Shown here in pieces: positions 1 through 64,000 of a stretch of 64,000 bases of DNA. Where the stretch lies: positions 1 through 64,000 of the forward strand of contig NZ_VUYS01000001.1 in the NCBI RefSeq assembly GCF_008389435.1. Reading direction: 5' to 3'. The first letter of the stretch is position 1; each line of letters starts with the position of its first letter. The stretch comes from Candidatus Nitrosocosmicus agrestis. Lineage in GTDB: Archaea; Thermoproteota; Nitrososphaeria; Nitrososphaerales; Nitrososphaeraceae. Below the pieces are notes generated by a model that did not search any database, was not told the origin of the DNA, and was given only the letters and a program-made list of their open reading frames with translations. The translations under genes and the position numbers were made by a program.

Positions 1-1604
1 CCTTTAACACTAATGAAATTGGATTCTGACGTGGCTGCAACGGCCTTTGCTATCAAAGTTTTTCCAGTACCGGGTGGACCATATAACAAGATACCTTTTG
101 GTGGTTTTACATCGCCTTCTGTAAATAGTTCAGGATATTTGAGTGGCCACTCTACCACTTGTGATAATTCTTCCTTGATTTCCGACAATCCCCCAATGTC
201 GTCCCAAGATACATTAGGTCTTTGAATCTGAATCTCTCTCAATGCAGAAGGTTGTATATCCTTTAAGGCATCTTCAAAGTCATTATTAGTTATTTTTATT
301 TTGTTTAAGATCTCAATAGGGATTTTTGACTGCTCCATGTTTATTTTAGGCAGTTCTCTACGAAGGGATCTCATGGCAGCTTCTTTTGATAAAGATTCTA
401 GATCAGCTCCAACAAAACCGTGAGTTACTTTGGCAAATTGTTCGAGGTTAATATTATCTGTTAATGGCATTCCTCTCGTATGAATTTGAAGAATATCTAA
501 TCTTCCATTCTTGTCTGGTATCCCTATTTCAATTTCTCTATCAAATCTTCCAGGTCTTCTTAAAGCTGGGTCGATGGCATTAGGTCTATTTGTAGCTCCA
601 ATTACTACAACCTTTCCTCTTCCCATCAATCCATCCATCATAGTCAATAATTGAGACACAATTCTTTTTTCTATATCGCCAGAAACTTCTTCTCTTTTTG
701 GTGCAATTGAATCTATTTCATCTATGAATATGATAGAAGGAGCGCTTTCTTCAGCCTGTTTAAATATCTCTCTTAATCGCTCTTCGGACTCGCCATAGAA
801 TTTACTCATAATTTCTGGCCCACCAATAGAATAAAAGTTTGCGTTTGTTTCATTGGCAACGGCTTTTGCTAACAGTGTTTTTCCAGTTCCTGGAGGTCCA
901 TATAAAAGAACACCCTTAGGTGCTTCTATTCCTATTCTTTCAAATATTTCAGGATGTCTAAGAGGAAGCTCTATCATTTCTCTAACTTTTTGTACTTCAT
1001 TCTTGAGGCCACCTATATCTTCATATGTTATTCTAGGCATTACCCCTCTGGATGTTTCTTTTGAAATAGAGCTGATAATAAATTCAGTTAAACGGGAATC
1101 CACCATGGTGACCTTGTTGATAGGACTAATACTGTTAATTACAAAGCCGATCTTTCTTCCCATTATATTTAATGGAATTACATCACCTCTAGTTACTATC
1201 CTTCCATCTAGTAGTTCCGGCAGGTGTTCCTCCAAGCCTACAATATTGAGTTCTTCTGTTGGAGAAAGTATAATTTGCTCTGATTTTTCTATATTTTCAA
1301 CTTTTTTAATGGTTATACGGTCATCGATCCCCTCACCCAAGTTATTGCGGGTATATCCGTCTACTCGTATGAGACCTTTTCCATAATCAGATGGTGGGCT
1401 CGACCAAAGCAAGACATAAGTTTTTTTATTTTTTTTGCTTATAACCTCGATTACATCTCCAGCCTTTAGTTGTAATTCCTCCATTACTTCTGGATCTACA
1501 AGAGCCATTCCCTTCCCTACAAACTTCGGATCAGTTTCAGCAATTTTTAGTGAAATTGTTGGATTTTGTTTATTATTATTGGTGTTATCCTTTGGATCAA
1601 CCAT
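1..1604 (-). CDS. cdc48: CDC48/VCP-type AAA+ ATPase, C-terminus cut off by window edge
   Basis: Hexameric AAA+ unfoldase that extracts and unfolds proteins for proteasomal degradation. Reading from 1604, the N-terminal double-psi-barrel/CDC48-N region comes first, then the D1 ATPase with Walker [10 protein letters not shown] (near 875-900), Walker B FIDEID, the second region of homology ending PGRFDREI, and the D2 linker with WDDIGGL. The second Walker [10 protein letters not shown], lies near 65-90, and the gene runs off the window inside D2. The ATG at 1604 is preceded by GGTGAT at the expected spacing. It follows hsp20 on the same strand with a 71-base gap, so a heat-inducible proteostasis unit is plausible. 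Family assignment is secure; only the D2 C-terminal part is missing. Confidence 0.96.
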
Positions 1605-1675
1605 ATCATATTATCACCTTAACCAGTCGTTCTTTTACAAAAAAATTGAGAAGCTATATACGCTCTCACCTTGTC

Positions 1676-2248
1676 TTATTCTATTTTTATCTCTTTTCCA
1701 TTTGGTTTTGCTTGCTGCTTCTTTAATTTTAATTTCAGCTCAAGGATACCATTTGAGTAACCAGCCTTTGTAGCGGAATCATCTATTTCTACATTGAGAG
1801 GTATTTCTGTATGGTATTTTTTCTGATCCTTTTCTCCATGAATAGTCACAAGATTTTCAGTTGCATGTACCGTGATATTTTCCTTGGATAAACCAGGCAT
1901 TTCTGCAGTGATGGTCAAAGTGTTGTTCTTTTCATCAATTGCTGTATCAACTAATGGCTGTCTAACGCTTGATTGTTCTACGAGACCTTGAGCGCCAGGT
2001 TTAACATTTCCAAATTCTCGTACATGAGGCTTTCCGTCAGGACCCACTGTTATTTGATATCCGTAATAATATGGAAATGTTGAGCCCTCTCTGAATGAAT
2101 CCACAGTCGTAGGGCTAATACCTCTTGCGGTGTTAAATACCCTGTTTATCATCTCTTCGGCTTGTGCAAATTCTCTATCCATTTCATCAAAAAAGCTTCT
2201 GAATGAATTTTTTCTTGGAATTATATCTCTATCCCAATAGTCAAACAT
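1676..2248 (-). CDS. hsp20: Small heat-shock protein, Hsp20/alpha-crystallin family
   Basis: ATP-independent holdase chaperone of 190 residues. The N-terminal ~90 residues are family-specific (MFDYWDRDIIP start). The alpha-crystallin domain begins at about residue 98 (PLVDTAIDEKNN), contains the typical EMPGLSKENI strand-turn, and ends in GILELKLKLKK followed by a short basic tail. Start at 2248 is supported by AAGGTGATTTG just upstream. It lies immediately upstream of cdc48 on the same strand and is divergent from the gene at 2373. The small distance to cdc48 suggests co-transcription. Family call is firm. Confidence 0.95.
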   Translation of the reverse strand: MFDYWDRDIIPRKNSFRSFFDEMDREFAQAEEMINRVFNTARGISPTTVDSFREGSTFPYYYGYQITVGPDGKPHVREFGNVKPGAQGLVEQSSVRQPLVDTAIDEKNNTLTITAEMPGLSKENITVHATENLVTIHGEKDQKKYHTEIPLNVEIDDSATKAGYSNGILELKLKLKKQQAKPNGKEIKIE

Positions 2249-2372
2249 TCAAATCACCTTATATATGTAATAAATGTTTCAAATATAAATTTTTCTAACA
2301 CTATTGTTCATTTAATCATTGAAGTAAATAATATATTACAGATATTAAAAAATTATATAAGGTGATCAAGTT
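2249..2372. promoter_or_regulatory. Divergent promoter region of hsp20 and the 2373 gene
   Basis: AT-rich 124-base divergent spacer. On the minus strand a TATA-like TTTATATT lies about 35-45 bases before the hsp20 start; both flanking genes have AAGGTGAT-type ribosome sites 5-9 bases before their start codons (GGTGAT at 2361-2366 on the plus strand). The TATA assignment is by composition only. Confidence 0.45.
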
Positions 2373-2801
2373 ATGAATACAAGAGAATTTATAACCAAAA
2401 TCATCCGCCAAACATCTCAAAATCAAATAATGCAGAGAGTAAAGTCATTGCCCAAGATATTGTCAATAGGGGTAATATCCACGTTAGGATTAATCCCTCT
2501 GACATCAATATCTACCAGAGGTATGACTGCTTATGCAGCACAACAGCTACAATTGCAAACTAATGATCCATGGTATCAATCACTAGAGATGGCACAAGCT
2601 AAAGTCCAAGCAGCTTTGTCTCCTGGAGCGTTTGGACACGGTGTTCCTGGGTTGTATAACATGACTGCAAGCGACATTCTATTGGCCTGTGGAATTTCTG
2701 TGTTAGGAGGCGTAGTAGCATATCTGGTAGTCAGAGAGTTACTCAAATACAGGAATAAAAGAAATATCTACAGACTATCAATGACAAATAAGATTATTTA
2801 A
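2373..2801 (+). CDS. Secreted or membrane-anchored protein of unknown function
   Basis: 142 residues. A basic N-terminus (about residues 1-30) is followed by a hydrophobic stretch ILSIGVISTLGLIPL and an Ala-rich cleavage-like site (TAYAAQ, ~residue 57). A second hydrophobic segment near residues 105-125 (LLACGISVLGGVVAYLVV) is followed by a basic tail, so the C-terminus is probably anchored with a short cytoplasmic end. ATG at 2373 has a strong GGTGATC site. It is divergent from hsp20. I recognise no domain. Confidence 0.75.
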   Translation: MNTREFITKIIRQTSQNQIMQRVKSLPKILSIGVISTLGLIPLTSISTRGMTAYAAQQLQLQTNDPWYQSLEMAQAKVQAALSPGAFGHGVPGLYNMTASDILLACGISVLGGVVAYLVVRELLKYRNKRNIYRLSMTNKII

Positions 2802-2925
2802 AGGATCATGGTAAACACTTTTTTTCTTTATTCTAGGACGAAACATAAATTAACAGTCAAAGAAGACATACAACTCCTTTTGCGATTTGCTAAAAGTAAA
2901 TCACAAGATATTAGAATTTATTCTG

Positions 2926-3015
2926 TCAATGGCCTTCTTTAGGAGATTTGCCAAATCGATACTTGGCTATGACTTTTTTTCCCTCAATCAATGGAATAAA
3001 AAATTTATTTCTCAA
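2926..3015 (-). other. Possible 29-residue ORF, weak
   Basis: A TTG-started reading frame with coding-like composition (FIPLIEGKKVIAKYRFG) ends in TGA at 2926. It is too short to separate from chance; it may be a tiny protein or a gene remnant. Confidence 0.2.
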
Positions 3016-3047
3016 TTCTTAAAAATTTATTCTGTGGGTCGATTATT

Positions 3048-3269
3048 ATGAGCTGCAATGGGATATGTGAAAGATACAAAGCAAAGAAAATTCCATCTAT
3101 TTCTTCCAGATACGCCCAAGGACACAAGAGATGCAGTGTCTGCGAAATTTTCATAAAATGGGATGGTAGCCCGTACTGTCCTTGCTGCAGTTACAAGTTA
3201 AGGACCAGGTCATTTCGTGGACTTGGAACGAGTAGAATAAGAAGGGAAAAGTTGATCAAAAGATATTAA
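3048..3269 (+). CDS. Small zinc-ribbon protein of the thaumarchaeal type
   Basis: 73 residues with cysteines arranged as C-x3-C at the N-terminus (SCNGIC), then CSVC near residue 34 and CPCC near residue 48, and a very basic C-terminus. The pattern NGIC...RC..CE.FIKWDG..CPCC matches a short zinc-ribbon protein that recurs in ammonia-oxidising archaea; its role is not established, and nucleic-acid binding is likely from the charge. It stands alone with AT-rich flanks. Confidence 0.85.
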   Translation: MSCNGICERYKAKKIPSISSRYAQGHKRCSVCEIFIKWDGSPYCPCCSYKLRTRSFRGLGTSRIRREKLIKRY

Positions 3270-3980
3270 AAAATCCCTGAGTTCATTTGAATTTTTTCTT
3301 TATATCAAATAATAGGCTGCCAATAAATATCGAATCACTCTTGTTATATAGTTATATTTAAAAGTAAATATACATAACTTTGATTAAAGGCAACTACAAT
3401 GTGAAGTGATAGTAACAAAAAGAATGGGATGTATATCTCAAAGTATTATTATTACTTCTCATGGTTTGGTAATCTTTTTATGTGACGGTACATGCACTAC
3501 CTGTTCTAGATCATATCCGAGGATGGGAGATAATTGTAAAAATAATATATAATCAAAAAACAAATTTTAATTTTATGATAATACTTTATTTTAAAGAATA
3601 TGGGAAATTGTAAATATCTCTTTTGCGATATATTATGACAGGTGATGATGTGAAATGGATTTCTCCAAGACACAAAGTCATGTATAAGAAACCATTCTTT
3701 TAGACATGTTAGATGGCTGCCTCAAAAGGGATTCACTGGTACCTCCACAGCGATATCATTAAGAACAAGAAGGCCAATCAATTGCCCTATGTGCTCTGCT
3801 TTTTCCTTATGGCCTTTTTGTTCCCAAATTCTGAATACCATCATCATGGGTTTTTAAAATTACAATGATTTTGTATTATAGATAGGGATTTATGAATAAT
3901 CGGTTGCCCCGGAATTGTTTTGTGCTTATCACTAACTAAAGATAAAGAAGAAATATTTTCATAGAAATGTTTAGTTGGAC
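3270..3980. other. Gene-poor spacer with two weak short ORFs
   Basis: No gene over 60 codons. Two short frames look slightly coding. 3424-3552 (+), 42 residues, is Cys-rich (CDGTCTTCSRS). 3722-3847 (-), 41 residues, begins with three ATGs and reads VFRIWEQKGHKEKAEHIG. Neither has a recognisable family; either could be a microprotein or a remnant. Confidence 0.3.
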
Positions 3981-4415
3981 TTAGCTTTGTGCTGCTGCAT
4001 TGCTACCAGAGTTTTCCTGGTTTTGGACGTTGATGTTGTTTCCGGAGCCTATTGTATCTCCACCAGAAACTACATTGCTTGTTTGGCTTGAGGATTGTGA
4101 TTGGCTGATACTTTGGTCTCCAACGTTGCCGCCTTGACCACTTTGAGCTAATGCGTTGTTACCAGTGTTTTTTTGATGTTGCAAGCTTAGATTATTACAT
4201 GAGAGGAATGTTGTTCCACCAGAGACACACCCAGCATTTTGATTTGATGATTGTGATTGCTCTATTGACTGTTTTGCTTTGTTTCCTTTCTTATGCGTTG
4301 CAAAGGCGTCATTATCCATAGCCACTAGGGGACTTGCTATCAAAGCTAATGCGACCACTATTGCGATTGATGCGACAATGAGTTTGTTTTTGTTGTGAAT
4401 ATTTGTTTTATTCAT
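3981..4415 (-). CDS. Secreted Gln/Asn/Ser-rich repeat protein, curlin-like pattern (copy 1)
   Basis: 144 residues. Signal peptide: basic start MNKTNIHNK, hydrophobic core ending IASPLVAMD, then DAFAT. The mature part is low-complexity with two repeats of about 45-50 residues: SIxQSQSSxQ..., a GG-D/T-T turn, CNN or GNN, then Q-x-Q-x-N-x-G-x-N-A-x-A-Q. The last pattern resembles the curlin motif of CsgA (Q-x-G-x-x-N-x-A-x-x-x-Q), which suggests a beta-solenoid or amyloid-like fibre; this is inference. A C-V-S-G...SCNN pair of cysteines is conserved in the paralogs at 20248, 42533 and 43153. It shares a near-identical upstream region with 20248. Confidence 0.8.
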   Translation of the reverse strand: MNKTNIHNKNKLIVASIAIVVALALIASPLVAMDNDAFATHKKGNKAKQSIEQSQSSNQNAGCVSGGTTFLSCNNLSLQHQKNTGNNALAQSGQGGNVGDQSISQSQSSSQTSNVVSGGDTIGSGNNINVQNQENSGSNAAAQS

Positions 4416-4500
4416 ATATTTGCTATAATAGAAAAAATATATGGCATTTGCTAACTAGGTGCAATACTCTAATATTCTAGCAGTTATAGAATTAAATGAA
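4416..4500 (-). promoter_or_regulatory. Conserved upstream element of the repeat-protein gene
   Basis: The 80 or so bases upstream (on the plus strand GGCATTTGCTAACTAGGTGC, then TCTAATATTCTAGCAG) recur almost unchanged before the paralog at 20248 and, decayed, at 6714-6795 where no gene follows. Conservation beyond the coding start suggests a shared promoter or a recently copied block. Confidence 0.6.
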
Positions 4501-4646
4501 GAAATTCTGAAACTAATTGGGCTCTATGGTATTTAATAGGAAATGAGTTCTTCTATCATATTGGCCATGTTTGTCTTTGATGCACGATGGATCTGATTTA
4601 ATGTATAGTAAGTATTTAAAACGATGACAAAAAATTAAAAAGAGGT

Positions 4647-4949
4647 TTATAATCCCCGACCATTTGGACAAGAAACATTTGGATTGTTCGCTTTTCCCTT
4701 CTCCCATCCAGCCTTATAACCTTCATAGAACTCTTTGCTTCCATGTGGATAGTTGGTGCCGCATTGATCCCAATTGAACCAGCCGTCTTTACATCCCTTA
4801 ATCCATTCGGCTGACTTTCCCTTCTCGGCTTCGCACTTTGTTGTATGACTTGCTGCTTCTGCGGATTGATTCATTACCAATGCCGGTGTTACAGCTATTG
4901 TTGCAACTACTAACGCAATAATTGTTATTTGTAGTCTTTCTTTCATCAA
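4647..4949 (-). CDS. Small secreted cysteine-containing protein
   Basis: 100 residues. An N-terminal signal peptide (MMKERLQ, then a hydrophobic core IIALVVATIAVTPALV) ends near SAEAAS. The mature part has four cysteines (KCEAEKG, KGCKDG, DQCGT, VSCPNG) and repeats a GW/GY-x-x-GW aromatic-glycine pattern (CKDGWFNW, YEGYKAGWEKGK). Similar glycine-aromatic short repeats occur in other small archaeal secreted proteins; function unknown. Start at 4949 fits the signal peptide. Confidence 0.8.
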   Translation of the reverse strand: MMKERLQITIIALVVATIAVTPALVMNQSAEAASHTTKCEAEKGKSAEWIKGCKDGWFNWDQCGTNYPHGSKEFYEGYKAGWEKGKANNPNVSCPNGRGL

Positions 4950-5890
4950 ATTTTGGTATATTAATGACTATAAAAATCCATCATAGTTTTACATTTTCTT
5001 TGGACAATTCTAATTGAAAGTTCGCTAGTATTTCAAAAATTTACACATATACAGTGTTATTTGTAATATTATTCTCATTAGAATATTGCAGTTGGAGAGA
5101 TGACCAGAAAATTTCCTTACTTTATGATATTTTATCGCCCAGAATTAGATTTGATTCTTCGGTTTTGTTGGAATGCAATGTTTTTGTATAAAACAACCGT
5201 TGGACCATTTACAGTGAACTTACATTAGATGCTTTTGTCTAAAATTGAAATCAAATAATTAGTCATATGTTGTAAAATAAGTTCTTTATCTTTCTCTGCA
5301 TCTATTGAAACATTATATTAATGTTAGTCAATTGGGCTAGTGTGTAATACAATTACCTGTTATTAGTATCATTTAGTTTGGGTGAGCGTGAGATCAAGTT
5401 CCTAGTGACAGTGATCCTAGCGCAATCGCTGATATTATAGAGAAGGATTGGAAAAAGGGTTTGAATGGATTTAATCTAAATTTGATCATAAATGTTATTA
5501 GAAAATATTTATCTCGTTCAATAATCTTTTGGGAATTAGTCATCGTGAAGATCATTCAAAATCAAAAACAAAAAATATATTTAAAGTATCAAGTAATCGT
5601 ATATTATTAATATTAGAAAGAATTGCCATTTCTATAAGGTATTAAGATTAACATGAAACAATTAAGAGAAGATTCCCTAGATAGAGATCTTACAAAAACA
5701 TCCAAATTCAGATGTGAGTCTGTGGAGTAATAGCAAAGTTCTGATAACACTAGGAGTCTACACTGCAAAAAAATACAACCTAATAGAAAAGCATTTTACT
5801 GCTAACAAGTAAACCTAGACAGAGTAAATAAAGATATTGAAGCCGGCTAAATAATAGTCGAGATTAAATACTGCTCATTTTGCAGCCAAA
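4950..5890. other. Gene-free spacer, 0.9 kb
   Basis: No supported gene. It contains a divergent copy of the dispersed repeat (5362-5422) and two open but startless stretches: 5230-5320 (-), reading AEKDKELILQHMTNYL, and about 5403-5610 (+). These could be decayed genes. Confidence 0.4.
5362..5422 (+). repeat. Dispersed repeat, divergent copy
   Basis: Reads TTAGTATCATTTAGTTTGGG, then GAGCGTGAGATCAAGTTCCTAG. Same head (TATCATTTAGTTTGGG) and tail (AAGTTCCTAGTG) as the better copies; the middle has drifted. Confidence 0.7.
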
Positions 5891-6430
5891 TCAATCAACT
5901 TTATACTTATTCTGAACAAATCCGAAATTAAATATAGTTGTTTTCAAATGAGTTAAATTCAAGTCCTTTGTTAATGAGTTAGAAAATGATTTACCTTTAC
6001 CTATGAGTATAGGAACAATAGTTACAGTAATTTCGTTAACCAATCCTGATGAGAGGAAATCCTGTATGACAAGTCCCCCGTCTACATACACGTGTTTGAT
6101 GGAATCATCTATCAATTGGTTCATTAATTCTTCAGTACACAAATTAGAGGTAGAAGCTACTCCCGTTAGACTATTTGGGATTTCGATATTTTTGGTTGTC
6201 AAAACAATCATCTTGATTTCTCTATACGCCCATTCATTGAAGGTTATTACTTGCTCAAAGGTCTTCCTTCCCATTACTATGCAGTCTACAGAATCTAAGA
6301 AACTATTAAAGCCAAAATCCTCTCCAGGAGTCACTTTTTTATTAGCTTCATTTAGCCAGTCAACATTACCATCTAACCTGGCTATGAATCCATCCAGACT
6401 AACACCTATAAATACGGATACTTTAACCAT
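5891..6430 (-). CDS. Dihydrofolate-reductase-like / RibD C-terminal family reductase
   Basis: 179 residues from the ATG at 6430, chosen because the family begins with a beta strand (VKVSVFIGVSLDGFIA) and GGTG lies 7 bases upstream; an in-frame extension to 6514 adds an unconserved hydrophobic leader. Fold markers: SLDGFIAR with the catalytic-face Asp, DCIVMGRKTFEQV, HVYVDGGLVIQDFL, and VTIVPILIGKG. This is the YyaP/YwjB type of NADPH-dependent reductase; the true substrate is usually unknown and is unlikely to be folate biosynthesis proper. It stands alone between two dispersed repeats. Confidence 0.9.
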   Translation of the reverse strand: MVKVSVFIGVSLDGFIARLDGNVDWLNEANKKVTPGEDFGFNSFLDSVDCIVMGRKTFEQVITFNEWAYREIKMIVLTTKNIEIPNSLTGVASTSNLCTEELMNQLIDDSIKHVYVDGGLVIQDFLSSGLVNEITVTIVPILIGKGKSFSNSLTKDLNLTHLKTTIFNFGFVQNKYKVD

Positions 6431-6590
6431 CAAAACACCATAAAAAAGGTTCATAATATATCTTTCATATGTAGAGGCTAAAAAAAGAAAAGAAATAATT
6501 GAATTTCCTGACATAAGATAGCCATCATGTATTTTGTTGGCTATAGTCAGCCTTTATACCTAGTTTTTAGCTTTCGTTTATTACTATACT

Positions 6591-6646
6591 GAGTATCATT
6601 TAGTTTGGACGCGTGGGGATTAAGGTCCTAGTGGTAGCAGGGTTAG
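6591..6646 (+). repeat. Dispersed repeat, good copy (type 1 tail)
   Basis: GAGTATCATTTAGTTTGGAC, then GCGTGGGGATTAAGGTCC, TAGTGGTAGCAGGGTTAG. Head, core and the AAG-TCC...GGTAG-AGGGTT tail are all present. Confidence 0.85.
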
Positions 6647-6713
6647 AATACCATAATACATCAAGCAAAGGTCCAGAAGATAAATTTTATTAAAGTTAAT
6701 CTTGTATGCTTAA

Positions 6714-6795
6714 TATTTAGTGGCATAGAAAAAATTATATCGGATTTGCTAGCTCTGTACAATATCCTAATTTTTAACAGTTCTAGAATTAAATT
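6714..6795 (-). repeat. Orphan copy of the repeat-protein upstream element
   Basis: Aligns end to end with the regions before 3981-4415 and 20248-20856 (shared blocks ATAGAAAAAA, ATTTGCTA, CAATA-CTAAT, CAGTT-TAGAATTA), but no related gene follows on its left. It looks like the promoter of a deleted third paralog. Confidence 0.55.
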
Positions 6796-7053
6796 GTAAG
6801 GCTGGAAAATAAGAATAATAACAATACAAGAATACTATAACGCTACTGCATCAGATAGGATTTAAGATTTTGATATAATCTATTATTGATGATTTTTCAG
6901 TTATTTATTAAAGGAAATAATAGATGATAAATACGAGTAGGAATGGAGAGGGATTAATATCGCTACCGCTATTGATATAGAACGGATGTTCGATGAATGT
7001 TTTGATTTTATCCACTAAAATGTTTTAATATTACAAGAATCACTTTATTCATC

Positions 7054-7998
7054 TTGAAAGTTGGTATCTCACTACCACAAGCGGGTTCACAGGCAACAAA
7101 AGAAAATATGCTACATATGGCACAAGCTGCAGAAAGCGAAGGTTTTGATTCTATATGGACATTTGAAAGACTTCTTTGGCCGATTAACCCTCAAACTCCT
7201 TACCCTGCAACTCCAGACGGAAGTCTTCCTCAAGAATACCAAATAATGTTTGATCCTTTAGAGACACTCACATTCTTAGCTGCAAATACCAATAAAATTT
7301 CCTTAGGCACATCTGTATTAGATATGCTATTTCATAATCCCGTAATTTTAGCAAGAAGACTTGCTACGCTGGATGTATTTTCTGAAGGTAGAGTCATGTC
7401 TGGATTTGGAATAGGCTGGTCCAAGGATGAATACCAAGCTTCTAATATTCCATTTAATAACAAGGGAAAAAGAGCCGATGAATACGTCAAGATGCTAAAA
7501 AGGATATGGATGGATGAAGATGTTGAATTTAAAGGACAGTATTATAATATACCCAAATCAAGGATTGGACCGAAACCGATACAAAAGCCACATGTTCCAA
7601 TCTATCTTGGCGGTTTTAGCCCCAATGCAATAAGAAGAATAGTTGAAAATGATTTAAATGGTTGGCTTGGCATTATTGGTGGTATTGCGCCATTTGGTTA
7701 TGTTCAAAGTGTTGTGAATAACCTTAGAAATGAAATAACCAATACAGGTAAAGATTCTGCTAATTTTAAGATTATTCTCCTAGCTTATCCATATCTTCAG
7801 GATAATACTTTTAATTCTCATAATAATGTTGATAGACCCATATTGACAGGAACGATTGATGAAATTGGTGACGATATAAGGAAAATAAAAGACCTAGATG
7901 TGGATCATATAATATTTGCATATAACTTTTCACCGATTGGCAAAGATATTGATAAAATGATCGATCTTACAAAGCAATTTTCAAAATTTGCTAGGTAG
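7054..7998 (+). CDS. Luciferase-like (LLM class) probable F420-dependent oxidoreductase
   Basis: 314 residues, TIM-barrel flavin/F420 oxidoreductase. The N-terminal strand VGISLPQAGSQAT, the EGFDSIWTFERLLWP segment, the TLDVFSEGRVMSGFGIGWS motif, and the GPKPIQKPHVPIYLGG segment are classic for the family, which transfers hydride via F420H2 or FMN. The start is TTG at 7054, giving the expected short N-terminus. A PPOX-type putative F420-dependent protein is convergent at 8023. Substrate cannot be predicted. Confidence 0.93.
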   Translation: MKVGISLPQAGSQATKENMLHMAQAAESEGFDSIWTFERLLWPINPQTPYPATPDGSLPQEYQIMFDPLETLTFLAANTNKISLGTSVLDMLFHNPVILARRLATLDVFSEGRVMSGFGIGWSKDEYQASNIPFNNKGKRADEYVKMLKRIWMDEDVEFKGQYYNIPKSRIGPKPIQKPHVPIYLGGFSPNAIRRIVENDLNGWLGIIGGIAPFGYVQSVVNNLRNEITNTGKDSANFKIILLAYPYLQDNTFNSHNNVDRPILTGTIDEIGDDIRKIKDLDVDHIIFAYNFSPIGKDIDKMIDLTKQFSKFAR

Positions 7999-8022
7999 AT
8001 AAAATTAATCAAAAGAAAAAAA

Positions 8023-8502
8023 TCATTCACTCTTCCAAAATATTATTTTTTGTGGTTTAACTATTATACAATGTTGACCAATTCCTACTTTTTGGTATTG
8101 ATTATATTTTTGATAAAGTAATTTATGTCCCTCTTTTAATGAAGGAATTTTATTGCTATTATTATCACATTCACAGCATTCGTCGTTTTCTTCTACATTT
8201 TTTTCTCCAATTAGATATGCTTTACCTTGAATCATTACAAAAACCAATTTGCTCCAATCCTCATCATATTCATCTATGAGTAACGCAACATTAGGATGGT
8301 ATTGAATATTTCTAACTCTTTTTAGTTTTTCGACTGGTTGTTCTTTTCTTTTATTATCTAACGGTATATAATAATAATGCCTATCAAATGCAAAAACCAC
8401 AGGTACTATATGAGGTATTTGTTTATTATGATCGAGGGTAGAAAGTCTAGCTACTCTTGCTCTGTTTATTATTTCTTGAATAAAAAGATTGTTTGATTGC
8501 AT
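8023..8502 (-). CDS. PPOX-class (pyridoxamine-phosphate-oxidase-like split barrel) probable F420-dependent protein
   Basis: 159 residues. The order is a helix FIQEIINRARVARLST, the strand-turn IPHIVPVVFAF, the cofactor-phosphate strip DNKRKEQPVEKLKRVRN, HPNVALLIDEY and LVFVMIQGKAYLI, which match the split-barrel family often annotated as probable F420-dependent enzymes. An Asp/Glu/Cys-rich insert (EENDECCECDNN) lies near residues 109-120, unusual for the family and possibly metal-binding. Convergent with the LLM oxidoreductase. Confidence 0.88.
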   Translation of the reverse strand: MQSNNLFIQEIINRARVARLSTLDHNKQIPHIVPVVFAFDRHYYYIPLDNKRKEQPVEKLKRVRNIQYHPNVALLIDEYDEDWSKLVFVMIQGKAYLIGEKNVEENDECCECDNNSNKIPSLKEGHKLLYQKYNQYQKVGIGQHCIIVKPQKIIFWKSE

Positions 8503-8657
8503 ATAGTTATGTTTGAATGCTTCATATTATTTACCGTATTTCCTCTAGTTACTGGGTGTATTATTTAAAGTTGAATAAAATTTAGAATCAAAATGACATG
8601 AGTCAGAAAAAAAGAAAGTCAAATCCAGGCTTGAGATAATATCGCTACCACATACAT

Positions 8658-8713
8658 TATCATTTAGTTTGGGCGCGTGGTGATTAAGTTCCTGGGGGTA
8701 ATAGGATTCTAGC
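8658..8713 (+). repeat. Dispersed repeat, good copy (type 1 tail)
   Basis: TATCATTTAGTTTGGGCGCG, TGGTGATTAAGTTCCTGG, GGGTAATAGGATTCTAG. One core substitution (GTGGTGATT). Confidence 0.88.
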
Positions 8714-8779
8714 ACAAGAAGAATCAACCTAGCCCTATTTTTATGAATTAGGAACAAAAGATGTTATATACGAAATTTA

Positions 8780-10092
8780 TCAACCTCCAGACGAATGTGA
8801 ATTTGTATCTAAAGTAGTATTATGTTTAGTTGTATAAATAGAGGAATGCGATAGTCCTGAGTGAGCCTCAAGCCAGGTATAAAGGTCTGCCAAAACATAT
8901 TGTTCAATTGGTCCCTGTCCCGTAGACCACTTTGGCGAAGGAGAAAATAAATGACCAAGATTGGGATATGTTATCAACGTATGATCTGGATGATTTAATT
9001 CAGTTAGTCGCTGTTGTAATAGAAATGCTTGTTGGACTGGCGTCTGAGAATCATTTTCCCCATTAAGTAGGAGAACATCTGTAGATTTGGATATATTCCC
9101 TATAATACTTGGGTTTGGTTCCAAATTAGATATTGATTGCCACCATATAGGACACGGTCTAAGAAGATTGCATTTAGACAAACTGAAAGATGTAAGGTTA
9201 TCATATTTCTTTATGAACAGGGACTGGAGTTCTTTTTCGATGTCTATTGACTCTTTACTACCAAAATTCTTTTGTAAAGCCTTTGCTATGTCTTGGGTAC
9301 TATTAGTATTTAAAATAGATATAGGTAATAGGAATTTTGTTAGTAGTTGATATGCAGATAAGTCTTTTATTGATATCGAGTCTGTGTTATTTTTGTCTAA
9401 TACTTGTTTTGCATAATCTAATGGCGAAGTTACTACCGGATAGTAGTACAAGTCTTTAACTGGATTCTGAGCTAAAGTACCCATAAGAATCACATTCTTT
9501 ACTATTGTTGAATTATCTATTGCAATTCTTGGGGCATACATTGTGCCTTCGCTATGACCAATTACGCTTATACGCTTAGGATCTATTTCTGGCTGCTTTA
9601 TTAGAACATTTAAGGCTTTTTTACTGTCTTTAATTAGATCGCTGGCAGTAGCATCCATCCATATGTTTGGATCCAATATCGTATTATTTGTACCAACATC
9701 TCTCTTGTCATATCTAAGGACTCCAATCCCCCTTTCTGAAAGATATTGAGCTATCTGTAATAGTGGTGTTGGGGTAGAAGTTGTTTGATTGGAAGTATCA
9801 TGATGAATATATCCTACTGTCCCATTCTTATCAGTTACACCAGAACCTGAAATAAGAAGAATACCTGGAAATGGTCATTTTCCAATTCCGGAAGAGTCAA
9901 TTGAGCACTAGTCTTAACCCCATTGTCTAAATCTATTACCAAATCTCTAAACTTTACAGTCTCGATGTATTGTTGAGCTAGTAGCTGATCCTGCTGTTTG
10001 AAAATACTGGTAGATACAAAGAATAGTGCTATGATGGATATCATTAACAAACCAAGAGATTGATTCAAACAATGAGTGCTATTCAAATTCAA
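8780..10092 (-). pseudogene. Secreted alpha/beta hydrolase interrupted by a single frameshift
   Basis: Two frames make one gene. The upstream part starts at 10092 with a signal peptide (LLMISIIALFFVST) and reads FRDLVIDLDNGVKTSAQLTLPE. At about 9864-9874 one base is missing; restoring it continues as HFPGILLISGSGVTDKNG...LSERGIGVLRYDKRDVG into the 298-residue rest. Catalytic features are intact: nucleophile elbow GHSEGT, NGENDSQTP with the acid Asp, and PNLGHLF with the His. A C-terminal His/Thr/Ser tail follows. This is a dienelactone-hydrolase/prolyl-oligopeptidase-like secreted esterase. Either a genuine recent pseudogene or a sequencing indel. Confidence 0.85.
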
Positions 10093-10224
10093 TACTCATA
10101 ATGTAGTAGATGTATTTGTATTTGTAGCAGCCTTTACATTATGGTATCAAATATGCTAGCATATATTTGGTTTTGAGTCTGCAATCATGCCAAATGACAA
10201 TATAGAGCGTAATATGAGAGAGTT

Positions 10225-10405
10225 AAAAAAAATTTCCTATGTGGAGCTGAACTTTCTTATTGTAGTAGGGTTCCACAACCTCAAATGACATAATGAATTC
10301 CTTGATCTGATCATATTATTAGTGCTCAACATACAATATATTATACTGTATGGTTAGTAACAATCTGGGCGCGAGGGGACACGGTTCAAGGTGGAATAAA
10401 ATCTC
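10225..10405 (+). repeat. Dispersed repeat, long form with type 2 tail
   Basis: The left part has TTGTAGTAGGGTTCCACAAC and AATGAATTCCTTGATCTGAT, then TTAGTGCTCAACATA. The core is TTAGTAACAATCTGGGCGCG, AGGGGACACGGTTCAAGGTG. The tail is the GGTTCAAGGT-GAAT type instead of AAGTTCC. Confidence 0.82.
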
Positions 10406-10557
10406 TATGTAAAAAGATCAATTCATTGGGTAAAATAGAAATTACTTTTGAGCCAATTTGTTTTAAGATTTGTATAAAGTATATTTACTAGTACTCTACT
10501 ATTTTCAGAGCATAAATCGTGGTCGATAGAACCATAAGAGTATGAGCAAGCGTATAC

Positions 10558-11607
10558 GTGGCTAACTCTGATCATTTGGAATACACTATGAAACTTTTTA
10601 ATAAAATGGATAAAAAATACAATATAGTGGACGAATTAACATTTCGTCAGTTAAAGGGATCGAAATACCATTATCCAGAAGTTACAGATGTAATTGCTGA
10701 TCCCACAATGATGCTTGAAATGGTAGTTGATTCAATTGGCATCACAGAAAAAGGATACGATACAGTCATTGATCCTCTAGTGTATAGTTTTATATTGAAA
10801 TACTTCAAGGATGGGATTGATATGATCGACAGAAAAATTGAGGAAAATGGGATTAAAGCAAGAATGATAGTAGATGTAAATAAGGAAAATATCGACTTCA
10901 TAAACACAATAAAATTCCATGAAATCAAACATATAGATGGAATAAAAGGCAATTTTGGAATTTTTGATAATCGAGCATATATGGTTTTTATTTTTCACAA
11001 AGAGAGTGAACAGCCAGATCAAACATTATGGAGCAATTCTAAAGCACTAGTTGATAGACAGCAAGATCTATTTAACAAGATGTGGGAAATAGCAATACCA
11101 TTATCCGCTAGGACCAAAGAATTAGAATATCAAAGCATTCCTGACTATCAAAACGCATTAACAAACGCTAAGGAGATCAAGAAACAAGTAGACTTACTAA
11201 TACAACAAAGTAGAGCTGAATTGTTACTGATTTCTTCCTCAAAACTACTTAATCTAATAATCTTGACCACTGATTTTCTAATCCAAACTTTGGTTTTATT
11301 AAAAAGAGGAGTAAGGATCAGAATTCTATCCGATATGATTGATGATGATATCAAAAGTAAATTCAATTTTATTAATGGCTTAGGTTTAGGTCAGCAAATA
11401 CAGTATGAATTTTCGAGTATATTAGACAAATTTAGCGAATTAACGATAATAAGCGATGGGAAATCGATGCTCCGATGTAGTATTAAACCATCTAATCAAA
11501 TGATTGGGCATTTTACTACAAAGGAATCCATCATTTTTGTACAAGAAATAGTTTTTGAAAAATATTGGAATGAAGTAATGAGTTTAAAGATTGCCAATAG
11601 TGATTAA
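10558..11607 (+). CDS. Sensor-type protein resembling the N-terminal domain of thaumarchaeal histidine kinases, without a kinase domain
   Basis: 349 residues, soluble. Residues ~20-200 contain YSFILKYFKDGIDMIDRKIEENGIKARMIVDVNKENIDF and HIDGIKGNFGIFDNRAYM, a pattern I associate with the sensory module of thaumarchaeal histidine kinases (FLxxAKEK..., IRWITDINKDN, LRHLDGIKGNF). After LVDRQQDLFNKMWEIAIPLSAR the protein goes into a second module (ELLLISSSK, RGVRIRILSDM, LTIISDGKSML) that looks like a degenerate repeat or PLD-like fold, and there is no H-box or ATPase. GTG at 10558 or ATG at 10588 is the start. Possibly a stand-alone ligand sensor or a truncated kinase. Confidence 0.75.
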   Translation: MANSDHLEYTMKLFNKMDKKYNIVDELTFRQLKGSKYHYPEVTDVIADPTMMLEMVVDSIGITEKGYDTVIDPLVYSFILKYFKDGIDMIDRKIEENGIKARMIVDVNKENIDFINTIKFHEIKHIDGIKGNFGIFDNRAYMVFIFHKESEQPDQTLWSNSKALVDRQQDLFNKMWEIAIPLSARTKELEYQSIPDYQNALTNAKEIKKQVDLLIQQSRAELLLISSSKLLNLIILTTDFLIQTLVLLKRGVRIRILSDMIDDDIKSKFNFINGLGLGQQIQYEFSSILDKFSELTIISDGKSMLRCSIKPSNQMIGHFTTKESIIFVQEIVFEKYWNEVMSLKIANSD

Positions 11608-11748
11608 AATATGTGCCAAGGTATAACTATAATCTTGCCCATTATGTACGTTGTACAGAATTTTTTTATCGATTTATCGTCCATAGTCAATTTACCTTTG
11701 AAAAATAATGATAATCTTAGCGGACAAACAGAATGTTGCTACTCTCTT

Positions 11749-11805
11749 TAGTATCATTTAGTTTGGGCGCGTGGGGACTAAGTTCCTTATGGCAATATAG
11801 TTTTA
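11749..11805 (+). repeat. Dispersed repeat, good copy (type 1 tail)
   Basis: AGTATCATTTAGTTTGGGCG, CGTGGGGACTAAGTTCCTTA, TGGCAATATAGTTTTA. Head and core are near-consensus. Confidence 0.88.
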
Positions 11806-12684
11806 ACATATAGAATACATGTAATTAAATTCAGTAGTCTCGCTCTCTATCTAATTTATTGTATCAATGCTGATATACTCATACTAACCTTTAGTGATCA
11901 CAACCTATATTGGCTGAAAAAAAAACATATTTTTACTTTGATAGTACAAGAGAATCTAAAAAACCGATTTGAAATTATTAGTACACATCAAATATCTGAT
12001 AGATAGAAAATCACCAGGTATAGATACAATACAATAACATCGACAGTTTCTAAAATACATTCTGAGCATTTGAAATAGCAAAGTCAGATGAACGTATTTG
12101 TATTATAATAAGAGCAAAAAGTACGATAAAAAAGATAATTGACAATTTGGACAGTTAGGTTACTATTTGGATTGTTTACTCTGAAAAAGAAAATCATACT
12201 GATTCATGTCAAGCGGATGAGATTGTTTGTATTTCGTGATCTGAGTGGAAAAATATTACACTTACCAACCAACCAATTCGTATGATAACAATAACAACAA
12301 CCTTTAAATACGATAAGATGTAAATATATAAACGTATAGATCTTCTCATCTGTGCTTTAGTATTGTTTTTTTTCTTTTGTGAGAATAAAACCTGTGTCAC
12401 TTGCGACACAAAAGTAGAATTAATCTACCTTAATATATCTATATACCAAATCTTATTTAAACAAAAATTACAGGAATTGACACAAGAATTAGAATCCATA
12501 TCTTTGCTGATTTGGGCGAGATTAGATGAGATTCATTATTTCTTGTTTTGAGATGTCACGTGACGATAAAATCAACAATCATTTCTTTTCATTTCTTTTC
12601 TTGTAATCTGGTTTGCCAAGGGTTACTCTTGTATCGAGTTAATGGTACATTAAACTGACCTTGGTGTGATTATTATTTTCTTTC

Positions 12685-12855
12685 TCACTCTCTGTTGCAA
12701 TTATCCAAATTTTCAACCATTTGATTAGTGAGTTTTGGTCCATTTTCAGCAACAAATACCAGGGTTAATCCATTTCGGCCAGTACAGGTCAGGTCAATTT
12801 ACGCAAAAGTATTTGATTTTTGACTGAACCCATTAGCAGCATTTTTGAACTCGCT
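12685..12855 (-). pseudogene. Decayed fragment of an unidentified protein gene
   Basis: On the minus strand one frame reads EFKNAANGFSQKSNTFA, stop (TAA where CAA is plausible), then IDLTCTGRNGLTLVFVAENG and ends MVENLDNCNRE before TGA at 12685. Sense-like residues on both sides of an in-frame stop suggest a gene remnant. No family recognised. Confidence 0.35.
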
Positions 12856-13278
12856 ATGTTATAAATACAGTAATGATGAGGTTTTTCAAGTTTTTTCTTA
12901 CAACTGATTCATCATAACCTCATCATGTGTACAAAGATTACTAATATCTTCGCTAAAATTGAAGCAATTAACGAGGAGAAGTTTCAGCTTCATTTTTATT
13001 ACTACCATTTATTTAACAGTCCGGCATTAAAATTAAAGCGATCCTAAATAGAATATACAAGAATATTTTGAACCTGACACTCCCCTACAAACTGGAATAA
13101 TAGATATGGAAATATACATCTTCAAAAAAATGAGCAAGGAAAGTGAATGTATTGCAGATTTTAATTGCCAGCTAACTGAAAGTTGATGAAGGCTAGTGTA
13201 AGCTTGCCCAATCAACGATAAAAGTCATTATAGTAAGGGTATTTCAAGAAACTTTTCCTTCTATTATTTTTGTTATTT

Positions 13279-13325
13279 TAGTATCTGCGTGTAGGGATAC
13301 GGTTCAAGGGTTGGAGAGAACTCAA
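13279..13325 (+). repeat. Dispersed repeat, short copy (type 2 tail)
   Basis: TTAGTATCTGCGTGTAGGGA, TACGGTTCAAGGGTTGGAGAG. The GGGCGC block is deleted but the head and the GGTTCAAGG tail remain. Confidence 0.7.
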
Positions 13326-13386
13326 AACCTTACTGGCGCCACTAAAAGATATGAAGAACTGAAACCATAAAGAAGAGAGAATTCAG

Positions 13387-13608
13387 ATGACAGTAATTCC
13401 TGAACAGTTTAATGAAGGATACAGCAAAGGAAGATCGGATGCTCGCATAATAAATAGAGAAGGTAAAGTAAACCGATGGATTAATATGAATGATATCAAT
13501 CACAAGCACGACGACTGGATTTATGGGTATTGCAAAGGTTTTGCAGATCAAAGAGAGAAGATCGAGATGGATAGGCTGTCGGAATCAAGACAGGTTAAAG
13601 AAATTTAA
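13387..13608 (+). CDS. Small hydrophilic protein of unknown function
   Basis: 73 residues, highly charged. It repeats a glycine-aromatic pattern (FNEGYSKGRSDA near residue 8, WIYGYCKGFADQREK near residue 44) similar to the GYKAGWEKGK of the secreted protein at 4647, but has no signal peptide. ATG at 13387 follows a purine-rich AGAAGAGAGA stretch. No domain recognised; it may be a short DNA- or protein-binding factor. Confidence 0.55.
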   Translation: MTVIPEQFNEGYSKGRSDARIINREGKVNRWINMNDINHKHDDWIYGYCKGFADQREKIEMDRLSESRQVKEI

Positions 13609-13631
13609 ATATTGGTGTTTTCTGATTGGAT

Positions 13632-13668
13632 AAATGCATGGGATACAATTCAAAATTGAATCTAATTA
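13632..13668 (+). repeat. Dispersed repeat, degenerate tail-only copy (type 2)
   Basis: AATGCATGGGATACAATTCA, AAATTGAATCTAATTA corresponds to the GTGGGGATACGATTCAAGG-TTGAAT tail of other copies. Confidence 0.5.
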
Positions 13669-13843
13669 TAGCAAATAAAATCGTAAAATCAAATGATATC
13701 TTACTTTCAATTTTTCTTTACTTCATAGTGAATCAAAACTATTCCAAAGTCCAACGCTATCGATTCAATAATCCTAATTTGAATTAAATAATATTTTATG
13801 GTTTGGGAAGGTATGTCTCTTGTGATTGATTTAAATCACCTTG

Positions 13844-13999
13844 TCAATCGCGCTTTCCCCATTCACTGATAAAGTTGCCGTTTGTGTCAAACTTTTGAAC
13901 GCGGCAGTTGCCATCATCAGCCACATACAGATGACCCAAATCATCCACGGCTATCCCTTTGGGAAACTCGAATCTCATTGCCAAACTTGGCAACTTCAT
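13844..13999 (-). pseudogene. NHL-repeat (beta-propeller) gene fragment
   Basis: A 51-residue open frame contains one clean NHL repeat and the start of the next: FPKGIAVDDLGHLYVADDGN followed by CRVQKFDTNGNFISEWG, then a stop. NHL proteins need about six such blades; only one survives here, and its GC content is visibly higher than the flanks. It is best read as the relic of a deleted or transferred propeller gene, though a single-blade microprotein cannot be excluded. Confidence 0.7.
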
Positions 14000-14192
14000 T
14001 AAATTAAAGAATATCTATTATAGTATGACTTTGATTTAAGAAATTAGATGTAGACGATCTAATAATTTCTTAATATCATCACTGATCACATAAATCGACA
14101 TGATTCAAAACCGAATATGATCTAGAATTAATTTGACATGTAAATTTGGGAATCGTTCAAATTCCAATAGTTATTATATCATTACCACTATA

Positions 14193-14245
14193 CAGTATCA
14201 ATTAGGTTGGGCGCGTGGGGACACGGTTCAAGGTTGAATTGAATC
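14193..14245 (+). repeat. Dispersed repeat, good copy (type 2 tail)
   Basis: CAGTATCAATTAGGTTGGGC, GCGTGGGGACACGGTTCAAG, GTTGAATTGAATC. Best example of the GGTTCAAGGTTGAAT tail. Confidence 0.88.
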
Positions 14246-14576
14246 TATTATCTATTTTACTAAATCAAATAACCATAGATACCTTTTATCTAAATAGTAA
14301 GAAATTATTCGGTCAATCACCAGGTTATTGATGTGTCTTAGTCAATATCAAACTTAATTCTCTTTTAACTTGATCAGTATACAATCCACATTAAATTAAA
14401 TAAACTTGTTGCAACCAGTAATCCCGATTATTTCAAACTATTGTTATACTCTTCACACCTTAATTATTTTTATAATATCAATTCATATCGATTCATACAT
14501 TTAATTCTGATAACATCAGTAGACAAAACAATTCTACTCGGACTCACTATCGACTTTAATCCGATTTCTTTATTTT

Positions 14577-14789
14577 CTATTTGTGATAGTGTAACTTTAC
14601 TGATAGGAAGAGAACTGTAGATGCTATTGCCAGACACATAAAACCTGAAGTTAAAAAATACAACAGATCATCCCGATGATCATTAGTTCCGATCACTGCA
14701 GAATAGATATATGCCGATCCAAAAAATATCATGAAAATAGCAAAAATAGTTCCCATGAAAACAATTACATTTTTAATAATTTTATTCAT
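14577..14789 (-). CDS. Small two-span membrane protein
   Basis: 70 residues with two hydrophobic segments (residues ~6-30, VIVFMGTIFAIFMIFFGSAY; ~45-64, LTSGFMCLAIASTVLFLSV) separated by a short charged loop (GTNDHRDDL) and a His/Lys tail. A basic start (MNKIIKN) and clean frame support it. There is no visible Shine-Dalgarno, so a leaderless transcript is likely. Function unknown. Confidence 0.65.
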   Translation of the reverse strand: MNKIIKNVIVFMGTIFAIFMIFFGSAYIYSAVIGTNDHRDDLLYFLTSGFMCLAIASTVLFLSVKLHYHK

Positions 14790-14888
14790 AAAGAATAGTT
14801 AATTGAGTGACAAGTACATTTGGATCAAGTCTTTTTATTTTTATTGGTGAAAAATCTAGTATTGTGAAATTCGTATGCAATTATAAAA

Positions 14889-15065
14889 CTAAAATGTAAA
14901 GTCAGCACCTTCCTCATAAAAGACTATATAATTTACACCAGTAAGCACAGTATCAAAATCCTTCACCACCTGAATGTTAATTATCTTCCGATTCCCTCTT
15001 TGTAGAAAATTATTGATTTCATCCATTATAGTATTATTCCATCGAAATATTTCCTGTTTTATCAT
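14889..15065 (-). CDS. Small soluble protein, 58 residues
   Basis: Open frame from ATG at 15065 to TAG at 14889, too short for usual cut-offs but strongly coding-like. It has an amphipathic helix (MIKQEIFRWNNTIMDEINNF), a basic turn (QRGNRKIINIQVV), and a strand-rich end (TVLTGVNYIVFYEEGADF). The alternating pattern resembles the dodecin/YdbL-size single-domain proteins with helix plus beta hairpin, but I do not recognise the family. It lies on the same strand as 14577, about 100 bases upstream. Confidence 0.65.
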   Translation of the reverse strand: MIKQEIFRWNNTIMDEINNFLQRGNRKIINIQVVKDFDTVLTGVNYIVFYEEGADFTF

Positions 15066-15199
15066 ATCATATGTATTTTGAGAATTTTATATAAAACTCA
15101 ATCGCAAAATCATGTTAAAGAGGTTATAATGCCTTGCTAGGGTAAAAATATTTTACATATCCTCCCAAATTTTTTTACCCCAATATTAGTCAGATTTGA

Positions 15200-15243
15200 C
15201 ATCGACCCATGGGATATAGTTTTAGGTTAAATAGAATTTAATA
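15200..15243 (+). repeat. Dispersed repeat, degenerate copy (type 2)
   Basis: CATCGACCCATGGGATATAG, TTTTAGGTTAAATAGAATTTA corresponds to the core-to-tail part GTGGGGATACGATTCAAGGTTGAATAGAAT with several changes. Confidence 0.5.
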
Positions 15244-15314
15244 TTGACTTGACTTGAGTATTCGGAATAGGGTTTTCAAATTTCGGGCAGAGATAATATC
15301 ATTACCATTTCAAA

Positions 15315-15372
15315 TACAGTTAGTTTGGAGGAGAGCATGGGGATTAAGTTCCCGGTGATAGTAGGGTTTTAT
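15315..15372 (+). repeat. Dispersed repeat, good copy (type 1 tail)
   Basis: ATACAGTTAGTTTGGAGGAG, AGCATGGGGATTAAGTTCCC, GGTGATAGTAGGGTTTTAT. A small insertion disturbs the GGGCGC block. Confidence 0.82.
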
Positions 15373-15685
15373 CATCGTAGTTAATAATTCTTGTTATAAT
15401 CAATATTTGTTTGAGGTTTTATTCTATTGTAATTTTACAGCAAGGGAACAAATTTGAACAATCAGTATAAAATTCATACATAGACATGTATTAGGAGACT
15501 GTGATAAATCGTAATGAATTATATAATTTCTCAAAGAATAAGACTTCAATGTTGGAAACGATGAACAAGGTAATCTCATAAATAAGTCTACGGGTAACAA
15601 ATACATTTGACTTAATAAAGTAATTACTAAGTACAAAATAATATTTAGTTGATTTGACGACTACGATAAAAAAATGGTATAATTA

Positions 15686-16525
15686 TCAGGAGCTGGATGT
15701 GCCACCAATATTGGTATCAGTGGAATTTGATGAGAGTATTATTTTATCACCAAATGTTTGTCCTCCATTATCGCTAATTTTCATCATTGGCGTATCTGAA
15801 CCATCCAAATTTCTTTCCCACCATGTAACATACACCTTACCATCAATTGCCTTTATGTGTATTCTGTCTGAAATAATCCCTTTTGATTGACTCAAATTGA
15901 TATCTTTGCCAAAAGTCTTGCCGCTATCGTTAGATACTTTTAGGAATACATCTGGTTCGTAAGAAGTACTGTTCTTTTCAGCTCCTGTTGCTAGTACAAA
16001 CACATTATCACCATCAGCTGCGACCTTGAGTTCATATGGAGCTATTTTTACCTTGTTATAATTCATTTGGGCCATGTATGTTTTATTTGTTAGACTTGAA
16101 TTAGTATTGTCAGTTAGTAATATTGCCGGATTGAATGTTTTTCCGTTATCGTTTGATGTAATGACATAAGCATCGGCGAAACCGGATTTATTATCTGCGA
16201 ATGTAACATATACATTATCTCCTGAAGTTGCAACATCAGCTTCTACAGAAGTCCCATTTGTAGAGTTGCTCAAGCTAATTTTATCACCAAATGTTTGTCC
16301 ACCATCAGCTGATGCTTTAAACATCACCTCATAATTTCCTGAACTATTCCCCCACCAGGTTACGTACACATGATCGCCTGAAACTGCTATTGGAGCTTTT
16401 CCGTCACTTCTATCAATGTGTGGCCAGGAGAAACCATTTGATGTTTGAACTTGATATACTGTTGTAAGTAGTGCAGTAAGGATGAAAATCGATACGATAA
16501 ATGCGCCTTTTGACTTGCTTTTCAT
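15686..16525 (-). CDS. Secreted sialidase-like (BNR/Asp-box) beta-propeller protein
   Basis: 279 residues. Signal peptide in residues 1-30 (KGAFIVSIFILTALLTTVY). At least four Asp-box-type repeats S-x-D-x-G-x-T-F are visible (ASADGGQTFGDKI, TSNDNGKTFNPAI, VSNDSGKTFGKDI, ISDNGGQTFGDKI), alternating with HVYVTWW and NVYVTFAD strands. These form propeller blades of the sialidase/neuraminidase superfamily. Catalytic Arg triad residues of true sialidases are not evident and the propeller is short, so a binding or matrix role is more likely than glycosidase activity. Start at 16525 fits the signal peptide. Confidence 0.88.
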   Translation of the reverse strand: MKSKSKGAFIVSIFILTALLTTVYQVQTSNGFSWPHIDRSDGKAPIAVSGDHVYVTWWGNSSGNYEVMFKASADGGQTFGDKISLSNSTNGTSVEADVATSGDNVYVTFADNKSGFADAYVITSNDNGKTFNPAILLTDNTNSSLTNKTYMAQMNYNKVKIAPYELKVAADGDNVFVLATGAEKNSTSYEPDVFLKVSNDSGKTFGKDINLSQSKGIISDRIHIKAIDGKVYVTWWERNLDGSDTPMMKISDNGGQTFGDKIILSSNSTDTNIGGTSSS

Positions 16526-16766
16526 ACATAGCTTTTACTATAGCAGTATAAAAAGAATTATTTAGCAAGTTTTCACAATATTTTAGAACCTCTATTGAGG
16601 CAATTCCTTCTGCACTTTATTATAAAATAGGGTAAAGTCTAAACTAACAATTCAGTTGGCTCCAATCCAAGATGTGTAATCAAGTCTGTTAATTAATAAG
16701 ATCTACTTTAGGAAATTTATCACTCTACTAATAAAATCTTATTAGTTTCGATAGTGAATAATTACT

Positions 16767-16943
16767 ATGCCCATAGTTAATGTACAGATGTAGAGTGGAA
16801 GAACTCCAAAAGAAAATGATAGGCTAGCAGAAGCAATTACGGAGGATATAGTCAAAATATTGAAGGTGGGCAAAGAAGAAGTTATAGTAGTATTTACCGA
16901 AGCTGCTCATGGAAATTGGTATGCTTCTAGTATTCGCCTATAA
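16767..16943 (+). pseudogene. 4-oxalocrotonate tautomerase family gene with an in-frame amber codon
   Basis: The frame starts MPIVNVQM, has TAG at codon 9 (16791-16793), and continues SGRTPKENDRLAEAITEDIV and EEVIVVFTEAAHGNWYAS to TAA at 16943. This is a full-length 4-OT-type tautomerase (58 codons) with the catalytic Pro next to Met1. The family usually has an aromatic residue, often Trp, after VQM, so TGG to TAG is the simplest explanation. Otherwise intact; the mutation is recent or the codon is read through. Confidence 0.82.
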
Positions 16944-16992
16944 AAACAAATATTATTTTGCAGTAATTGATATCAATATAATTAGTTTGACT

Positions 16993-17047
16993 CGTAGCAA
17001 CAGTCTGAGCGCGCAGGGATAAGTTCCCTTTGGTAGAAAGATCCTAG
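16993..17047 (+). repeat. Dispersed repeat (type 1 tail)
   Basis: CGTAGCAACAGTCTGAGCGC, GCAGGGATAAGTTCCCTTTG, GTAGAAAGATCCTAG. Uses the TAACAGTCTG head rather than TATCATTTAGTTTGG. Confidence 0.8.
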
Positions 17048-17221
17048 TAAAATAGAAATTCTTTTTTTATTGATGTAGATGATAAAAATAAAGAACAAGA
17101 ATCGTTGGTTCACAAAATCATATTAGTCTAAAAAAAGTTGTAAATTTGTTCTCGGTATACAGTATTAGGAGAGCCTAACACATAAACAGAAGTGGTTATT
17201 AAAAAAAGCAAGTAATAACGC

Positions 17222-18439
17222 ATGCCATCCAAAGACAAATCCACAGATGAAAAGCCGAAAGGTATTCGCAACGTTTTGTTTTTGGGTTTAGTCAGTTTTT
17301 TTACAGATTTTTCGACAGAGATGATTTTAGGATCATTACCAACATTTATAGTAAATAATTTAGGTGCATCCAGAGATCTTCTAGGTGCAATAGAGGGTTC
17401 ATCTGAACTCACTAGTTATATTTTTAGGATGATATCAGGTTCGTTGTCTGATAAGGTTAGAAAAAGAAAAATTTTTGTATTAATAGGTTATGGGTTGTCT
17501 ACGATAAGCAAACCATTTTTTGCTATTTCTAGTAGCTGGGTAGATGTATTTATTGTTAGAGCAACTGACAGAATAGGAAAAGGAGTAAGAACCGCTCCCC
17601 GAGACGCCTTGATTGCAGATTCAGTATCCGATTCGATATCAGGAAAAGCATTTGGAATTCACAGAACAATTGACCAGATGGGTGCGATAGCTGGACCTTT
17701 GGCTTCTTTTGCGATACTGCAGTTTATGGACATACAATATGTTTTTCTTTTATCTCTAATACCAGGAGCTATTGCTGTAATAATTTTAGTTTTCTTTGTA
17801 AAAGAAGTAGCAACAAAAAAACTTGCATCACCGCCAACTATCTTTGGAAATATAAAAGATATGATAAAATCAAACAAACCATTTGTCATACTTGTAGTTA
17901 TTACAGGAATATTTAGTCTAGGAGCATTTAACTTTTCATTTATTCTTTTAAAAGCGTCAGAATTGGGAGTTGAACAAAGTTTTATTCCAATAGTTTATGC
18001 AGTAATTAATATAGCACATACGATGGTAGGAATTCCCGCAGGTATCTTAGCGGACAAGATAGGAAAAGAAAAGGTTCTTTTGATAAGTTACACTATTTTT
18101 GTCACATCTTCAATTCTAATGGTTGTATCTTTTAACAATATAGCCTATGCTTACTTTTTAGCTGCAGTATTTGGATTTTATGTTGGTATTTCTGAAACTG
18201 TTCAAAGAGCAATAATTCCAAGATATGTTCCATCTGAATTGAGAGGAACGGCTTATGGGCTATATAGTCTTGTAACAGGAGTCTGTTTTTTCACAAGTAA
18301 TATTACTTTTGGCTTTATCTGGGATACATATAACATTCAAACGGCAGTAGTTTATAGCGTCTCTTTATCCCTTATTGCCATTTTAAGTATGATCGCATTT
18401 ATAAAAAAATATAATAATGTAAAGGCTCATTTATCCTAA
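17222..18439 (+). CDS. Major facilitator superfamily transporter
   Basis: 405 residues, about 12 membrane spans. The N-half shows FFTDFSTEMILGSLPTF, a loop 2-3 signature SGSLSDKVRKRK (G-x-x-x-D-x-x-x-R-K), and TDRIGKGVRTAPRDALIADS, a motif common in the drug/metal-efflux-like subgroup that includes YfmO/MFS_1 proteins. The C-half repeats PAGILADKIGKEKV. Substrate is unknown; proton-coupled efflux is likely from the family. ATG at 17222 precedes a short soluble, charged N-terminus. It stands alone between two dispersed repeats. Confidence 0.92.
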   Translation: MPSKDKSTDEKPKGIRNVLFLGLVSFFTDFSTEMILGSLPTFIVNNLGASRDLLGAIEGSSELTSYIFRMISGSLSDKVRKRKIFVLIGYGLSTISKPFFAISSSWVDVFIVRATDRIGKGVRTAPRDALIADSVSDSISGKAFGIHRTIDQMGAIAGPLASFAILQFMDIQYVFLLSLIPGAIAVIILVFFVKEVATKKLASPPTIFGNIKDMIKSNKPFVILVVITGIFSLGAFNFSFILLKASELGVEQSFIPIVYAVINIAHTMVGIPAGILADKIGKEKVLLISYTIFVTSSILMVVSFNNIAYAYFLAAVFGFYVGISETVQRAIIPRYVPSELRGTAYGLYSLVTGVCFFTSNITFGFIWDTYNIQTAVVYSVSLSLIAILSMIAFIKKYNNVKAHLS

Positions 18440-18480
18440 AATACAAAATCAACAAAAAGCATCATTATTTAGTATAATAT

Positions 18481-18535
18481 TGAGTAACAGTTCTATCTGT
18501 AAGCATTAAGTTCCCCCATGGTAACAGTGTTCTAT
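18481..18535 (+). repeat. Dispersed repeat, divergent copy (type 1 tail)
   Basis: TGAGTAACAGTTCTATCTGT, AAGCATTAAGTTCCCCCATG, GTAACAGTGTTCTATATC. Head TAACAG and tail ATTAAGTTCCC...GGTAACAGTGTTCTA remain. Confidence 0.7.
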
Positions 18536-18583
18536 ATCAACGATAGATATCACAATAGGATGAAAAAAAGTGCTTGGCATTAT

Positions 18584-19132
18584 CTAGTTCAATAACCAAA
18601 TAGTTCTATGGACTTCTGGAGAGTCTTCATATATCCCTAATTTACCATTTAGAAATGATAATTTTTCACTATTTGTGTTATCAAATAGAATTATTCCATG
18701 AAAGATGAGGCCTCTTTCATTAATGACGCCAATGTCAGAAGACATCCAATCTATGGTTTGACCATCCGAAGTTTCTATCGTTCCGTTACCTTTTCCCTGT
18801 ATTATGGTGGATTGAGCATTGTATGTATTGATAAAGGTCATATTGTTTTTTACGTTGCCTATGTCTTTCATAATTGCATCTTCTCCGAACATTTCTTCTG
18901 TCACAAGTGTAGGTGAGGTAGAAAGTTCTCTTGTACTTATGAAACTCCCATTAATGGTTTGATATATGGGTTCTGAAATATCAAGGGAGTTTATTTCTGG
19001 TTTTAAAAAGCTGATTGGTTCAGTATTATTATTAACATCAAGATTTTGACCTACTACTGTTTGATCATAGCATATTATGAAAAGACCAAATCCAAAGAAC
19101 ATTGTTATGTATGTTAACAGGTTTTTATTCAT
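18584..19132 (-). CDS. Secreted protein of unknown function
   Basis: 182 residues from the ATG at 19132 (alternatives at 19153 and 19198 in frame). This start gives the best signal peptide: MNKNLLTYITMFFGFGLFII, then QTVVGQN. The mature part reads LDISEPIYQTINGSFISTRE, VTEEMFGEDAIMKDIGNVKN, GKGNGTIETSDGQTIDWMSS, and FHGIILFDNTNSEKLSFLNG. The central segment (MKDIGNVKNNMTFINTYN...GKGNGTIETSDGQ) has the feel of a thaumarchaeal extracellular beta-barrel protein, but no named domain is recognised. It faces the CHRD gene divergently across a repeat. Confidence 0.75.
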   Translation of the reverse strand: MNKNLLTYITMFFGFGLFIICYDQTVVGQNLDVNNNTEPISFLKPEINSLDISEPIYQTINGSFISTRELSTSPTLVTEEMFGEDAIMKDIGNVKNNMTFINTYNAQSTIIQGKGNGTIETSDGQTIDWMSSDIGVINERGLIFHGIILFDNTNSEKLSFLNGKLGIYEDSPEVHRTIWLLN

Positions 19133-19204
19133 GTTTCTGTCAAAATTAATCATAAATATGAAAGCATATAATCTAAGGTCATATTTTACTATTCTCAAAA
19201 AAGT

Positions 19205-19358
19205 TTAAATCTCAAACTAGTAGGGTTCTATGACACTTGATAATACAACAAATTCTTAGAGATATGTATTCTCATTTGTGTTTAAAATAGGACAATTTGG
19301 AATGTTTCTTAGTAACAGTCTGGGCACGAGGATTAAATTCCTTACGATAGTAAGACTA
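19205..19358 (+). repeat. Dispersed repeat, long form (type 1 tail)
   Basis: The left part has ACTAGTAGGGTTCTATGACA and AAATTCTTAGAGATATGTAT, then TTTGTGTTTAAAATAGGACA. The core is CTTAGTAACAGTCTGGGCAC, GAGGATTAAATTCCTTACGA, TAGTAAGAC. Nearly collinear with the 20950 copy. Confidence 0.82.
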
Positions 19359-19547
19359 TCAAAAATTTTGGCCGATGAGGATAGCAATAAACCAAGAACA
19401 TATGGAGCCGTCATATTATAAGAACAAATTTACGATTATCTTAATAACAACTATTCCATTTAAATAATATATCCATAATATCGAGTCAGTTTACTCCCTT
19501 TGTTAATAAATACTTTATAATTAATTTGATACTAAATGAGTTAAATC

Positions 19548-20120
19548 ATGTATGCCGCATTAACTTTGACGATTATAATACTCGTATCATCATATTTTCT
19601 TATTCAGACACCTGTAACGGTTGTATCATCCGAATCAAAGTTATTGCAACAGGGTCAACAAAATCAATCTTATATAGCAACTTTAACGGGAGATAACACA
19701 AACACAACAGGGGTTGTTAAATTTATGATCAATCCACAGTATTATAGCGATAATGAAATGTATTATGAAATAAACTTGACAAATATTCATAATGATGTCG
19801 CAAGAATTGACATTCACTTTGGCAAAGTAGGTGATAATGGACCTACTGTGGTTACACTATATCGGAACTCTATATTCCTACCTTCCGAAATTTGTTGTAC
19901 CTATGCAGGTGCAGAACATGAAAGAACCAAATTGTTTTTTAATGGAACAATTTTTACTCAAGCCTTCGAATTTGGGCCATTAGCTGGCAGCAGAAACATA
20001 ACCGATTTGGTAAAGCTTTTTGATAATGGTAGTGCATATATAGAAGTTTATACGAATAACCCTGATTCCTTAAGTTTGTTTAATACAGATGGCGAAATTC
20101 GTGGACAAATAACAAAGTAA
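19548..20120 (+). CDS. Secreted CHRD-domain protein
   Basis: 190 residues. Signal peptide: LTLTIIILVSSYFLIQTPV. The CHRD domain starts near residue 42 (SYIATLTGDNTNTTGVVKFM), continues with YYEINLTNIHNDVARIDIHF and GKVGDNGPTVVTLY, and closes with the weakly conserved DLVKLFDNGSAYIEVYTNNP and GEIRGQI. CHRD domains are beta-rich extracellular modules first noted in chordin and common in thaumarchaeal secreted proteins; the function is not known. ATG at 19548. Convergent with the repeat protein at 20248. Confidence 0.9.
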   Translation: MYAALTLTIIILVSSYFLIQTPVTVVSSESKLLQQGQQNQSYIATLTGDNTNTTGVVKFMINPQYYSDNEMYYEINLTNIHNDVARIDIHFGKVGDNGPTVVTLYRNSIFLPSEICCTYAGAEHERTKLFFNGTIFTQAFEFGPLAGSRNITDLVKLFDNGSAYIEVYTNNPDSLSLFNTDGEIRGQITK

Positions 20121-20247
20121 ATGACAATGGATTGTCTTAATAATAACAAATCATTATGATAACATGGTTCTATAAAATAATTAATTATACCCACATTATC
20201 CAGAATCATGCTGAAAATTCAAATGAAAAATATAGATGATTTTGGAC

Positions 20248-20856
20248 TTAACTTTGGGCCGCTGCATTGCTACCACTGTTTGTTTGGCTTTGAACGTTTA
20301 CATTGTTGCCAGAGCCGATTGTGTCACCGCCAGATACTACCTGGCTGTTTTGTTCGCTTGATTGTGATTGGCTGATGCTTTGTTCTCCAGAGTTGCCACC
20401 TTTCCCATTTCCACCTTGTTGTGCTAATGCATTGTTACCAGAGTTTTCCTGATTCTGAACATTGATATTGTTGCCAGAGCCGATTGTGTCACCGCCAGAT
20501 ACTACCTGGCTGTTTTGTTCGCTTGATTGTGATTGGCTGATGCTTTGTTCTCCAGAGTTGCCACCTTTCCCATTTCCACCTTGTTGTGCTAATGCATTGT
20601 TACCAGTGTTTTTTTGATTTTGGAAGCTAACGTTATTACATGATAGGAAAGTTGTTCCACCAGAAGCGCACAAGGCATTCTGAACTGATGATTGTGATTG
20701 TGATATAGACTGTTCGGCTACATTACCTTTCCTCTTTTTGGTTGCAAAGGCGTCATCCATAGATACAATGGGACTTGCTATCAAAGCTAATGCGACCACT
20801 ATTGCGATTGATGCTGTAATTACGTATTTCTTGTTGTGAATATTTGTTTTATTCAT
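20248..20856 (-). CDS. Secreted Gln/Asn/Ser-rich repeat protein, curlin-like pattern (copy 2)
   Basis: 202 residues. The signal peptide matches that of 3981 (MNKTNIHNK, VVALALIASPIVSMD). After a first unit with the paired cysteines (LCASGGTTFLSCNN) come two copies of a 55-residue unit (165-base DNA period, nearly identical): GEQSISQSQSSEQN, SQVVSGGDTIGSGNN, VQNQENSGNNALAQQ, and a Gly-rich linker. Q-x-x-x-x-G-x-N-A-x-A-Q recalls curlin repeats. The near-identity of the units implies recent internal duplication, so length probably varies between strains. Predicted cell-surface or matrix fibre; inference only. Confidence 0.82.
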   Translation of the reverse strand: MNKTNIHNKKYVITASIAIVVALALIASPIVSMDDAFATKKRKGNVAEQSISQSQSSVQNALCASGGTTFLSCNNVSFQNQKNTGNNALAQQGGNGKGGNSGEQSISQSQSSEQNSQVVSGGDTIGSGNNINVQNQENSGNNALAQQGGNGKGGNSGEQSISQSQSSEQNSQVVSGGDTIGSGNNVNVQSQTNSGSNAAAQS

Positions 20857-20945
20857 ATATTTGCTACAATAGAAAAAATATATGGCATTTGCTAACTAGA
20901 TGCAATACTCTAATATTCTAGCACTTTTAGAATTAGAATATGAAA
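20857..20945 (-). promoter_or_regulatory. Conserved upstream element of the repeat-protein gene
   Basis: Plus-strand text ATAGAAAAAATATATGGCAT, TTGCTAACTAGATGCAATAC, TCTAATATTCTAGCAC is nearly the same as upstream of 3981-4415. Confidence 0.6.
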
Positions 20946-20949
20946 TCCG

Positions 20950-21099
20950 AAAATAATAGGGTTCTATTACACTTTACAAATAGTAAATTCTTTGACCTGA
21001 GTATGCTTATTTGTGCTTTAAATAGGACAATTTGAATTGCTTCTTAGTAACAGTCTGGGCGCGTGGGGATTAAGTTCCCTGTGGTAGTGGGGTTCTATT
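20950..21099 (+). repeat. Dispersed repeat, long form (type 1 tail, near consensus)
   Basis: The left part has AATAGGGTTCTATTACACTT and AAATTCTTTGACCTGAGTAT, then TTTGTGCTTTAAATAGGACA. The core is CTTAGTAACAGTCTGGGCGC, GTGGGGATTAAGTTCCCTGT, GGTAGTGGGGTTCTAT. The AGTGGGGTTCTAT motif at both ends makes a direct repeat about 135 bases apart. Confidence 0.9.
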
Positions 21100-21252
21100 A
21101 TACACAAACATTTAGCATTGTTAATATAAAATGAAATTTTGGGTGATCCATTTTGATTAATATTGGATCGATTTTTAAAAACAGAGTAAAGTCATAATTT
21201 AGGGTATAATTTGTTCCAAGTCAGTAAGAATGAAAAATATTTGGCATATCTA

Positions 21253-21885
21253 TTACTTGGAATCTTTAGTATCACTTTGTTCATCTGTGTATCTGACTAC
21301 AATCTGATTATTTTTTTCATTGTTTACTATAAAAAATAATGTCTCTGTTTGCATCAATTCGATTCTTTCTGATTCAAACTTATCCTTTACCTCTATCTTT
21401 TTTGGCCTAACAGATCTTTTATCAAATGGAAACACTTCAACCAACATCCGTGCAGAAACTAATCTATTTTCAACGATATATTTACCAGGTTTTATAAAAG
21501 ATACGCAAAAGATATCATTCATTCTCAGATTAGAACTATCAAATTCAATTTCCTGTTTGCTTTTTGAACTATATATTGAAATAGAGTATTGCATAAAACC
21601 ATCAGAGACATAAAATCCAAAGTAGTTATTTGTTGATAAATTATAATGGTCGTATCTATTTCTTAGAATTTCATTAATGTCCAAGTTATTCGTTAATGCT
21701 TTGTTCTCCTTTCCAACACTAATATTAATAGTCTTGAGCAATCTGTTCCTGTTATATATATTGCAGGTATAGTGACCCTCATTTACAAACCTATGGTGTA
21801 AAGACTGAAGCACAGATACAAACTTACTATCATAATCTTTTTTTTCGAATAGAGAACGATTGAGATTAAAATTCAAAGTAGTCAT
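21253..21885 (-). CDS. Unknown soluble protein, partner of the 610-residue protein upstream
   Basis: 210 residues, no signal peptide. Beta-rich with strands such as HYTCNIYNRNRLLKTINISV, NYFGFYVSDGFMQYSISIYS, FCVSFIKPGKYIVENRLVSA, and LFFIVNNEKNNQIVVRYTDE, the look of an Ig-like or jelly-roll fold. Its start overlaps the end of the 610-residue gene by four bases (ATGA), so the two are translationally coupled and probably form a complex. No family recognised. Confidence 0.78.
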   Translation of the reverse strand: MTTLNFNLNRSLFEKKDYDSKFVSVLQSLHHRFVNEGHYTCNIYNRNRLLKTINISVGKENKALTNNLDINEILRNRYDHYNLSTNNYFGFYVSDGFMQYSISIYSSKSKQEIEFDSSNLRMNDIFCVSFIKPGKYIVENRLVSARMLVEVFPFDKRSVRPKKIEVKDKFESERIELMQTETLFFIVNNEKNNQIVVRYTDEQSDTKDSK

Positions 21886-23714
21886 ATCGTTGCTCCTATA
21901 TCTGCTTTAACGATTAACTCATTATTGTTGATTTCTATGCCTATATATTCAATAGGTAATTTTACTGGTACCAATGGAGGATTAATAGTCTGATTGATCG
22001 CGACAGGATCATACAGATCTTTTAATGCAGGTATATGGGTAAATTTATCAGTTTCTGGAAGAACAGTCAGAGGATCTTCAAATGCAAATAATGCAACTTG
22101 GACATCGAAAAAATCTTTTATCCATTTCCATATATTGTCATTAAGATCTAATACATCAACTAAGAGTGTCTGTACCCAAGCAAGAATATCACTTGGAATA
22201 TCCAATGCAGCACGGATTGTATCGATTATCAGATCTTTGGCTGCATCGACAGCTGCTTTGGCCCAACTGGGGATCGATAAAATATTTATAACATTGTCAA
22301 GGAAATCTTCAAGTTTATCTGCTATAGTATCTGCTAAATCGACAAAGTCGATCTGTATCGGGAGCAACGGATCTAAATGAAACTCCCATTTATTGATTCC
22401 ACCCGCATATGTGGTATACCAAGTTTTCAGATTTGCTCTAAAGACAGTAACCTCGGAGGTAAATCCACTCACATCTATTGGAATACTAAGATCGGGGTTT
22501 TTGGTAAAGAGTGAATATCCAGGTGAACATACTGTGCCATCGAAAGGTATATCCAGACATCCACTAGGGATTATTGGAATGGTAGGTACATCAACACCAA
22601 AAGTTATCTTGAATGTCTCCCAAAAGATGTCTAGTTCTTTTATTTCCATATAGTTATTTTCAAAATTAATAGAACCACCCTTCAACTTTCCTACAATCTT
22701 ATAATGAATAGTGAAAGTACTACCAATGGTGTCTTCGAATGAAAATTTGATTCCTTGGATAGCGGCCTGAAAAATCTTTTTGAAACCATCTTCAGATATC
22801 GCAACTGTCATGTCTGAAGGACCGGTTCTAATTCTAGGTTTTTCTATTTTGGTAATAGGTTTGGGACCACTGCCTGATAACTGGGAAATAGTATATGCCA
22901 TTGTTAGATAATCTATATTTAGAAATAGCTTTAATTGATCATCTTCACTTGCAGGGTTATTGGGAACTTGTGCCGATGGAGAGATTTTAATATTTATCTC
23001 AGGTCCACTTGGATCCGGGGGATCAGGCAATTTCCTTGTCTTTACCATTTCTTTTAAGAGCATATCTTCTATTTGAGGTAACATTAATTTTGCCACAAGC
23101 ATTACATAACATTCAATCATGTTCTCCATTTCAGTCGGCGTCAGATCCTTGATCTCAAAATCTTCTAGACTCAATTTGGCCAGACTTGGACCTAGTTTCA
23201 TTGAAGTGGTTGCAAAAAACTCTAATGAAAAACAATTGAGATTCCTGGTAGGGATAAATATTTCTCTGCGAAAATCCGGTATCCTTTTATATATTTTTAT
23301 AGATTCCAAAAATGATCGTAATTCATCAGGTGTAGGACAACCTAAACCTACAGAAATCTTAGTGTAAACGGCTAACTGCTGATTATTCAAAGAGATTTCT
23401 TGTGGCATAGTAAACTGGTCATTCTTGTAAAAATCAATTTTAAAATCATTAATCTGAAAACAAGCGGGTATAAATGAATTTGGTGAAGATCCAACTACTG
23501 GAACAGGTTTTATAGGAGTCAATAAAGGGTTTCCAGCGGCTCTAACACTACCATGTGCATCTATGGGATTACAGACAATACTAGGATGACTATTTAGGTC
23601 ATTTGTACCATAATTAAAGAGAGAGGGTCTTTGTTGCATAATCAGTTGAATAGTTCGATTGATTCCTTCATCCTTAATAGCCACATAAATATCACAATTC
23701 TGAGTTAGACTCAA
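21882..23714 (-). CDS. Large unknown protein, possibly TULIP/P47-like lipid-binding fold
   Basis: 610 residues, no signal peptide or membrane span. It begins NCDIYVAIKDEGINRTIQLI, then QQRPSLFNYGT. Long amphipathic strands and helices follow, e.g. FKIDFYKNDQFTMPQEISLN, EFFATTSMKLGPSLAKLSLE, IDYLTMAYTISQL, and near residue 490 a helix-rich patch (ADTIADKLEDFLDNVINIL). Paired tubular lipid-binding (TULIP-type) proteins have this length and alternation, but that is a weak inference. It is translationally coupled to 21253 and lies downstream of a GH5-like gene on the same strand. I do not recognise a family with confidence. Confidence 0.8.
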   Translation of the reverse strand: MSLTQNCDIYVAIKDEGINRTIQLIMQQRPSLFNYGTNDLNSHPSIVCNPIDAHGSVRAAGNPLLTPIKPVPVVGSSPNSFIPACFQINDFKIDFYKNDQFTMPQEISLNNQQLAVYTKISVGLGCPTPDELRSFLESIKIYKRIPDFRREIFIPTRNLNCFSLEFFATTSMKLGPSLAKLSLEDFEIKDLTPTEMENMIECYVMLVAKLMLPQIEDMLLKEMVKTRKLPDPPDPSGPEINIKISPSAQVPNNPASEDDQLKLFLNIDYLTMAYTISQLSGSGPKPITKIEKPRIRTGPSDMTVAISEDGFKKIFQAAIQGIKFSFEDTIGSTFTIHYKIVGKLKGGSINFENNYMEIKELDIFWETFKITFGVDVPTIPIIPSGCLDIPFDGTVCSPGYSLFTKNPDLSIPIDVSGFTSEVTVFRANLKTWYTTYAGGINKWEFHLDPLLPIQIDFVDLADTIADKLEDFLDNVINILSIPSWAKAAVDAAKDLIIDTIRAALDIPSDILAWVQTLLVDVLDLNDNIWKWIKDFFDVQVALFAFEDPLTVLPETDKFTHIPALKDLYDPVAINQTINPPLVPVKLPIEYIGIEINNNELIVKADIGATI

Positions 23715-23860
23715 TGAAAACAGCTATTCATTGATATATTTATATTTTACTTTTATATCGATTAGTTTTTCAAATTATTATATCATTTATCAATATAATT
23801 GCAAAAATTCAGCAAAATTTGAAGTATAAAGATAAATTTGAACGGCAGTTAATAATAAAC

Positions 23861-24886
23861 TTAGACTTTAGATTTTGCTTTAACTAAATTATTAAAGTTC
23901 TCATTAGGTGCTATTACGCCATCAACGTTTTTTGCTAAATTGAATGCCGGATGATCATTGTCCTTTATGTATGACCATTGCCAAAACATTATTCCATAAG
24001 GTATGAACTTTTTGAAAGTTTTTAAATATCGCTCATGTTGACTTGAACTAATTTCTACTCCTTCTCCAGTGCCAGAGTTATACTCGCCAGCCAAAACTGT
24101 ATTAATTTTCATTAGCTTTAAGACCAATCTAAAATATAACATTACTATGTAGTAGGGAGGATAAGGATGAATATCAAAGATGACCTCATTTCTCACAGGC
24201 AATGATGGTTTAATTTTGGCTTGTATCCATGGAAGGTTAAATGCAAGTAAACGACCAGCATAACTGTAACAAAATATCAATGGCTTATCAGTAAGATCAG
24301 TAACCTTACTTAGCAAATTGTCATGATATTTTGAAATATTCTTAAAATCGCGATACCTAAATACTTGTGGTTCATTTAAAAGTTCAAATGCAAGGGTGGA
24401 TTTCTTGTCATTCACCGTCTCTACTACTTTTTGTATAAATTCTAACTGCTTAGTCCATCCATCCTGCCCATCAAATGACTTTATTGTTCTATCCCACCAA
24501 TTATTCCAAAATTTTTCTACATCTTTCCTAGAAGGATGTTTGTGAGGATCATAATGGAATGAATTGTTTTGGAACAGTGGAGATATAATAGAATTTGGAA
24601 AGCCTATTCCGTAACCAAGGAACGAAGAGCATTCCCACTGATGGTTATCGTATATACATGAAATATTGTTCTTATTAGCTTCATTTGATATAAGATTTAA
24701 TTCTTCAATAAAACCATTCGGATCTTTTTCATAAGATTCCCAGTAAACAGGAATCCTTATTGCATCAATACCATGTTCCAGAAAAATCTTGAATGAATTC
24801 TGTATATACTCTTGTGGTGGTAGAGGCTTTGAACGATTTTGATAGTCAGAAACCTTGATTCCATCAAAATTAAGTCCAATTCTCAT
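23861..24886 (-). CDS. Glycoside hydrolase family 5-like (cellulase-type) TIM barrel
   Basis: 341 residues, no signal peptide, so probably cytoplasmic. RIGLNFDGIK and GIDAIRIPVYWESYEKDPNG form the N-terminal barrel. CIYDNHQWECSSFLGYG carries the conserved His. LAFELLNEPQVFRYRDF contains the acid/base Glu in NEP. FDIHPYPPYY supplies the His-Tyr pair, and VLAGEYNSGTGEG the nucleophile Glu. These are the residues expected of clan GH-A enzymes. Substrate is not predictable; endoglucanase or mannanase-like activity on internal polysaccharide is a guess. Followed on the same strand, after 146 bases, by the 610- and 210-residue unknowns. Confidence 0.88.
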   Translation of the reverse strand: MRIGLNFDGIKVSDYQNRSKPLPPQEYIQNSFKIFLEHGIDAIRIPVYWESYEKDPNGFIEELNLISNEANKNNISCIYDNHQWECSSFLGYGIGFPNSIISPLFQNNSFHYDPHKHPSRKDVEKFWNNWWDRTIKSFDGQDGWTKQLEFIQKVVETVNDKKSTLAFELLNEPQVFRYRDFKNISKYHDNLLSKVTDLTDKPLIFCYSYAGRLLAFNLPWIQAKIKPSLPVRNEVIFDIHPYPPYYIVMLYFRLVLKLMKINTVLAGEYNSGTGEGVEISSSQHERYLKTFKKFIPYGIMFWQWSYIKDNDHPAFNLAKNVDGVIAPNENFNNLVKAKSKV

Positions 24887-24964
24887 TGTCTAGTTATCTT
24901 TAATCGTGTAGCTATTAACATTTTTGGAGATTTGTATATAGTTTTATCTCACAGTTCTCACATA

Positions 24965-25128
24965 TGAAAATTAAGTTCTCATTAGTAGGGTTCTATAACA
25001 TGTTCATCACAATGAATTCTTTGACATGATTTATTATATTTGTGCTCAATTTCTATGGATTTGGTATATTACCTAGTAACAGTCTGGGCGCGTGGGGATT
25101 AAGTTCCTTGTGGTAGTAGGGTTCTAAT
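24965..25128 (+). repeat. Dispersed repeat, long form, best consensus copy
   Basis: The left part has AAATTAAGTTCTCATTAGTA, GGGTTCTATAACATG, GAATTCTTTGACATGATTTA, TTTGTGCTCAATTTC. The core is CCTAGTAACAGTCTGGGCGC, GTGGGGATTAAGTTCCTTGT, GGTAGTAGGGTTCTAAT. AAGTTC-C/T-C...TAGTAGGGTTCTA recurs at both ends. Confidence 0.92.
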
Positions 25129-25314
25129 ACATTGATGCTATCTCTCTAGACATCAGAAAGCGGTGACCCAGTTGACATCAATTCAATATCATATCTTTAT
25201 ATGCATTGGCTCAAATAACAGAACGATAGTACAAAAGCAGTGAAATGAAACTTAGGATTTAATCCGACTCAAGCATTATGAAAAGTTAAATAATGATTTT
25301 GAATTGGAAACATC

Positions 25315-26079
25315 ATGGAAAAATCAGTAATAATTGTATTGTTTTTTGTACTTTTGATAGCAATATTACCCACTAACGCCTCGTTTGCATCTAAAGGAAA
25401 TGAGAGTCTTGTAAATCAAGATATGGCTAGTGCGGATTCTAATATTTCTAGTTTAGCATACGGTTCAAATTCAAGCCCATTCAATATTTCCTATGCTGAC
25501 TGGACTGAAAAGTGGTGGCAATGGACGTATTCCATCCCTTGGAACAATAACCCATCATATGATGATACTGGAGAGCATTGTGATGAAAATCAACATGGTC
25601 CTGTATGGTTTTTGACTCTAGCATATGAGCATCCAGTTGAACGCACTTGTAACATACCTCAAAATACTGCGCTGTTAATTACAACATTAAATTCCGAATG
25701 TTCTTTTGCAGAGTTTAAGGAACTGAAAACTGAAGAAGAACTAAGAGAGTGTGCCAAAAATATGCAGGATTTTGTTACTGGAGCAAAAGCTTCCCTAAAT
25801 AATATCACTATACCCAATATTGATGAGTATCGCATTCAAACAGATTTATTTAACTTCACATTGCCTCAAGATAACATATTGAATTTAACTGCTCAAACAA
25901 CACAAGCTGTAGCGGATGGAAATTGGCTTTTTCTAAAGCCACTGCCTCCAGGTAAGTACGAGTTGAAGGTAAAAGGAGAAATAGATCCTAAAACATCTTC
26001 AAATGAAACAGGTGGTAATGAATACAATGGGCCAATTGGTTGGAATCAAACTACTACATATAACTTAGTGGTAAATTAA
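25315..26079 (+). CDS. Secreted protein of unknown function, aromatic-rich
   Basis: 254 residues. Signal peptide: MEKSVIIVLFFVLLIAILPT, cleaved near ASFAS. The N-terminal domain has SYADWTEKWWQWTYSIPWNN and GEHCDENQHGPVWFLTLAYE with a RTCNIPQNTALLI strand, and four cysteines that could form two disulfides (GEHCDE, RTCNIP, SECSFA, RECAKN). The C-terminal part (LFLKPLPPGKYELKVKGEID) looks like a beta-sandwich. The WxxKWWQW start is one I associate with conserved thaumarchaeal secreted proteins; role unknown. Confidence 0.82.
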   Translation: MEKSVIIVLFFVLLIAILPTNASFASKGNESLVNQDMASADSNISSLAYGSNSSPFNISYADWTEKWWQWTYSIPWNNNPSYDDTGEHCDENQHGPVWFLTLAYEHPVERTCNIPQNTALLITTLNSECSFAEFKELKTEEELRECAKNMQDFVTGAKASLNNITIPNIDEYRIQTDLFNFTLPQDNILNLTAQTTQAVADGNWLFLKPLPPGKYELKVKGEIDPKTSSNETGGNEYNGPIGWNQTTTYNLVVN

Positions 26080-26164
26080 CAGATTTCTATTTTAAGTTAA
26101 CCTTGATCCTACATTATGTATGTTCTCTTAACATTGATGCAATGATAATTTTGGATATCCGATA

Positions 26165-26220
26165 ATCGTAACAATCCTCATCCGAAGGGATAAAGGTCTG
26201 GGTCGTAGTAGAGTTCGAAT
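26165..26220 (+). repeat. Dispersed repeat, degenerate copy
   Basis: AATCGTAACAATCCTCATCC, GAAGGGATAAAGGTCTGGGT, CGTAGTAGAGTTCGAAT. Head TAACAATC, AAGGGATAAAGGTC and GTAGTAGAGTTCGAA tail are recognisable. Confidence 0.6.
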
Positions 26221-26450
26221 GTAAAGGATTTGACGTAATTGAAATTAAGTCCAGTTCATAACATTCTTAGAACATATTTCATTCCCCGCGATATTCACAT
26301 GGATATTAATTAACGATAAGATTTATTGAAATCAAATATAACCAATAATATCAAAGATTTACACATCGCTAGCATAGAAGAAAGAAAGATATCTAGCACC
26401 CAAAGTATTAGTATTGTGAAAAAGACCTGGCTAGATATGCAATTTTAGTA

Positions 26451-26996
26451 TTGGACATGTTAAATGACTTTATTAAAGGTAGTTTAAAATGTGAAAGGGC
26501 ATTAGAGATTATTCCAAATATTCGCACTTTGTTAGGTATAGCCAGGAATAATCAAATTCCTATTTTTTATTGTGTAGATGAACACCTTCCGACTGATAGC
26601 TATGAATTAGATCTATGGGGACCTCATGCAATGAAAGGTACAGTCGGACAACAAATTATTGATGAACTGAAACCACAAAAGTATGACACGGTTATTACAA
26701 AAAGAACGTATAGCGCATTTGACAGAACTACTCTGGATAAATCTTTGGTTAGAGTATATGATGGGAAAGGTGTTGACACGATAATAATTACTGGGGTGCA
26801 TACACACATTTGCGCAAAACATACATCATATGACGCTTTTACAAGGGGGTTGAAAATAATTATAGCAGAGGATGGGACGCAAGCATTTTCAGCAGAGGAT
26901 CATGTATCAGGTCTTGAATACATCAGAAAAATTTATGGTGCGGATATAAAGACGATAGACAGGATTATCGAACTTCTCGTTTCTAATAAACAATAA
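26451..26996 (+). CDS. Isochorismatase/nicotinamidase-family cysteine hydrolase, N-terminus disturbed
   Basis: 181 residues from TTG at 26451. Catalytic features of the family: LDMLNDFIKG with the Asp; KRTYSAFDRTTLD with the Lys; and DTIIITGVHTHICAKHTSYD with the cis-peptide and nucleophile Cys. The frame is open six or more codons further upstream (RYAILV before LDML), as in normal family members, but meets a stop before any ATG or GTG. A GTG at 26416 followed by five A residues would be in frame (VKKDLARYAILV) if one A were added. So the start is either the internal TTG or a homopolymer indel. Convergent with the SDR gene. Confidence 0.88.
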   Translation: MDMLNDFIKGSLKCERALEIIPNIRTLLGIARNNQIPIFYCVDEHLPTDSYELDLWGPHAMKGTVGQQIIDELKPQKYDTVITKRTYSAFDRTTLDKSLVRVYDGKGVDTIIITGVHTHICAKHTSYDAFTRGLKIIIAEDGTQAFSAEDHVSGLEYIRKIYGADIKTIDRIIELLVSNKQ

Positions 26997-27161
26997 CCAA
27001 ATCCGTATTACGAGAGAAGACGAATACAAGTTCCTTATATGGATAAGGACTTAATCATTAAAATTTCAGCTAACTATGTTAAGTGCCAATTTAAAAGATG
27101 CCTCGATATTAGAAGTTATAAAAAGTATTTAATTTATTATTATAACTAATAGAGCTCTCAT

Positions 27162-28082
27162 CTATTTTAACAAATCACATTTTAACAAAGCATGAAATTC
27201 AGTATCAGTTAATTCTTTCTTAAGCTTCGAGTATTTTTTTGAATCGTTTCCAACTGTTATTCTAAAGATAGGATTAGAAGTGTTTGATTCATCAGATACC
27301 ATATTGATACTATTGATTATTTCGTTTGCAACAACTCTGGGGTGAGGAGCTTTACTCATTGCATTGAAGTAAAATGTCAAGAATCTTTGTATGGTGTCAT
27401 TATAGAAAGATAATGAAGTTTCCTTGCTATCCTCATCAAACTGGTTAATCTGACTCCCTTTTTTATCCACTCCATATTTATTTGAAGGCAGAACTAAATC
27501 TTGTACAAATTCGGTATTTATTACCCCGGGTTCAATTAATATCATTTTGATTCCAAAAGGTTCTAACTCGTAAGATAATGCTTCACTCATTCCCTCTACT
27601 GCAAATTTTGTAGACGAATAAACAGATTGAGAAGGTATTCCCGCCAATCCCGACATAGAACTAACATTAATTATTATTCCACCTCTTTGTTGCCTCATGG
27701 TCGGAAGAACATTTTGAATCACTCTCATGACACCAAAAACATTGGTCTCAAATTGCTTTTTAATGTCATCCATTGTAAAGTCTTCCATTGCTCCAAACAA
27801 ACCATAGCCTGCGTTATTAACTAGGACATCAATTTGACCATATTCATTGACTATTTTCTGAATCGCAGTGATAACTGAATTATCATTGTCCACATCCATT
27901 TCAAATACTTTTATTTGAAGGTTTTCTTCTCGAGTGATATTTTCCATTTCAACCGACTTTTTCAAATCTCTCATGGTTGCACAAGTTAGAAAACCATTTC
28001 TAGCAAGTGCCAAAGATGTTTCAAGGCCGATACCTGTTGAGCTTCCCGTCACTACGGCTACTTTTTTATGATCGCTAGACAT
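27162..28082 (-). CDS. Short-chain dehydrogenase/reductase (classical SDR)
   Basis: About 306 residues from the ATG at 28082 (MSSDHKKVAVVTG; four extra residues are possible from 28094). NAD(P)-binding GSSTGIGLETS, NNAGYG, NVSSMSGLAG with the catalytic Ser, and YSSTKFAVEG with the Tyr/Lys pair. LEPFGIKMILIEPGVINTEF follows the active site. The C-terminal extension after the core is longer than minimal SDRs and typical of the 'oxidoreductase, RDH-like' group. Basic residues after the first strand suggest NADP use; substrate unknown. Convergent with the isochorismatase-like gene. Confidence 0.92.
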   Translation of the reverse strand: MSSDHKKVAVVTGSSTGIGLETSLALARNGFLTCATMRDLKKSVEMENITREENLQIKVFEMDVDNDNSVITAIQKIVNEYGQIDVLVNNAGYGLFGAMEDFTMDDIKKQFETNVFGVMRVIQNVLPTMRQQRGGIIINVSSMSGLAGIPSQSVYSSTKFAVEGMSEALSYELEPFGIKMILIEPGVINTEFVQDLVLPSNKYGVDKKGSQINQFDEDSKETSLSFYNDTIQRFLTFYFNAMSKAPHPRVVANEIINSINMVSDESNTSNPIFRITVGNDSKKYSKLKKELTDTEFHALLKCDLLK

Positions 28083-28164
28083 AACATAGAACATGGGATG
28101 GAACAGGACTAAAAATTGTTCTATTATCTGTGTAGAGTAAAGTAATTTATTTAAACATCACAAC

Positions 28165-28340
28165 ACTATTAAGTTCTCGTTATGCCATAGAATCAAAAAT
28201 AAATTAGTGGGGTTCTACAACATCCAATTGCATTACGAATTCGTGATTAGGTTATGCAAATTAGTGCTTAATATCGAGTAATTTGGTATGATCATTTAGT
28301 TTGGGCGCGTGGGGATGCGATTCAAGATTGAATAGAATCC
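28165..28340 (+). repeat. Dispersed repeat, long form with type 2 tail
   Basis: The left part has ACTATTAAGTTCTCGTTATG, then TTAGTGGGGTTCTACAACAT and TTAGTGCTTAATATCGAGTA. The core is ATCATTTAGTTTGGGCGCGT, GGGGATGCGATTCAAGATTG, AATAGAATC. It combines the type 1 motif at its left end with a type 2 tail at its right end. Confidence 0.88.
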
Positions 28341-28513
28341 CAGTATCAAATTAGATATAACAACTAATTTATTAATTCATACTTACAGCTTTGTATAAAT
28401 TAGAAGAAAAGGTTTGAATCAAGCATATTTTGAAATCATAGAAAGGTTTGAAGAATAATCTTCTAAAAAGGGCATTAGAAAAATCTGATGAGTATAGAAA
28501 AAGAGAAAATTAG

Positions 28514-30541
28514 TTAATCTTCGGTATTCTCTTCACCATTTGATTCGTCGTTACTGCCGCCATCATCTTCACCATTTGATTCTTCAGAGTCAGATCCTTC
28601 ATCATTATTGTCGTTAGAGTCATCATTTTCATTTTCATTGTTTGGATTTTCTTCGCTGGTGGAACTTTGATCCTCATTTTCACTTGTGGTGTCGCTACTT
28701 TCTTCCTCTAGTGGTGGATCTGTCCAGTCATCTATATCGTCATTGTCTCCACTGCTACTTGTACAAGTGTGATCATGACTTGCTTGTTCTGCAGTGCATG
28801 GATTACTGTCGTCATTGTTATTTTCATTGTCGTTACTTTCATCATTATTTGTTCGATCATCACCTCTTTGGTCGGTTTCACAGCCTATGCCATCGTTATC
28901 TCCATCAAGGTTATTGGGGTCATTACTTCCAACCGCAATATTTGTCTCCCCGATGTCACTGCAGTTTAGATCGTTGGCTCGCGTATCATTATTGTTGTCA
29001 TTATTATTAGTTTCACAGCCTATGCCATCGTTATCTCCATCAAGGTTATTGGGGTCATTACTTCCAACCGCAATATTTGTCTCCCCGATGTCACTGCAGT
29101 TTAGATCGTTGGCTCGCGTATCATTATTGTTGTCATTATTATTAGTTTCACAGCCTATGCCATCGTTATCTCTATCAAAGCCGTTTGGATCATTATTTCC
29201 AACCGTCATATTAGATTCTTGGATATCGGTACAGTCTAAGTCACCACCGTTATTGTTTAGATCTTCAGCTTCACAGCCTATGCCATCGTTATCTCCATCA
29301 AAGCCGTTTGGATCATTATTTCCTACAAAGAAGTTTCTTTCATCAATGTCCTCACAGTCTAAGTCACCACCGTTATTGTTTAGATCTTCAGCTTCACAGC
29401 CTATGCCATCGTTATCTCCATCAAAGCCGTTTGGATCATTATTTCCTACAAAGAAGTTTCTTTCATCAATGTCCTCACAGTCTAAGTCACCACCGTTATT
29501 GTTTAGATCTTCAGCTTCACAGCCTATGCCATCGTTATCTCCATCAAAGCCGTTTGGATCATTATTTCCTACAAAGAAGTTTCTTTCATCAATGTCCTCA
29601 CAGTCTAAGTCACCACCACCGCTACCGTCATTACTTGATCCAGAGTTATTATTGTCATTATCATTATCATTAGATCCTTGATTATTATTTATCAAAGGAA
29701 GTGGAGCAGATAATCCACCAGTAATAAATTGTTCAGTTGTAGTTCCACCTCCATTGTTAAATGTAAACTTTGGATTAAAGGGAGGACTCATAGAACTCTG
29801 TACTGAGTCTATATTAATTGAATAGAAAGCAGCTTGAGATTTTGTTTTATTATCAATTATAGTAATATCAAATGGCGCCATTTGATTGTTAGGAAGATTA
29901 GCTACATTCAGTCCAAAGCTTTGAGTTCCAACTATCCCCAAACTAGAATTATCATAATATGTTGTAGCCAGATTCAAAAGCTGTTCTGGAAATTGTCCTT
30001 TGTTTATTATGTTACCTACTATATGAGGATTGCCAACATTATCTACAAATGAGTTACTGCCGTTTAAAACCAAGGTAGATGGTTTTTCAGAAGTAGCAGA
30101 TTGAGATGTAGTTGAGAACTCCATAAAGTTAAATTTTCCTAATATCAGTTGCGGGTTTTGTATCACTATATCAAAAGGAGATAATTCGCCTGACCTTAAA
30201 GTTCCAATTGAAGAGAAGGCAGTAAAATTGCCAACAACACTATCATCACTACTGTTTGTATCATACAGAATAGCTGTTACTGTAATATTGTTTTGAGGCT
30301 GAATCGAGGTATTATTTACTTCACCTATGATATGAAAATTGCCAAGGTCATCGGTATAAGTTGAGGTACTTATAAGCTTGATTATAGTGTTATTATTACC
30401 AGAAAGTTGAGCTTGGACAGAAGGTATAGTCAAAGAGTCAACTTCCAGATTAGTAAAAGTAGACAAAGACATTGGAGGCAGAGACATCATCAAAATTACA
30501 ATGATTGAAAATAATTGTGTCACTTTAGAAGCTGTACGCAA
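28514..30541 (-). CDS. Secreted protein with FxLYD-like domains and six Excalibur calcium-binding repeats
   Basis: 675 residues. Signal peptide ~1-45. Two FxLYD-like domains: ~60-135 (TDDLGNFHIIGEVNNTSIQP) and ~160-245 (VDNVGNPHIVGNIINKGQFP). Six Excalibur-type units occupy ~310-556, each with a DLDC/DLNC start and D-x-D-N-D-G-I-G-C-E loop. The first three are 41-residue near-identical copies (123-base DNA repeat), the fourth is a variant, and the last two form a second near-identical pair. The C-terminal ~115 residues are an acidic Asp/Glu/Asn/Ser tail. Excalibur loops bind calcium in other secreted proteins, so a Ca-dependent surface role is likely. Confidence 0.88.
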   Translation of the reverse strand: MRTASKVTQLFSIIVILMMSLPPMSLSTFTNLEVDSLTIPSVQAQLSGNNNTIIKLISTSTYTDDLGNFHIIGEVNNTSIQPQNNITVTAILYDTNSSDDSVVGNFTAFSSIGTLRSGELSPFDIVIQNPQLILGKFNFMEFSTTSQSATSEKPSTLVLNGSNSFVDNVGNPHIVGNIINKGQFPEQLLNLATTYYDNSSLGIVGTQSFGLNVANLPNNQMAPFDITIIDNKTKSQAAFYSINIDSVQSSMSPPFNPKFTFNNGGGTTTEQFITGGLSAPLPLINNNQGSNDNDNDNNNSGSSNDGSGGGDLDCEDIDERNFFVGNNDPNGFDGDNDGIGCEAEDLNNNGGDLDCEDIDERNFFVGNNDPNGFDGDNDGIGCEAEDLNNNGGDLDCEDIDERNFFVGNNDPNGFDGDNDGIGCEAEDLNNNGGDLDCTDIQESNMTVGNNDPNGFDRDNDGIGCETNNNDNNNDTRANDLNCSDIGETNIAVGSNDPNNLDGDNDGIGCETNNNDNNNDTRANDLNCSDIGETNIAVGSNDPNNLDGDNDGIGCETDQRGDDRTNNDESNDNENNNDDSNPCTAEQASHDHTCTSSSGDNDDIDDWTDPPLEEESSDTTSENEDQSSTSEENPNNENENDDSNDNNDEGSDSEESNGEDDGGSNDESNGEENTED
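28890..29620. repeat. Internal tandem DNA repeats of the Excalibur gene
   Basis: Three 123-base units (about 29250-29620) are almost identical, for example CACAGCCTATGCCATCGTTA followed by TCTCCATCAAAGCCGTTTGG. A second pair of near-identical units of about 138 bases lies at about 28880-29150. Recent expansion within the coding frame; the copy number is likely variable. Confidence 0.85.
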
Positions 30542-30661
30542 TGTCCTGATTTAGGTTCGGTGAAATTATAAATCTTTTCATAGCAATGACATTAATAAAA
30601 AAATCTGTCATGAAGATCGTTTGTAAATTCTTATATATTCTAATCCTAAATTACTAGATAT

Positions 30662-31531
30662 TTGAAAAACCGATTTCCTGTATATGGTCTAATCATATTT
30701 CTTTTGTCATTTCTTTTGTTTTTATTCCTTAACACCTCATTGGAGTCTTATGGTACAATATCTTTAAGATCCTCAATAAGTACTACAACCAACAATAATC
30801 TCAATAACAGTAGCAGTAGCGGCAATAATTCACCATTGCCGCTAAATAACATCTCTAATTTAAGTACACAAAGCCTTCCAAACCAAGATACACAATCAGA
30901 TTTTGATGTACAACAAGGATTGCCGCTTTCCAGGACAATTGGAATTTATGATCTACCTAAAAATATAGTATTAACAGATGATAATGGAAAGAATAATAAA
31001 ATTCCAATTAGGGCATTTTTCTCAGAAGGTCTAATTACTCAATTAGAAAAGCCAAGTGTAAATAAGCAGGTAAAATTCAAACTTGATGACTGGAATCAAA
31101 ACATGATTTTTAGTTTGCAAGATTTTAGTGGTCTAAATATAGTAAATATTAAGAACATTCTTGTAGGTCAGATCAAGTCCTATGATTCTGTCGAGGACGC
31201 TTTAGAGGATGCTACTTATTGGAAAAATATCCCTCTCAATGAAGAGATAATGCTACGATTTGAGAATAAAGGGCTAAACTTTATCATTTTAGAAGTTACT
31301 TTTCAAAATGGAATTTCTGGAATTTACCATGCAATATTTAACCTTGATGCTTACGGAAGTGAATCTGATGCTGACGATCTTTTAGATTATAGAATGGATA
31401 AGGAGAACGCTAACTACAACATTATTGATGATTCAAAACCAAAAATCGAAGTTAACAATCCATTTTGGCAAATAAGTCAGATAATAGTTTGCGAAGACCT
31501 AAAATATAATGGATTTAGGGTATGTGGTTGA
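30662..31531 (+). CDS. Secreted protein paralogous to the C-terminal half of the convergent 491-residue protein
   Basis: 289 residues from TTG at 30662. Membrane-targeting N-terminus YGLIIFLLSFLLFLFLNTSL, then an Asn/Ser linker. The C-terminal ~190 residues align with the neighbour at 31582: VLTDDNGKNNKIPIRAFFSE, VGQIKSYDSVEDALEDATYW, KNIPLNEEIMLRFENKGLNF, GISGIYHAIFN, NANYNIID, and the paired cysteines IIVCEDLKYNGFRVCG. Function unknown; the conserved cysteine pair at the end may be a disulfide. The two paralogs are convergent, suggesting a duplication with inversion. Confidence 0.85.
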   Translation: MKNRFPVYGLIIFLLSFLLFLFLNTSLESYGTISLRSSISTTTNNNLNNSSSSGNNSPLPLNNISNLSTQSLPNQDTQSDFDVQQGLPLSRTIGIYDLPKNIVLTDDNGKNNKIPIRAFFSEGLITQLEKPSVNKQVKFKLDDWNQNMIFSLQDFSGLNIVNIKNILVGQIKSYDSVEDALEDATYWKNIPLNEEIMLRFENKGLNFIILEVTFQNGISGIYHAIFNLDAYGSESDADDLLDYRMDKENANYNIIDDSKPKIEVNNPFWQISQIIVCEDLKYNGFRVCG

Positions 31532-31581
31532 TAACGCCACACAATATCAAATCCTTGTATTGGCAAACTGTTAATCCCTAA

Positions 31582-33057
31582 CTAATCGTCATTGTCGTTA
31601 TCATCACCATTGTCATCATCGTCATCTTCATTATCGTCATTATTGTTTTCATTATTTTCATCGTCCTCATCATCTCCATTACTATCATCAATTATAGAAA
31701 TAGTACCTAGATCTTCATTGCCAGATGGATTTTGAGCACCTTCCTCGCAAATTTTGAACCCATATAAAGACAAATGAGAACATATCAATGCAGATGATTT
31801 CTGATAAAATACAGGAGTGTTTAAGATATCTTCTATATCCATTGAATTAATTACATTATAGTTTGCCCCATTATCTTGCTCTCGTTCAAATTCAGAATCA
31901 GAGGCTGATTTAGTTCTCTGATCTGATTCAACATCTACTACCGACGAATATATTCCACTAGTGCCATTTGAAAACTGAACGGATGCGACCAAGTAGTGCA
32001 GCCCTGCGTTATCAAGCTGCAGCACTACTTCATCGTTAAGAGGAATATCTTTCCAATATTGAGAACTTTCTAATATATCTGACAAAGAATCATAGGTCTT
32101 TATTTGACCCATAATCAAATCATTTACTTTCACAATTCCAATATTTGGTCTTTCAACAAAGTGAAAGGTTAAAACAGGATTGTAACCGAATATACTTCCT
32201 TCGGGGACTCCCGATGTTTTTGTTTCGGTAGTAATCCCACTACCGTCAGTTACAAATCGTAGTGGAAGACGCGCGTTATTATCAGTATTATCAGTTACAA
32301 TCAAGTTATCAGGAAGTATATTCTCAATAGGCTGAGTAGCACTACCTAAACCAGGAAAACTTGAATTTCCTCCTATGACAGATGTTTGAGTTTGATCTGT
32401 GGTTAAAGTAGAAGATATTGGATTTAGCTCATTTTTAGGCAGGTTAACGATTTCATAAGAAGCAATCATCTTCTGAGCGATAGGTATGTATTCAGAAAAC
32501 CATTGAGGGTCTGCAACATAGTTTATACGATATACAGCTCCATCACTAATAGTAAAAATCCTCATCACATCTGAAATGCGGTTTAACAAATCCATTTCTT
32601 CTGAAAAGATAATCTTTGCAGGCTTTCCAGCCAAGGTTCCATCAGTAATGTTATTGATCTGAAATTCTGTATTAAGGGTAGAAAGTCTGTTTAAATATTT
32701 ATTTGTAAAATCATTAAGATTTAGATTTGAAGATGAGATATTCTCTACTGCCAAGATTACATGAGCAGGTTGGTATATATTTATCAAAGTAGATGATTTC
32801 TTTTCTCTTATCTCAGGTGCGGAAAAAGTGACAATTGCATTTTGGTCAACGCTTTCTACATTTTTCCAATTATATGGATATTGGATTTTAATACCATAGT
32901 CAGTATTCTCATATGAAATAAGATTTGTACTTAGACTCTCCGTCGGTTGCGCTGATCCTACATCTATATTACAATAACTCAATAGGAAAATAAGAGAAAG
33001 AGGAATACAGAAAAGTATTAACAATGCTTTTGAACTGCGATATCTCAAATGTAACAA
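31582..33057 (-). CDS. Secreted two-domain protein: PsbP-like domain, paralogous C-domain, acidic tail
   Basis: 491 residues. Signal peptide ~1-36. Residues ~47-200 resemble PsbP-like domains common in archaeal surface proteins (YENTDYGIKIQYPYNWKNVE, LAGKPAKIIFSEE, AVYRINYVADPQWFSEYIPI, AQKMIASYEI). Residues ~240-440 match 30662-31531 (LIMGQIKTYDSLSDILESSQ, YWKDIPLNDEVVLQLDNAGL, LICSHLSLYGFKICEE). The last ~45 residues are a run of Asp/Asn/Glu, like the tails in 28514 and 53026. Probably an extracellular anchored protein; the acidic tail may bind cations. Confidence 0.86.
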   Translation of the reverse strand: MLHLRYRSSKALLILFCIPLSLIFLLSYCNIDVGSAQPTESLSTNLISYENTDYGIKIQYPYNWKNVESVDQNAIVTFSAPEIREKKSSTLINIYQPAHVILAVENISSSNLNLNDFTNKYLNRLSTLNTEFQINNITDGTLAGKPAKIIFSEEMDLLNRISDVMRIFTISDGAVYRINYVADPQWFSEYIPIAQKMIASYEIVNLPKNELNPISSTLTTDQTQTSVIGGNSSFPGLGSATQPIENILPDNLIVTDNTDNNARLPLRFVTDGSGITTETKTSGVPEGSIFGYNPVLTFHFVERPNIGIVKVNDLIMGQIKTYDSLSDILESSQYWKDIPLNDEVVLQLDNAGLHYLVASVQFSNGTSGIYSSVVDVESDQRTKSASDSEFEREQDNGANYNVINSMDIEDILNTPVFYQKSSALICSHLSLYGFKICEEGAQNPSGNEDLGTISIIDDSNGDDEDDENNENNNDDNEDDDDDNGDDNDNDD

Positions 33058-33261
33058 CAGTTGGTTTAGTGGACATTTATTTTTAAATCTTTATGTAATT
33101 GTCAAAATTGGTCAAAAAACGGTCGATGTCTTTAACATATTTTATTGTACTGATTACTGGATGGTATAAAGGAATAAGATCCAATAAAAACCATGACTAG
33201 ATATTTTGTACACCATACATATAGTAAATTTCAAATTAATGTCAATGCATTTCCATAATGA

Positions 33262-33966
33262 TTGTCCTTTCATGATATCGATCCGGAAGTGAAGAAATTA
33301 TTAATGGACCAGGAAGACATACTATTGACAGCAAAACAAGCAAAAGGTGTACCGGGAGGATCCATAAGCACTCCTAATTCCATCTACGTTACTAACACAC
33401 GTGTAATTTTTAAGAATCCAAAACTATTTGGATTGAAAGCAGATATCATTGACGTAAATTATCGAGATATTTCAAATGTACGTCTAAAACGCGGAATGTT
33501 CTCTACAGAAATTTATCTTAATACTAGAAATCGAGCAGAGGAAATAAGTCTTCCTGCTGTCGATAAACAAATTGCACAAGAGGTAATCAACTTAATTCAA
33601 AAAGGGATACAAGGCGAGCTTCCAAATCAGAGTCGTACCGAACGAAAGCGTCCAACACCCAATTCTCAGAATAACGTAAATTCTAGTAAAGAAAATGAGG
33701 AGGAGGATTTGTATACAAGATTGGGGAAATTAGCGGATTTAAAAATGAAAGGAGCCTTAAGTGAGGATGAATTTCGGTTATTAAAAAGCGACATTTTGAG
33801 GAAAATGTCTAATTCACAATTAAGACCTCCTGCAGATAATTATGAAAAAAATCTGAATGAAAACCCAGTTATTGAAGCAAACAGCAAGGTTTGTTCTAAC
33901 CCCAAATGCAAATCCATCAATCCTGTTACTTCTCTGTATTGTAAATTTTGTGGTACAAAGTTATGA
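33262..33966 (+). CDS. Bacterial-type PH domain + SHOCT + C-terminal zinc ribbon protein
   Basis: 234 residues, TTG start. Residues ~12-115 form a bPH domain (QEDILLTAKQAKGVPGGSIS, SIYVTNTRVIFKNPKLFGLK, YRDISNVRLKRGMFSTEIYL). A polar linker follows; residues ~152-178 are a SHOCT motif (LGKLADLKMKGALSEDEFRL); residues ~210-234 are a zinc ribbon with C-x4-C (VCSNPKCKS) and YCKFCGTKL. Soluble; probably a scaffold at the membrane or in the cytoplasm. The same combination occurs in many archaea and bacteria with no assigned reaction. Confidence 0.9.
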   Translation: MSFHDIDPEVKKLLMDQEDILLTAKQAKGVPGGSISTPNSIYVTNTRVIFKNPKLFGLKADIIDVNYRDISNVRLKRGMFSTEIYLNTRNRAEEISLPAVDKQIAQEVINLIQKGIQGELPNQSRTERKRPTPNSQNNVNSSKENEEEDLYTRLGKLADLKMKGALSEDEFRLLKSDILRKMSNSQLRPPADNYEKNLNENPVIEANSKVCSNPKCKSINPVTSLYCKFCGTKL

Positions 33967-34011
33967 CCCTATGGATATTGAAATTAAACTTTCCCAGTAA
34001 TGTTATTTAAT

Positions 34012-34065
34012 ACAGTAACACTAAGTTTGGGCGCGTGGGGATACGATTCAAGGTTGAACAGTACC
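34012..34065 (+). repeat. Dispersed repeat, last good copy (type 2 tail)
   Basis: ACAGTAACACTAAGTTTGGG, CGCGTGGGGATACGATTCAA, GGTTGAACAGTACC. Matches the complement of the tRNA-Lys 3' end at 42184-42201 in 16 of 18 bases (GGGCGCGTGGGGATACGA versus GGGCCCGTGGGGATTCGA). Confidence 0.88.
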
Positions 34066-34192
34066 TATCATCGAATCAATACTTATATTGAGATTATTTA
34101 GTCTCCTTGAAAGAGTAAATGTCTCAAAACTTGAAACATACGAATATAAATAATAATTACATATTGGAATCTGGGTGTAAATACCCATTTAC

Positions 34193-34269
34193 TATCCTCA
34201 GGTAGTTAAGTTAGGCATAACACCCCCCTTGCAAAGGGGAAGACGAGGGTTCAAATCCCTCCCTGATAT
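34193..34269 (+). tRNA. Degenerate tRNA-like gene, Ala anticodon TGC
   Basis: D-arm GTTA/TAAC with a GG-containing loop, anticodon loop CTTGCAA (TGC), T-arm GAGGG-TTCAAAT-CCCTC, acceptor 3' strand CCTGATA. The 5' acceptor strand reads TATCCTCAGG, which pairs perfectly only if three bases (CCT or CTC) are looped out; one anticodon-stem pair (31-39) is also C-A, and the G3-U70 identity pair of tRNA-Ala is absent. Probably a pseudo-tRNA, perhaps damaged by integration. Functional status unknown. Confidence 0.5.
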
Positions 34270-34514
34270 AACAAGTTAAAATATTTTATTCTCTGATGAA
34301 CACAAGTATTTTGGTTGCTATACCAAGTTCTATGACCAGATTTAGTTCAATTTTTTATTCTCGATTTGTTTTGGACTAATTTACATCCATGATGCAAGTA
34401 TATAGAATTAGAGTCAAATATGGCAGAATTCCACAATGAACTATAAGCCTCTTGTAGATGGGGAGTTAGACTGATTTTTAGATAGGTTGGATAAATTATC
34501 TCATTACTAGTTGC

Positions 34515-34550
34515 ACACATGGGATACAATTCGATCTTAATTCAAAAGGT
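34515..34550 (+). repeat. Dispersed repeat, degenerate tail-only copy
   Basis: ACACATGGGATACAATTCGA, TCTTAATTC resembles the 13632 tail-only copy (GCATGGGATACAATTCAAAATTG). Confidence 0.45.
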
Positions 34551-34580
34551 TAAATATACGAAACATGATGAATTAATGAA

Positions 34581-35345
34581 TTGTCTTCTAAAGACTCCTC
34601 AATATCATTTAAAATAGATAAACCATCACTTTCTGATTTTGTATTGAAGACAAGTCATTCTCCCGTTTTTCCAATTTTTCATTTAAGAATAGTACCAGTC
34701 GAAGAAGCAGGCGATTCTGAGTTAGAATTAAAAGTCAATAAGAAGATTTTTAATTTACTTAAAGATCTTTTTTTTATTGACAAATTCACACTTTATTTAC
34801 CATTAAATGAAGGCTCCCTTGGGATATGGCAACCGGATATGGCAATTGGATTAGAAATTCTTACTAGATTAGGAATATTAAGGAACATCAATGAATGGAT
34901 AAGCGACTCTCGAATTGCTCTGGTGAATATATTAGACAATCAAAAAGTAGAATCTAAATTAAGTAATGATACTGCATTTAAGAACTCTGAAGAAATTTTG
35001 AATGCTATGAGTATATTACCAGACATATCGTCAAATAAGTTACTATCAATAGTTGTAAAAGACGTTATATCTGCAAAACATCTCGATCCTCAAACAATAA
35101 TTTATAGGTTGGCTATGGCTATATATCATACAAGGAATGCGACAGGTGAATCAATCTCAAAAATGATTGACAACCCTCTGGATTTGTATCTTAGACTATT
35201 AGAAAGTGATTACTATACAAAGAATTCTGAACCGTTTAAACAAATTGATAAACTTCCAGTCGATCTTAGGGGATTAGTCACGAAGGTAATAGCAGTATTT
35301 GCAATAGCCGCGTATTTCTATCATAAGGAAATCAGGGAATTGTAA
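34581..35345 (+). CDS. Unknown protein, first gene of a compact three-gene set
   Basis: 254 residues, TTG start. Soluble, mostly helical: NKKIFNLLKDLFFIDKFTLY, EGSLGIWQPDMAIGLEILTR, LSIVVKDVISAKHLDPQTII, IDKLPVDLRGLVTKVIAVFA. The final hydrophobic stretch (AVFAIAAYFYHKEIREL) could be a helix packing against a partner or a weak membrane anchor. Stop and start overlap by one base with the next gene, so translation is coupled. No family recognised. Confidence 0.75.
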   Translation: MSSKDSSISFKIDKPSLSDFVLKTSHSPVFPIFHLRIVPVEEAGDSELELKVNKKIFNLLKDLFFIDKFTLYLPLNEGSLGIWQPDMAIGLEILTRLGILRNINEWISDSRIALVNILDNQKVESKLSNDTAFKNSEEILNAMSILPDISSNKLLSIVVKDVISAKHLDPQTIIYRLAMAIYHTRNATGESISKMIDNPLDLYLRLLESDYYTKNSEPFKQIDKLPVDLRGLVTKVIAVFAIAAYFYHKEIREL

Positions 35346-35968
35346 TGGATGCACGAAATACTGATAACGATCAATTCATGAACGTATGGCGTTCAAAGCA
35401 TTATGTTGGAACCAACTCAGGTATGATAACAACCACTTCAAATTATAATAATATGGAAAATTCACAAAATAGTAAGAGGGAGTTCATAGCGTTCTCAACT
35501 AACAATACTCAAGTACCAAATTCAATAGGTATTTCTACTACGCAAGAGTGGAGAATTGTTCCTTCTTTGATGGGATTAACAGAGGCTGTTTTTATGCTCA
35601 ATGATATTGCACAAGCACAGTACAGAGAGTTGCACAGCATTCGAGGACTATTAGAATCATTATTGCAAAAAGACAAGGATAATTTAAGCAACAATTCTAA
35701 TGTTCTAGAGGAAATCGAGTCCAAAATTATTGAACTGTTTAAACAAATTGATTGTCTACAAAGTGTACTAGTCGAAAATAGGGATGGCCTATTATTAACT
35801 ACGTTTTTACATACAGATGAAGATCGAGTAAGAATTTCTGATAAGATTATCGATAAATTAATTGAATTGGAGGACAATTTTCCAAATATTAATTTTGAAC
35901 CAAGTATATTGCATGTAAATGATAAGTCATTCGATAAATTTTCGGGAAAAAGAATAACTTTCCGGTGA
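35345..35968 (+). CDS. Unknown coiled protein, second gene of the three-gene set
   Basis: 207 residues. The first ~75 residues are polar and low complexity (Asn/Ser/Thr). Then a helical hairpin: SLMGLTEAVFMLNDIAQAQY, RELHSIRGLLESLLQKDKDN, VLEEIESKIIELFKQIDCLQ. The C-terminal part (SVLVENRDGLLLTTFLHTDE, RVRISDKIIDKLIELEDNFP) has the strand-helix feel of a small sensing domain. Its first codon overlaps the stop of 34581 and its end overlaps the next start by four bases (GTGA). Likely bridging subunit; no family recognised. Confidence 0.72.
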   Translation: MDARNTDNDQFMNVWRSKHYVGTNSGMITTTSNYNNMENSQNSKREFIAFSTNNTQVPNSIGISTTQEWRIVPSLMGLTEAVFMLNDIAQAQYRELHSIRGLLESLLQKDKDNLSNNSNVLEEIESKIIELFKQIDCLQSVLVENRDGLLLTTFLHTDEDRVRISDKIIDKLIELEDNFPNINFEPSILHVNDKSFDKFSGKRITFR

Positions 35969-36336
35969 AAGCATTAATGTCAAGTAGTTGGCATATTAAG
36001 AAAAGTAATCATAATATCGACGCTTGTAACTACATGAATGTTAAAACCCCTCAATATATGGATTGGGAAGTGGTAAGTATTTTTTATTCGTCATTACATT
36101 TGATTAATGCATATTTTGAGAAATTTAATCCTCCTGTCCCATCTAAACATAATTTTCGAAACGAACGCGTAAGAAGAGATCCCAATTTAACAAAAATTAG
36201 AGCACCATATCTAAGTTTGTACACTGTATCTAGATCCGTTAGATATGATAGAGACGTCAGTAATGACAGCGAGGTAAAGGCCGCTATGAGAGATTACAAT
36301 TTAATAAAAAATCATCTCAAGAATTACGGCATTTAG
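35965..36336 (+). CDS. HEPN-like small protein, third gene of the three-gene set
   Basis: 123 residues, GTG start. The helix DWEVVSIFYSSLHLINAYFE, the following KHNFRNERVRRD, and a helix with YLSLYTVSRSVRYDRDV fit the helical architecture of HEPN domains, many of which are RNases or nucleotide-binding partners in toxin-antitoxin and defence systems. A clear catalytic R-x4-6-H is not present in the usual position, so the activity is uncertain. Overlaps the preceding gene by four bases; convergent with 36376. Confidence 0.6.
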   Translation: MKALMSSSWHIKKSNHNIDACNYMNVKTPQYMDWEVVSIFYSSLHLINAYFEKFNPPVPSKHNFRNERVRRDPNLTKIRAPYLSLYTVSRSVRYDRDVSNDSEVKAAMRDYNLIKNHLKNYGI

Positions 36337-36375
36337 GTTTTTGAAGAATATTTATCTGCTAATTTTAGACTAATT

Positions 36376-36909
36376 TCAACTCTTCATTATGGATTCAATT
36401 AGTTCTTCTCCTAATTCCTTTTTATAATCTTCAATTTCCAAAATTTGTATGCTATCGATAAATTCTTTGACAACTTGTTCATCCTCTATTCTTCCATTTT
36501 CTTTGCAATAGGGACAATCTGGAACACATTGGTGCCCGGTACAGTATTTCGCATTTGCTCTATCTCCCGAATAATCTAGTTTCTCCATTTCTATGTAAGA
36601 TGGATGGAAATAGTACATTTCTTTCCTTTGTCTATATCGTTCTTCTGGAGTATAGTTATTCAAACAATGTGATAAATGATATTCAAATTCTTCAGAGGTA
36701 TATTCTTGTCCATCAAGATTACCTAAAGTTGGATTTCCTCCTTGTCTTGTATATTTCTCCATTCTAATCGCATGGTATAATCCAAACCTTTGCGTCTTTT
36801 CATTTTCATCTTTGTTTAAATTATTATCTTCAATCTCGTTAGCCTTTTCTTCTACTTTCTTAATTTTCTTGGATAGATCATCAAGCGTTTTCTTTTTAAT
36901 TATTCTCAA
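36376..36909 (-). CDS. Unknown protein with a Cys/His cluster, coupled to an HTH gene
   Basis: 177 residues. A charged coiled-coil N-terminus (KKTLDDLSKKIKKVEEKANE), then an aromatic/acidic middle (EFEYHLSHCLNNYTPEERYR) and a compact metal-binding-like cluster near residues 122-135 (CTGHQCVPDCPYC), followed by an acidic end. Four cysteines and a histidine could bind one zinc. Overlaps the HTH gene by 14 bases and is on the same strand, so the two are co-expressed. Element-type gene; no family recognised. Confidence 0.72.
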   Translation of the reverse strand: MRIIKKKTLDDLSKKIKKVEEKANEIEDNNLNKDENEKTQRFGLYHAIRMEKYTRQGGNPTLGNLDGQEYTSEEFEYHLSHCLNNYTPEERYRQRKEMYYFHPSYIEMEKLDYSGDRANAKYCTGHQCVPDCPYCKENGRIEDEQVVKEFIDSIQILEIEDYKKELGEELIESIMKS

Positions 36910-37321
36910 CCCTCTCTAACCTTTCCTCTAGTTCCTTTAGATAGATAAGCGAAGGTCCCTCCGCTATGAGTTTAAACAAAGACTCATTACATTCTTTCGC
37001 CAATTTCAGAGCATTTAACTTGTTCATCCATGTTACCTCATTATCAGCATCTTTGTTGTTGTAAATATTCCAGCATTCATTCAATACTGTTTTTATACCC
37101 TCAATGGATGTTTGATACATAAATGGTAAACTTTCCTTGACCATGGAATTTAGATTGTTACTTGATTCTCTAGACAGATATTGTATATCTCTGCTGATAG
37201 TGGCAGGGTCTACTCCTAATTCAGTTGCAATCTGATATCCTTTAAGCCCTTTTGTTAGTAATACAAGTACTCTTTCCCTTCTGTATGATATTGTTTTATT
37301 ATACGAACATGAAAGAGTCAT
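36896..37321 (-). CDS. Helix-turn-helix protein, terminase-small-subunit or regulator type
   Basis: 141 residues. The N-terminal HTH is clear: RRERVLVLLTKGLKGYQIAT, ELGVDPATISRDIQYLSRES, the pattern of sigma-70 region 4 / insertion-element HTH domains. The rest is helical with NEVTWMNKLNALKLAKECNE and ends in a coiled coil (LKELEERLERVENN). Phage terminase small subunits and plasmid regulators both look like this. Start at 37321. Transcribed with 36376. Confidence 0.8.
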   Translation of the reverse strand: MTLSCSYNKTISYRRERVLVLLTKGLKGYQIATELGVDPATISRDIQYLSRESSNNLNSMVKESLPFMYQTSIEGIKTVLNECWNIYNNKDADNEVTWMNKLNALKLAKECNESLFKLIAEGPSLIYLKELEERLERVENN

Positions 37322-37421
37322 TTTAATTGCGGATATTGCATATATCTAATCTCAAAATAATAAAGATATTGCATGGAAATAATAATCATTAGCATAGATG
37401 GCAATTAAGAAGTTATAAAAG

Positions 37422-39344
37422 TCAAGCCTCAAAATCTTTTCCATCTACTTTTTTGTGAAGATCAGATAACTGAATATGACGAACTATTTCCTCCCGATGG
37501 ATATTCTTAATATTAGGATGCTCTACACAAAAAAAGAACGGTTTCTTATAAGGTATTTCATAGTCATCTGCTGCTTGACCTTGACTAGTCTCTGAATTTT
37601 CTTTTCTTTTATGACTATTAAGGTAGATAAGGTAATGAGATTCTCGCTCTTTTTCAGAATTATGTAATGCTGATTTTAACACTTTTAACGGTTCTAACAC
37701 TTTATCAGAGTCCTCATTGGTTTTTTTATCAAAATTATTAGGTATAGAATTAGTATTTTCTAGATTACTTTGTTTGCTCTCTTTGAGATTTAAGGATATC
37801 TGATCCATTTTCGTTCTCTGGTTTTTTGTCTGTATGTCGCTCTTGCTCTCTATATGTTTCCAAAAAGTGTTAATTGTGTTAATTGTGTTAGTTTTGGACT
37901 TGTTCAATATTTCTATCTGTTTTATGGGTAAATAGTTGTCCTCAAGTCTTTTTAATCCTATGTTATCAAATGCCAAGATCCTATGTTTTCCGTCGTGTTC
38001 TCTTTTAGCCCCAAACTTGTCCTCGCATATTCTTGAAATCAATGTTTTAGACACAGTACCAAATTCATTTGTTTGATAACTATGAGGCTTTGAAGGGATG
38101 GCATTCCCTGGAAGGGTACATACAATTTCCCATATGTCTTCGTTTGTGAGCCTGTATCCATTATTTTCTTTAGCCAAATCCTTCACAATTGAATAGATAA
38201 AAGAATCAAGCGAGTTTAATTTTCTATTTCTTTTATCTGCTATGAACTTGGATAATGAATCGAGAATATCTTTTAGTACATTAGTATCTTGAAATAACCT
38301 TATCAGAGGCTTGCAGAGTTGTTTTTCTCTATTCTTAATGGAGAGATTTAGATCAGGAATAGGTTCATCATAATGCATTACCCTGAAAATAAGTAATAGT
38401 TTTCTTAAATCCTCTAGTTCTCTTATTAATTTCTTGTATTTTTTATCTCCCGCATCGTTCACAACTTCAAGGATATCGAATAGAGGGTTTCCTGCCGTGC
38501 ACTGAATTGGAAAAATCCTTTCAACGAAACCCTTCGCTTTATAAAATCCTGGTTGTCTTTCAGAAGTGTATGCTTTAAAACTGTAGGTGTTAAACCTTTT
38601 TTGAGGCTTTGATTTATTAACTCCGCTAGCCGAAGAATCATACATCCTGGTGACTTTTGATCCTCTTGTATATCCTGATTTGTAAATTTTCATTTTTTCT
38701 GGTTGTTCTTCTATGTCATCGATTTCATCTTCAAGAATTATGCCTTGCCCTTCCTCTTCTTGACCTAAGAAATTATAGATGTTAGCCGGACTGATGTTTA
38801 CATCTTTGAGTGGCCTATATGCTAATTGCTCCAGTACTGATAGCGCGTTACTTTTACCAGTATTGTTATCACCTACAAAGAAAAGATAGTGTGTCATCCC
38901 CAATTTATCTTGAAAATAAGTGAAAATTGTATCAGCAGCACAGAGGTCTAGCGTCTTTTTGTCAGTATCAAAATATTTTTTCCAGATATTCTTTGTTTTC
39001 ACAAATAATGAGTCCAGAGTTTCTTTTGATGCTCTTTTGATATAGAAGTTTATTTCATCGATGGAAGAAAAACTATAGTCTTTGCTAAGATATTCAGTCT
39101 TATCTGGAGGTAAGATTAACTGTCTATCTAAATCAATATTGTCTCTCAGAATGGCTTTACCATTACTTATTTGTAAGAACAATGGTAGATTTCCACCGAT
39201 CAAAATGGATTCCGCAAGAGAAATATCCTTGCTGTACTTATAAAAGATGAACTTTCTTTTGCCGACAGATTGATCTTCAGTATTATTATCTGCTTCTTTG
39301 TTCTGGGAACTATTAGTTGGTTTACGAGACAATTTGAACATCAC
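37422..39344 (-). CDS. P-loop ATPase, replication/primase-helicase-like, of an integrated element
   Basis: 640 residues. Walker A FVGDNNTGKSNALSVLEQLA near residue 180, Walker B GIILEDEIDDIEE near 220, an arginine-rich sensor region ERQPGFYKAKGFVERIFPIQ near 280, then a helical domain and a C-terminal wHTH-like stretch (SLDSFIYSIVKDLAKENNGY, RLTNEDIWEIVCTLPGNAIP). This layout matches superfamily 3-like or DUF3987/primase-helicase ATPases of plasmids and viruses that load at replication origins. The last 150 residues are polar and weakly structured. It is the main candidate for the replication protein of the element. Confidence 0.8.
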   Translation of the reverse strand: MMFKLSRKPTNSSQNKEADNNTEDQSVGKRKFIFYKYSKDISLAESILIGGNLPLFLQISNGKAILRDNIDLDRQLILPPDKTEYLSKDYSFSSIDEINFYIKRASKETLDSLFVKTKNIWKKYFDTDKKTLDLCAADTIFTYFQDKLGMTHYLFFVGDNNTGKSNALSVLEQLAYRPLKDVNISPANIYNFLGQEEEGQGIILEDEIDDIEEQPEKMKIYKSGYTRGSKVTRMYDSSASGVNKSKPQKRFNTYSFKAYTSERQPGFYKAKGFVERIFPIQCTAGNPLFDILEVVNDAGDKKYKKLIRELEDLRKLLLIFRVMHYDEPIPDLNLSIKNREKQLCKPLIRLFQDTNVLKDILDSLSKFIADKRNRKLNSLDSFIYSIVKDLAKENNGYRLTNEDIWEIVCTLPGNAIPSKPHSYQTNEFGTVSKTLISRICEDKFGAKREHDGKHRILAFDNIGLKRLEDNYLPIKQIEILNKSKTNTINTINTFWKHIESKSDIQTKNQRTKMDQISLNLKESKQSNLENTNSIPNNFDKKTNEDSDKVLEPLKVLKSALHNSEKERESHYLIYLNSHKRKENSETSQGQAADDYEIPYKKPFFFCVEHPNIKNIHREEIVRHIQLSDLHKKVDGKDFEA

Positions 39345-39430
39345 GAACTAAATTGAAAATGTGAAAAGAAATGATATGTTAGAGAAACAATTCTCCCAAT
39401 ATTGGATCTTTAATCATAATGTGTGTCAAC

Positions 39431-39721
39431 TTACTGCTTTACTTTAATAGTGTATTCTAACAAGTCAATCTTGTATTCTTCAGCAATTATTTTCTTGAGG
39501 ATGGTTTGCTGTTCATCTTCGGAAAACCGGCCTAGAATACTTACGATTGATTGGCCACTTTCAGAATTTCCTACATGTATTGTAATAATAGATAATCCTC
39601 TGTCAATCTGGTCCGTTATGCAATTTAAAGTTCTTTTTTTAGTCCAGATATAACGAGTTGAATCGTCAATTACGTTGACTAGCAGATTCTTCAGTCGTTG
39701 AATATCGCTATTTTTCATCAT
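39431..39721 (-). CDS. Small unknown protein of the element
   Basis: 96 residues, soluble. KNSDIQRLKNLLVNVIDDST then strands TLNCITDQIDRGLSIITIHV, GQSIVSILGRFSEDEQQTIL and a final LLEYTIKVKQ. Acidic, alternating helix and strand. No family recognised. The gene lies 19 bases downstream of the AbrB-like gene on the same strand, so the two are co-transcribed; the P-loop ATPase gene follows on the same strand after an 86-base gap. Confidence 0.65.
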   Translation of the reverse strand: MMKNSDIQRLKNLLVNVIDDSTRYIWTKKRTLNCITDQIDRGLSIITIHVGNSESGQSIVSILGRFSEDEQQTILKKIIAEEYKIDLLEYTIKVKQ

Positions 39722-39739
39722 TTTTCTACACCTCTATTT

Positions 39740-39937
39740 TTATGCTTTTTCTACGATAATCTTGTTCTCTTGCTGATAGACTTTGACAAAATCACCTTTT
39801 CCAATACCCAGGTTGATTGCGAACAATTTTGGTAGTACAAATGAAAAAGAATGCTCACCTACCAGACCTTGGATTTTGCGATATTCTGTCTTGTTTTCGA
39901 TTGGTTCGTTATTTTCTGAAATTTCCATATTTTCCAT
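39740..39937 (-). CDS. AbrB/MazE-like swapped-hairpin DNA-binding protein
   Basis: 65 residues from the ATG at 39937, chosen because the longer frame to 40030 adds a Cys/Trp/Ile-rich leader that lies opposite the divergent gene. YRKIQGLVGEHSFSFVLPKL, AINLGIGKGDFVKVYQQENK, IIVEKA has the beta-alpha-beta pattern with IGKGDFVKV typical of SpoVT/AbrB domains. It is divergent from a wHTH regulator across a palindrome, so a regulatory or antitoxin role is likely. Confidence 0.78.
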   Translation of the reverse strand: MENMEISENNEPIENKTEYRKIQGLVGEHSFSFVLPKLFAINLGIGKGDFVKVYQQENKIIVEKA

Positions 39938-39958
39938 TGAATAAAGGATATATATATT

Positions 39959-39977
39959 ATGCCATATTTTGTGGCAT
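39959..39977. promoter_or_regulatory. Palindromic operator between the AbrB-like and wHTH genes
   Basis: ATGCCA-TATTTTG-TGGCAT is an inverted repeat; another ATGCCACA half-site lies at 39988. A TATATATATT stretch (39948-39958) just left could be the TATA box of the plus-strand gene. A dimeric regulator bound here would control both genes. Confidence 0.65.
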
Positions 39978-40859
39978 ATGATTGAAGATGCCACAAAAGG
40001 CGGGAAAGATCTAATCCAACTAAAAAACAAAAGGCTAATGAATGAAATTATTAAAGCAGTGATGAAGAATGGAAAAATCGGGTTATCTCAGAAAGAATTA
40101 TCGGAAATGGTTAACATGAATAGAGAAACCTTAAGAAGATATATGAATACTCTAATGAATCATGGCTTAATAAAGAGATATAGTGAGAAGGGGAAATACT
40201 ATATTAATCCCCTCTACCTCGGAAGGTCATATATTGGTGGAATAGCGTTCAGTTCACATTTCTTAAATGAGATACTGGGAGAGGACAATATTGCTCCCAA
40301 ATTCAAAAGAAGAATGATTTCAACTGACTACTACTCAAATGATCTAAAAGAAAACAATACCTTTGGAATAATGTTTGACGGTACAGAAGAGAACATATCA
40401 AAAAAAGTCTTGGATAATATTTTTAAAGATGAGGTTAATAAACTTCAAAAATCTATATTTGAATTTGCTAATCAAATTGGTGCATATCATATTTTTGTGT
40501 ACTTAGTAACACTGGAGAAATACCACGTTGACAAAAACATTTCAGAGAAACTAACCCCAGAGGACATAGAATGGCTCCAGAATGCGTTATCGTCGTTTAT
40601 TATCGACTCGTATTATAAATTTCGAGACAAGGTATCAAATTATGAATTAAACGAGGATCAAAAAAATAAGATTAGTCAATATATCAAGGACAATAAATTA
40701 CAAACTACTAAATTGGAAAAGATAATTCATGCCGAGATGTCCTTGGCTTCACTATATCCTATAATATACACAATTCTCCAACAATTTGACATTAAAATAC
40801 AAGATGACAACATGATCATGAAAAACGATCTAATTGACTACGCAGGAAAAATTGAATGA
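39978..40859 (+). CDS. Winged-helix transcriptional regulator with large C-terminal domain
   Basis: 293 residues from the ATG at 39978 (an in-frame TTG at 39969 lies inside the operator). The wHTH is clear at residues ~14-68: LMNEIIKAVMKNGKIGLSQK, ELSEMVNMNRETLRRYMNTL, MNHGLIKRYSEKGKYYINP. The ~220-residue remainder (FGIMFDGTEENISKKVLDNI, FANQIGAYHIFVYLVTLEKY) is helical and unassigned; it may sense a ligand. No Shine-Dalgarno: probably leaderless. The start lies directly on the palindrome, consistent with autoregulation. Confidence 0.82.
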   Translation: MIEDATKGGKDLIQLKNKRLMNEIIKAVMKNGKIGLSQKELSEMVNMNRETLRRYMNTLMNHGLIKRYSEKGKYYINPLYLGRSYIGGIAFSSHFLNEILGEDNIAPKFKRRMISTDYYSNDLKENNTFGIMFDGTEENISKKVLDNIFKDEVNKLQKSIFEFANQIGAYHIFVYLVTLEKYHVDKNISEKLTPEDIEWLQNALSSFIIDSYYKFRDKVSNYELNEDQKNKISQYIKDNKLQTTKLEKIIHAEMSLASLYPIIYTILQQFDIKIQDDNMIMKNDLIDYAGKIE

Positions 40860-40865
40860 AAATAA

Positions 40866-42125
40866 CTATGGTTTCTCCTCTATTCTTTGTATTCTGTCCA
40901 ATACTATTCTGAGTTGATCTGAAAGTAAAGATATCGCTTCATTGTTCATTTGATCTTGCTCCTTTAGCAATTTGATTTCGTTTTCCTTTTCTTGTAATTT
41001 TCCATTTATGATGTAATTACTATTTTGATTTACAACTTCAAGATCCTGTAGTTTCTTAGTTAATTGGCGACTGTCAGAGTAAAACGTAAGAACATCTGTC
41101 GCCTTCAAATAATCCTTTAAGACATCTTTTTCCAAGGGTTTGTAATAACTCTTCGATATCCCTAAATCATGTCCAAGCAAGATTTCAACGTTTGCTGGTT
41201 TCATAAAAGGTTCACAATTGGTTTTGAAATATTTCCTAAAACCGTGTAAGGCCTTGAATTCATGACGCTTGTCACCTCTTTCTAGTACCGGTCTGACATT
41301 CTGTTGAAATAATCCCTTGCAGACTAGGCTCTTTATTCCACTGCTCTTTAGTTTTATGGGATTTTGTGCCAATCCTGTTTTCGATCCATATCTCATATTT
41401 GTTGTCTTCCAAAGGTTTCGCATCAACCAACTTTCTCCAGTTATCTTTTCGCCATATGATTCTCTATATGTCATCCAATCCTTCAATGATTGATAGGCTT
41501 CTACGGTAATGAAAGAATAGTATTGCTCATTTTCACCTGGATATACAATGATCTTTGCAGCAATCACTTCAGAATTTTTTTCTTCATCCATAATTGGAAT
41601 AACGTGTTTCCATCTAAGATAATCCCATGCACCTAACCTTATCCCAGATGATACCATTGTCAATACGATTGGCTTAATTCTTCTATCAGGATATTCCAAT
41701 AACTTTTTTATTTCATCTTTAGTAGGCACTCTATCTTCTGAAGCATGTCTTCCCTTTGGAATACCCCTAGTTACTAATCGCCAGTTAATGACAATGTCAT
41801 TCATATCACAAAACAATTTTATTGGTTTATAATAGTTAGGAATGGTTGATTGAGATATTTCTCCTCTTTTGGCCCGCTCATTTTGGAAGATGAAATAGTT
41901 TAACAAAGCATTTTGAAAAGTCTTTGGGTCTTGATTTATGAATTCATAGAACTGATTAGCCTTTTCTTCGATAGTTGATCCTTGCAGTTTCAAATAATCA
42001 AGAAAAACCTCCATTCGTTTTGGATACTGTCTTTTTGTTTCTGGGGCCTTTAGTGCATAAATAAACCTAAAATATGGAGAATCCATCATGATTGGTCCAT
42101 TAGTGGTATGCTCAAATGATTGCAA
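40866..42125 (-). CDS. Tyrosine recombinase / archaeal integrase
   Basis: 419 residues. The N-terminal SAM-like DNA-binding domain comes first (YALKAPETKRQYPKRMEVFL). The catalytic domain follows: SSGIRLGAWDYLRWKHV (first Arg), EFKALHGFRKYFKTNCEPF (H-x-x-R), EILLGHDLGISKSYYKPLE (His and the nucleophile Tyr), with a coiled-coil tail (LQEKENEIKLLKEQDQ). It begins 58 bases from the 3' end of tRNA-Lys and points away from it, as in elements that integrate in tRNA genes. The gene is intact, so it is of the type that is not split on integration. Confidence 0.93.
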   Translation of the reverse strand: MQSFEHTTNGPIMMDSPYFRFIYALKAPETKRQYPKRMEVFLDYLKLQGSTIEEKANQFYEFINQDPKTFQNALLNYFIFQNERAKRGEISQSTIPNYYKPIKLFCDMNDIVINWRLVTRGIPKGRHASEDRVPTKDEIKKLLEYPDRRIKPIVLTMVSSGIRLGAWDYLRWKHVIPIMDEEKNSEVIAAKIIVYPGENEQYYSFITVEAYQSLKDWMTYRESYGEKITGESWLMRNLWKTTNMRYGSKTGLAQNPIKLKSSGIKSLVCKGLFQQNVRPVLERGDKRHEFKALHGFRKYFKTNCEPFMKPANVEILLGHDLGISKSYYKPLEKDVLKDYLKATDVLTFYSDSRQLTKKLQDLEVVNQNSNYIINGKLQEKENEIKLLKEQDQMNNEAISLLSDQLRIVLDRIQRIEEKP

Positions 42126-42182
42126 ATCTTGTCCCTAACGATATCCATCACTTCGGGCCTAAAAAAGGATTCAGTTATGAAG

Positions 42183-42273
42183 CGGGCCCGTGGGGATTCG
42201 AACCCCAGACAGCCGGATTTCTTTCTTTTTTAAGTTAAAAGTCCGGTACTCTACCTGGCTGAGCTACGGGCCC
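42183..42273 (-). tRNA. trnK: tRNA-Lys (TTT) with a 17-base intron
   Basis: Acceptor GGGCCCG/CGGGCCC, D-arm GCTC-AGCCAGGTA-GAGT, anticodon stem CCGGA/TCCGG with loop CTTTTAA, T-arm TGGGG-TTCGAAT-CCCCA, discriminator G at 42183. An intron of 17 bases (ACTTAAAAAAGAAAGAA) sits after position 37, the canonical archaeal site. Its 3' end faces the integrase and is the probable attachment site. Confidence 0.95.
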
Positions 42274-42475
42274 ATCAATTCCTATACAGGACTAGTACAA
42301 TTTAATTTTATACATTAAGATTATACACATCAAATTTAGGGTGGCCAAAAAATAAGCCATCACAGAAGCACGATCCTATCCGGGATCCTCATAATCAAAT
42401 ATAAGCATTTTAGAAAATAAAATTAAAATAATATTCGTACAAATGTTTTTACAACTTCATACTATCCAAATAAAT

Positions 42476-42532
42476 CAGTAACGAGTATCCAAACTATGAT
42501 ATAATTAATTTCAATTATACAATTCAATTACA
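42476..42532 (+). promoter_or_regulatory. Duplicated promoter of the tandem small secreted genes (first copy)
   Basis: CAGTAACGAGTATCCAAACT then ATGATATAATTAATTTC is base-for-base the same at 43096-43152; GATATAATTAAT is a TATA-like element. No ribosome site is visible, so transcripts may be leaderless or short-leadered. Confidence 0.6.
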
Positions 42533-42805
42533 ATGAGTAGTATAACAAAAACCCACAAAGTTGGACTATTTGCAATGTTCATTGCAGCAGCCCTCATAGG
42601 TTCAGTAGTAGCTTTTGATAACATGGCATATGCAGGTGGAAGTCACCACAAAAAATCAAACGATGCAGAACAAGAAATTGAACAAGGACAAGCAAGCGAA
42701 CAATCTGGACAATGTGTCACCGGTACAGTATCACTCATAAACTGTAACAATGTAGGGTTATTCTTCCAAGATAACGACGGTAACATCGCCGCAGGACAAC
42801 AATAA
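42533..42805 (+). CDS. Small secreted Gln-rich protein, curlin-like unit (copy 3)
   Basis: 90 residues. Signal peptide MSSITKTHKVGLFAMFIAAA with cleavage near MAYAGG. The single mature unit reads AEQEIEQGQASEQSGQCVTG, then SLINCNNVGLFFQDNDGNIA, AGQQ. The paired cysteines, CNN and G-N-I-A-A-G-Q-Q match the first unit of 3981-4415 and 20248-20856. A tandem copy follows at 43153. Short single-unit members of a repeat family may act as nucleators or caps of a fibre; this is inference. Confidence 0.82.
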   Translation: MSSITKTHKVGLFAMFIAAALIGSVVAFDNMAYAGGSHHKKSNDAEQEIEQGQASEQSGQCVTGTVSLINCNNVGLFFQDNDGNIAAGQQ

Positions 42806-42832
42806 ATCTTTTTTTTCTTTTTTGATTTTAGA
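42806..42832 (+). terminator. T-rich archaeal-type terminator
   Basis: ATCTTTTTTTTCTTTTTTGA directly after the stop; the same sequence follows the tandem copy at 43426. Confidence 0.7.
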
Positions 42833-43095
42833 ATTTAAACAAATTATACCTAATCATCTATTTTCTACTTTAAAGTCATTATATGAGTACAACTTCCTTC
42901 ACTCATAATCATAAAAAACAATAAATCCAATAATTAATAATTCAATTAATATAAACAGGCATAACTACAAAAGTATTTTTTAAAGTAACAAACATCGTTA
43001 TAATAAGATAACAGGTAATGCCAAGAACAAAAAGCATTTTGACCAAATTCAATTTTACTAAAAAAATAATAGAAAACTATTTCAAATAAATAAAG

Positions 43096-43152
43096 CAGTA
43101 ACGAGTATCCAAACTATGATATAATTAATTTCAATTATACAATTCAATTACA
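43096..43152 (+). promoter_or_regulatory. Duplicated promoter of the tandem small secreted genes (second copy)
   Basis: Identical to 42476-42532, offset by exactly 620 bases. Confidence 0.6.
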
Positions 43153-43425
43153 ATGAGTAGTATAACAAAAACCCACAAAGTTGGACTATTTGCAATGTTC
43201 ATTGCAGCAGCCCTCATAGGTTCAGTAGTAGCTTTTGATAACATGGCATATGCAGGTGGAAGTCACCACAAAAAATCAAACGATGCAGAACAAGAAATTG
43301 AACAAGGACAAGCAAATGAGCAGAATGCACAATGTGTATCTGGCGACTTCACAATTGCTGGATGTAACAACTTAGGTTTATTGTTCCAATTCCAAGACGG
43401 TAACATCGCCGCAGGACAACAATAA
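43153..43425 (+). CDS. Small secreted Gln-rich protein, curlin-like unit (copy 4)
   Basis: 90 residues, tandem paralog of 42533. Upstream 57 bases and codons 1-54 are identical at DNA level. Then about 80 bases differ heavily (roughly 30-35 substitutions, mostly changing residues: NEQNAQCVSGDFTIAGCNNL here versus SEQSGQCVTGTVSLINCNNV), and the last codons plus terminator are again identical. The cysteines and CNN are kept. Same predicted secreted location and possible fibre role as the neighbour. Confidence 0.82.
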   Translation: MSSITKTHKVGLFAMFIAAALIGSVVAFDNMAYAGGSHHKKSNDAEQEIEQGQANEQNAQCVSGDFTIAGCNNLGLLFQFQDGNIAAGQQ

Positions 43426-43452
43426 ATCTTTTTTTTCTTTTTTGATTTTAGA
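43426..43452 (+). terminator. T-rich archaeal-type terminator
   Basis: ATCTTTTTTTTCTTTTTTGA after the stop codon, identical to that at 42806. Confidence 0.7.
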
Positions 43453-43497
43453 TTTTAAAAATAAATAGTACTTGTAACAAAAAAAATAAATCAAATT

Positions 43498-44004
43498 TCA
43501 TTTGGATTTTTCTGTTCTATCAAACAATAATTCTCCTAGTATCCACTTTAATTCCAAGTAACGACATTTACTTTGTCTATGAAGGTGACTGACGTCTGTT
43601 GTCAATTGCTTTAACGCGGTGTGCTGTGGATCATCGCCATCTACATTAAATTCTTGATCATCAATCAATCCGCATTTTTCTTGCCTATAAAAAGTTGTTT
43701 TACCATCAACATCAACAAAAAGTAAAAAGGAAATTACGCTATTATATTTATCTTCTAAAAATATCTTTTTTCTCTCATGATAAGATTTACCATGTGAGGA
43801 TCTAGAAGCGTCCTGCAATAATACCATATACTGTTCCAAACAAGGGATTACTTTCTTTATAAAGTTTCTAAAAGAGTTTATTTCATCATGAGACAATCCA
43901 AACTTTGTGCCTTCATCCCACTGAAAGAAATAATTACCAAATCTAATCTCGGGTTTAGAAAAGCATTCTTTATCACTTTTTAAAAAAACCTTAGAATATA
44001 TCAT
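43498..44004 (-). CDS. Unknown soluble protein
   Basis: 168 residues, no signal peptide. SKPEIRFGNYFFQWDEGTKF, SFRNFIKKVIPCLEQYMVLL, then KYNSVISFLLFVDVDGKTTF, and a charged helix HTALKQLTTDVSHLHRQSKC. Appears to be a compact alpha/beta domain. Downstream of the XPD-like helicase gene on the same strand with a gap of 63 bases, so possibly co-transcribed. No family recognised. Confidence 0.7.
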   Translation of the reverse strand: MIYSKVFLKSDKECFSKPEIRFGNYFFQWDEGTKFGLSHDEINSFRNFIKKVIPCLEQYMVLLQDASRSSHGKSYHERKKIFLEDKYNSVISFLLFVDVDGKTTFYRQEKCGLIDDQEFNVDGDDPQHTALKQLTTDVSHLHRQSKCRYLELKWILGELLFDRTEKSK

Positions 44005-44067
44005 AAATCTTTACAAAACAAAATAAAATACAATAAAATACAAGTCAAACCTAATACCAGAGTTTCA

Positions 44068-45822
44068 TCAACGCGTTATAATTGCCTCTGAGAACCATTT
44101 TGGAATCATGTCCTTGCCGTTTCTTAACAGAAAAGATACACTACTGTCTAAAATGTAAGTATTAGCATAATCTTCAGAATTTCTAACGCTTCTTCCATAT
44201 GCTTGTATAAGCCTCAAAATAGTATTCCATTCGTACCACTTTGGATTTCGCTGTTTCATAACAGATACTTTCTTGTCGGTCAAATCAGGATATGGGACTT
44301 TTACTATTATTTGAAACCTAGATAAATCATCCTTAAGGTCGACTCCCAAAAACATGGAAGGAGAGATAAGCACAGTAGGTTTAGCACTTTGCACATGTTT
44401 TTGAATCATTTCATTTCTATCAAATTTTGGATTGGTCTCAATAAGCCTAGCAAGATTTGTCTTTGACAGATTATTTTTAATAAACTGAACCTGTGAATAA
44501 GAAGTTGTATGGATAATACCTTTGTCATTTTTATGAACCGAAAGCAAGTTATCAAGCACCTTTACTATATTGGGCAAGGATTCATTCATAGTTCTTGCAT
44601 TTAACCATGCAACGTTCATCAAGTAAATAGGTCTGTTTTTTACAGGAAAATCAGAACTTTCAACTTTTATGAATTTGACGTCATCGTTTTTTAACCCCAC
44701 AGCTTTGCATAGATTCTCCTTACTAAGGATGGTAGCACTCATCAGCAAAGATGTTTCACCTTTTTCAAAAATATCATTAAAGTAGCTGGATACTATCAGG
44801 GGTTCTAACTTTATCCTGGTAATACTGTTATCAATTTCATTTTTGGTAACGTGAGTAACAAGCCAGTTTTCTTTATGTGACTTCATATCGTTCAAATACG
44901 AAGATAAGTTTTTTTCAAAAGCTATGGCATCTATGAGATTTTTTTCACTTATGTGCATATCCTGACTTCCATTTCTGGTACCTTCACTACTGTAATCACC
45001 GCTGCTTCCCCCTGACCCCAAAATGTTGGCAGCTTTATCCACGTATCGTGAAAACCTCTCCTTTAATGAACTACAAAATTCTATCCACGTTTCAACATCT
45101 GTGTGTTTGCTTTCAGGTAAACTTATCTTTGGAAAGAATCTTGCTAACGCCTCCTTACTAAATAAGACGTTTTTAAAAGAGGAAAGTTCTGATTCCAAAG
45201 TGTGTGCCTCATCTAAAATCAGCAACTTTCTCTTGTTCATTCCCGCCGAATAATAAAGGTCAGACAAAAAATATTTGTAATTATAAATAGTATGGCTTGA
45301 TTTAAGTGACATCCATTTCTGATGGTAGTACAAGCATGGTTTCCACTCTATTCTAATTAACTGAGAATGTTCTTTTGCCTTGTCATAATATTTTTTTAGT
45401 GCAAATTTGTTAATATCTATATTTTCATAAATTGTTCCTTCTGCAGTAACCTCATAATCACTCATCTTGGTTTTATAAAGGCAATCAAAATCGTCATCCT
45501 TTAAACATGGTCCATAATCACAACTTTCAACCACTCCCATATCCTCCTTGATAATGCAAGGAAAGTTGTTTCGTCCTTTTACCTCAGACAGATAAGGAAA
45601 ATCGCGGTTGTACTGAGTTTGAAGATCCTTGGTAGATGTGCAAATATGTGAACTACCTAAAAAGCGAGCCAAAGTCACGGCTACGGCGCTTTTTCCAAAT
45701 CCAGTTGGGGCTTCCAAAAATATGAATTTATATTTAGATTTAAGAGCCTGATCAAGTTCGCCAAGTATTTTTTCCTGTTTTGGCCGAATATTATCTAGGG
45801 GAAAGAAGCTTCTAAGAGACAT
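44068..45822 (-). CDS. XPD/Rad3-like superfamily 2 DNA helicase
   Basis: 584 residues. Walker A APTGFGKSAVAVTLARFLG; Walker B LLILDEAHTLESELS (DEAH); motif III LLMSATILSKENLC; motif VI QAYGRSVRNSEDYANTYILD. Four cysteines between Walker A and the DEAH box (NFPCIIKED, VESCDYGPCLKDDDFDC) are the expected iron-sulfur cluster. Archaeal XPD-type helicases unwind 5' to 3' in repair. Slightly shorter than human XPD, as usual in archaea. Family call is firm; DinG-like alternative is possible but less likely. Confidence 0.92.
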   Translation of the reverse strand: MSLRSFFPLDNIRPKQEKILGELDQALKSKYKFIFLEAPTGFGKSAVAVTLARFLGSSHICTSTKDLQTQYNRDFPYLSEVKGRNNFPCIIKEDMGVVESCDYGPCLKDDDFDCLYKTKMSDYEVTAEGTIYENIDINKFALKKYYDKAKEHSQLIRIEWKPCLYYHQKWMSLKSSHTIYNYKYFLSDLYYSAGMNKRKLLILDEAHTLESELSSFKNVLFSKEALARFFPKISLPESKHTDVETWIEFCSSLKERFSRYVDKAANILGSGGSSGDYSSEGTRNGSQDMHISEKNLIDAIAFEKNLSSYLNDMKSHKENWLVTHVTKNEIDNSITRIKLEPLIVSSYFNDIFEKGETSLLMSATILSKENLCKAVGLKNDDVKFIKVESSDFPVKNRPIYLMNVAWLNARTMNESLPNIVKVLDNLLSVHKNDKGIIHTTSYSQVQFIKNNLSKTNLARLIETNPKFDRNEMIQKHVQSAKPTVLISPSMFLGVDLKDDLSRFQIIVKVPYPDLTDKKVSVMKQRNPKWYEWNTILRLIQAYGRSVRNSEDYANTYILDSSVSFLLRNGKDMIPKWFSEAIITR

Positions 45823-45893
45823 AAGAGGGGATGGTTATCAGTAGGCAGACGGCTTATTAAAGCCTAACCAAATACTCATTGTTTATGAAATCA

Positions 45894-46859
45894 TTATTCT
45901 AAAAGTCCATAACCCATAATTCTCATGCCTTTAGAATCTGGTCTAAACAAAATGCACATTTCATTTTTAAGATAGGCAACAGGTTTTTCAAAAGATATTT
46001 GTAAAGTAGATTCTGGTAGTTGTTTTACTTTTACCGTTCGAATTTGCAGTCCTACACTAATCATGTAATTTTGTGTCTCAGAAATCTCTTCTTTGAAATA
46101 CTTGTTTTTGATAAACTTTATTTGAAAATCAGTATTTGCTATTTTGGCAAGTCCCGGACTAGTAATAACATCACCCCTCGAAACATCTTTTGCTGATACA
46201 GCCTTGATGGCTAGACCCACCCTGGAAGGTCTTTTTGAAATAGTAACAGGGTCATCGTGCATTTGAATTGATTTTACAAGTATAGGTTTATTGTCTGGAC
46301 TAAGCACGAGTTCATCATATGTTTTAATTTCACCTTGTTTTACCGTACCTAAAATGACGGTGCCAACACCTTTTACATCAAATGCATGGTCTACTACAAC
46401 ACAGGTGTTTTTTGACTGCTCATCATTTGACTTTTCGGCATCACCCTCATTTGGTTTCATTTCAGAGACCTTGGCTTTGAGTTCTTCTAAACTGTCTAAA
46501 ATAACAAAGGATGAAAGCCCCGTATTCTTTATGATATTTTTGATTTTTTCAGGATCAACTTCATAGCTATGCAAAATAAAACCATTTTTTATACCCAAGG
46601 TCTCTGCTGCTACGATTTGTTCACCCAAAAAAGAATCTAATTTTGAAATGTTTATTATAGCATAATCGGCCATTGCTACAGATTGCAACAAAGGCTGAAG
46701 TTTTTCTGGATAAGTATTTGCAAAACAGTATGAAATTATATTTTCATTGGTTTTCTTATCATGAATTGTAATATCACTGGAAGTTCCCTTCTTGCCCAAT
46801 TCACTGGCAATAGAAGTGTCTCCCAGTATGACAAAATTAATACTATTCAAATCTACCAA
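45894..46859 (-). CDS. EF-Tu/SelB-like protein with a degenerate GTPase domain
   Basis: 321 residues. The C-terminal ~170 residues are beta-barrel domains 2 and 3 of EF-Tu/SelB: FDVKGVGTVILGTVKQGEIK, VLSPDNKPILVKSIQMHDDP, AGLAIK-like RVGLAIKAVSAKDVSRGDVI, LQIRTVKVKQLPESTLQISF. The N-terminal ~140 residues replace the GTPase: FVILGDTSIASELGKKGTSS instead of GxxxxGK[ST], no DxxG, no NKxD. It keeps a Rossmann-like strand order. Archaeal genomes carry such EF-Tu-domain-2 proteins; the role in translation is not settled. Certainly not a canonical elongation factor. Confidence 0.85.
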   Translation of the reverse strand: MVDLNSINFVILGDTSIASELGKKGTSSDITIHDKKTNENIISYCFANTYPEKLQPLLQSVAMADYAIINISKLDSFLGEQIVAAETLGIKNGFILHSYEVDPEKIKNIIKNTGLSSFVILDSLEELKAKVSEMKPNEGDAEKSNDEQSKNTCVVVDHAFDVKGVGTVILGTVKQGEIKTYDELVLSPDNKPILVKSIQMHDDPVTISKRPSRVGLAIKAVSAKDVSRGDVITSPGLAKIANTDFQIKFIKNKYFKEEISETQNYMISVGLQIRTVKVKQLPESTLQISFEKPVAYLKNEMCILFRPDSKGMRIMGYGLLE

Positions 46860-47501
46860 TTAATTTGATTTTTTAATGAATAAATTCTTTCCCTAAGAAA
46901 AAGACTATATCATGTTGTTTAAACCCTTTTTCAATAATAGCATCAAAAACTAATACAAGTAGATATAGCACATTTAACTACAGACGTCATTATAAAATAT
47001 TCGTAAGTGGTTTTTTAAATCGTATAAAAATCTATTCTGATCATATAAAAAAACATTTTCATTATTCGCTAATATAGTTTTTTTTAAATCGCAAATAGGG
47101 TTTTTGTAGGTCGTATAAAAACTATTCTGATCTTTTAAAAAATATATCGTTGTAAATTCAAGCCAATAATAAAAAAGTATAGTGTTATACAGAAGTTGTT
47201 AATGGTTTTTATATAACGATAGTAACTCGGTATTCTACCTCTAATGACCGCACGCACCGATCTGAATGGGCGCTATTTTAAACGAGGCAAACAAAACAAC
47301 ACATCTATTTATCATAGATTTTTAGAGTTTTAGCAAAAAAATATGATTGAAATATAACTAGCTTTAGAAAACATCTACAATAGTTGTCTAATTGTTTGAT
47401 AACCTAAAATTCGCTTTCTTTATAAACTATAATCATGTTTGTGATGCATTGCTATTTATAAGGTATAACCACATTTAGTTAAACTGAGCTGAATATATTA
47501 A
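46860..47501. other. Gene-free spacer with an internal direct repeat and a GC-richer patch
   Basis: The two blocks at about 47009-47053 and 47098-47145 are imperfect direct repeats (TCGTATAAAAATCTATTCTG versus TCGTATAAAAACTATTCTGA) about 89 bases apart. A patch at 47233-47290 is clearly richer in GC (ACCGCACGCACCGATCTGAA). Could be an upstream regulatory region or an unannotated RNA for the DEAD-box gene; nothing firmer can be said. Confidence 0.35.
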
Positions 47502-48920
47502 TTGGTTAGTTTTGAAGAACTCGGTATTGAAACATCTATTGTCAAAGCATTGAAAGAAACAGGGATCGAACAACCATTTCCTATTCAAGAATCAATAATT
47601 CCACTTATCTTAAAAGGAGAAGACGTTATTGGTAGATCGAATACAGGAACTGGTAAAACAGCCGCATTCGTCCTACCTATGTTGAGTAAGTTAAATCCTA
47701 AAAATTTTTTACAGGCACTCATTTTGGTTCCAACAAGAGAACTAGCTGTACAAATTACAAATACAATAAATCAACTTGTAAAGTATAGCAGTCTAAAGTC
47801 CGTTGCAATCTACGGCGGACAAAACATCCAAATGCAAAAGAAAATACTCAATAGAGGTGTAAATATAGTAGTTGCAACTCCAGGCAGACTTTTAGACCAC
47901 ATGAATCAAAGAACTATAAACTTAAGTAAAATTAATTTTCTCGTTCTTGATGAAGCAGATAGAATGTTAGATATGGGTTTCATTGATGACATCAAAGAAA
48001 TCCTTTCTTATATGGACAACAAAAAACAGATCTGCCTTTTCTCTGCAACTATGCCCGATTCCATTGTCCAGCTTGCAAAAGAGCAAATGACTCATCCAAA
48101 ACAAATAAGCATCGAAAAGACAATATCTCAAGAAAACATAAATCAGTCGTATTTACTTTTAAACGAAAAAGACAAATTCAAACAATTGGTAAACACATTA
48201 AAACCCATCTCATCCGAAAAAGACAGTCATATAATAGTGTTTACTGCTACAAAACAAAGAGCTAGGGACTTGACTTACAAGCTCCGAGATGATGACTTTT
48301 TCGTAGAAAGCATTCATGGTGACCTAAATCAAAGACAAAGAGAAAGCACATTATCTAGATTCAGAAGCAAAAGATTCAACATCCTTATTGCAACAGACGT
48401 TGCCTCAAGAGGATTAGATATTGCTTCAGTAAGCCATATCATCAACTATGATATCCCAGATGATGTTGAGACCTATTTCCACAGAATAGGAAGGACTGCT
48501 AGAGCAGGAGCAAACGGCACTGCACTATCTTTTGTCTCCCAACACGACATGTTTACCCTGAGAAAAATCCAAAATATAGCAAAGAATTCACTAAAGAATC
48601 TAAATACGGAATACGGGATCGAAGTAGACTTTAATTTGAATAGTCCTCCCAGACCAAACCGTTTCAGATCTAATTACAGCCGTGGAAGAAGTAATTACGG
48701 TGGAGGCGGCTACGGTGGAGGCGGCTACGGTGGAGGCGGCTACGGTCGCGGTGATGGTGATGGCAGCAGAAGACGAAGTTATGGTCGCAGTAAGATCCCA
48801 GCAGAACAAACAGCAAGAAACAACTTTGATAGCAACAAATACCAATCAAGAAGATTAAGCGGGATCACCCGACCACTAGGTAGAAGAAATAACTATAGCA
48901 GAAGAGACTCTTCTGACTAG
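47502..48920 (+). CDS. DEAD-box RNA helicase with glycine/arginine-rich tail
   Basis: 472 residues, TTG start. Q motif (IEQPFPIQ), SNTGTGKTAAFVLPM, PTRELAVQ, VLDEADRMLDMGF, CLFSATMP, then HRIGRTARAG. All motifs of ATP-dependent DEAD helicases are present. Residues ~390-472 are a tail with repeated GGGGYGGGGYG and SRGRSNYGG, then RRRSYGR, a nucleic-acid-binding RGG-type region coded by tandem GGTGGAGGCGGCTACGG triplets (48690-48750). Such enzymes act in RNA unwinding, ribosome assembly and cold adaptation. Confidence 0.94.
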   Translation: MVSFEELGIETSIVKALKETGIEQPFPIQESIIPLILKGEDVIGRSNTGTGKTAAFVLPMLSKLNPKNFLQALILVPTRELAVQITNTINQLVKYSSLKSVAIYGGQNIQMQKKILNRGVNIVVATPGRLLDHMNQRTINLSKINFLVLDEADRMLDMGFIDDIKEILSYMDNKKQICLFSATMPDSIVQLAKEQMTHPKQISIEKTISQENINQSYLLLNEKDKFKQLVNTLKPISSEKDSHIIVFTATKQRARDLTYKLRDDDFFVESIHGDLNQRQRESTLSRFRSKRFNILIATDVASRGLDIASVSHIINYDIPDDVETYFHRIGRTARAGANGTALSFVSQHDMFTLRKIQNIAKNSLKNLNTEYGIEVDFNLNSPPRPNRFRSNYSRGRSNYGGGGYGGGGYGGGGYGRGDGDGSRRRSYGRSKIPAEQTARNNFDSNKYQSRRLSGITRPLGRRNNYSRRDSSD

Positions 48921-49260
48921 AAAAATCACACAAAAACAAACAAACAAACAAAAACACTTGTATTAGAAAATACACGATTTATTTTATTTAATTTTATTTT
49001 TTTAGAGCAAAAATCAGCAATTAATAGGTAGGAAAATAAATAGATACACATTTGCTAACAGGATTAAAAAAAAATTTCAACAAATAACAAGTATTATAAC
49101 ACTATTTCTAACTACTACTTCTGTTATTATTATTTTATTATTGCTACTGCTAATAAAAAGGATCCATATCAAGTCACAATTACAGTTATCTAAATAATTG
49201 AAAATGTGACTGGTACATTATTTTCTAAGAAACTAAAAGAAAAAAGAAAAAAATTGGTTT
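48921..49260. other. Spacer after the DEAD-box gene
   Basis: Very AT-rich, with long A and T runs (AAACAAACAAACAAAC, TTTATTTTATTT) that could serve as terminators. No gene or repeat seen. Confidence 0.5.
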
Positions 49261-50019
49261 TTATTCTTCGTGAGAGTGCTCGCCTAATGGGGAGATCTCA
49301 TTTATTCCAATTACTACTGTAGATGTTGCTGGAAAGTCGATATCATCTGTAGAGTTATTTTGTATTGCTATATCAGTTAATGGGTTGGTTTCACTTGATT
49401 CCAAGTCTACATGATAAAGACACAATTCACCGGCTGCAGAGAGCTCTGGTATGAATTCAAGTTCTGCTGGTGCAAGGTTTGGTGCCTGACCTATCAATAC
49501 ATTTACTGCAGTAGAATTATCTCCACCACATGGAAGCTTTGCTGCAATGTGGCCGTTGTTTATCTTATATGGAGTTGTATCATACAAGTGAATAAAACTT
49601 CCCTCAGGTAAGCTTTGACCCTCTAACAATATAGTTTGTGAATCCCTAGCAACTGTGCTATCGTCGTGTGTTGCATTTTCGGTATACTCTTCAGATGTTT
49701 CTCCTGCAAGATCATCTCTTGGTGCAGCACTTGTAGCGTTGTCGGTTGTTACCACACCCTCAGCGCTTGTGGCATTTTCATTTCCAGTTGTATCAAAAGT
49801 TGTAGAATTGACATTTGTTGTGGGTAATAATTCCTCCTCTGGAGGTGCTGTTTGAGTTACATTTGTTGAATTATCAAGTGGTACGTCTGTCACATTTAGT
49901 GCGTCAGAGAGTGTTTCATTTTGTGCATATACGTTGCCATTAACTGAAACAATTGCGGTTGTAAGTACAAAAACTAGAAAAAGTGATACTTTTGTACTAG
50001 TCGATTTTTTCATCATCAA
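49261..50019 (-). CDS. Secreted thaumarchaeal protein of unknown function
   Basis: 252 residues. Signal peptide STKVSLFLVFVLTTAIVSVN, cleaved near VYAQ. A Thr/Asn/Glu-rich linker (residues ~32-125) leads to a compact beta domain: DSQTILLEGQSLPEGSFIHL, TTPYKINNGHIAAKLPCGGD, VNVLIGQAPNLAPAELEFIP, CLYHVDLESSETNPLTDIAI, then IGINEISPLGEHSHEE at the end. The last ~120 residues are a module I associate with conserved thaumarchaeal secreted proteins. Function unknown; acidic/His end may bind metal. Confidence 0.82.
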   Translation of the reverse strand: MMMKKSTSTKVSLFLVFVLTTAIVSVNGNVYAQNETLSDALNVTDVPLDNSTNVTQTAPPEEELLPTTNVNSTTFDTTGNENATSAEGVVTTDNATSAAPRDDLAGETSEEYTENATHDDSTVARDSQTILLEGQSLPEGSFIHLYDTTPYKINNGHIAAKLPCGGDNSTAVNVLIGQAPNLAPAELEFIPELSAAGELCLYHVDLESSETNPLTDIAIQNNSTDDIDFPATSTVVIGINEISPLGEHSHEE

Positions 50020-50071
50020 TCTATATTAAAAATCACTAGTATTTATGTCATTTTCAGTACAATCATCGAAT

Positions 50072-50806
50072 CTAGGGTGTTTTTTTAACACCTCCATGTC
50101 TTTTCAGTCTAATAGTATAAGAAATAGCAATTAGTGCTAGAACAGGGATGTAAATATAGTAATAGGTTGTAACAAAAGTGATTATCAACCCGTTAATCCT
50201 ATCCAGTATAGGAGCCTGAACATCAATCTCAAAATTAACGCTCAAGGTATCCATAGTATAAAAAATATCTTTTATATCTACAAAAAGGATGTATTTTCCA
50301 GGTTCATTAAATGTATAGTTAAAATCATAGTGTCCTTGGCTAACTATTGTATAGTTATTTGCATTTGAATATACAGGCTTTCCATCTTTGAGTATGTAAA
50401 AAGAGACAGGTAATTCTATGAGTACATCTCCTGCAGTAGATTTTACTTGCATTAAAAAGGATGTTTCTTTGCCCATCATTGGTTTGGATGGATTTAGCAA
50501 TAGTTCCACAACGTAATTTCCTGCAGATTGGTTTTGAGCACCATTCAGAGTAGTATCAGTTGGTCCAAAAAAATGTCCATAGGCTTTATGCAGTTCATAT
50601 ATGTGGTTGTGGTGATGATGGAGGTAGTCATCAAAGAATAAAAAGTAAAAAGAAAATAAAAGAAATAAAAAAAGAAACGAGATATGAATAACAGAAAAAT
50701 TATGAAAGACAGAAGATTTCCTTCCACAATAACTAAATTTATCGAAACTGACAAAATTTAGAAATGAAAATAATCCAGCGAGTCCAACCGAGTTAGACAC
50801 AAACAT
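50072..50806 (-). CDS. Membrane protein with an extracytoplasmic beta domain
   Basis: Frame of 244 residues; the true start is uncertain. A hydrophobic segment near residues 42-58 (SFLFLFLLFSFYFLFFD) is followed by HHHHNHIYELHK, a beta-sandwich-like region (YVVELLLNPSKPMMGKETSF, LPVSFYILKDGKPVYSNANN, HYDFNYTFNEPGKYILFVDI) resembling FixH/YtkA-like domains, and a C-terminal span (TTYYYIYIPVLALIAISYTI) with a basic tail. The His cluster may bind metal. Follows after a 52-base gap downstream of the 49261 gene's strand partner. Confidence 0.75.
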   Translation of the reverse strand: MFVSNSVGLAGLFSFLNFVSFDKFSYCGRKSSVFHNFSVIHISFLFLFLLFSFYFLFFDDYLHHHHNHIYELHKAYGHFFGPTDTTLNGAQNQSAGNYVVELLLNPSKPMMGKETSFLMQVKSTAGDVLIELPVSFYILKDGKPVYSNANNYTIVSQGHYDFNYTFNEPGKYILFVDIKDIFYTMDTLSVNFEIDVQAPILDRINGLIITFVTTYYYIYIPVLALIAISYTIRLKRHGGVKKTP

Positions 50807-50919
50807 AAAGAATATTGAATAAAGTTTAATATAAATTCAAGAAAATACTTGTGGTCTTGTACCAGTACCAATTATTTGATATTTAAGAATTAATACTCGC
50901 TTGTCATATATTTTTAATA

Positions 50920-51414
50920 TTGACTGACGAAATTGATCAAAACTTCCCAAGAAAGACAGTTCAAGAATCAGAGGCTGAAACAACAATAGTAATGCTACCT
51001 TCAGATGCCAACCCCCTTGGAAATGTATTCGGAGGTATGATTTTAAAATACGTAGACCTTTTGGCAGGGCTAGTAGCAAAAAGACATGCAGGGCATGCGA
51101 ATATCGTAACTGCAAGCATTGACAGCATGACATTTTTAAAACCTGTCTATATTGGAAATGCATTAATTCTGAAAGCCAGAATAAACTACGTCAGAAGAAG
51201 CTCAATGGAGGTAGAGGTTAAAATTGAAGCTGAGGACCTAAACAAATCACAAAAGGTCCATACAGGTACAGCATATGTAACCCTCGTTGCACTAGATGAA
51301 AAGGGAAAACCCACAGAGGTTCCCAAGCTAATGCTAAATGGAGAGGAAGAGGAAAAAAGGTTTAAGGAAGGCCAAGAAAGGATGGAATCGAGGCTTAGAA
51401 GTAGAAAAAAATAG
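50920..51414 (+). CDS. Acyl-CoA thioesterase, hotdog fold (YciA/BACH type)
   Basis: 164 residues, TTG start. MLPSDANPLGNVFGGMILKY carries the conserved N-x-x-G-x-x-F-G-G and the catalytic-area Asp, then VDLLAGLVAKRHAGHANIVT, ASIDSMTFLKPVYIGNALIL and SMEVEVKIEAEDLNKSQKVH. Hotdog thioesterases of this group hydrolyse medium- or long-chain acyl-CoA in the cytoplasm. C-terminal tail is strongly charged (EEEEKRFKEGQERMESRLRS). Divergent from 50072. Confidence 0.92.
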   Translation: MTDEIDQNFPRKTVQESEAETTIVMLPSDANPLGNVFGGMILKYVDLLAGLVAKRHAGHANIVTASIDSMTFLKPVYIGNALILKARINYVRRSSMEVEVKIEAEDLNKSQKVHTGTAYVTLVALDEKGKPTEVPKLMLNGEEEEKRFKEGQERMESRLRSRKK

Positions 51415-51528
51415 AAAAAAAATTCTCTTCAATTTCATTGCGGGGTCAGTGTGGTTCATCTAGTGAAATTAAGTCCAACGACAAGGAATCAAGCACAATA
51501 TATATAATCTACTAATAAAGAAAGGATA

Positions 51529-52590
51529 TTAAGAGTAAAAAATCTTGGATTCATCTAAAGGGTAAACATACACATTTGCATACTCATCAGCCTCTATCTT
51601 TGTAGAATTCAATAGTAATGCTTTTTCAAGTTCTGATTTATCAAGCCCTAGACCACTCTTACCAAGAATACAGCTATTATCTATGGGATAGCCAAGGGTT
51701 GCAGGGTTAAAAGGTTCCAAAGTGATTCGTTCTTCTGCTAACAACCCCGCATCCCTCATAGATTCAGACATTTTTCTTCCCCCATCATTTAATAGGTATT
51801 TTATTTCATAATTTCTGCGAAGCATCCGAAGACCTTCGTACACATCAAAGTCATCATCACCGGTCTTCAAATAACTTATGAGTTCCGATTCTTTTACTAC
51901 GGATGAAAGATATTCGTAAATAGAGCGAGTTGTCATAATAATCACCTTTTGTCTGTTCTTTGGATCAAGCATTGCAATTTCATTTCTTTTATAAAAATCC
52001 AAAAATCCAGACCTTGATACACTTTCGAGGGAGCGAATAGAAATTACAAAATAAAAATTATCACCTTTTACCAGCCTTTTAGAAAGACTAAGGAGTTCAT
52101 CGTAAATTATAGGATAATCAGGCTTTAAATGATTTCCAAAAAAATCCCAAGACCAAATTTGACCATGGTTTTCCATCATGTTGTTCACGGTAACAATAAT
52201 GGCATTATTTCCTAAGATCATTCGATGCAACGAAGCAAATACGTTGTCACCGAGTTTTCTGCTACCACCTGTTAGAATAGTAACTCCACCACCTTTTACG
52301 CCCAAAAGTTTAAAAGCATACACACCACTGTTCGGTGCAAATGCCTCTGCTGCAATAAAGCTCGTCGCCTGATAGGGAACACACATCCTGTCAACAAATG
52401 AGTCAGAAGCCCCAATAACCACATGAGGAAGTACTTTGGCAAGATTTGGACAACCAAGGTCGGTCAGAGTATCAATAACTTTAAGACCTCTCCTTTGAAG
52501 ATGATCCAATGCCTTTTTATTTAAAAGGTTTTTTTCAAACAGCATGTCTAGTTTTTCAAAATACTCATTTCTAAGCAGTTCAGCATTCAT
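51529..52590 (-). CDS. Unknown soluble protein with a RibD-C-like C-terminal half
   Basis: 353 residues. Middle part: LPHVVIGASDSFVDRMCVPY, VKGGGVTILTGGSRKLGDNV, VNNMMENHGQIWSWDFFGNH. The C-terminal ~130 residues (DFDVYEGLRMLRRNYEIKYL, LNDGGRKMSESMRDAGLLAE, ERITLEPFNPATLGYP) look like a RibD C-terminal/dihydrofolate-reductase-like domain, where xxDGGRxx...GLxxE is the familiar strand-turn. The N-terminal ~60 residues are helical. An oxidoreductase is likely, but substrate and even the family are uncertain. Confidence 0.65.
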   Translation of the reverse strand: MNAELLRNEYFEKLDMLFEKNLLNKKALDHLQRRGLKVIDTLTDLGCPNLAKVLPHVVIGASDSFVDRMCVPYQATSFIAAEAFAPNSGVYAFKLLGVKGGGVTILTGGSRKLGDNVFASLHRMILGNNAIIVTVNNMMENHGQIWSWDFFGNHLKPDYPIIYDELLSLSKRLVKGDNFYFVISIRSLESVSRSGFLDFYKRNEIAMLDPKNRQKVIIMTTRSIYEYLSSVVKESELISYLKTGDDDFDVYEGLRMLRRNYEIKYLLNDGGRKMSESMRDAGLLAEERITLEPFNPATLGYPIDNSCILGKSGLGLDKSELEKALLLNSTKIEADEYANVYVYPLDESKIFYS

Positions 52591-53025
52591 CTCTTAAAAC
52601 AAAAGAATAAGAATGTGCCAAGTTAATTATCTATTTCTTTTGTTTTTTATAATTTAGCCAGATTATAACTCATCCGATTAAATAATTAGATGGACAAGAC
52701 AAAATTACTTTATATATCTATTCTCGAATTTATTGCAAATTATTTATGCTGCATCTTATTTCATATCAACAAACCATTAGAAAGAAACTATCAAAAAATA
52801 TTTTGTGTTCAGTAAACAGCACAATTTCGAAGAACTATTGACCTGATACTATTGTTTACAAACCCAGTCTTCATACCCGTCAAAAAAAATAAAACAGATG
52901 AATATTTTAAAAAAACCACTAACAATTAATCTTCTACTAGAATTAGATTATAGTTTTGAGAAAAAAACAAGTACATAATTATTAAAAACAATCCTCATAA
53001 AGAATATCCACTAAAAAATCATAGC
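52591..53025. other. AT-rich spacer upstream of the secreted repeat protein
   Basis: 435 bases, no gene. Several A and T tracts (AAAAAATATTTTG, TTATATATCTA) and a possible promoter for 53026. Nothing else seen. Confidence 0.4.
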
Positions 53026-54009
53026 ATGTATTTCAATAAAGTAACTTCCGGCATAGTGTCTGCCATATTTTTGTTACTAATCTTAAGTTCAGTTAATGTA
53101 TCATCAATAAAACTAGCAAATGCAGCAGAAGGTGACCTAGTAAACTACAACAATAATTTCGATATATATACTTCACCTAATGACCCTAACAAAGATTCAG
53201 CTATGCAAAATGCAGATTGCGTAGTTAACTTTATGCAGACCTATATATATGCATCCTCTTCAGCTCAAAACTGCAATAGTCCAAGCAGCACACCACAACA
53301 ACAGCAATCTCAGCCACCTGTGGACCAAAACCAAATTCAAGGACAACCCCAGTATCAAAGACAATATCAACCTCAGCAGGCAACAGGACAAGGCCTCCAA
53401 GCTACTGACGGACCTCAAACAGGAACATCTGCCCAAAGTGACGAGGTAGGTGTGGTAAAAGTAGTGAATGGTAATAAGGGTTCAGGCACCAACAGTGTTT
53501 CAAGTAGCTTTGCGCCAGTGCAGTCCACATCATTTGCAGTTCCTCAACAGGACAATGACAAGAATGCAAAGGACAATGACAACGATGATAATGATAATAA
53601 TGACAATGACAAGAATGCAAAGGACAATGACAACGATGATAATGATAATAATGACAATGACAAGAATGCAAAGGACAATGACAACGATGATAATGATAAT
53701 AATGACAATGACAAGAATGCAAAGGACAATGACAACGATGATAATGATAATAATGACAATGACAAGAATGCAAAGGACAATGACAACGATGATAATGATA
53801 ATAATGACAATGACAAGAATGCAAAGGACAATGACAACGATGATAATGATAATGACAACAAGGATGGAAACAAAATCTACAACGAAAAATCAGTTTCAAA
53901 AGATGAGCGCAAGTTATTGTTAACTACCTGCTTTGAAAGAGGATATGATAAAGGAAATTACCTCTCCACAGAGGAAATAGTTAAATGTGCTGAAAACTAC
54001 AATGCCTAA
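53026..54009 (+). CDS. Secreted protein with six Asp/Asn/Lys tandem repeats
   Basis: 327 residues. Signal peptide VTSGIVSAIFLLLILSSVNV, cleavage near ANAAEG. Residues ~90-140 are Gln/Pro-rich. Residues ~176-277 are six copies of a 17-residue unit (NDKNAKDNDNDDNDNND), each coded by 51 bases. The end carries a small domain with two cysteines (KLLLTTCFERGYDKGNYLST, EEIVKCAENYNA). The D/N repeats resemble calcium-binding linkers or spacers of surface proteins. ATG at 53026. Confidence 0.85.
   Translation: MYFNKVTSGIVSAIFLLLILSSVNVSSIKLANAAEGDLVNYNNNFDIYTSPNDPNKDSAMQNADCVVNFMQTYIYASSSAQNCNSPSSTPQQQQSQPPVDQNQIQGQPQYQRQYQPQQATGQGLQATDGPQTGTSAQSDEVGVVKVVNGNKGSGTNSVSSSFAPVQSTSFAVPQQDNDKNAKDNDNDDNDNNDNDKNAKDNDNDDNDNNDNDKNAKDNDNDDNDNNDNDKNAKDNDNDDNDNNDNDKNAKDNDNDDNDNNDNDKNAKDNDNDDNDNDNKDGNKIYNEKSVSKDERKLLLTTCFERGYDKGNYLSTEEIVKCAENYNA
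53551..53856. repeat. Six 51-base tandem coding repeats
   Basis: Unit GACAATGACAAGAATGCAAA, then GGACAATGACAACGATGATA, ATGATAATAAT. The first five copies are essentially identical and the sixth runs into GATAATGACAAC; a recent or length-variable array inside the gene at 53026. Confidence 0.9.
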
Positions 54010-54083
54010 CCATTCTTTTATCCTTTTTTCAAACAGATAAATGTAAATATTCAAATAATAAGAATAAAATAAAAAAAAATTAG

Positions 54084-54698
54084 ATGACGATTAAATTATT
54101 AGGAATTGCAGGAAGTATGAGAAGCAATTCCTATAGTTTTAAAGCTCTAGAACTTGCTTTAAAAACAGCTAATTCAAATTATAATGCTGAAATAAATTTA
54201 TTTGATCTTAGAAAAAATAAATTACCCATTTATGAACCAAATCAAGATCAGAGCAAAATACAAACAGCTGAATTAGAAAGCTTGCAACTGGCTAAAACTC
54301 TTGTAAAATGGTCAGATGCCATCATTTTGACATCTCCAGACTACCACGGTTCAATGTCAGGAGTAATAAAGAACTTTTTGGATTTTTTTTGGAAAGAGTT
54401 TTCTGGAAAAACTTTCGGATACATCTGTGCATCCCATGAAAAAGGGCTAACTGTAATGGAACAGATGAGAACAGCAGTGAGACAGTGTTATGGATGGAGC
54501 ATGCCTTATGGAATTTCCACAAGTTCTGAAGATTTTGATCAGGAAGGTAATCTAACAAACAGCAAGACCCTTTCAAGAATTCATATGCTATCTAGAGACA
54601 TTGTATTTTATGGAAAGGCAATAAGGGAACAATACATTTTAGATACGACTAACAAGGTCAAAGAATCTTACTCCTATTTGACTATGGGTAAAGACTAG
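54084..54698 (+). CDS. NADPH-dependent FMN reductase family protein
   Basis: 204 residues, flavodoxin-like fold. GIAGSMRSNSYSFKALELAL at the start is the FMN-phosphate loop; SPDYHGSMSGVIKNFLDFFW is the classic Y-x-G-S-x-x-G-x-x-K-N motif; LDFFWKEFSGKTFGYICASH follows. The family reduces FMN, quinones or azo compounds using NADPH. Single gene, ATG at 54084. Confidence 0.92.
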   Translation: MTIKLLGIAGSMRSNSYSFKALELALKTANSNYNAEINLFDLRKNKLPIYEPNQDQSKIQTAELESLQLAKTLVKWSDAIILTSPDYHGSMSGVIKNFLDFFWKEFSGKTFGYICASHEKGLTVMEQMRTAVRQCYGWSMPYGISTSSEDFDQEGNLTNSKTLSRIHMLSRDIVFYGKAIREQYILDTTNKVKESYSYLTMGKD

Positions 54699-54875
54699 TC
54701 TTATAGTTGCTACTTCCCTACCAACTATATTTACACAAATTGGCAGGAAGAAAAAGAAGAGAAATAGAATTTAAAGAAAAAAAACAAACTTATTCTATGA
54801 ATTTTTACTTGTACCTGATTATATAGAAAACAATCATATGTCTTAATGTTAATCTAGCATATAATACTACATCAA

Positions 54876-55805
54876 TTGTACAAGACAAATACGACATCTT
54901 TTTTGAAATGGGCAGGAGGGAAGAAAAGATTAGTATCCCTGTTAGATAAGCTCAGTCCAGACAATATCGATAAATATTACGAGCCCTTTTTGGGTAGCGG
55001 TGCTTTCTTTTATCATCTAATTCAAACTAGAAAACAATTCAAAGCGATTTTGTCCGATTCCAATCCTCAATTAATTAACACCTATAGAGTAGTAAGAGAC
55101 AATGTACAAGAATTAGTTGAAATACTTAAAAATCATCAGAAAAACTATTACGAAAAAAGAGAAAAGTATTACTATCTTATAAGAGACAATCACAGTAACG
55201 ATGGAGATAACAAGTATAACAACATAGAGCTGGCAGGAAAATTCATTTTCTTAAACAAAACTTGCTATAATGGCCTGTACAGGGTGAATAAAATAGGAAA
55301 TTTTAATGTTCCTCATGGAAGATATTTTAATCCCAAAATATGTAACAAAGAAAAACTAATGGAATGTTCCAGATTACTAAATCTGGCAGACGTAGAAATT
55401 CGGTGTGATGTTTACAAAAATACTATAGCCAAATGTCAAAAAGATGACTTTATCTATTTGGACCCCCCCTACTTCCCAGTCTCTCGAACAGCAAATTTTA
55501 CCGACTACACGAAAGAAAGTTTTGGAATTCAGCAGCACACAGAGTTGGCCCATGAATTTGATAGACTTGACACCATTGGAGCTCGAGTGTTACTTTCAAA
55601 TTCCAACTCAGATTATATAAAGGATTTATACAAAGACCACCATATTCTCAAAGTAAGATCCCAAAGAAACATCAACTGTGATGCAACTGGAAGAAAAAAT
55701 CATTTTGATCTTTTGGTCACAAACTATAACAAAACCATAAAAGAATCAACAAAAGATACTCGATACAAGGTAAATAAATTAAGCATAAAGGTTCGCCAAA
55801 GGTAA
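54876..55805 (+). CDS. dam: Adenine-specific DNA methyltransferase, Dam/DpnM type
   Basis: 309 residues, TTG start. Motif I: FLKWAGGKKRLVSLLD; YEPFLGSGAFFYHL supplies F-x-G-x-G for SAM; motif IV: DDFIYLDPPYFPVSRT with DPPY for adenine N6. NKTCYNGLYRVNKIGNFNVP and GRKNHFDLLVTNYNK are typical. D12-class enzymes often methylate GATC, but the target cannot be told from sequence. No restriction gene is seen beside it, so it appears solitary. Convergent with top6A. Confidence 0.9.
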   Translation: MYKTNTTSFLKWAGGKKRLVSLLDKLSPDNIDKYYEPFLGSGAFFYHLIQTRKQFKAILSDSNPQLINTYRVVRDNVQELVEILKNHQKNYYEKREKYYYLIRDNHSNDGDNKYNNIELAGKFIFLNKTCYNGLYRVNKIGNFNVPHGRYFNPKICNKEKLMECSRLLNLADVEIRCDVYKNTIAKCQKDDFIYLDPPYFPVSRTANFTDYTKESFGIQQHTELAHEFDRLDTIGARVLLSNSNSDYIKDLYKDHHILKVRSQRNINCDATGRKNHFDLLVTNYNKTIKESTKDTRYKVNKLSIKVRQR

Positions 55806-55903
55806 TGAAAAATTTTCCATACCGCCCGGTTGGTTTTCATCCTCCATAGATATATACACAAAAAAAAATGTTATTGGAGTTTGTTACCAAAGTACAGATT
55901 TTA

Positions 55904-57004
55904 TCAGATTACACCAGCCAATCTAAGTTTTTGTGGCAAATATGTTTCTGAAAGATACTTGAAACCGTGTTTAAAGAATGCATCTAGCTCACATTTTTCC
56001 TTTTTGCTCAAAAAGAGGTTTAGTTCTTTTTGCCACTGCTTGTTTTGCATCCAAGGTTTTTTCTTCATATCATTGGCCCTGTTAATATCTTCATCACTAG
56101 CTGTCAATCTTGCTACTTCCGGAATGTTAAATTGATAAATATCAGAAAACATCATTCCAAGAACTTGGGCATCTGGAGTTACAAGTCTTTCGCTATCATA
56201 GCTTAGAGATTCACTTCCTATTTTATATCTCAAAGCTATGCCTAGTCCCCATGGGTCTGCATCAGCAAACACCACTACGGGTTTATTCCACTCTTCATTT
56301 AGTGTTTTAACCATCATCCTAGTAGCACGGTCTGGTTCACCCGAACCAGTCAATAAAATTGCATTATACTTTTGAATAAAACCGGATTTTCTTATGTTAT
56401 TTAAAACAGTATCTTTTTCCACGACCATTACAAAATCTGCTTTTACATCTTCAATCTGGACATCCCCCATGTTAGTTGGGATCAACTGAGAAGTAGCTTT
56501 ACTACCCAGATTACAATCAATAATATCGCCTCCAACCCGTAGTTTTATAGGACCTGAGATCATACCCTTGGGTTTAGATGTTACCGAAAATTCCTCTCGA
56601 GGAATGCCCGTCAAAAGTTCGACAGCCTTTATGGCATTATCTGAATCGTCTTGTCCGTTCCAGAACTTTTGTTTGTTTTTATCATCCCCAACATTGCTAA
56701 GGGTTGCATAATACATTCCCCTTATCGTACTTTCCATATCTTCATCCAGTAATTTTTTTATTGCATTTGCCATCACCAAATATTGTGCAAAAGTGGGAAT
56801 TTTTTTTACACTATCAGGGCTAACTTCAACCTTTTTGTCACCCGTAGTAAGCATCCGTTTTTCATCCGACCAAATGGTATTATCATAACCTATTTTTGGT
56901 AAATCCAATACAGGCATCTGATTCTGTTTTATTACATCGTCAGATATCCTCTTCATGATCTTTTTTACGGTAGTTATAAACTCCTGCTTCTTTACTGTGG
57001 ACAA
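55904..57004 (-). CDS. top6A: DNA topoisomerase VI subunit A
   Basis: 366 residues, TTG start with GGTGATC 7 bases before. RGMYYATLSNV carries the active-site Tyr in Y-Y of the winged-helix (5Y-CAP) domain. The Toprim domain: VMVVEKDTVLNNIRKSGFIQ (Glu) and VVVFADADPWGLGIALRYKI (DxD). Spo11-related; together with subunit B it cleaves and rejoins both DNA strands and relaxes supercoils in archaea. Coding starts 7 bases after the top6B stop, so the two form an operon. Confidence 0.95.
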   Translation of the reverse strand: MSTVKKQEFITTVKKIMKRISDDVIKQNQMPVLDLPKIGYDNTIWSDEKRMLTTGDKKVEVSPDSVKKIPTFAQYLVMANAIKKLLDEDMESTIRGMYYATLSNVGDDKNKQKFWNGQDDSDNAIKAVELLTGIPREEFSVTSKPKGMISGPIKLRVGGDIIDCNLGSKATSQLIPTNMGDVQIEDVKADFVMVVEKDTVLNNIRKSGFIQKYNAILLTGSGEPDRATRMMVKTLNEEWNKPVVVFADADPWGLGIALRYKIGSESLSYDSERLVTPDAQVLGMMFSDIYQFNIPEVARLTASDEDINRANDMKKKPWMQNKQWQKELNLFLSKKEKCELDAFFKHGFKYLSETYLPQKLRLAGVI

Positions 57005-57011
57005 ATGATGA

Positions 57012-60011
57012 TCACCTTAGCTTTTTACCCTTATTTACCCTTTTACTATACGAGTCCAAGGTCGACTGTAGTTGTGTTGATTGAGAAGAGTTATCCTCTT
57101 TTTTATTCAATTTATTTTTTAAGGTGGATGATCCTGGTTTGTGTTTTTGAACCTTATTAGATATCTTATCTTTTGCTTTTGTAACAGGCTTTATTTTAGA
57201 ACCTATTATAGCATTTGACTTGTTGTTCTTGTTTGTTATAGGGGTTTTTACTTCATGGTTGTTGAAATTTTTAAAGAGTTTATTTGGATAATATTTTTGT
57301 TCCATTTCTTTTTCAGTATTTTTGCTAACCTTTTCTGTTTGTTTTGCATTATTTTTTTTAAAATTTGGTTTTATTTCTTCAATAGATTTACTAGTTTTAG
57401 TAACTTTTCCATATTCTTTTTTTGTTTTTGTTGGTAAAAGAGAAGAAATAATATTTTTAGATCTCTTACTAGAATTATTAATATCACCGTTTGTTTGTGG
57501 TCTTCTAGCAATAGATTTCGAATTGTTTGTTGCTAAACCACGGTTATTTAATTCGGAATTTACAGCATATTTTTTTACTGCAGTATTGGACTGCACCTCT
57601 TTGGTAGAGTCTTTGAAAGACAACTTTGGTTTTATCTTTGAAACTGGACGTTTTGTTGGATGGCTAGGATGTCGAAAACGAGTATCCGTATTGGAATTAG
57701 TTGTATTGTTAGCCATAGCGGATTTGGAAGTGGTAGGGGAAGTGGCATTAACTTTGGAATTGGAGCGAGAAGTGGATGTATGGTGAGAAGGTGAGGAAAG
57801 TGCCCCTGACAAAGGGTTTGAATGTAATGCTGACTGACCTATATGATCAACTGAGGATGACAAGAAACCAGAAGAAGATGATTCTGTCTGAGGAAATTCA
57901 TCATCGTTTTCACCCCCCGTTGGTTTTTTTGATAAATGACTTTCAATCAATCTTGAAAAAGATTCATTTAATTTGGGACTTTTTATCCCCAAAGCCTCGT
58001 TAATTGATTCAACAATAAAGGGTAGGTAATGTTTGTATAATCTGAGCTTATTTTCAGCTTCTTTCTGTTTAAGCTCTTTTCTTATTTGAGTACTTAACTT
58101 TCTATATAATTCCGAAAGACAAGATTTCATATAATACTTCAATTCACCTTCCGACGCAATACTTTCCTTCCCAGCTGTTTTGTATGGAATCTTTGTAGAG
58201 CAAATGTGAAAGAAAATGTGTAATGGTAATACTTCGATTACCCTGTCTTTTTTCGATTCTTTATTAGTTGAAAACTGCTCTTTGGCTTGTTTTTTGGTTA
58301 TTCCCATCTTATTGATTTCTACTTCAGAAATTACCTCTCTTGCGACATCAGATCCTTCATCATATAGTAAAGGTATTTTGTTAGCAAACCGATACATTTT
58401 AAACGAAGGAATATCACCACCATAAGCCAGACCTGTTTCGACTATGGTGGGCCTATTGTTTATAACGCACGTTCTTGATGTATATGCAGTCAAGACAGGC
58501 TTTAGAACTTTTACTGAAAAATTTGATTTTGAACTGCTGCCGCTGTTGCTGTTTTTGATTGAATATGGTTTCTTACTTTCTTCCAGATCGCTGGTTAGTA
58601 ATTCAGAGACTGGATTTGCTATATTGCTATTAGACATTCCAGAATTAGTAGAATTAATGTTTGAAGGATGAGAAGTTAGAGAAGTAATTTTTGCAGGCAT
58701 AGCATCGGTATTGGTACTATTATTATTATTTTGGTCAATCATGTTTGGAGAAACAACCTGATTATTACCAACGTTATCACCTCTTGAATCAAATTTCTTC
58801 GGATTCGTATTGTAGTAGGCTGAAGAGGAAAAGGAGGATGAGGAAGACATTTTTTCAGGTGGCAATACATCGTTAGTCTTACTAGAAACAATCGTGTATT
58901 CGGACATCATTCCTATAGTCAAAACATCCTTTCCTATTGGACTCAAGTGGTCTGTGTTGGGATTTTGAAACTTTGTCTTTTTACAAATATTTACTATCTT
59001 TATCAGGTCGTGTTCACTAAAATCGCTAATAGAAGTTTTTATCGACAATCCAGTGCTGGCTACAATATCTTTTGCCTTTTCATAGGAAAGTTTTTGAAAA
59101 GAAGAACTAAGAATTTTTGGCAGGGTCAGTTTTTGATCGTGAAATTTGGAAATTGCCTTTTTAAGGGTTTTTAAGTCCATATCGGAAGGATGGGGCAGAA
59201 TTTCTTGGGCAGGTTGGGGCATTATAGTGGTTCTTCTGTTAAATTCAAATACACCATCATCTGTTTCAAAAGTCAAAGAAGCATATGGATTCACAATACT
59301 TGTTTCAGAAACATATTCATAAATTTTGTTCTTTGTTATAGGAACTAATTTTGCTCTAAGTATAACCTGAATTTTAAATCCAGACGGACTATTTATCTGC
59401 GGATCTTGTCCTTTTAGTAATTTTTTGATCAGCACTATCGGTTTGTTGGTACCAATATCAGTTCTCAGTTCAAAATAATATTCGTCGGTCTCGTCAACAG
59501 ATTTGTTCCACACCTTTATGGGAAAATCAGTATCTTTGGTGGAAAAAGCTGCAACCATTTTTAGACCCACTCCAAATAGTCCGCGCTGCTGTTTTTCCAT
59601 ATACTTTGCCGAAGTCAAAAAAGAACAAACGGCAACAGGCAACTTCTCTGAATTTATTCCAGTGCCGTTATCTTCACATGAAAGTATCCATAGATCATTA
59701 TCAGGATCGTATAGTTTAAGCGAGATCCTAATTGATGGTAAAATCGAAAAACTTTCGCAGGAATCCAATGAATTTTCGATTAGTTCCCTGATGGCCATAT
59801 ATAATATACGTTCTCCAGTAAAACCGGCCAAAGCGGAATTATCAACAAAAAATTCGGATTCTGCCTTCTTATTATAAATAATCTTGTATCTATCCGATTT
59901 ACTTGTTGGAGGACTGCTGCTGCTATTTTTCCTTGATCCTTCTCCTTTATCGCTATTTAATTGCGAAGCAGCAGTGGTAGTAGTGGCAATCTGAGTCGCT
60001 CTAGTCGGCAT
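57012..60011 (-). CDS. top6B: DNA topoisomerase VI subunit B, with long insert and C-terminal extension
   Basis: 999 residues; most archaeal subunits are ~520-660. The N-terminal GHKL ATPase holds FVDNSALAGFTGERILYMAI, RELIENSLDSCE, LSCEDNGTGINSEKLPV and KQQRGLFGVGLKMV. An Asn/Ser-rich insert occupies about 390-490. The transducer domain follows (KVLKPVLTAYTSRTCVINNR, VIEVLPLHIFFHICSTKIPY). After about residue 690 comes a Ser/Asn/Lys-rich tail of ~300 residues, unstructured-looking. ATG at 60011. Subunit B binds ATP and transmits the gate closure. The tail could be a regulatory or DNA-tethering extension. Confidence 0.95.
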   Translation of the reverse strand: MPTRATQIATTTTAASQLNSDKGEGSRKNSSSSPPTSKSDRYKIIYNKKAESEFFVDNSALAGFTGERILYMAIRELIENSLDSCESFSILPSIRISLKLYDPDNDLWILSCEDNGTGINSEKLPVAVCSFLTSAKYMEKQQRGLFGVGLKMVAAFSTKDTDFPIKVWNKSVDETDEYYFELRTDIGTNKPIVLIKKLLKGQDPQINSPSGFKIQVILRAKLVPITKNKIYEYVSETSIVNPYASLTFETDDGVFEFNRRTTIMPQPAQEILPHPSDMDLKTLKKAISKFHDQKLTLPKILSSSFQKLSYEKAKDIVASTGLSIKTSISDFSEHDLIKIVNICKKTKFQNPNTDHLSPIGKDVLTIGMMSEYTIVSSKTNDVLPPEKMSSSSSFSSSAYYNTNPKKFDSRGDNVGNNQVVSPNMIDQNNNNSTNTDAMPAKITSLTSHPSNINSTNSGMSNSNIANPVSELLTSDLEESKKPYSIKNSNSGSSSKSNFSVKVLKPVLTAYTSRTCVINNRPTIVETGLAYGGDIPSFKMYRFANKIPLLYDEGSDVAREVISEVEINKMGITKKQAKEQFSTNKESKKDRVIEVLPLHIFFHICSTKIPYKTAGKESIASEGELKYYMKSCLSELYRKLSTQIRKELKQKEAENKLRLYKHYLPFIVESINEALGIKSPKLNESFSRLIESHLSKKPTGGENDDEFPQTESSSSGFLSSSVDHIGQSALHSNPLSGALSSPSHHTSTSRSNSKVNATSPTTSKSAMANNTTNSNTDTRFRHPSHPTKRPVSKIKPKLSFKDSTKEVQSNTAVKKYAVNSELNNRGLATNNSKSIARRPQTNGDINNSSKRSKNIISSLLPTKTKKEYGKVTKTSKSIEEIKPNFKKNNAKQTEKVSKNTEKEMEQKYYPNKLFKNFNNHEVKTPITNKNNKSNAIIGSKIKPVTKAKDKISNKVQKHKPGSSTLKNKLNKKEDNSSQSTQLQSTLDSYSKRVNKGKKLR

Positions 60012-60074
60012 AAAACACCTTTGATGACATCTTATTTGATTTAATCGTTATTCAAAAAGTAGATATACAGGGAG

Positions 60075-60233
60075 TCAATCAATTTGAGAGCCATAGGGTG
60101 TGGAGGCGTTTTTTAATTCCTTCAGACTATCAGGAAGAATTTCTATTAAATAGCGTTTTTTTTCTTTTTGAATTACCAAATAATCAGAACCAGTTCCCAC
60201 AATGTTTCCATCATGCAAGTCTTTAATTTTCAA
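60075..60233 (-). CDS. Small soluble protein, 52 residues
   Basis: TTG at 60233 to TGA at 60075: KIKDLHDGNIVGTGSDYLVI, QKEKKRYLIEILPDSLKELK, then NASTPYGSQID. The first part (DGNIVGTGSDYLVIQ) looks like a PRC- or KOW-type barrel hairpin, the second an amphipathic helix. Too short for common thresholds but strongly coding-like in a 546-base gap. No family recognised. Confidence 0.6.
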   Translation of the reverse strand: MKIKDLHDGNIVGTGSDYLVIQKEKKRYLIEILPDSLKELKNASTPYGSQID

Positions 60234-60557
60234 TAATTGGTAATAACATATAACATTACTTTAGTGTTTTTTTATTTCTACATTAATTTCACTTGTACTT
60301 TTTCTACTACTTCAGATAGGTGTTACGTTCCTTTTATGCTATTTTGATTTAGTATTCCAATGGACTGCAGCCTGAATCCTTTTAAAAAAATCAAAAGTAC
60401 ACTAAATGTTGTACCATAATCCGCCTGATTGTGAATTGACGACTGCATAATTTATCATATCAAGATATTAAGTAGATAGTAGCAACATGTCACTAAGGCA
60501 GACTAGTTGATAAATAAGATATCTCAAGAATTTAATAGTAAATGTCATGTAATATAG

Positions 60558-60749
60558 ATGGTAAAAATGGATGCCAGATGTGTTAACTGCAATAAGAAAG
60601 CCCATTATAACATTGAAAAAAACAATATAGTATGTCAACACTGTGGGTTAGAATTGAGCTATGATGAATATATCGAACAAATGAAAGAAAAAGCAACCTC
60701 ATTGGCAGATAACTTCCAAGCTAGTTGGGATAAGCAGGGATTTTATTAG
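60558..60749 (+). CDS. Small TFIIB-type zinc-ribbon protein
   Basis: 63 residues. CVNCNKKAHYNIEKNNIVCQ, then CQHCGLELSYDEYIEQMKEK: C-x2-C...C-x2-C like the TFIIB zinc ribbon, followed by an amphipathic helix. It is too short to be TFB. Small zinc-ribbon proteins of this sort are common in these archaea; possibly DNA/RNA or polymerase binding. Confidence 0.82.
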   Translation: MVKMDARCVNCNKKAHYNIEKNNIVCQHCGLELSYDEYIEQMKEKATSLADNFQASWDKQGFY

Positions 60750-60893
60750 GTTTAGAAGCCGCGGCAAATAATACATGTATTTATCTATGCTTAGGTATTC
60801 GATCTACTACTGATTTACATTTAGAGACTCATTCGAGTTAATCAAAATACTTAGCAAGATTAATTAAGGCTACAAATTCAATTAAAGAAGACT

Positions 60894-61289
60894 TTGGTAG
60901 AATTTAAAGTAGTTATTTCAGATTCAGCTGGCAGAAGCACCAGTCAAGAGTTAAAAGACAAAAGTGCCCAGCCTCTCTTAGGCTCAAAGCTTGGAGATGT
61001 ATTAGATTCATCTATTTTCGGATTTAAAGAAGGTAAGATAAAACTAACAGGTGGAAGTGATAAATCGGGAACTCCTATGCGATCTGACCTTCATGGTGCT
61101 ACAAAGAAATACGTTTTGATGACGCGAGGAGTAGGCATGCGCAATCTTGCACCAGGTGAAAGAAAGAGGAAGTTGGTCAGGGGAAATATGATTACTGAGG
61201 AGATTTATCAATTGAATTGTCAATTGATCGATGCAAAGTTGCCTGAAAAGGAGCAACCTCCTGCAGAATCTGCAGAAGGGTCAAAATAA
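60894..61289 (+). CDS. rps6e: Ribosomal protein eS6
   Basis: 131 residues, TTG start (LVEFKVVISD). The family blocks are present: VISDSAGRSTSQELKDKSAQ, PLLGSKLGDVLDSSIFGFKE, GKIKLTGGSDKSGTPMRSDL, GVGMRNLAPGERKRKLVRGN, MITEEIYQLNCQLIDA. Small-subunit protein of archaeal/eukaryotic ribosomes. It heads the known archaeal cluster with aIF2-gamma and the PIN nuclease downstream. Confidence 0.96.
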   Translation: MVEFKVVISDSAGRSTSQELKDKSAQPLLGSKLGDVLDSSIFGFKEGKIKLTGGSDKSGTPMRSDLHGATKKYVLMTRGVGMRNLAPGERKRKLVRGNMITEEIYQLNCQLIDAKLPEKEQPPAESAEGSK

Positions 61290-61385
61290 GCTTTTTGACA
61301 CCAAATAAAAGCGATAACTAAAATCCTTCTTTCCTTTTTATTCTATTAATATACCTATTCTTTTGAATTGTAAGTAAATTAATAT

Positions 61386-62672
61386 TTGAAAGAAAAAATA
61401 CAAAAGGTATTGCACTGGAAGGAGACTTTACCTGAGTGGTATATTCAAAAATATGGTTATCAGCCATGCATTAACATAGGCACTTCTGGACATGTAGACC
61501 ATGGTAAAACAACATTAATTGAGGCTATTACAGGAGTATGGACAAGTGGACATAGTGAAGAACTTAGAAGAGGAATTACCATCAAGGTAGGTTACGCAGA
61601 TGCAGCTTTTTACAAATGCCCAAACTGCCCGCCCCCTTCAAACTATTCGGTTCAACCAAAATGTAGCATATGTAATTCCGATGCGGAACTGTCAAGAGTA
61701 GTTAGTTTTGTAGACTCACCAGGACACGAAAGTTTGATGGCAAATATGCTTTCAGGAGGAGCCCTTATGGATGGAGCGATACTAGTTATTGCAGCAAATG
61801 AAAGGGTCCCTCAACCTCAAACAAGAGAACACCTTCTGGCACTTCAAGTGCTTGGTATTAAAAATATTGTCATTGTACAAAACAAAGTAGACCTGACAGA
61901 AAAGGAAAACGCTATAGAAAATTACAATCAGATAAAGGAATTTGTAAAAGATAGTGTTGCAGAAAATGCACCCATAATACCGATATCGGCACAGCACAGG
62001 GCCAATATCGATGTACTAATAGAATATATTGAAAAATACATCCCCACACCTGAAAGGGTTAAGAGTGAAAAGGGAATAATGCACATACTAAGATCGTTTG
62101 ACATCAACAAACCAGGTACCCCCATCAGAAATATTAAAGGAGGCGTACTTGGAGGTGCATTAACTCAAGGCGAGTTTGAAATCGGTAACGAAATAGAAAT
62201 ACTACCAGGTATTTTAAATGAAAGAAAGAGCAAATACGAATCAATTTTCTCTGAAATAGGATCCTTGGCTACTGGTGCAGGCCTGGTAGATAAAGTAAGG
62301 CCTGGTGGTTTAGTAGCAATTGGTTCGAAGCTTGACCCATCCTTTATCAAAAGTGACTCATTAATTGGGGCAGTGGTAGGAAAGCCAGGTTCCTTACCAC
62401 CTGTAGTGGACGAGATCACTATAGACATCAATCTGTTTGATACAGCCGTAGGTACTCAAGATCTGGTAAAGGTAGAACCTATCAGAAATAAAGAAAATCT
62501 TAGATTAAATATAGGTACTGCAGTAACTATCGGAAATGTTACAAACTCTAAAAATCAAAGGATTGAGGTAAAAATTAAAAAACCAATCTGTTTGATGCCA
62601 AAAAGTAGAGTCGCACTAAGCAGAAGGATTGCAGATAGATGGAGACTAATTGGTGCTGGAATAACAGTTTAA
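61386..62672 (+). CDS. eif2g: Translation initiation factor aIF2 subunit gamma
   Basis: 428 residues, TTG start. GTSGHVDHGKTTLIEAITGV (P loop), GITIKVGYADAAF (switch 1), VDSPGHESLMANML (DxPGH), VQNKVDLTEKENA (NKxD), PISAQHRANID. A zinc-binding knuckle is present (FYKCPNCPPPSNYSVQPKCS, ICNS). The C-terminal barrels end MPKSRVALSRRIADRWRLIG. It delivers initiator Met-tRNA to the small subunit. Operon with eS6 upstream and the PIN gene 6 bases downstream. Confidence 0.97.
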   Translation: MKEKIQKVLHWKETLPEWYIQKYGYQPCINIGTSGHVDHGKTTLIEAITGVWTSGHSEELRRGITIKVGYADAAFYKCPNCPPPSNYSVQPKCSICNSDAELSRVVSFVDSPGHESLMANMLSGGALMDGAILVIAANERVPQPQTREHLLALQVLGIKNIVIVQNKVDLTEKENAIENYNQIKEFVKDSVAENAPIIPISAQHRANIDVLIEYIEKYIPTPERVKSEKGIMHILRSFDINKPGTPIRNIKGGVLGGALTQGEFEIGNEIEILPGILNERKSKYESIFSEIGSLATGAGLVDKVRPGGLVAIGSKLDPSFIKSDSLIGAVVGKPGSLPPVVDEITIDINLFDTAVGTQDLVKVEPIRNKENLRLNIGTAVTIGNVTNSKNQRIEVKIKKPICLMPKSRVALSRRIADRWRLIGAGITV

Positions 62673-62678
62673 AGAAAT

Positions 62679-63143
62679 ATGGAGATTGTTTGTGATACTA
62701 GTTTTTTGATGGTGTTGTGCTATGATCCCGTCAAGAATCTGGATTCACTAGAGTCAAGGTTTGGAAAGCTAACATGGTTAATTCATCCTGAGACGGTTAA
62801 TGAATTATCACAGTTAGAAAGATCAGCAGGGATAAAAAGATCAAAAATCGCAGGTCTTTCTCTAACAATCATAAAAAAACAGATTGAAAATGGAAATTTT
62901 AAATTTTTAGATGAAAACCATCTAAAAGGCACATTGAAAAGAAATGAATCAAACCTTACTGTAGACTCAGTTTTATTGAATTTAGCAATAGAAAAGAAAA
63001 ACCCAATGGCTACAATAGATAAGGAATTAATGAGAAGGGCACTAAAAAAAGGGGTAGATGTAATTACACTTAAAAACAATAAAATCATTTATGCACATTC
63101 GCGACCCAGATCAAATTTAAATCAGTCCAAAGCGTCTCCATAA
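62679..63143 (+). CDS. PIN-domain nuclease, Fcf1/Utp24-like
   Basis: 154 residues. EIVCDTSFLMVLCYDP carries the first Asp, HPETVNELSQLERSAGIKRS the Glu, NLTVDSVLLNLAIEKKNPMA the second acidic pair, and ATIDKELMRRALKKGVDVIT the last. The order matches archaeal Fcf1-type PIN proteins linked to rRNA processing and conserved beside aIF2-gamma and eS6. Tail beyond ~135 is basic. Confidence 0.92.
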   Translation: MEIVCDTSFLMVLCYDPVKNLDSLESRFGKLTWLIHPETVNELSQLERSAGIKRSKIAGLSLTIIKKQIENGNFKFLDENHLKGTLKRNESNLTVDSVLLNLAIEKKNPMATIDKELMRRALKKGVDVITLKNNKIIYAHSRPRSNLNQSKASP

Positions 63144-63157
63144 CGGAGCAAATATAC

Positions 63158-63832
63158 ATGATAAACATAGAGGGCATAGAACTAAGGTGGAATGGACATG
63201 ATGGATTCAGAATTTCTTCAACAGATGGCAAGGTAATTTATATCGATCCCTTTAAATTAATCGAAAAATACGATCAAAAAAAAGATGCAGATTATATTTT
63301 AATTTCTCACAATCATTTTGATCATCTAAGTCTGGAAGATATCAATAAAATTATTAGCAAAAGCACAAAAATTTTTTGTGCTAATGAATGCATAGAGGTC
63401 TTGAGAAGAGAATATCCAGATAACATAATTACTCCACTAAAGCCAGGAGATGTTAAATCAATAGATAACATAGCAACTCTAACTGCAGTACCTGCTTACA
63501 ATACTAACAAGGAGTTTCACCCCAAAAAAGACGAAAAAGTTGGATTTTTAATCAAAATGAATAAAGACAATCCATTAACCATTTATCATACGGGAGATTC
63601 AGATATTATTCCTGAAATGAAAGGTATTGTTACGGATGTTTTACTCGTACCAGTTTCTGGCACGTACGTAATGACATCTCAAGAGGCCATCAGAGTAACA
63701 AACGAAATTATCAAACCAAGGAAACTTGCAATACCTATGCATTATAAATCCATAGTGGGTACTGCTAAGGACGCTGAGGAATTTACTAAACAAGTAAATG
63801 TTTGCAAGACTGTAGTTTTGGAAATCGAATAG
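63158..63832 (+). CDS. Metallo-beta-lactamase-superfamily hydrolase (UPF0173-like)
   Basis: 224 residues. ISHNHFDHLSLEDIN is the H-x-H-x-D-H motif; KVIYIDPFKLIEKYDQKKDA leads in; VGFLIKMNKDNPLTIYHTGD supplies the His and Asp ligands, and VPVSGTYVMTSQEAIRVTNE, LAIPMHYKSIVGTAKDAEEF the last His. Similar proteins act as lactonases or nucleases; the substrate is unknown. Starts 14 bases after the PIN gene, likely the same operon. Confidence 0.92.
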   Translation: MINIEGIELRWNGHDGFRISSTDGKVIYIDPFKLIEKYDQKKDADYILISHNHFDHLSLEDINKIISKSTKIFCANECIEVLRREYPDNIITPLKPGDVKSIDNIATLTAVPAYNTNKEFHPKKDEKVGFLIKMNKDNPLTIYHTGDSDIIPEMKGIVTDVLLVPVSGTYVMTSQEAIRVTNEIIKPRKLAIPMHYKSIVGTAKDAEEFTKQVNVCKTVVLEIE

Positions 63833-63914
63833 CATAAAGAAAAAAAGACAGAGCCTGTCACTGAGAATGATTAAATATTAAATAAAGTTAAAAAATCACA
63901 CTAAAGTGTAGATA

Positions 63915-64000
63915 ATGGCAGGAGAAGTTTTTTTAAAATCTGAGAAGAGTCGCAAAACGACCAAATATCTTCTCATAATAGCTGTATTGATTCTAGCATT
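63915..64000 (+). CDS. N-terminus of a membrane protein, cut by the window edge
   Basis: ATG at 63915: AGEVFLKSEKSRKTTKYLLI, IAVLILA. A short charged cytoplasmic N-terminus followed by a hydrophobic helix. Nothing else is visible. Confidence 0.5.
   Translation, partial: MAGEVFLKSEKSRKTTKYLLIIAVLILA

Follow-up and report, generated by a model that had tools for sequence, protein, structure and literature searches.

Nitrosocosmicus is a genus of ammonia-oxidising archaea in which dozens of gene packages are strung one way beside a tRNA-Lys gene, and the question that this locus raises is what the short repeats between those packages are. In the window (the whole 64,000-nucleotide stretch of DNA that was analysed), an earlier note had found that one repeat resembles the 3' end of a tRNA-Lys lying beside an integrase gene, and had suggested either that the repeats descend from attachment sites on which this integrase or a relative acts, or that they are tRNA-derived SINE-like sequences. 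The larger finding behind this single pair of sites is a genus-wide array, and Nitrosocosmicus seems to have its own integron-like means of storing and swapping genes.

Results

The repeat specifically resembles the 3' end of tRNA-Lys(UUU)

The tRNA and the core within it are as follows.
42182..42273, minus strand: tRNA-Lys(UUU) with an intron, intact, the anchor of the array (tRNA and Rfam searches)
42183..42196, plus strand: core within the tRNA-Lys, CGGGCCCGTGGGGA, proposed attR (arm junctions, profile match)

The earlier note had placed the end of the tRNA-Lys at 42184-42201, and GGGCCCGTGGGGATTCGA is indeed found there on the plus strand, as expected for a tRNA 3' end encoded on the opposite strand. 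Its count of 16 identical positions in 18 between this end and the repeat was reproduced, but the start that it gave for the repeat was one base off: GGGCGCGTGGGGATACGA begins at 34029, not at 34028. Type 1 copies agree with tRNA-Lys at 14 of their first 15 positions, as had been claimed. Repeat and tRNA share no more than ~15-18 nt at the 3' end of the tRNA.

Site profiles were ranked against 35 tRNAs recovered with a covariance search and ARAGORN. A profile built from 99 array sites of other genomes only gave tRNA-Lys(UUU) 25.4 bits, compared to 12.7 bits for the next-best tRNA and 12.6 bits for the best of 42,000 background positions, while a profile restricted to sites of the window's own genome (G000) gave 22.3, 13.2 and 7.3, respectively. 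Comparing repeats with tRNA 3' ends, as the earlier note had proposed, places tRNA-Lys(UUU) far above the other tRNAs. Furthermore, the T-stem variant GTGGGGA is found in the repeats and in the tRNA-Lys of the genus (the tRNA-Lys of six related genera carries GTCGGGA), and in four genomes the matching tRNA is the one beside the array. Because of the profile scores and the T-stem variant common to the repeats and the genus tRNA-Lys, the resemblance in sequence is specific and not due to chance. Resemblance alone does not tell which came first, the tRNA end or the repeat. The T-arms of all tRNAs are somewhat similar; tRNA-Lys(UUU) is nevertheless well separated.

The repeat is found throughout the genus and forms arrays of one orientation

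Each array site consists of a left arm, a 14-bp core (TGGGCGCGTGGGGA) and a right arm. Left arms fall into classes A (TTAGTAACAGTC), B (AGTATCATTTAGTT) and C (CAGAACATTTAGTT), plus an integrase arm, and right arms into R1 (TTAAGTTCCTGGTGGTAGTAGGGTTCTAATACA) and R2 (TACGGTTCAAGGTTGAATAGAATC), with R3 and R4 being rarer. The sites of the window are given with the left arm before the right arm; unless otherwise indicated they rest on the site profile and arm classes.
5362..5419, plus strand: degenerate site with a B-like left arm (profile match, 25 bits)
6586..6653, plus strand: site with arms B and R1
8650..8717, plus strand: site with arms B and R1
10351..10409, plus strand: site with arms A and R2
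11746..11811, plus strand: site with arms B and R1; the sequence to its right is found again at C40:21515, where a different left cassette precedes it
13287..13328, plus strand: degenerate, R2-like site (profile match, 13 bits)
14188..14255, plus strand: site with arms B and R2
15317..15374, plus strand: site with left arm unassigned and right arm R1
16994..17051, plus strand: degenerate site with left arm A and right arm unassigned (profile match, 21 bits)
19307..19362, plus strand: site with arms A and R1 and a degenerate core (profile match, 18 bits)
21042..21103, plus strand: site with arms A and R1
25070..25132, plus strand: site with arms A and R1
28288..28349, plus strand: site with arms B and R2
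34010..34074, plus strand: site with arms B and R2 and its core at 34028-34041; the proposed attL of the integrase-bearing element (which has the same ends, R2...Int arm, as the element inside the G009 array)

Repeat cores cluster at 5-34 kb of the window (contig C24) and on two further contigs (C11:39-80 kb and C40:5-25 kb), and degenerate copies are scattered on C14 and C28. Copies are co-oriented within each segment, and this holds for 150 of 150 sites scoring at least 15 in six array segments. A sequence-only repeat model gave 3-73 matches in each of the 15 genomes of the genus; 26 genomes of other genera from the family and order gave at most two matches each, mostly weak. In three complete genomes, the main array comprises 22-53 sites (score at least 15) and lies at 1122-1175 kb in G004 (tRNA-Lys at c1175527-1175618), at 531-638 kb on the reverse strand in G006 (tRNA-Lys at 514164-514255) and at 189-324 kb in G013 (tRNA-Lys at c339073-339165). 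In these genomes and in the window, the array lies 3' of the tRNA-Lys with its sites pointing like the tRNA 3' end. Because the genomes are related, we count this as one shared location and not as four independent ones. Among the four arrays examined, sites farther from tRNA-Lys are less well preserved in G004 (rho -0.47, p=0.015) and in G013 (rho -0.37, p=0.003), and no significant gradient was detected in G006 or the window segment.

In G009, no repeats were found within 27 kb of tRNA-Lys, which lies on contig C6 and adjoins a different integrase element; the array is on a separate contig, C9. On C6, where tRNA-Lys is at 27 kb, the genes at 2 kb and 16 kb have relatives in G013 (at 18 and 73 kb), and the G013 array lies between these relatives and tRNA-Lys (339 kb). 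The G009 locus may therefore approximate an empty site, although the flank genes are not single-copy everywhere.

Units run from core to core and have linked ends

The two arms flanking one core combine randomly (R1/R2 versus A or B/C; odds ratio 1.6, p=0.3), whereas the right arm of one core is associated with the left arm of the next (counts 28, 22, 4 and 57; odds ratio 18, p=8e-9), an association that is not significant at core distances of two and three. This linkage of interval ends persists when one interval is taken per homology cluster (p=1e-4), and among intervals shorter than 2 kb R2 is never paired with A (0/30). The base immediately left of the core tracks the left arm (p=3e-13), the base immediately right of it tracks the right arm (p=5e-4), and no column of the core tracks either. 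Because ends are linked across the interval and random across the core, the mobile unit is inferred to be the core-to-core interval with matched ends. There are two classes of unit, class I (R1...A) and class II (R2...B/C), that are joined to each other within the core. The class pairing is not strict, as R1...B intervals are frequent (n=18); some of these are probably double units with an undetected site between them. Shared variants give contradictory hints as to the exchange point within the core (the Int-R1 junction in G009 versus C40:21515).

The motif AGGGTTCTA occurs 19 bp right of the core at 49 of 143 sites, and its inverse occurs ~21 bp left of the core in 6 of 10 tRNA-Lys-side arms (up to three mismatches allowed). 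Mirror-image motifs of this kind would be expected if one recombinase family bound arms on both sides of the core. The arm motifs singled out are AGGGTTCTA and TAGAACCC.

Intervals have a median spacing of 2.0 kb (mostly 0.6-4 kb), and most contain 1-3 genes of at least 100 aa on both strands, normally without an integrase; 115 genes run with the sites and 168 against them. Homologous segments, taken from alignments of 200 bp or more in the same or in different genomes, ended no more than 20 bp from a core in 80 cases, compared to 13.9 expected and a maximum of 33 in 200 shifted controls. We based the inference of unit ends on this alignment-end test in place of a strict test for full-length core-to-core pairs, which yielded only two pairs because it requires each of the two flanking sites to be recognised at either location. 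One 3.2-kb three-gene unit is present at C11:50422-53651 and C40:18264-21515 (88%) between different neighbours, and the site at C40:21515 combines the left cassette of C11:50422 with the right sequence of C24:11763. A further example lies in the window.
25084..28301, no strand assigned: three-gene cassette (254, 181 and 310 aa), equivalent to G006:202875-206130 (87.7% over at least 75% of both)

The neighbours of this cassette differ between the window and G006. Overall, 91 of 151 intervals are homologous to one elsewhere and only three adjacent pairs are conserved; some near-identical duplications are found inside arrays. As far as sequence comparison can reveal, cassettes are shared and reshuffled between genomes, and the core-to-core unit, the linkage of its ends and random joining at the core are likewise observed at this level.

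An integrase-side arm abuts tRNA-Lys and array half-sites

The features at the tRNA-proximal end are as follows.
40866..42125, minus strand: tyrosine recombinase (integrase), 419 aa (PHROG integrase match, catalytic residues, predicted fold)
42154..42182, plus strand: integrase-side arm GGGCCTAAAAAAGGATTCAGTTATGAAGC, 29 bases, approximate limits (arm junctions in G004 and G009)
34028..42182, no strand assigned: integrase-bearing element from attL to tRNA-Lys (ORFs, arm junctions, end classes)

The 40866-42125 protein matches a PHROG integrase family at E=5e-4, and its relatives do so down to 2e-17. Residues R163, H294-x-x-R297, H319 and Y327/328 are conserved and by analogy are the putative catalytic residues, and the predicted fold resembles XerA, Cre and lambda Int. 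The protein went unrecognised by Pfam, and a phmmer search against the PDB returned nothing useful. The PHROG match and fold comparison are decisive: the gene encodes a predicted tyrosine recombinase, the activity of which has not been shown. Relatives in viral contigs are only 23-24% identical, and no relative was found in G008. A close relative comes from 'Candidatus Nitrosocosmicus sp.'. A core match in a phage-like contig (L169) was rejected as a lone chance match without arms.

In G000 and G004, the 29-base Int arm precedes the tRNA-Lys core. G009, with an Int ~74% identical, has the identical arm next to an array R1 half-site (GCGGGCCCGTGGGGATTAAGTTCCTTGCGGTAATAGGGTTCTAATACA), and G003 has a similar arm whose partner is an R3 half-site of the array; a related arm in G007 is joined to a different tRNA. 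Int relatives also adjoin tRNA-Lys in G006 and in two other genera (relatives of the 40866 Int lie at G006:514303 and G013:323964), and a truncated int lies at tRNA-Lys in G004 and int fragments within the G013 array. Because the Int arm abuts tRNA-Lys here and half-sites in two relatives, we infer that one integrase family uses both tRNA-Lys and array sites. The uniform orientation, the location at tRNA-Lys and these Int-arm junctions are observed by aligning the genomes; that the integrase or a relative acts on the repeats as attachment sites, as the earlier note had supposed, gains support from the junctions, with activity remaining an inference.

In the light of the Int-arm junctions, the 34028-42182 element reads as attL (34028)...int, attR (tRNA-Lys), and 34028 and 42183 are best read from the sequence as putative attL and attR. 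Its ends (R2...Int arm) are those of the element within the G009 array, the left end of which is at 118381 or 122862. Two features of a tRNA-targeting integrative element are present: a tyrosine recombinase gene lies beside the tRNA, and an imperfect direct repeat of the tRNA 3' end (16/18) lies at the far end, at 34029-34046. No clean empty site for it was found in relatives, and the Int arm has other partners in G009 and G003.

A model for cassette insertion

We consider it probable that the repeats serve as attachment sites for site-specific recombination anchored at tRNA-Lys(UUU) and that the cassettes run core to core, although neither activity nor a circle was observed. The chromosomal anchor would be the tRNA-Lys(UUU) 3' end (T-arm to acceptor), and the units would be core-to-core cassettes, normally lacking an integrase, along with a small number of larger elements that carry one (e.g., 34028-42182). 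An integrase from a resident element would recombine the core of a circular cassette or element with a chromosomal core, located at the tRNA-Lys 3' end or in an array site. Core asymmetry would set the orientation and make insertion one-directional; at each event, an incoming unit would have its left arm joined to the neighbouring right arm (or tRNA), and the array would grow oriented like the tRNA 3' end. Units without an integrase would be mobilised in trans. For the steps that follow core-to-core recombination, the products are visible in the genomes. It is an inference that the enzymes acting in trans on these cassettes belong to the 40866 family of tyrosine recombinases, that a circular intermediate exists and that arrays grow mainly at the tRNA-proximal end, and the R2 and B/C arms are not tied to any enzyme.

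Discussion

The closest rival to this model is ordinary tandem accretion, in which the intervals are decayed complete elements inserted at tRNA-Lys and no integrase-less cassette is mobile. Tyrosine-recombinase elements are known to form arrays by inserting repeatedly at a single site (PMC6563490), integrase-bearing elements do lie at tRNA-Lys (G000, G006 and other genera) and within the G009 array, and the truncated int in G004 and int fragments in G013 look like the remnants that accretion would leave. The intervals are short, however (median 2 kb), and the same integrase-less units recur core to core in different contexts and genomes with both ends matched, whereas independently decaying remnants should not retain both ends and move. 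We regard accretion alone as unlikely, without dismissing it.

Repeats having some other role (e.g., as regulatory sites or a dispersed element) could instead be shuffled by host homologous recombination, for which ~60-bp repeats in tens of copies and the near-identical duplications would offer substrates. But the arm families share only the 14-bp core, yet linkage breaks exactly there, and 14 bp is too short for efficient homologous recombination. Host recombination also leaves the tRNA-Lys location and the Int-arm hybrids unexplained, and sites are never inverted even though genes lie on both strands, which makes it quite improbable. Likeness to the tRNA-Lys 3' end is what speaks for SINE-like or MITE-like dispersed repeats, but such repeats do not account for the way the sites cluster and share one orientation, for their discrete and exchangeable arms or for cassettes that end at the core, and the linkage test contradicts them. 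The SINE-like alternative of the earlier note is not borne out, as so little of the tRNA is shared and an Rfam search matched only two tRNAs and no RNA family at the repeats; we give it hardly any credence. A true integron with undetected IntI and attC sites would fit an oriented cassette array beside an anchor site, and is just as hard to credit given that none of the four sites folded gave a hairpin better than shuffled sequence, that none of the integrases tested reached an NCBIfam cut-off and that genes run both ways.

Integrons are the textbook gene-cassette system, and with them the attachment-site array proposed here shares a one-directional array in which recombination sites delimit small cassettes, a primary site at one end and reshuffling between genomes. 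Here, however, a tRNA gene serves as the anchor, the core looks like the tRNA-Lys 3' end, the arms at the two ends of a cassette are matched, attC-like folding is lacking in the sites folded, genes run in both directions and the integrase is of a non-integron type. The integron criterion of a one-orientation cassette array is met (150/150 sites), whereas that of one gene per cassette in one direction is not (1-3 genes, 115 vs 168). Single-strand folding of four sites on both strands gave z-scores of -0.26 to 0.96 relative to shuffled sequence. Five integrases of the family reached no NCBIfam cut-off (not every protein of the genome was tested), and their nearest NCBIfam model was archaeal XerA, far below cut-off. 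The array works like an integron but is not a member, as neither IntI nor attC hairpins were found.

Xer-dependent pdif modules on Acinetobacter plasmids likewise consist of genes between short tyrosine-recombinase sites with the recombinase supplied in trans; pdif sites resemble dif and alternate in orientation, whereas all sites here are co-oriented, chromosomal and tRNA-Lys-like. Tandem accretion, known from archaeal proviruses, ICEs and cryptic integrated elements, shares with the array a tyrosine recombinase, a target in the tRNA T-arm and 3' end and tandem attachment sites in the same direction (PMC6563490). It differs from the tens of short integrase-less units, two end classes and free partner exchange found here. 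Integrons reported in archaeal MAGs have bacterial IntI/attC anatomy (PMC9668308). No earlier description of this array system was found in the literature, subscription papers and preprints not being covered. A survey of thaumarchaeal integrated elements makes no mention of Nitrosocosmicus and lists integrons among the classes undetected in archaea (PMC6563490), and a 2026 paper on skin Nitrosocosmicus reports integrase-flanked genomic islands, with a main text that does not mention cassettes, integrons or tRNA (PMC13245735).

Whether this amounts to an independent archaeal counterpart of the integron, in which tRNA-targeting integrases of resident elements capture and reshuffle integrase-less cassettes through double-stranded, tRNA-3'-end-like sites on a tRNA-Lys platform, present throughout one genus and undetected in its neighbours, is in our judgement evenly balanced. 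If so, it would be a separate solution to the cassette problem built from tRNA-targeting integrases, would suggest repeated use of one tRNA attachment site as a route by which cassette systems originate, and would account in part for the accessory genes and the plasticity of Nitrosocosmicus. The cargo of the window comprises a RibD_C-type reductase, a luciferase-like monooxygenase, PNPOx, an alpha/beta hydrolase, an MFS transporter, a CHRD protein, a GH5 cellulase, an isochorismatase and a short-chain dehydrogenase.

The integrase family and tRNA genes

Relatives of the element's tyrosine recombinase gene (40866-42125, minus strand) were found beside other tRNA genes, both in the window's own genome (G000) and in the congeneric genome G007, and we therefore conclude that tRNA 3' ends are the target of the integrase family as a whole.

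Integrase relatives at other tRNA genes
G000:C41:22844-24150, adjoins tRNA Ala-GGC
G000:C18:166692-168104, adjoins a doubtful tRNA
G007:C54:1735-3120, adjoins another tRNA gene

At tRNA-Lys itself, the congeneric genome G004 retains the remains of an element resembling that of the window (C1:1174581-1175527), in which the integrase gene is reduced to its first part (76% identity across 66 aa) with a small cassette alongside. The tRNA-Lys of G009 is occupied by a different integrase (C6:25591-26994; 467 aa, PHROG integrase) with a primase-like neighbour.

Repeat sites distant from tRNA-Lys occur in two further congeners. G006 carries a second, small cluster of co-oriented sites (C1:190-210 kb), and G013 has isolated sites at C1:656576 and 1830990, the former of which looks like part of a duplicated stretch because its arms are the same as those of site 220896.

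Other features of the window

34196-34269, plus strand: tRNA-Cys(GCA)-like gene
28514-30541, minus strand: gene for a large protein in which Excalibur calcium-binding motifs recur
42533-43425, plus strand: tandem pair of near-identical 90-aa secreted-type proteins
53500-53958: 51-bp tandem repeats, copies near-identical

The tRNA-Cys(GCA)-like gene lies immediately within the element's proposed left end, and this gene may be element-borne and degenerate, since its outer acceptor pairs are mismatched (CCTCAGG vs CCTGATA); a second tRNA-Cys call in this genome is at C9:66284. The Excalibur-motif gene contains DNA repeats of 123 and 135 bp. Small genes similar to the tandem pair, which sits just beyond tRNA-Lys, recur in the array interior with a conserved start (MNKTNIHNK...). 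The 51-bp repeats lie beyond the cassette array.

Follow-up and report, generated by a model that had tools for sequence, protein, structure and literature searches.

The window (the whole stretch of 64,000 nucleotides that was analysed), judged archaeal from the genes it contains, carries on its forward strand a compact set of three genes, which lies between a tRNA gene and the integrase-like gene of a probable element. The features discussed below are as follows.

34196-34269, + strand: tRNA-Cys (gca) that may be damaged, 311 bases upstream of gene 1 (ARAGORN and Rfam, 50 bits)
34581-35345, + strand: gene 1 (P0001, 254 residues, TTG start), the variable first gene (open reading frame list)
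35345-35968, + strand: gene 2 (P0002, 207 residues; profile 19.6 bits, AlphaFold2)
35567-35740, + strand: predicted long helix of gene 2, residues 75-132 (AlphaFold2)
35756-35959, + strand: predicted beta-beta-alpha-beta-beta domain of gene 2, residues 138-205 (AlphaFold2, family alignment)
35965-36336, + strand: gene 3 (P0003, 123 residues, GTG start), predicted HEPN fold (profile 86.3 bits, AlphaFold2, VIA-align)
36241-36246, + strand: R93-Y94 of gene 3, near-invariant, with no histidine at R+5 to R+7
40866-42125, - strand: probable tyrosine integrase of the element (PHROG integrase, E 4.8e-4)
42183-42273, - strand: tRNA gene with a probable intron, beside the integrase (Rfam tRNA, 57.8 bits)

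According to the open reading frame list, genes 1 and 2 share 1 base and genes 2 and 3 share 4 bases, all on the same strand; the three overlapping frames of 254, 207 and 123 residues claimed in the preliminary description are exact in both coordinates and overlaps. Its placing of all three proteins in unknown families holds as well, since Pfam, PHROGs, PADLOC and NCBIfam gave no noteworthy match to any of them. PADLOC-DB 2.0.0 matched none of the three window proteins at E <= 10 and none of ten relatives at E <= 0.1. Profiles from which they were left out give gene 2 19.6 bits and gene 3 86.3 bits, while 1000 shuffled controls per gene reach at most 6.3 and 11.3 bits, respectively. Because these homology scores exceed the shuffles, both genes are taken as coding. 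Gene 1 is without a homologue, and its reality thus rests on its length and on the base it shares with gene 2. The set of three overlapping genes is confirmed as real. Searched against 70 genomes of the window's family, the three window proteins match only themselves, one chance match apart.

Gene 3 is, judging by its modelled structure, a HEPN-fold protein. The AlphaFold2 model, obtained with a 12-sequence alignment, consists of five helices (pLDDT 94.3, pTM 0.88). VIA-align matches it to the HEPN structure 2hsb over 118 residues (Z 16.2, 2.5 A) and to the sacsin HEPN over 119 residues (Z 13.4, 2.9 A), and its top ranks are all HEPN structures. Foldseek also ranks HEPN structures first, but the best E-value is only 0.08, weak evidence taken by itself. 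The model, the Foldseek ranks and the VIA-align comparison place within HEPN a protein first described as HEPN-like. At the sequence level, a Pfam search gave no match between window gene 3 and the PF05168 HEPN profile, which is matched by 3 of 14 family members at E <= 0.1; the relative in Thermus phage Tsatsa meets the PF05168 cut-off (22.5 vs 22 bits). Profiles of gene 3 relatives matched no HEPN in a sequence search of the PDB. The 86.3 bits of gene 3 (E 1.4e-25) were obtained with a profile of 25 relatives from which it had been left out; these relatives were gathered starting from the window protein and their recruitment is non-independent, yet the score gap is large.

The window set is, from sequence comparison, a divergent member of a sparse putative HEPN operon family present in bacteria and archaea, genes 2 and 3 having homologues across phyla. 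An initial genome scan that used only gene 3 gave no match, and a match to gene 3 in G003 (E 0.003, 23%, one stop) was judged to be chance once its context had been read. Of 398 phylum genomes, 3, the window's own included, were matched by a three-sequence gene 3 profile, as were nine loci in public genome records. Larger profiles were run phylum by phylum and, with the seed genome counted each time, found members in 4 of 297 genomes for L017 (titled Angelobacter), 8 of 301 for L012 (titled Anaerolineae), 1 of 10 for L013 (titled Planctomycetales) and 10 of 95 for L016 (titled Rokuibacteriota). A search of phage proteins with gene 3 gave weak matches, of which the best is a "HEPN domain protein" of Tsatsa (E 0.5); a phage search with gene 1 gave none. 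Viral scans with gene 3, gene 2 and queries A8 and A9 were without a match, while query A6 led to two loci and A7 to one of those two again. No plasmid match was obtained for gene 3, gene 1, the Tsatsa protein or the L017 protein, and Foldseek against predicted viral structures gave nothing significant. The counts exclude L019 (three proteins identical to L005), L044 (contig shared with L021), places that were found again (L022-L031, L045-L047) and chance matches (L002, L057, L058). No description of this family was found in the libraries and literature searched; subscription papers are thinly covered there, and so one may exist.

HEPN proteins are common prokaryotic toxins and immune effectors, and those lacking the RNase motif are little understood. 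The preliminary description remarked that R-x4-6-H was not obvious in the third protein, and the motif is indeed missing: it occurs nowhere in the window protein, nor at R93 in any of the 34 members that have this residue. R93 itself is kept in 34 of 35 aligned members and Y94 in 35 of 35 (the residue alignment leaves out L035 and L056, both among the 37 places considered for gene 2). R93 is probably the counterpart of the Rx4-6H arginine. The family further conserves H10 (30/32), N17 (31/32), W34 (33/33), F40 (33/34), Y41 (34/34), H45 (32/34) and Y82 (33/35), as well as H62, found in 29 of 35 members with a tyrosine in the remaining six. The window protein keeps all of these positions, with serine replacing alanine at position 14 as the one exception in the conserved set. 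The near-invariant polar residues H10, N17, H45, Y82, R93 and Y94 suggest a retained site, as read from the alignment. For comparison, the accessible part of a 2013 HEPN survey describes some PF05168 proteins with D in place of the motif histidine and another conserved histidine elsewhere (PMC3710099).

The product of gene 2 had been called coiled. Its AlphaFold2 model (mean pLDDT 69), in which the N-terminus is disordered, does contain a long helix, but the C-terminal third is a predicted alpha/beta domain conserved as the partner of gene 3, so that "coiled" alone does not describe the protein. A profile of 24 relatives that excludes it gives window gene 2 19.6 bits (E 4.8e-5), and the best other frame in the window 4.6 bits. 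In the relatives, the gene immediately 5' of the HEPN gene encodes an alpha/beta domain close to the C-terminus. With leave-one-out profiles at E < 0.001, for which near relatives of the place tested stayed in the training set (L008 and L009 excepted), 31 of 37 places, including the window, have the gene 2 domain in a sense frame upstream of gene 3; the best control scores were 1.2 bits downstream and 3.9 bits antisense. Three of the six non-scoring places have an open reading frame at this position (L005, L013, L032), while in L014 the contig starts just upstream, in L035 no intact gene is seen and in L052 there is no intact frame. The gap between genes 2 and 3 is at most 18 nt, or the genes overlap, in 25 of 26 cases, some of the starts being set by the open reading frame rule only.

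For gene 2, Foldseek ranks first an MNT antitoxin from a HEPN-MNT complex, at a non-significant E of 0.017. VIA-align gives Z 8.6 and 8.4 with the MNT chains 8xeh_E and 8xeo_A (3.8 A; 89 and 86 residues), and ribosomal S3, zinc-transporter and MafI chains tie with MNT (Z up to 9.4, 2.7 A, 86 residues). The gene 2 profile also matches a phage baseplate chain in the PDB (E 0.0023). BPS1, ER and MscS_porin were discarded as identities, their Pfam matches being weak and under the cut-off. The MNT motif GSx10DxD, conserved in both HEPN/MNT classes according to the available text of PMC7641770, is present in 0 of 34 gene 2 proteins, a set that excludes L014, L035 and L052 here and in the coupling counts that follow. 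A derivation of gene 2 from MNT, as a catalytically dead antitoxin, is attractive but unproven.

Of 34 loci, 21 have a same-strand open reading frame of at least 80 residues coupled to gene 2 (three of them, L037, L041 and L054, doubtful), and the other 13 lack one. When 20 gene 1 candidates were compared all-against-all, they fell into recurrent unrelated families and singletons, the window's own being a singleton. The recurrent families comprise a DUF6941-type protein (L016, L049-L052), a TIGR04255-like protein (L012, L018, L034, of which L034 alone matches the model, under its cut-off), a protein of 82-87 residues (L033, L048, L053) and one of 134 residues (L008, L009). In the 70 family genomes window gene 1 finds itself only. 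Two matches among the 398 phylum genomes (E 0.007 and 0.0099) are regarded as chance, because one spans 34 residues with a stop and the other sits in a 990-residue frame. A by-eye likeness of the gene 1 N-terminus to DUF3467 was dropped, since neither the Pfam search nor a search of the genome for PF11950 gave a match. The conserved unit is genes 2 and 3, with gene 1 exchanged between unrelated families, and so the "homologous triplet" holds for architecture only. Related operons do occur in other genomes. A swappable first gene on a fixed core is often seen in sensor-effector systems.

The surroundings of the set point to a mobile context. The tRNA-Cys upstream, earlier called damaged, is accepted by both ARAGORN and Rfam; its two outermost acceptor-stem positions are unpaired by eye, which makes damage possible and falls short of proof. 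On the far side, the integrase-like gene, 4.5 kb from the set, and the tRNA at 42183-42273 bound the other end of the probable element. The anticodon of this second tRNA reads TTT by eye, and the gene seems to hold an intron. The intervening block at 36376-40030, on the opposite strand, likely consists of element genes, and includes an HTH protein (36896-37321), a 640-residue protein (37422-39344) with a Walker-A-like stretch seen by eye and only a weak AAA_21 match, and a weak MazE-like match (39740-40030). Within the window, the end of the tRNA at 42183-42273 has no second copy apart from a core common with a dispersed repeat, and neither the left end of the element nor another attachment site was found. 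A copy at 34029 belongs to that repeat and therefore was not called an attachment site. The repeat has the core GGGCGCGTGGGGA with conserved flanks, and starts at 6607, 8671, 10367, 11765, 14209, 21057, 25086, 28303 and 34029. Six copies are exact and three have one mismatch, all on the + strand (0.01 expected by chance); all fall outside the compared open reading frames, with no match at the Rfam gathering cut-off. The tRNA end at 42184 has 12 of the 13 core bases. Elsewhere, the product of 28514-30541, 675 residues long and predicted to be exported, contains near-identical tandem repeats of about 33 residues (DLDCEDIDERNFFVGNNDPNGFDGDNDGIGCE type).

Integrases also accompany some of the relatives. 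The Tsatsa set is flanked by LexA-like and integrase genes, and a relative in a Microcystis phage is likewise next to an integrase. A Thermus composti contig (L005/L019) encodes three small proteins the same as those of Tsatsa, followed by an integrase, and so a related prophage resides there. Longer contexts were read for five of ten relatives and their neighbours are anecdotal: an AAA_15 ATPase and an integrase at L060 (L060:2366-3766, L060:10490-11272), and an AbiEi-like protein with an NTP_transf_8 nucleotidyltransferase at L064 (L064:4557-6441).

In this context, we put forward that the locus is a divergent archaeal operon composed of an inhibitor (gene 2), a HEPN protein (gene 3) and an exchangeable gene 1, a mechanism to which, taken as a whole, we give a probability of about one half. 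Gene 2, translated just ahead of gene 3, would bind the gene 3 product and keep the HEPN protein inactive. By analogy with MNT in HEPN/MNT pairs it would act as an antitoxin, in this case by binding and not by nucleotidylation, because the MNT catalytic motif is absent from gene 2. Gene 1 would provide the input, either setting specificity or sensing a virus, a competing element or stress as the trigger. The freed HEPN protein might then use its conserved H, N, Y and R residues to act on RNA or a different ligand, and this activity would halt growth or the invader. Complex formation, inhibition, sensing, toxicity and defence are what we infer for these proteins. A toxin-antitoxin or defence role is plausible because gene order, mobile context and the prediction made for Tsatsa all fit. 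Several observations speak against the proposal: the MNT match of gene 2 is non-significant and shared with unrelated folds, gene 3 lacks the RNase motif, 13 of 34 loci are without a coupled gene 1 and three others are doubtful, PADLOC gave no match, and six of 37 places lack a scoring gene 2. We would extend the proposal only tentatively to a three-part class of HEPN immunity or toxin-antitoxin systems in archaea and bacteria, with a sensor, a dead MNT-derived inhibitor and an effector with a non-canonical site (H10/N17/H45/H62/Y82/R93).

The lack of Rx4-6H throughout the gene 3 family would suit a regulatory or superinfection-exclusion module whose HEPN protein is non-toxic and only binds RNA, nucleotides or a partner; in some families motif-less HEPNs are treated as probable non-catalytic binders, according to the accessible part of PMC3710099, and two phage relatives adjoin an integrase. 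The near-invariant polar set (H10, N17, H45, Y82, R93, Y94) nevertheless suggests a kept site, and several relatives' contigs show no mobile gene in the stretch read, so that we consider such a module rather unlikely, if the most serious of the alternatives. A standard HEPN/MNT (type VII) pair preceded by an additional gene, in which MNT nucleotidylates a HEPN tyrosine, would account for the gene order, a HEPN fold near PF05168, a fully conserved tyrosine (Y94, 35/35) and the best Foldseek match of gene 2; moreover, RX4H is likewise missing from the HEPN protein of class II HEPN/MNT pairs, as stated in the available part of PMC7641770. Yet GSx10DxD, though conserved in both classes in that same text (PMC7641770), is found in 0 of 34 gene 2 proteins, and the likeness of gene 2 to the MNT fold is tied with unrelated folds, which leaves a type VII pair improbable. 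Least probable of all is a decayed or non-functional remnant at the element border: the 70 family genomes hold no relative beyond a chance match and the gene 2 score is low (19.6 bits), but the three frames are intact and tightly overlapping, and gene 3 keeps its conserved positions save for S in place of A at 14.

With its conserved partner, its variable input gene and a defined set of conserved residues to mutate, the family makes it directly testable whether motif-less HEPNs are enzymes or binders. It would also supply a candidate defence module for the archaeal lineage of the window.

Among known systems, the HEPN/MNT (HepT/MntA, type VII) modules are alike in having a small alpha/beta gene 5' of a HEPN-fold gene (31/37 in the window family), an order also given for MNT-HEPN pairs in the accessible part of PMC3710099; in fold comparisons gene 3 is matched best by HEPN structures, and Foldseek ranks an MNT first for gene 2. 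In contrast, the window family is without GSx10DxD in gene 2 (0/34) and without Rx4-6H in gene 3 (0/34), and has an exchangeable extra gene in front. In the Tsatsa region, the gene 3 homologue is similarly the last of several small genes and lies beside an integrase, whereas by profile its first two genes fall outside the window's gene 1 and gene 2 families. The available text of the Tsatsa paper names the HEPN gene, calls the functions of the other proteins unknown and proposes, as a prediction, that the region encodes a defence system whose effector is the HEPN protein (PMC11437467). Finally, the motif-less group HEPN-T (Cpin_6617), listed in the part of the 2013 survey that is accessible, resembles the gene 3 family in being HEPN without Rx4-6H and mostly bacterial, but differs, on a comparison made by description alone, in its reported fusions to ferredoxin domains (PMC3710099).
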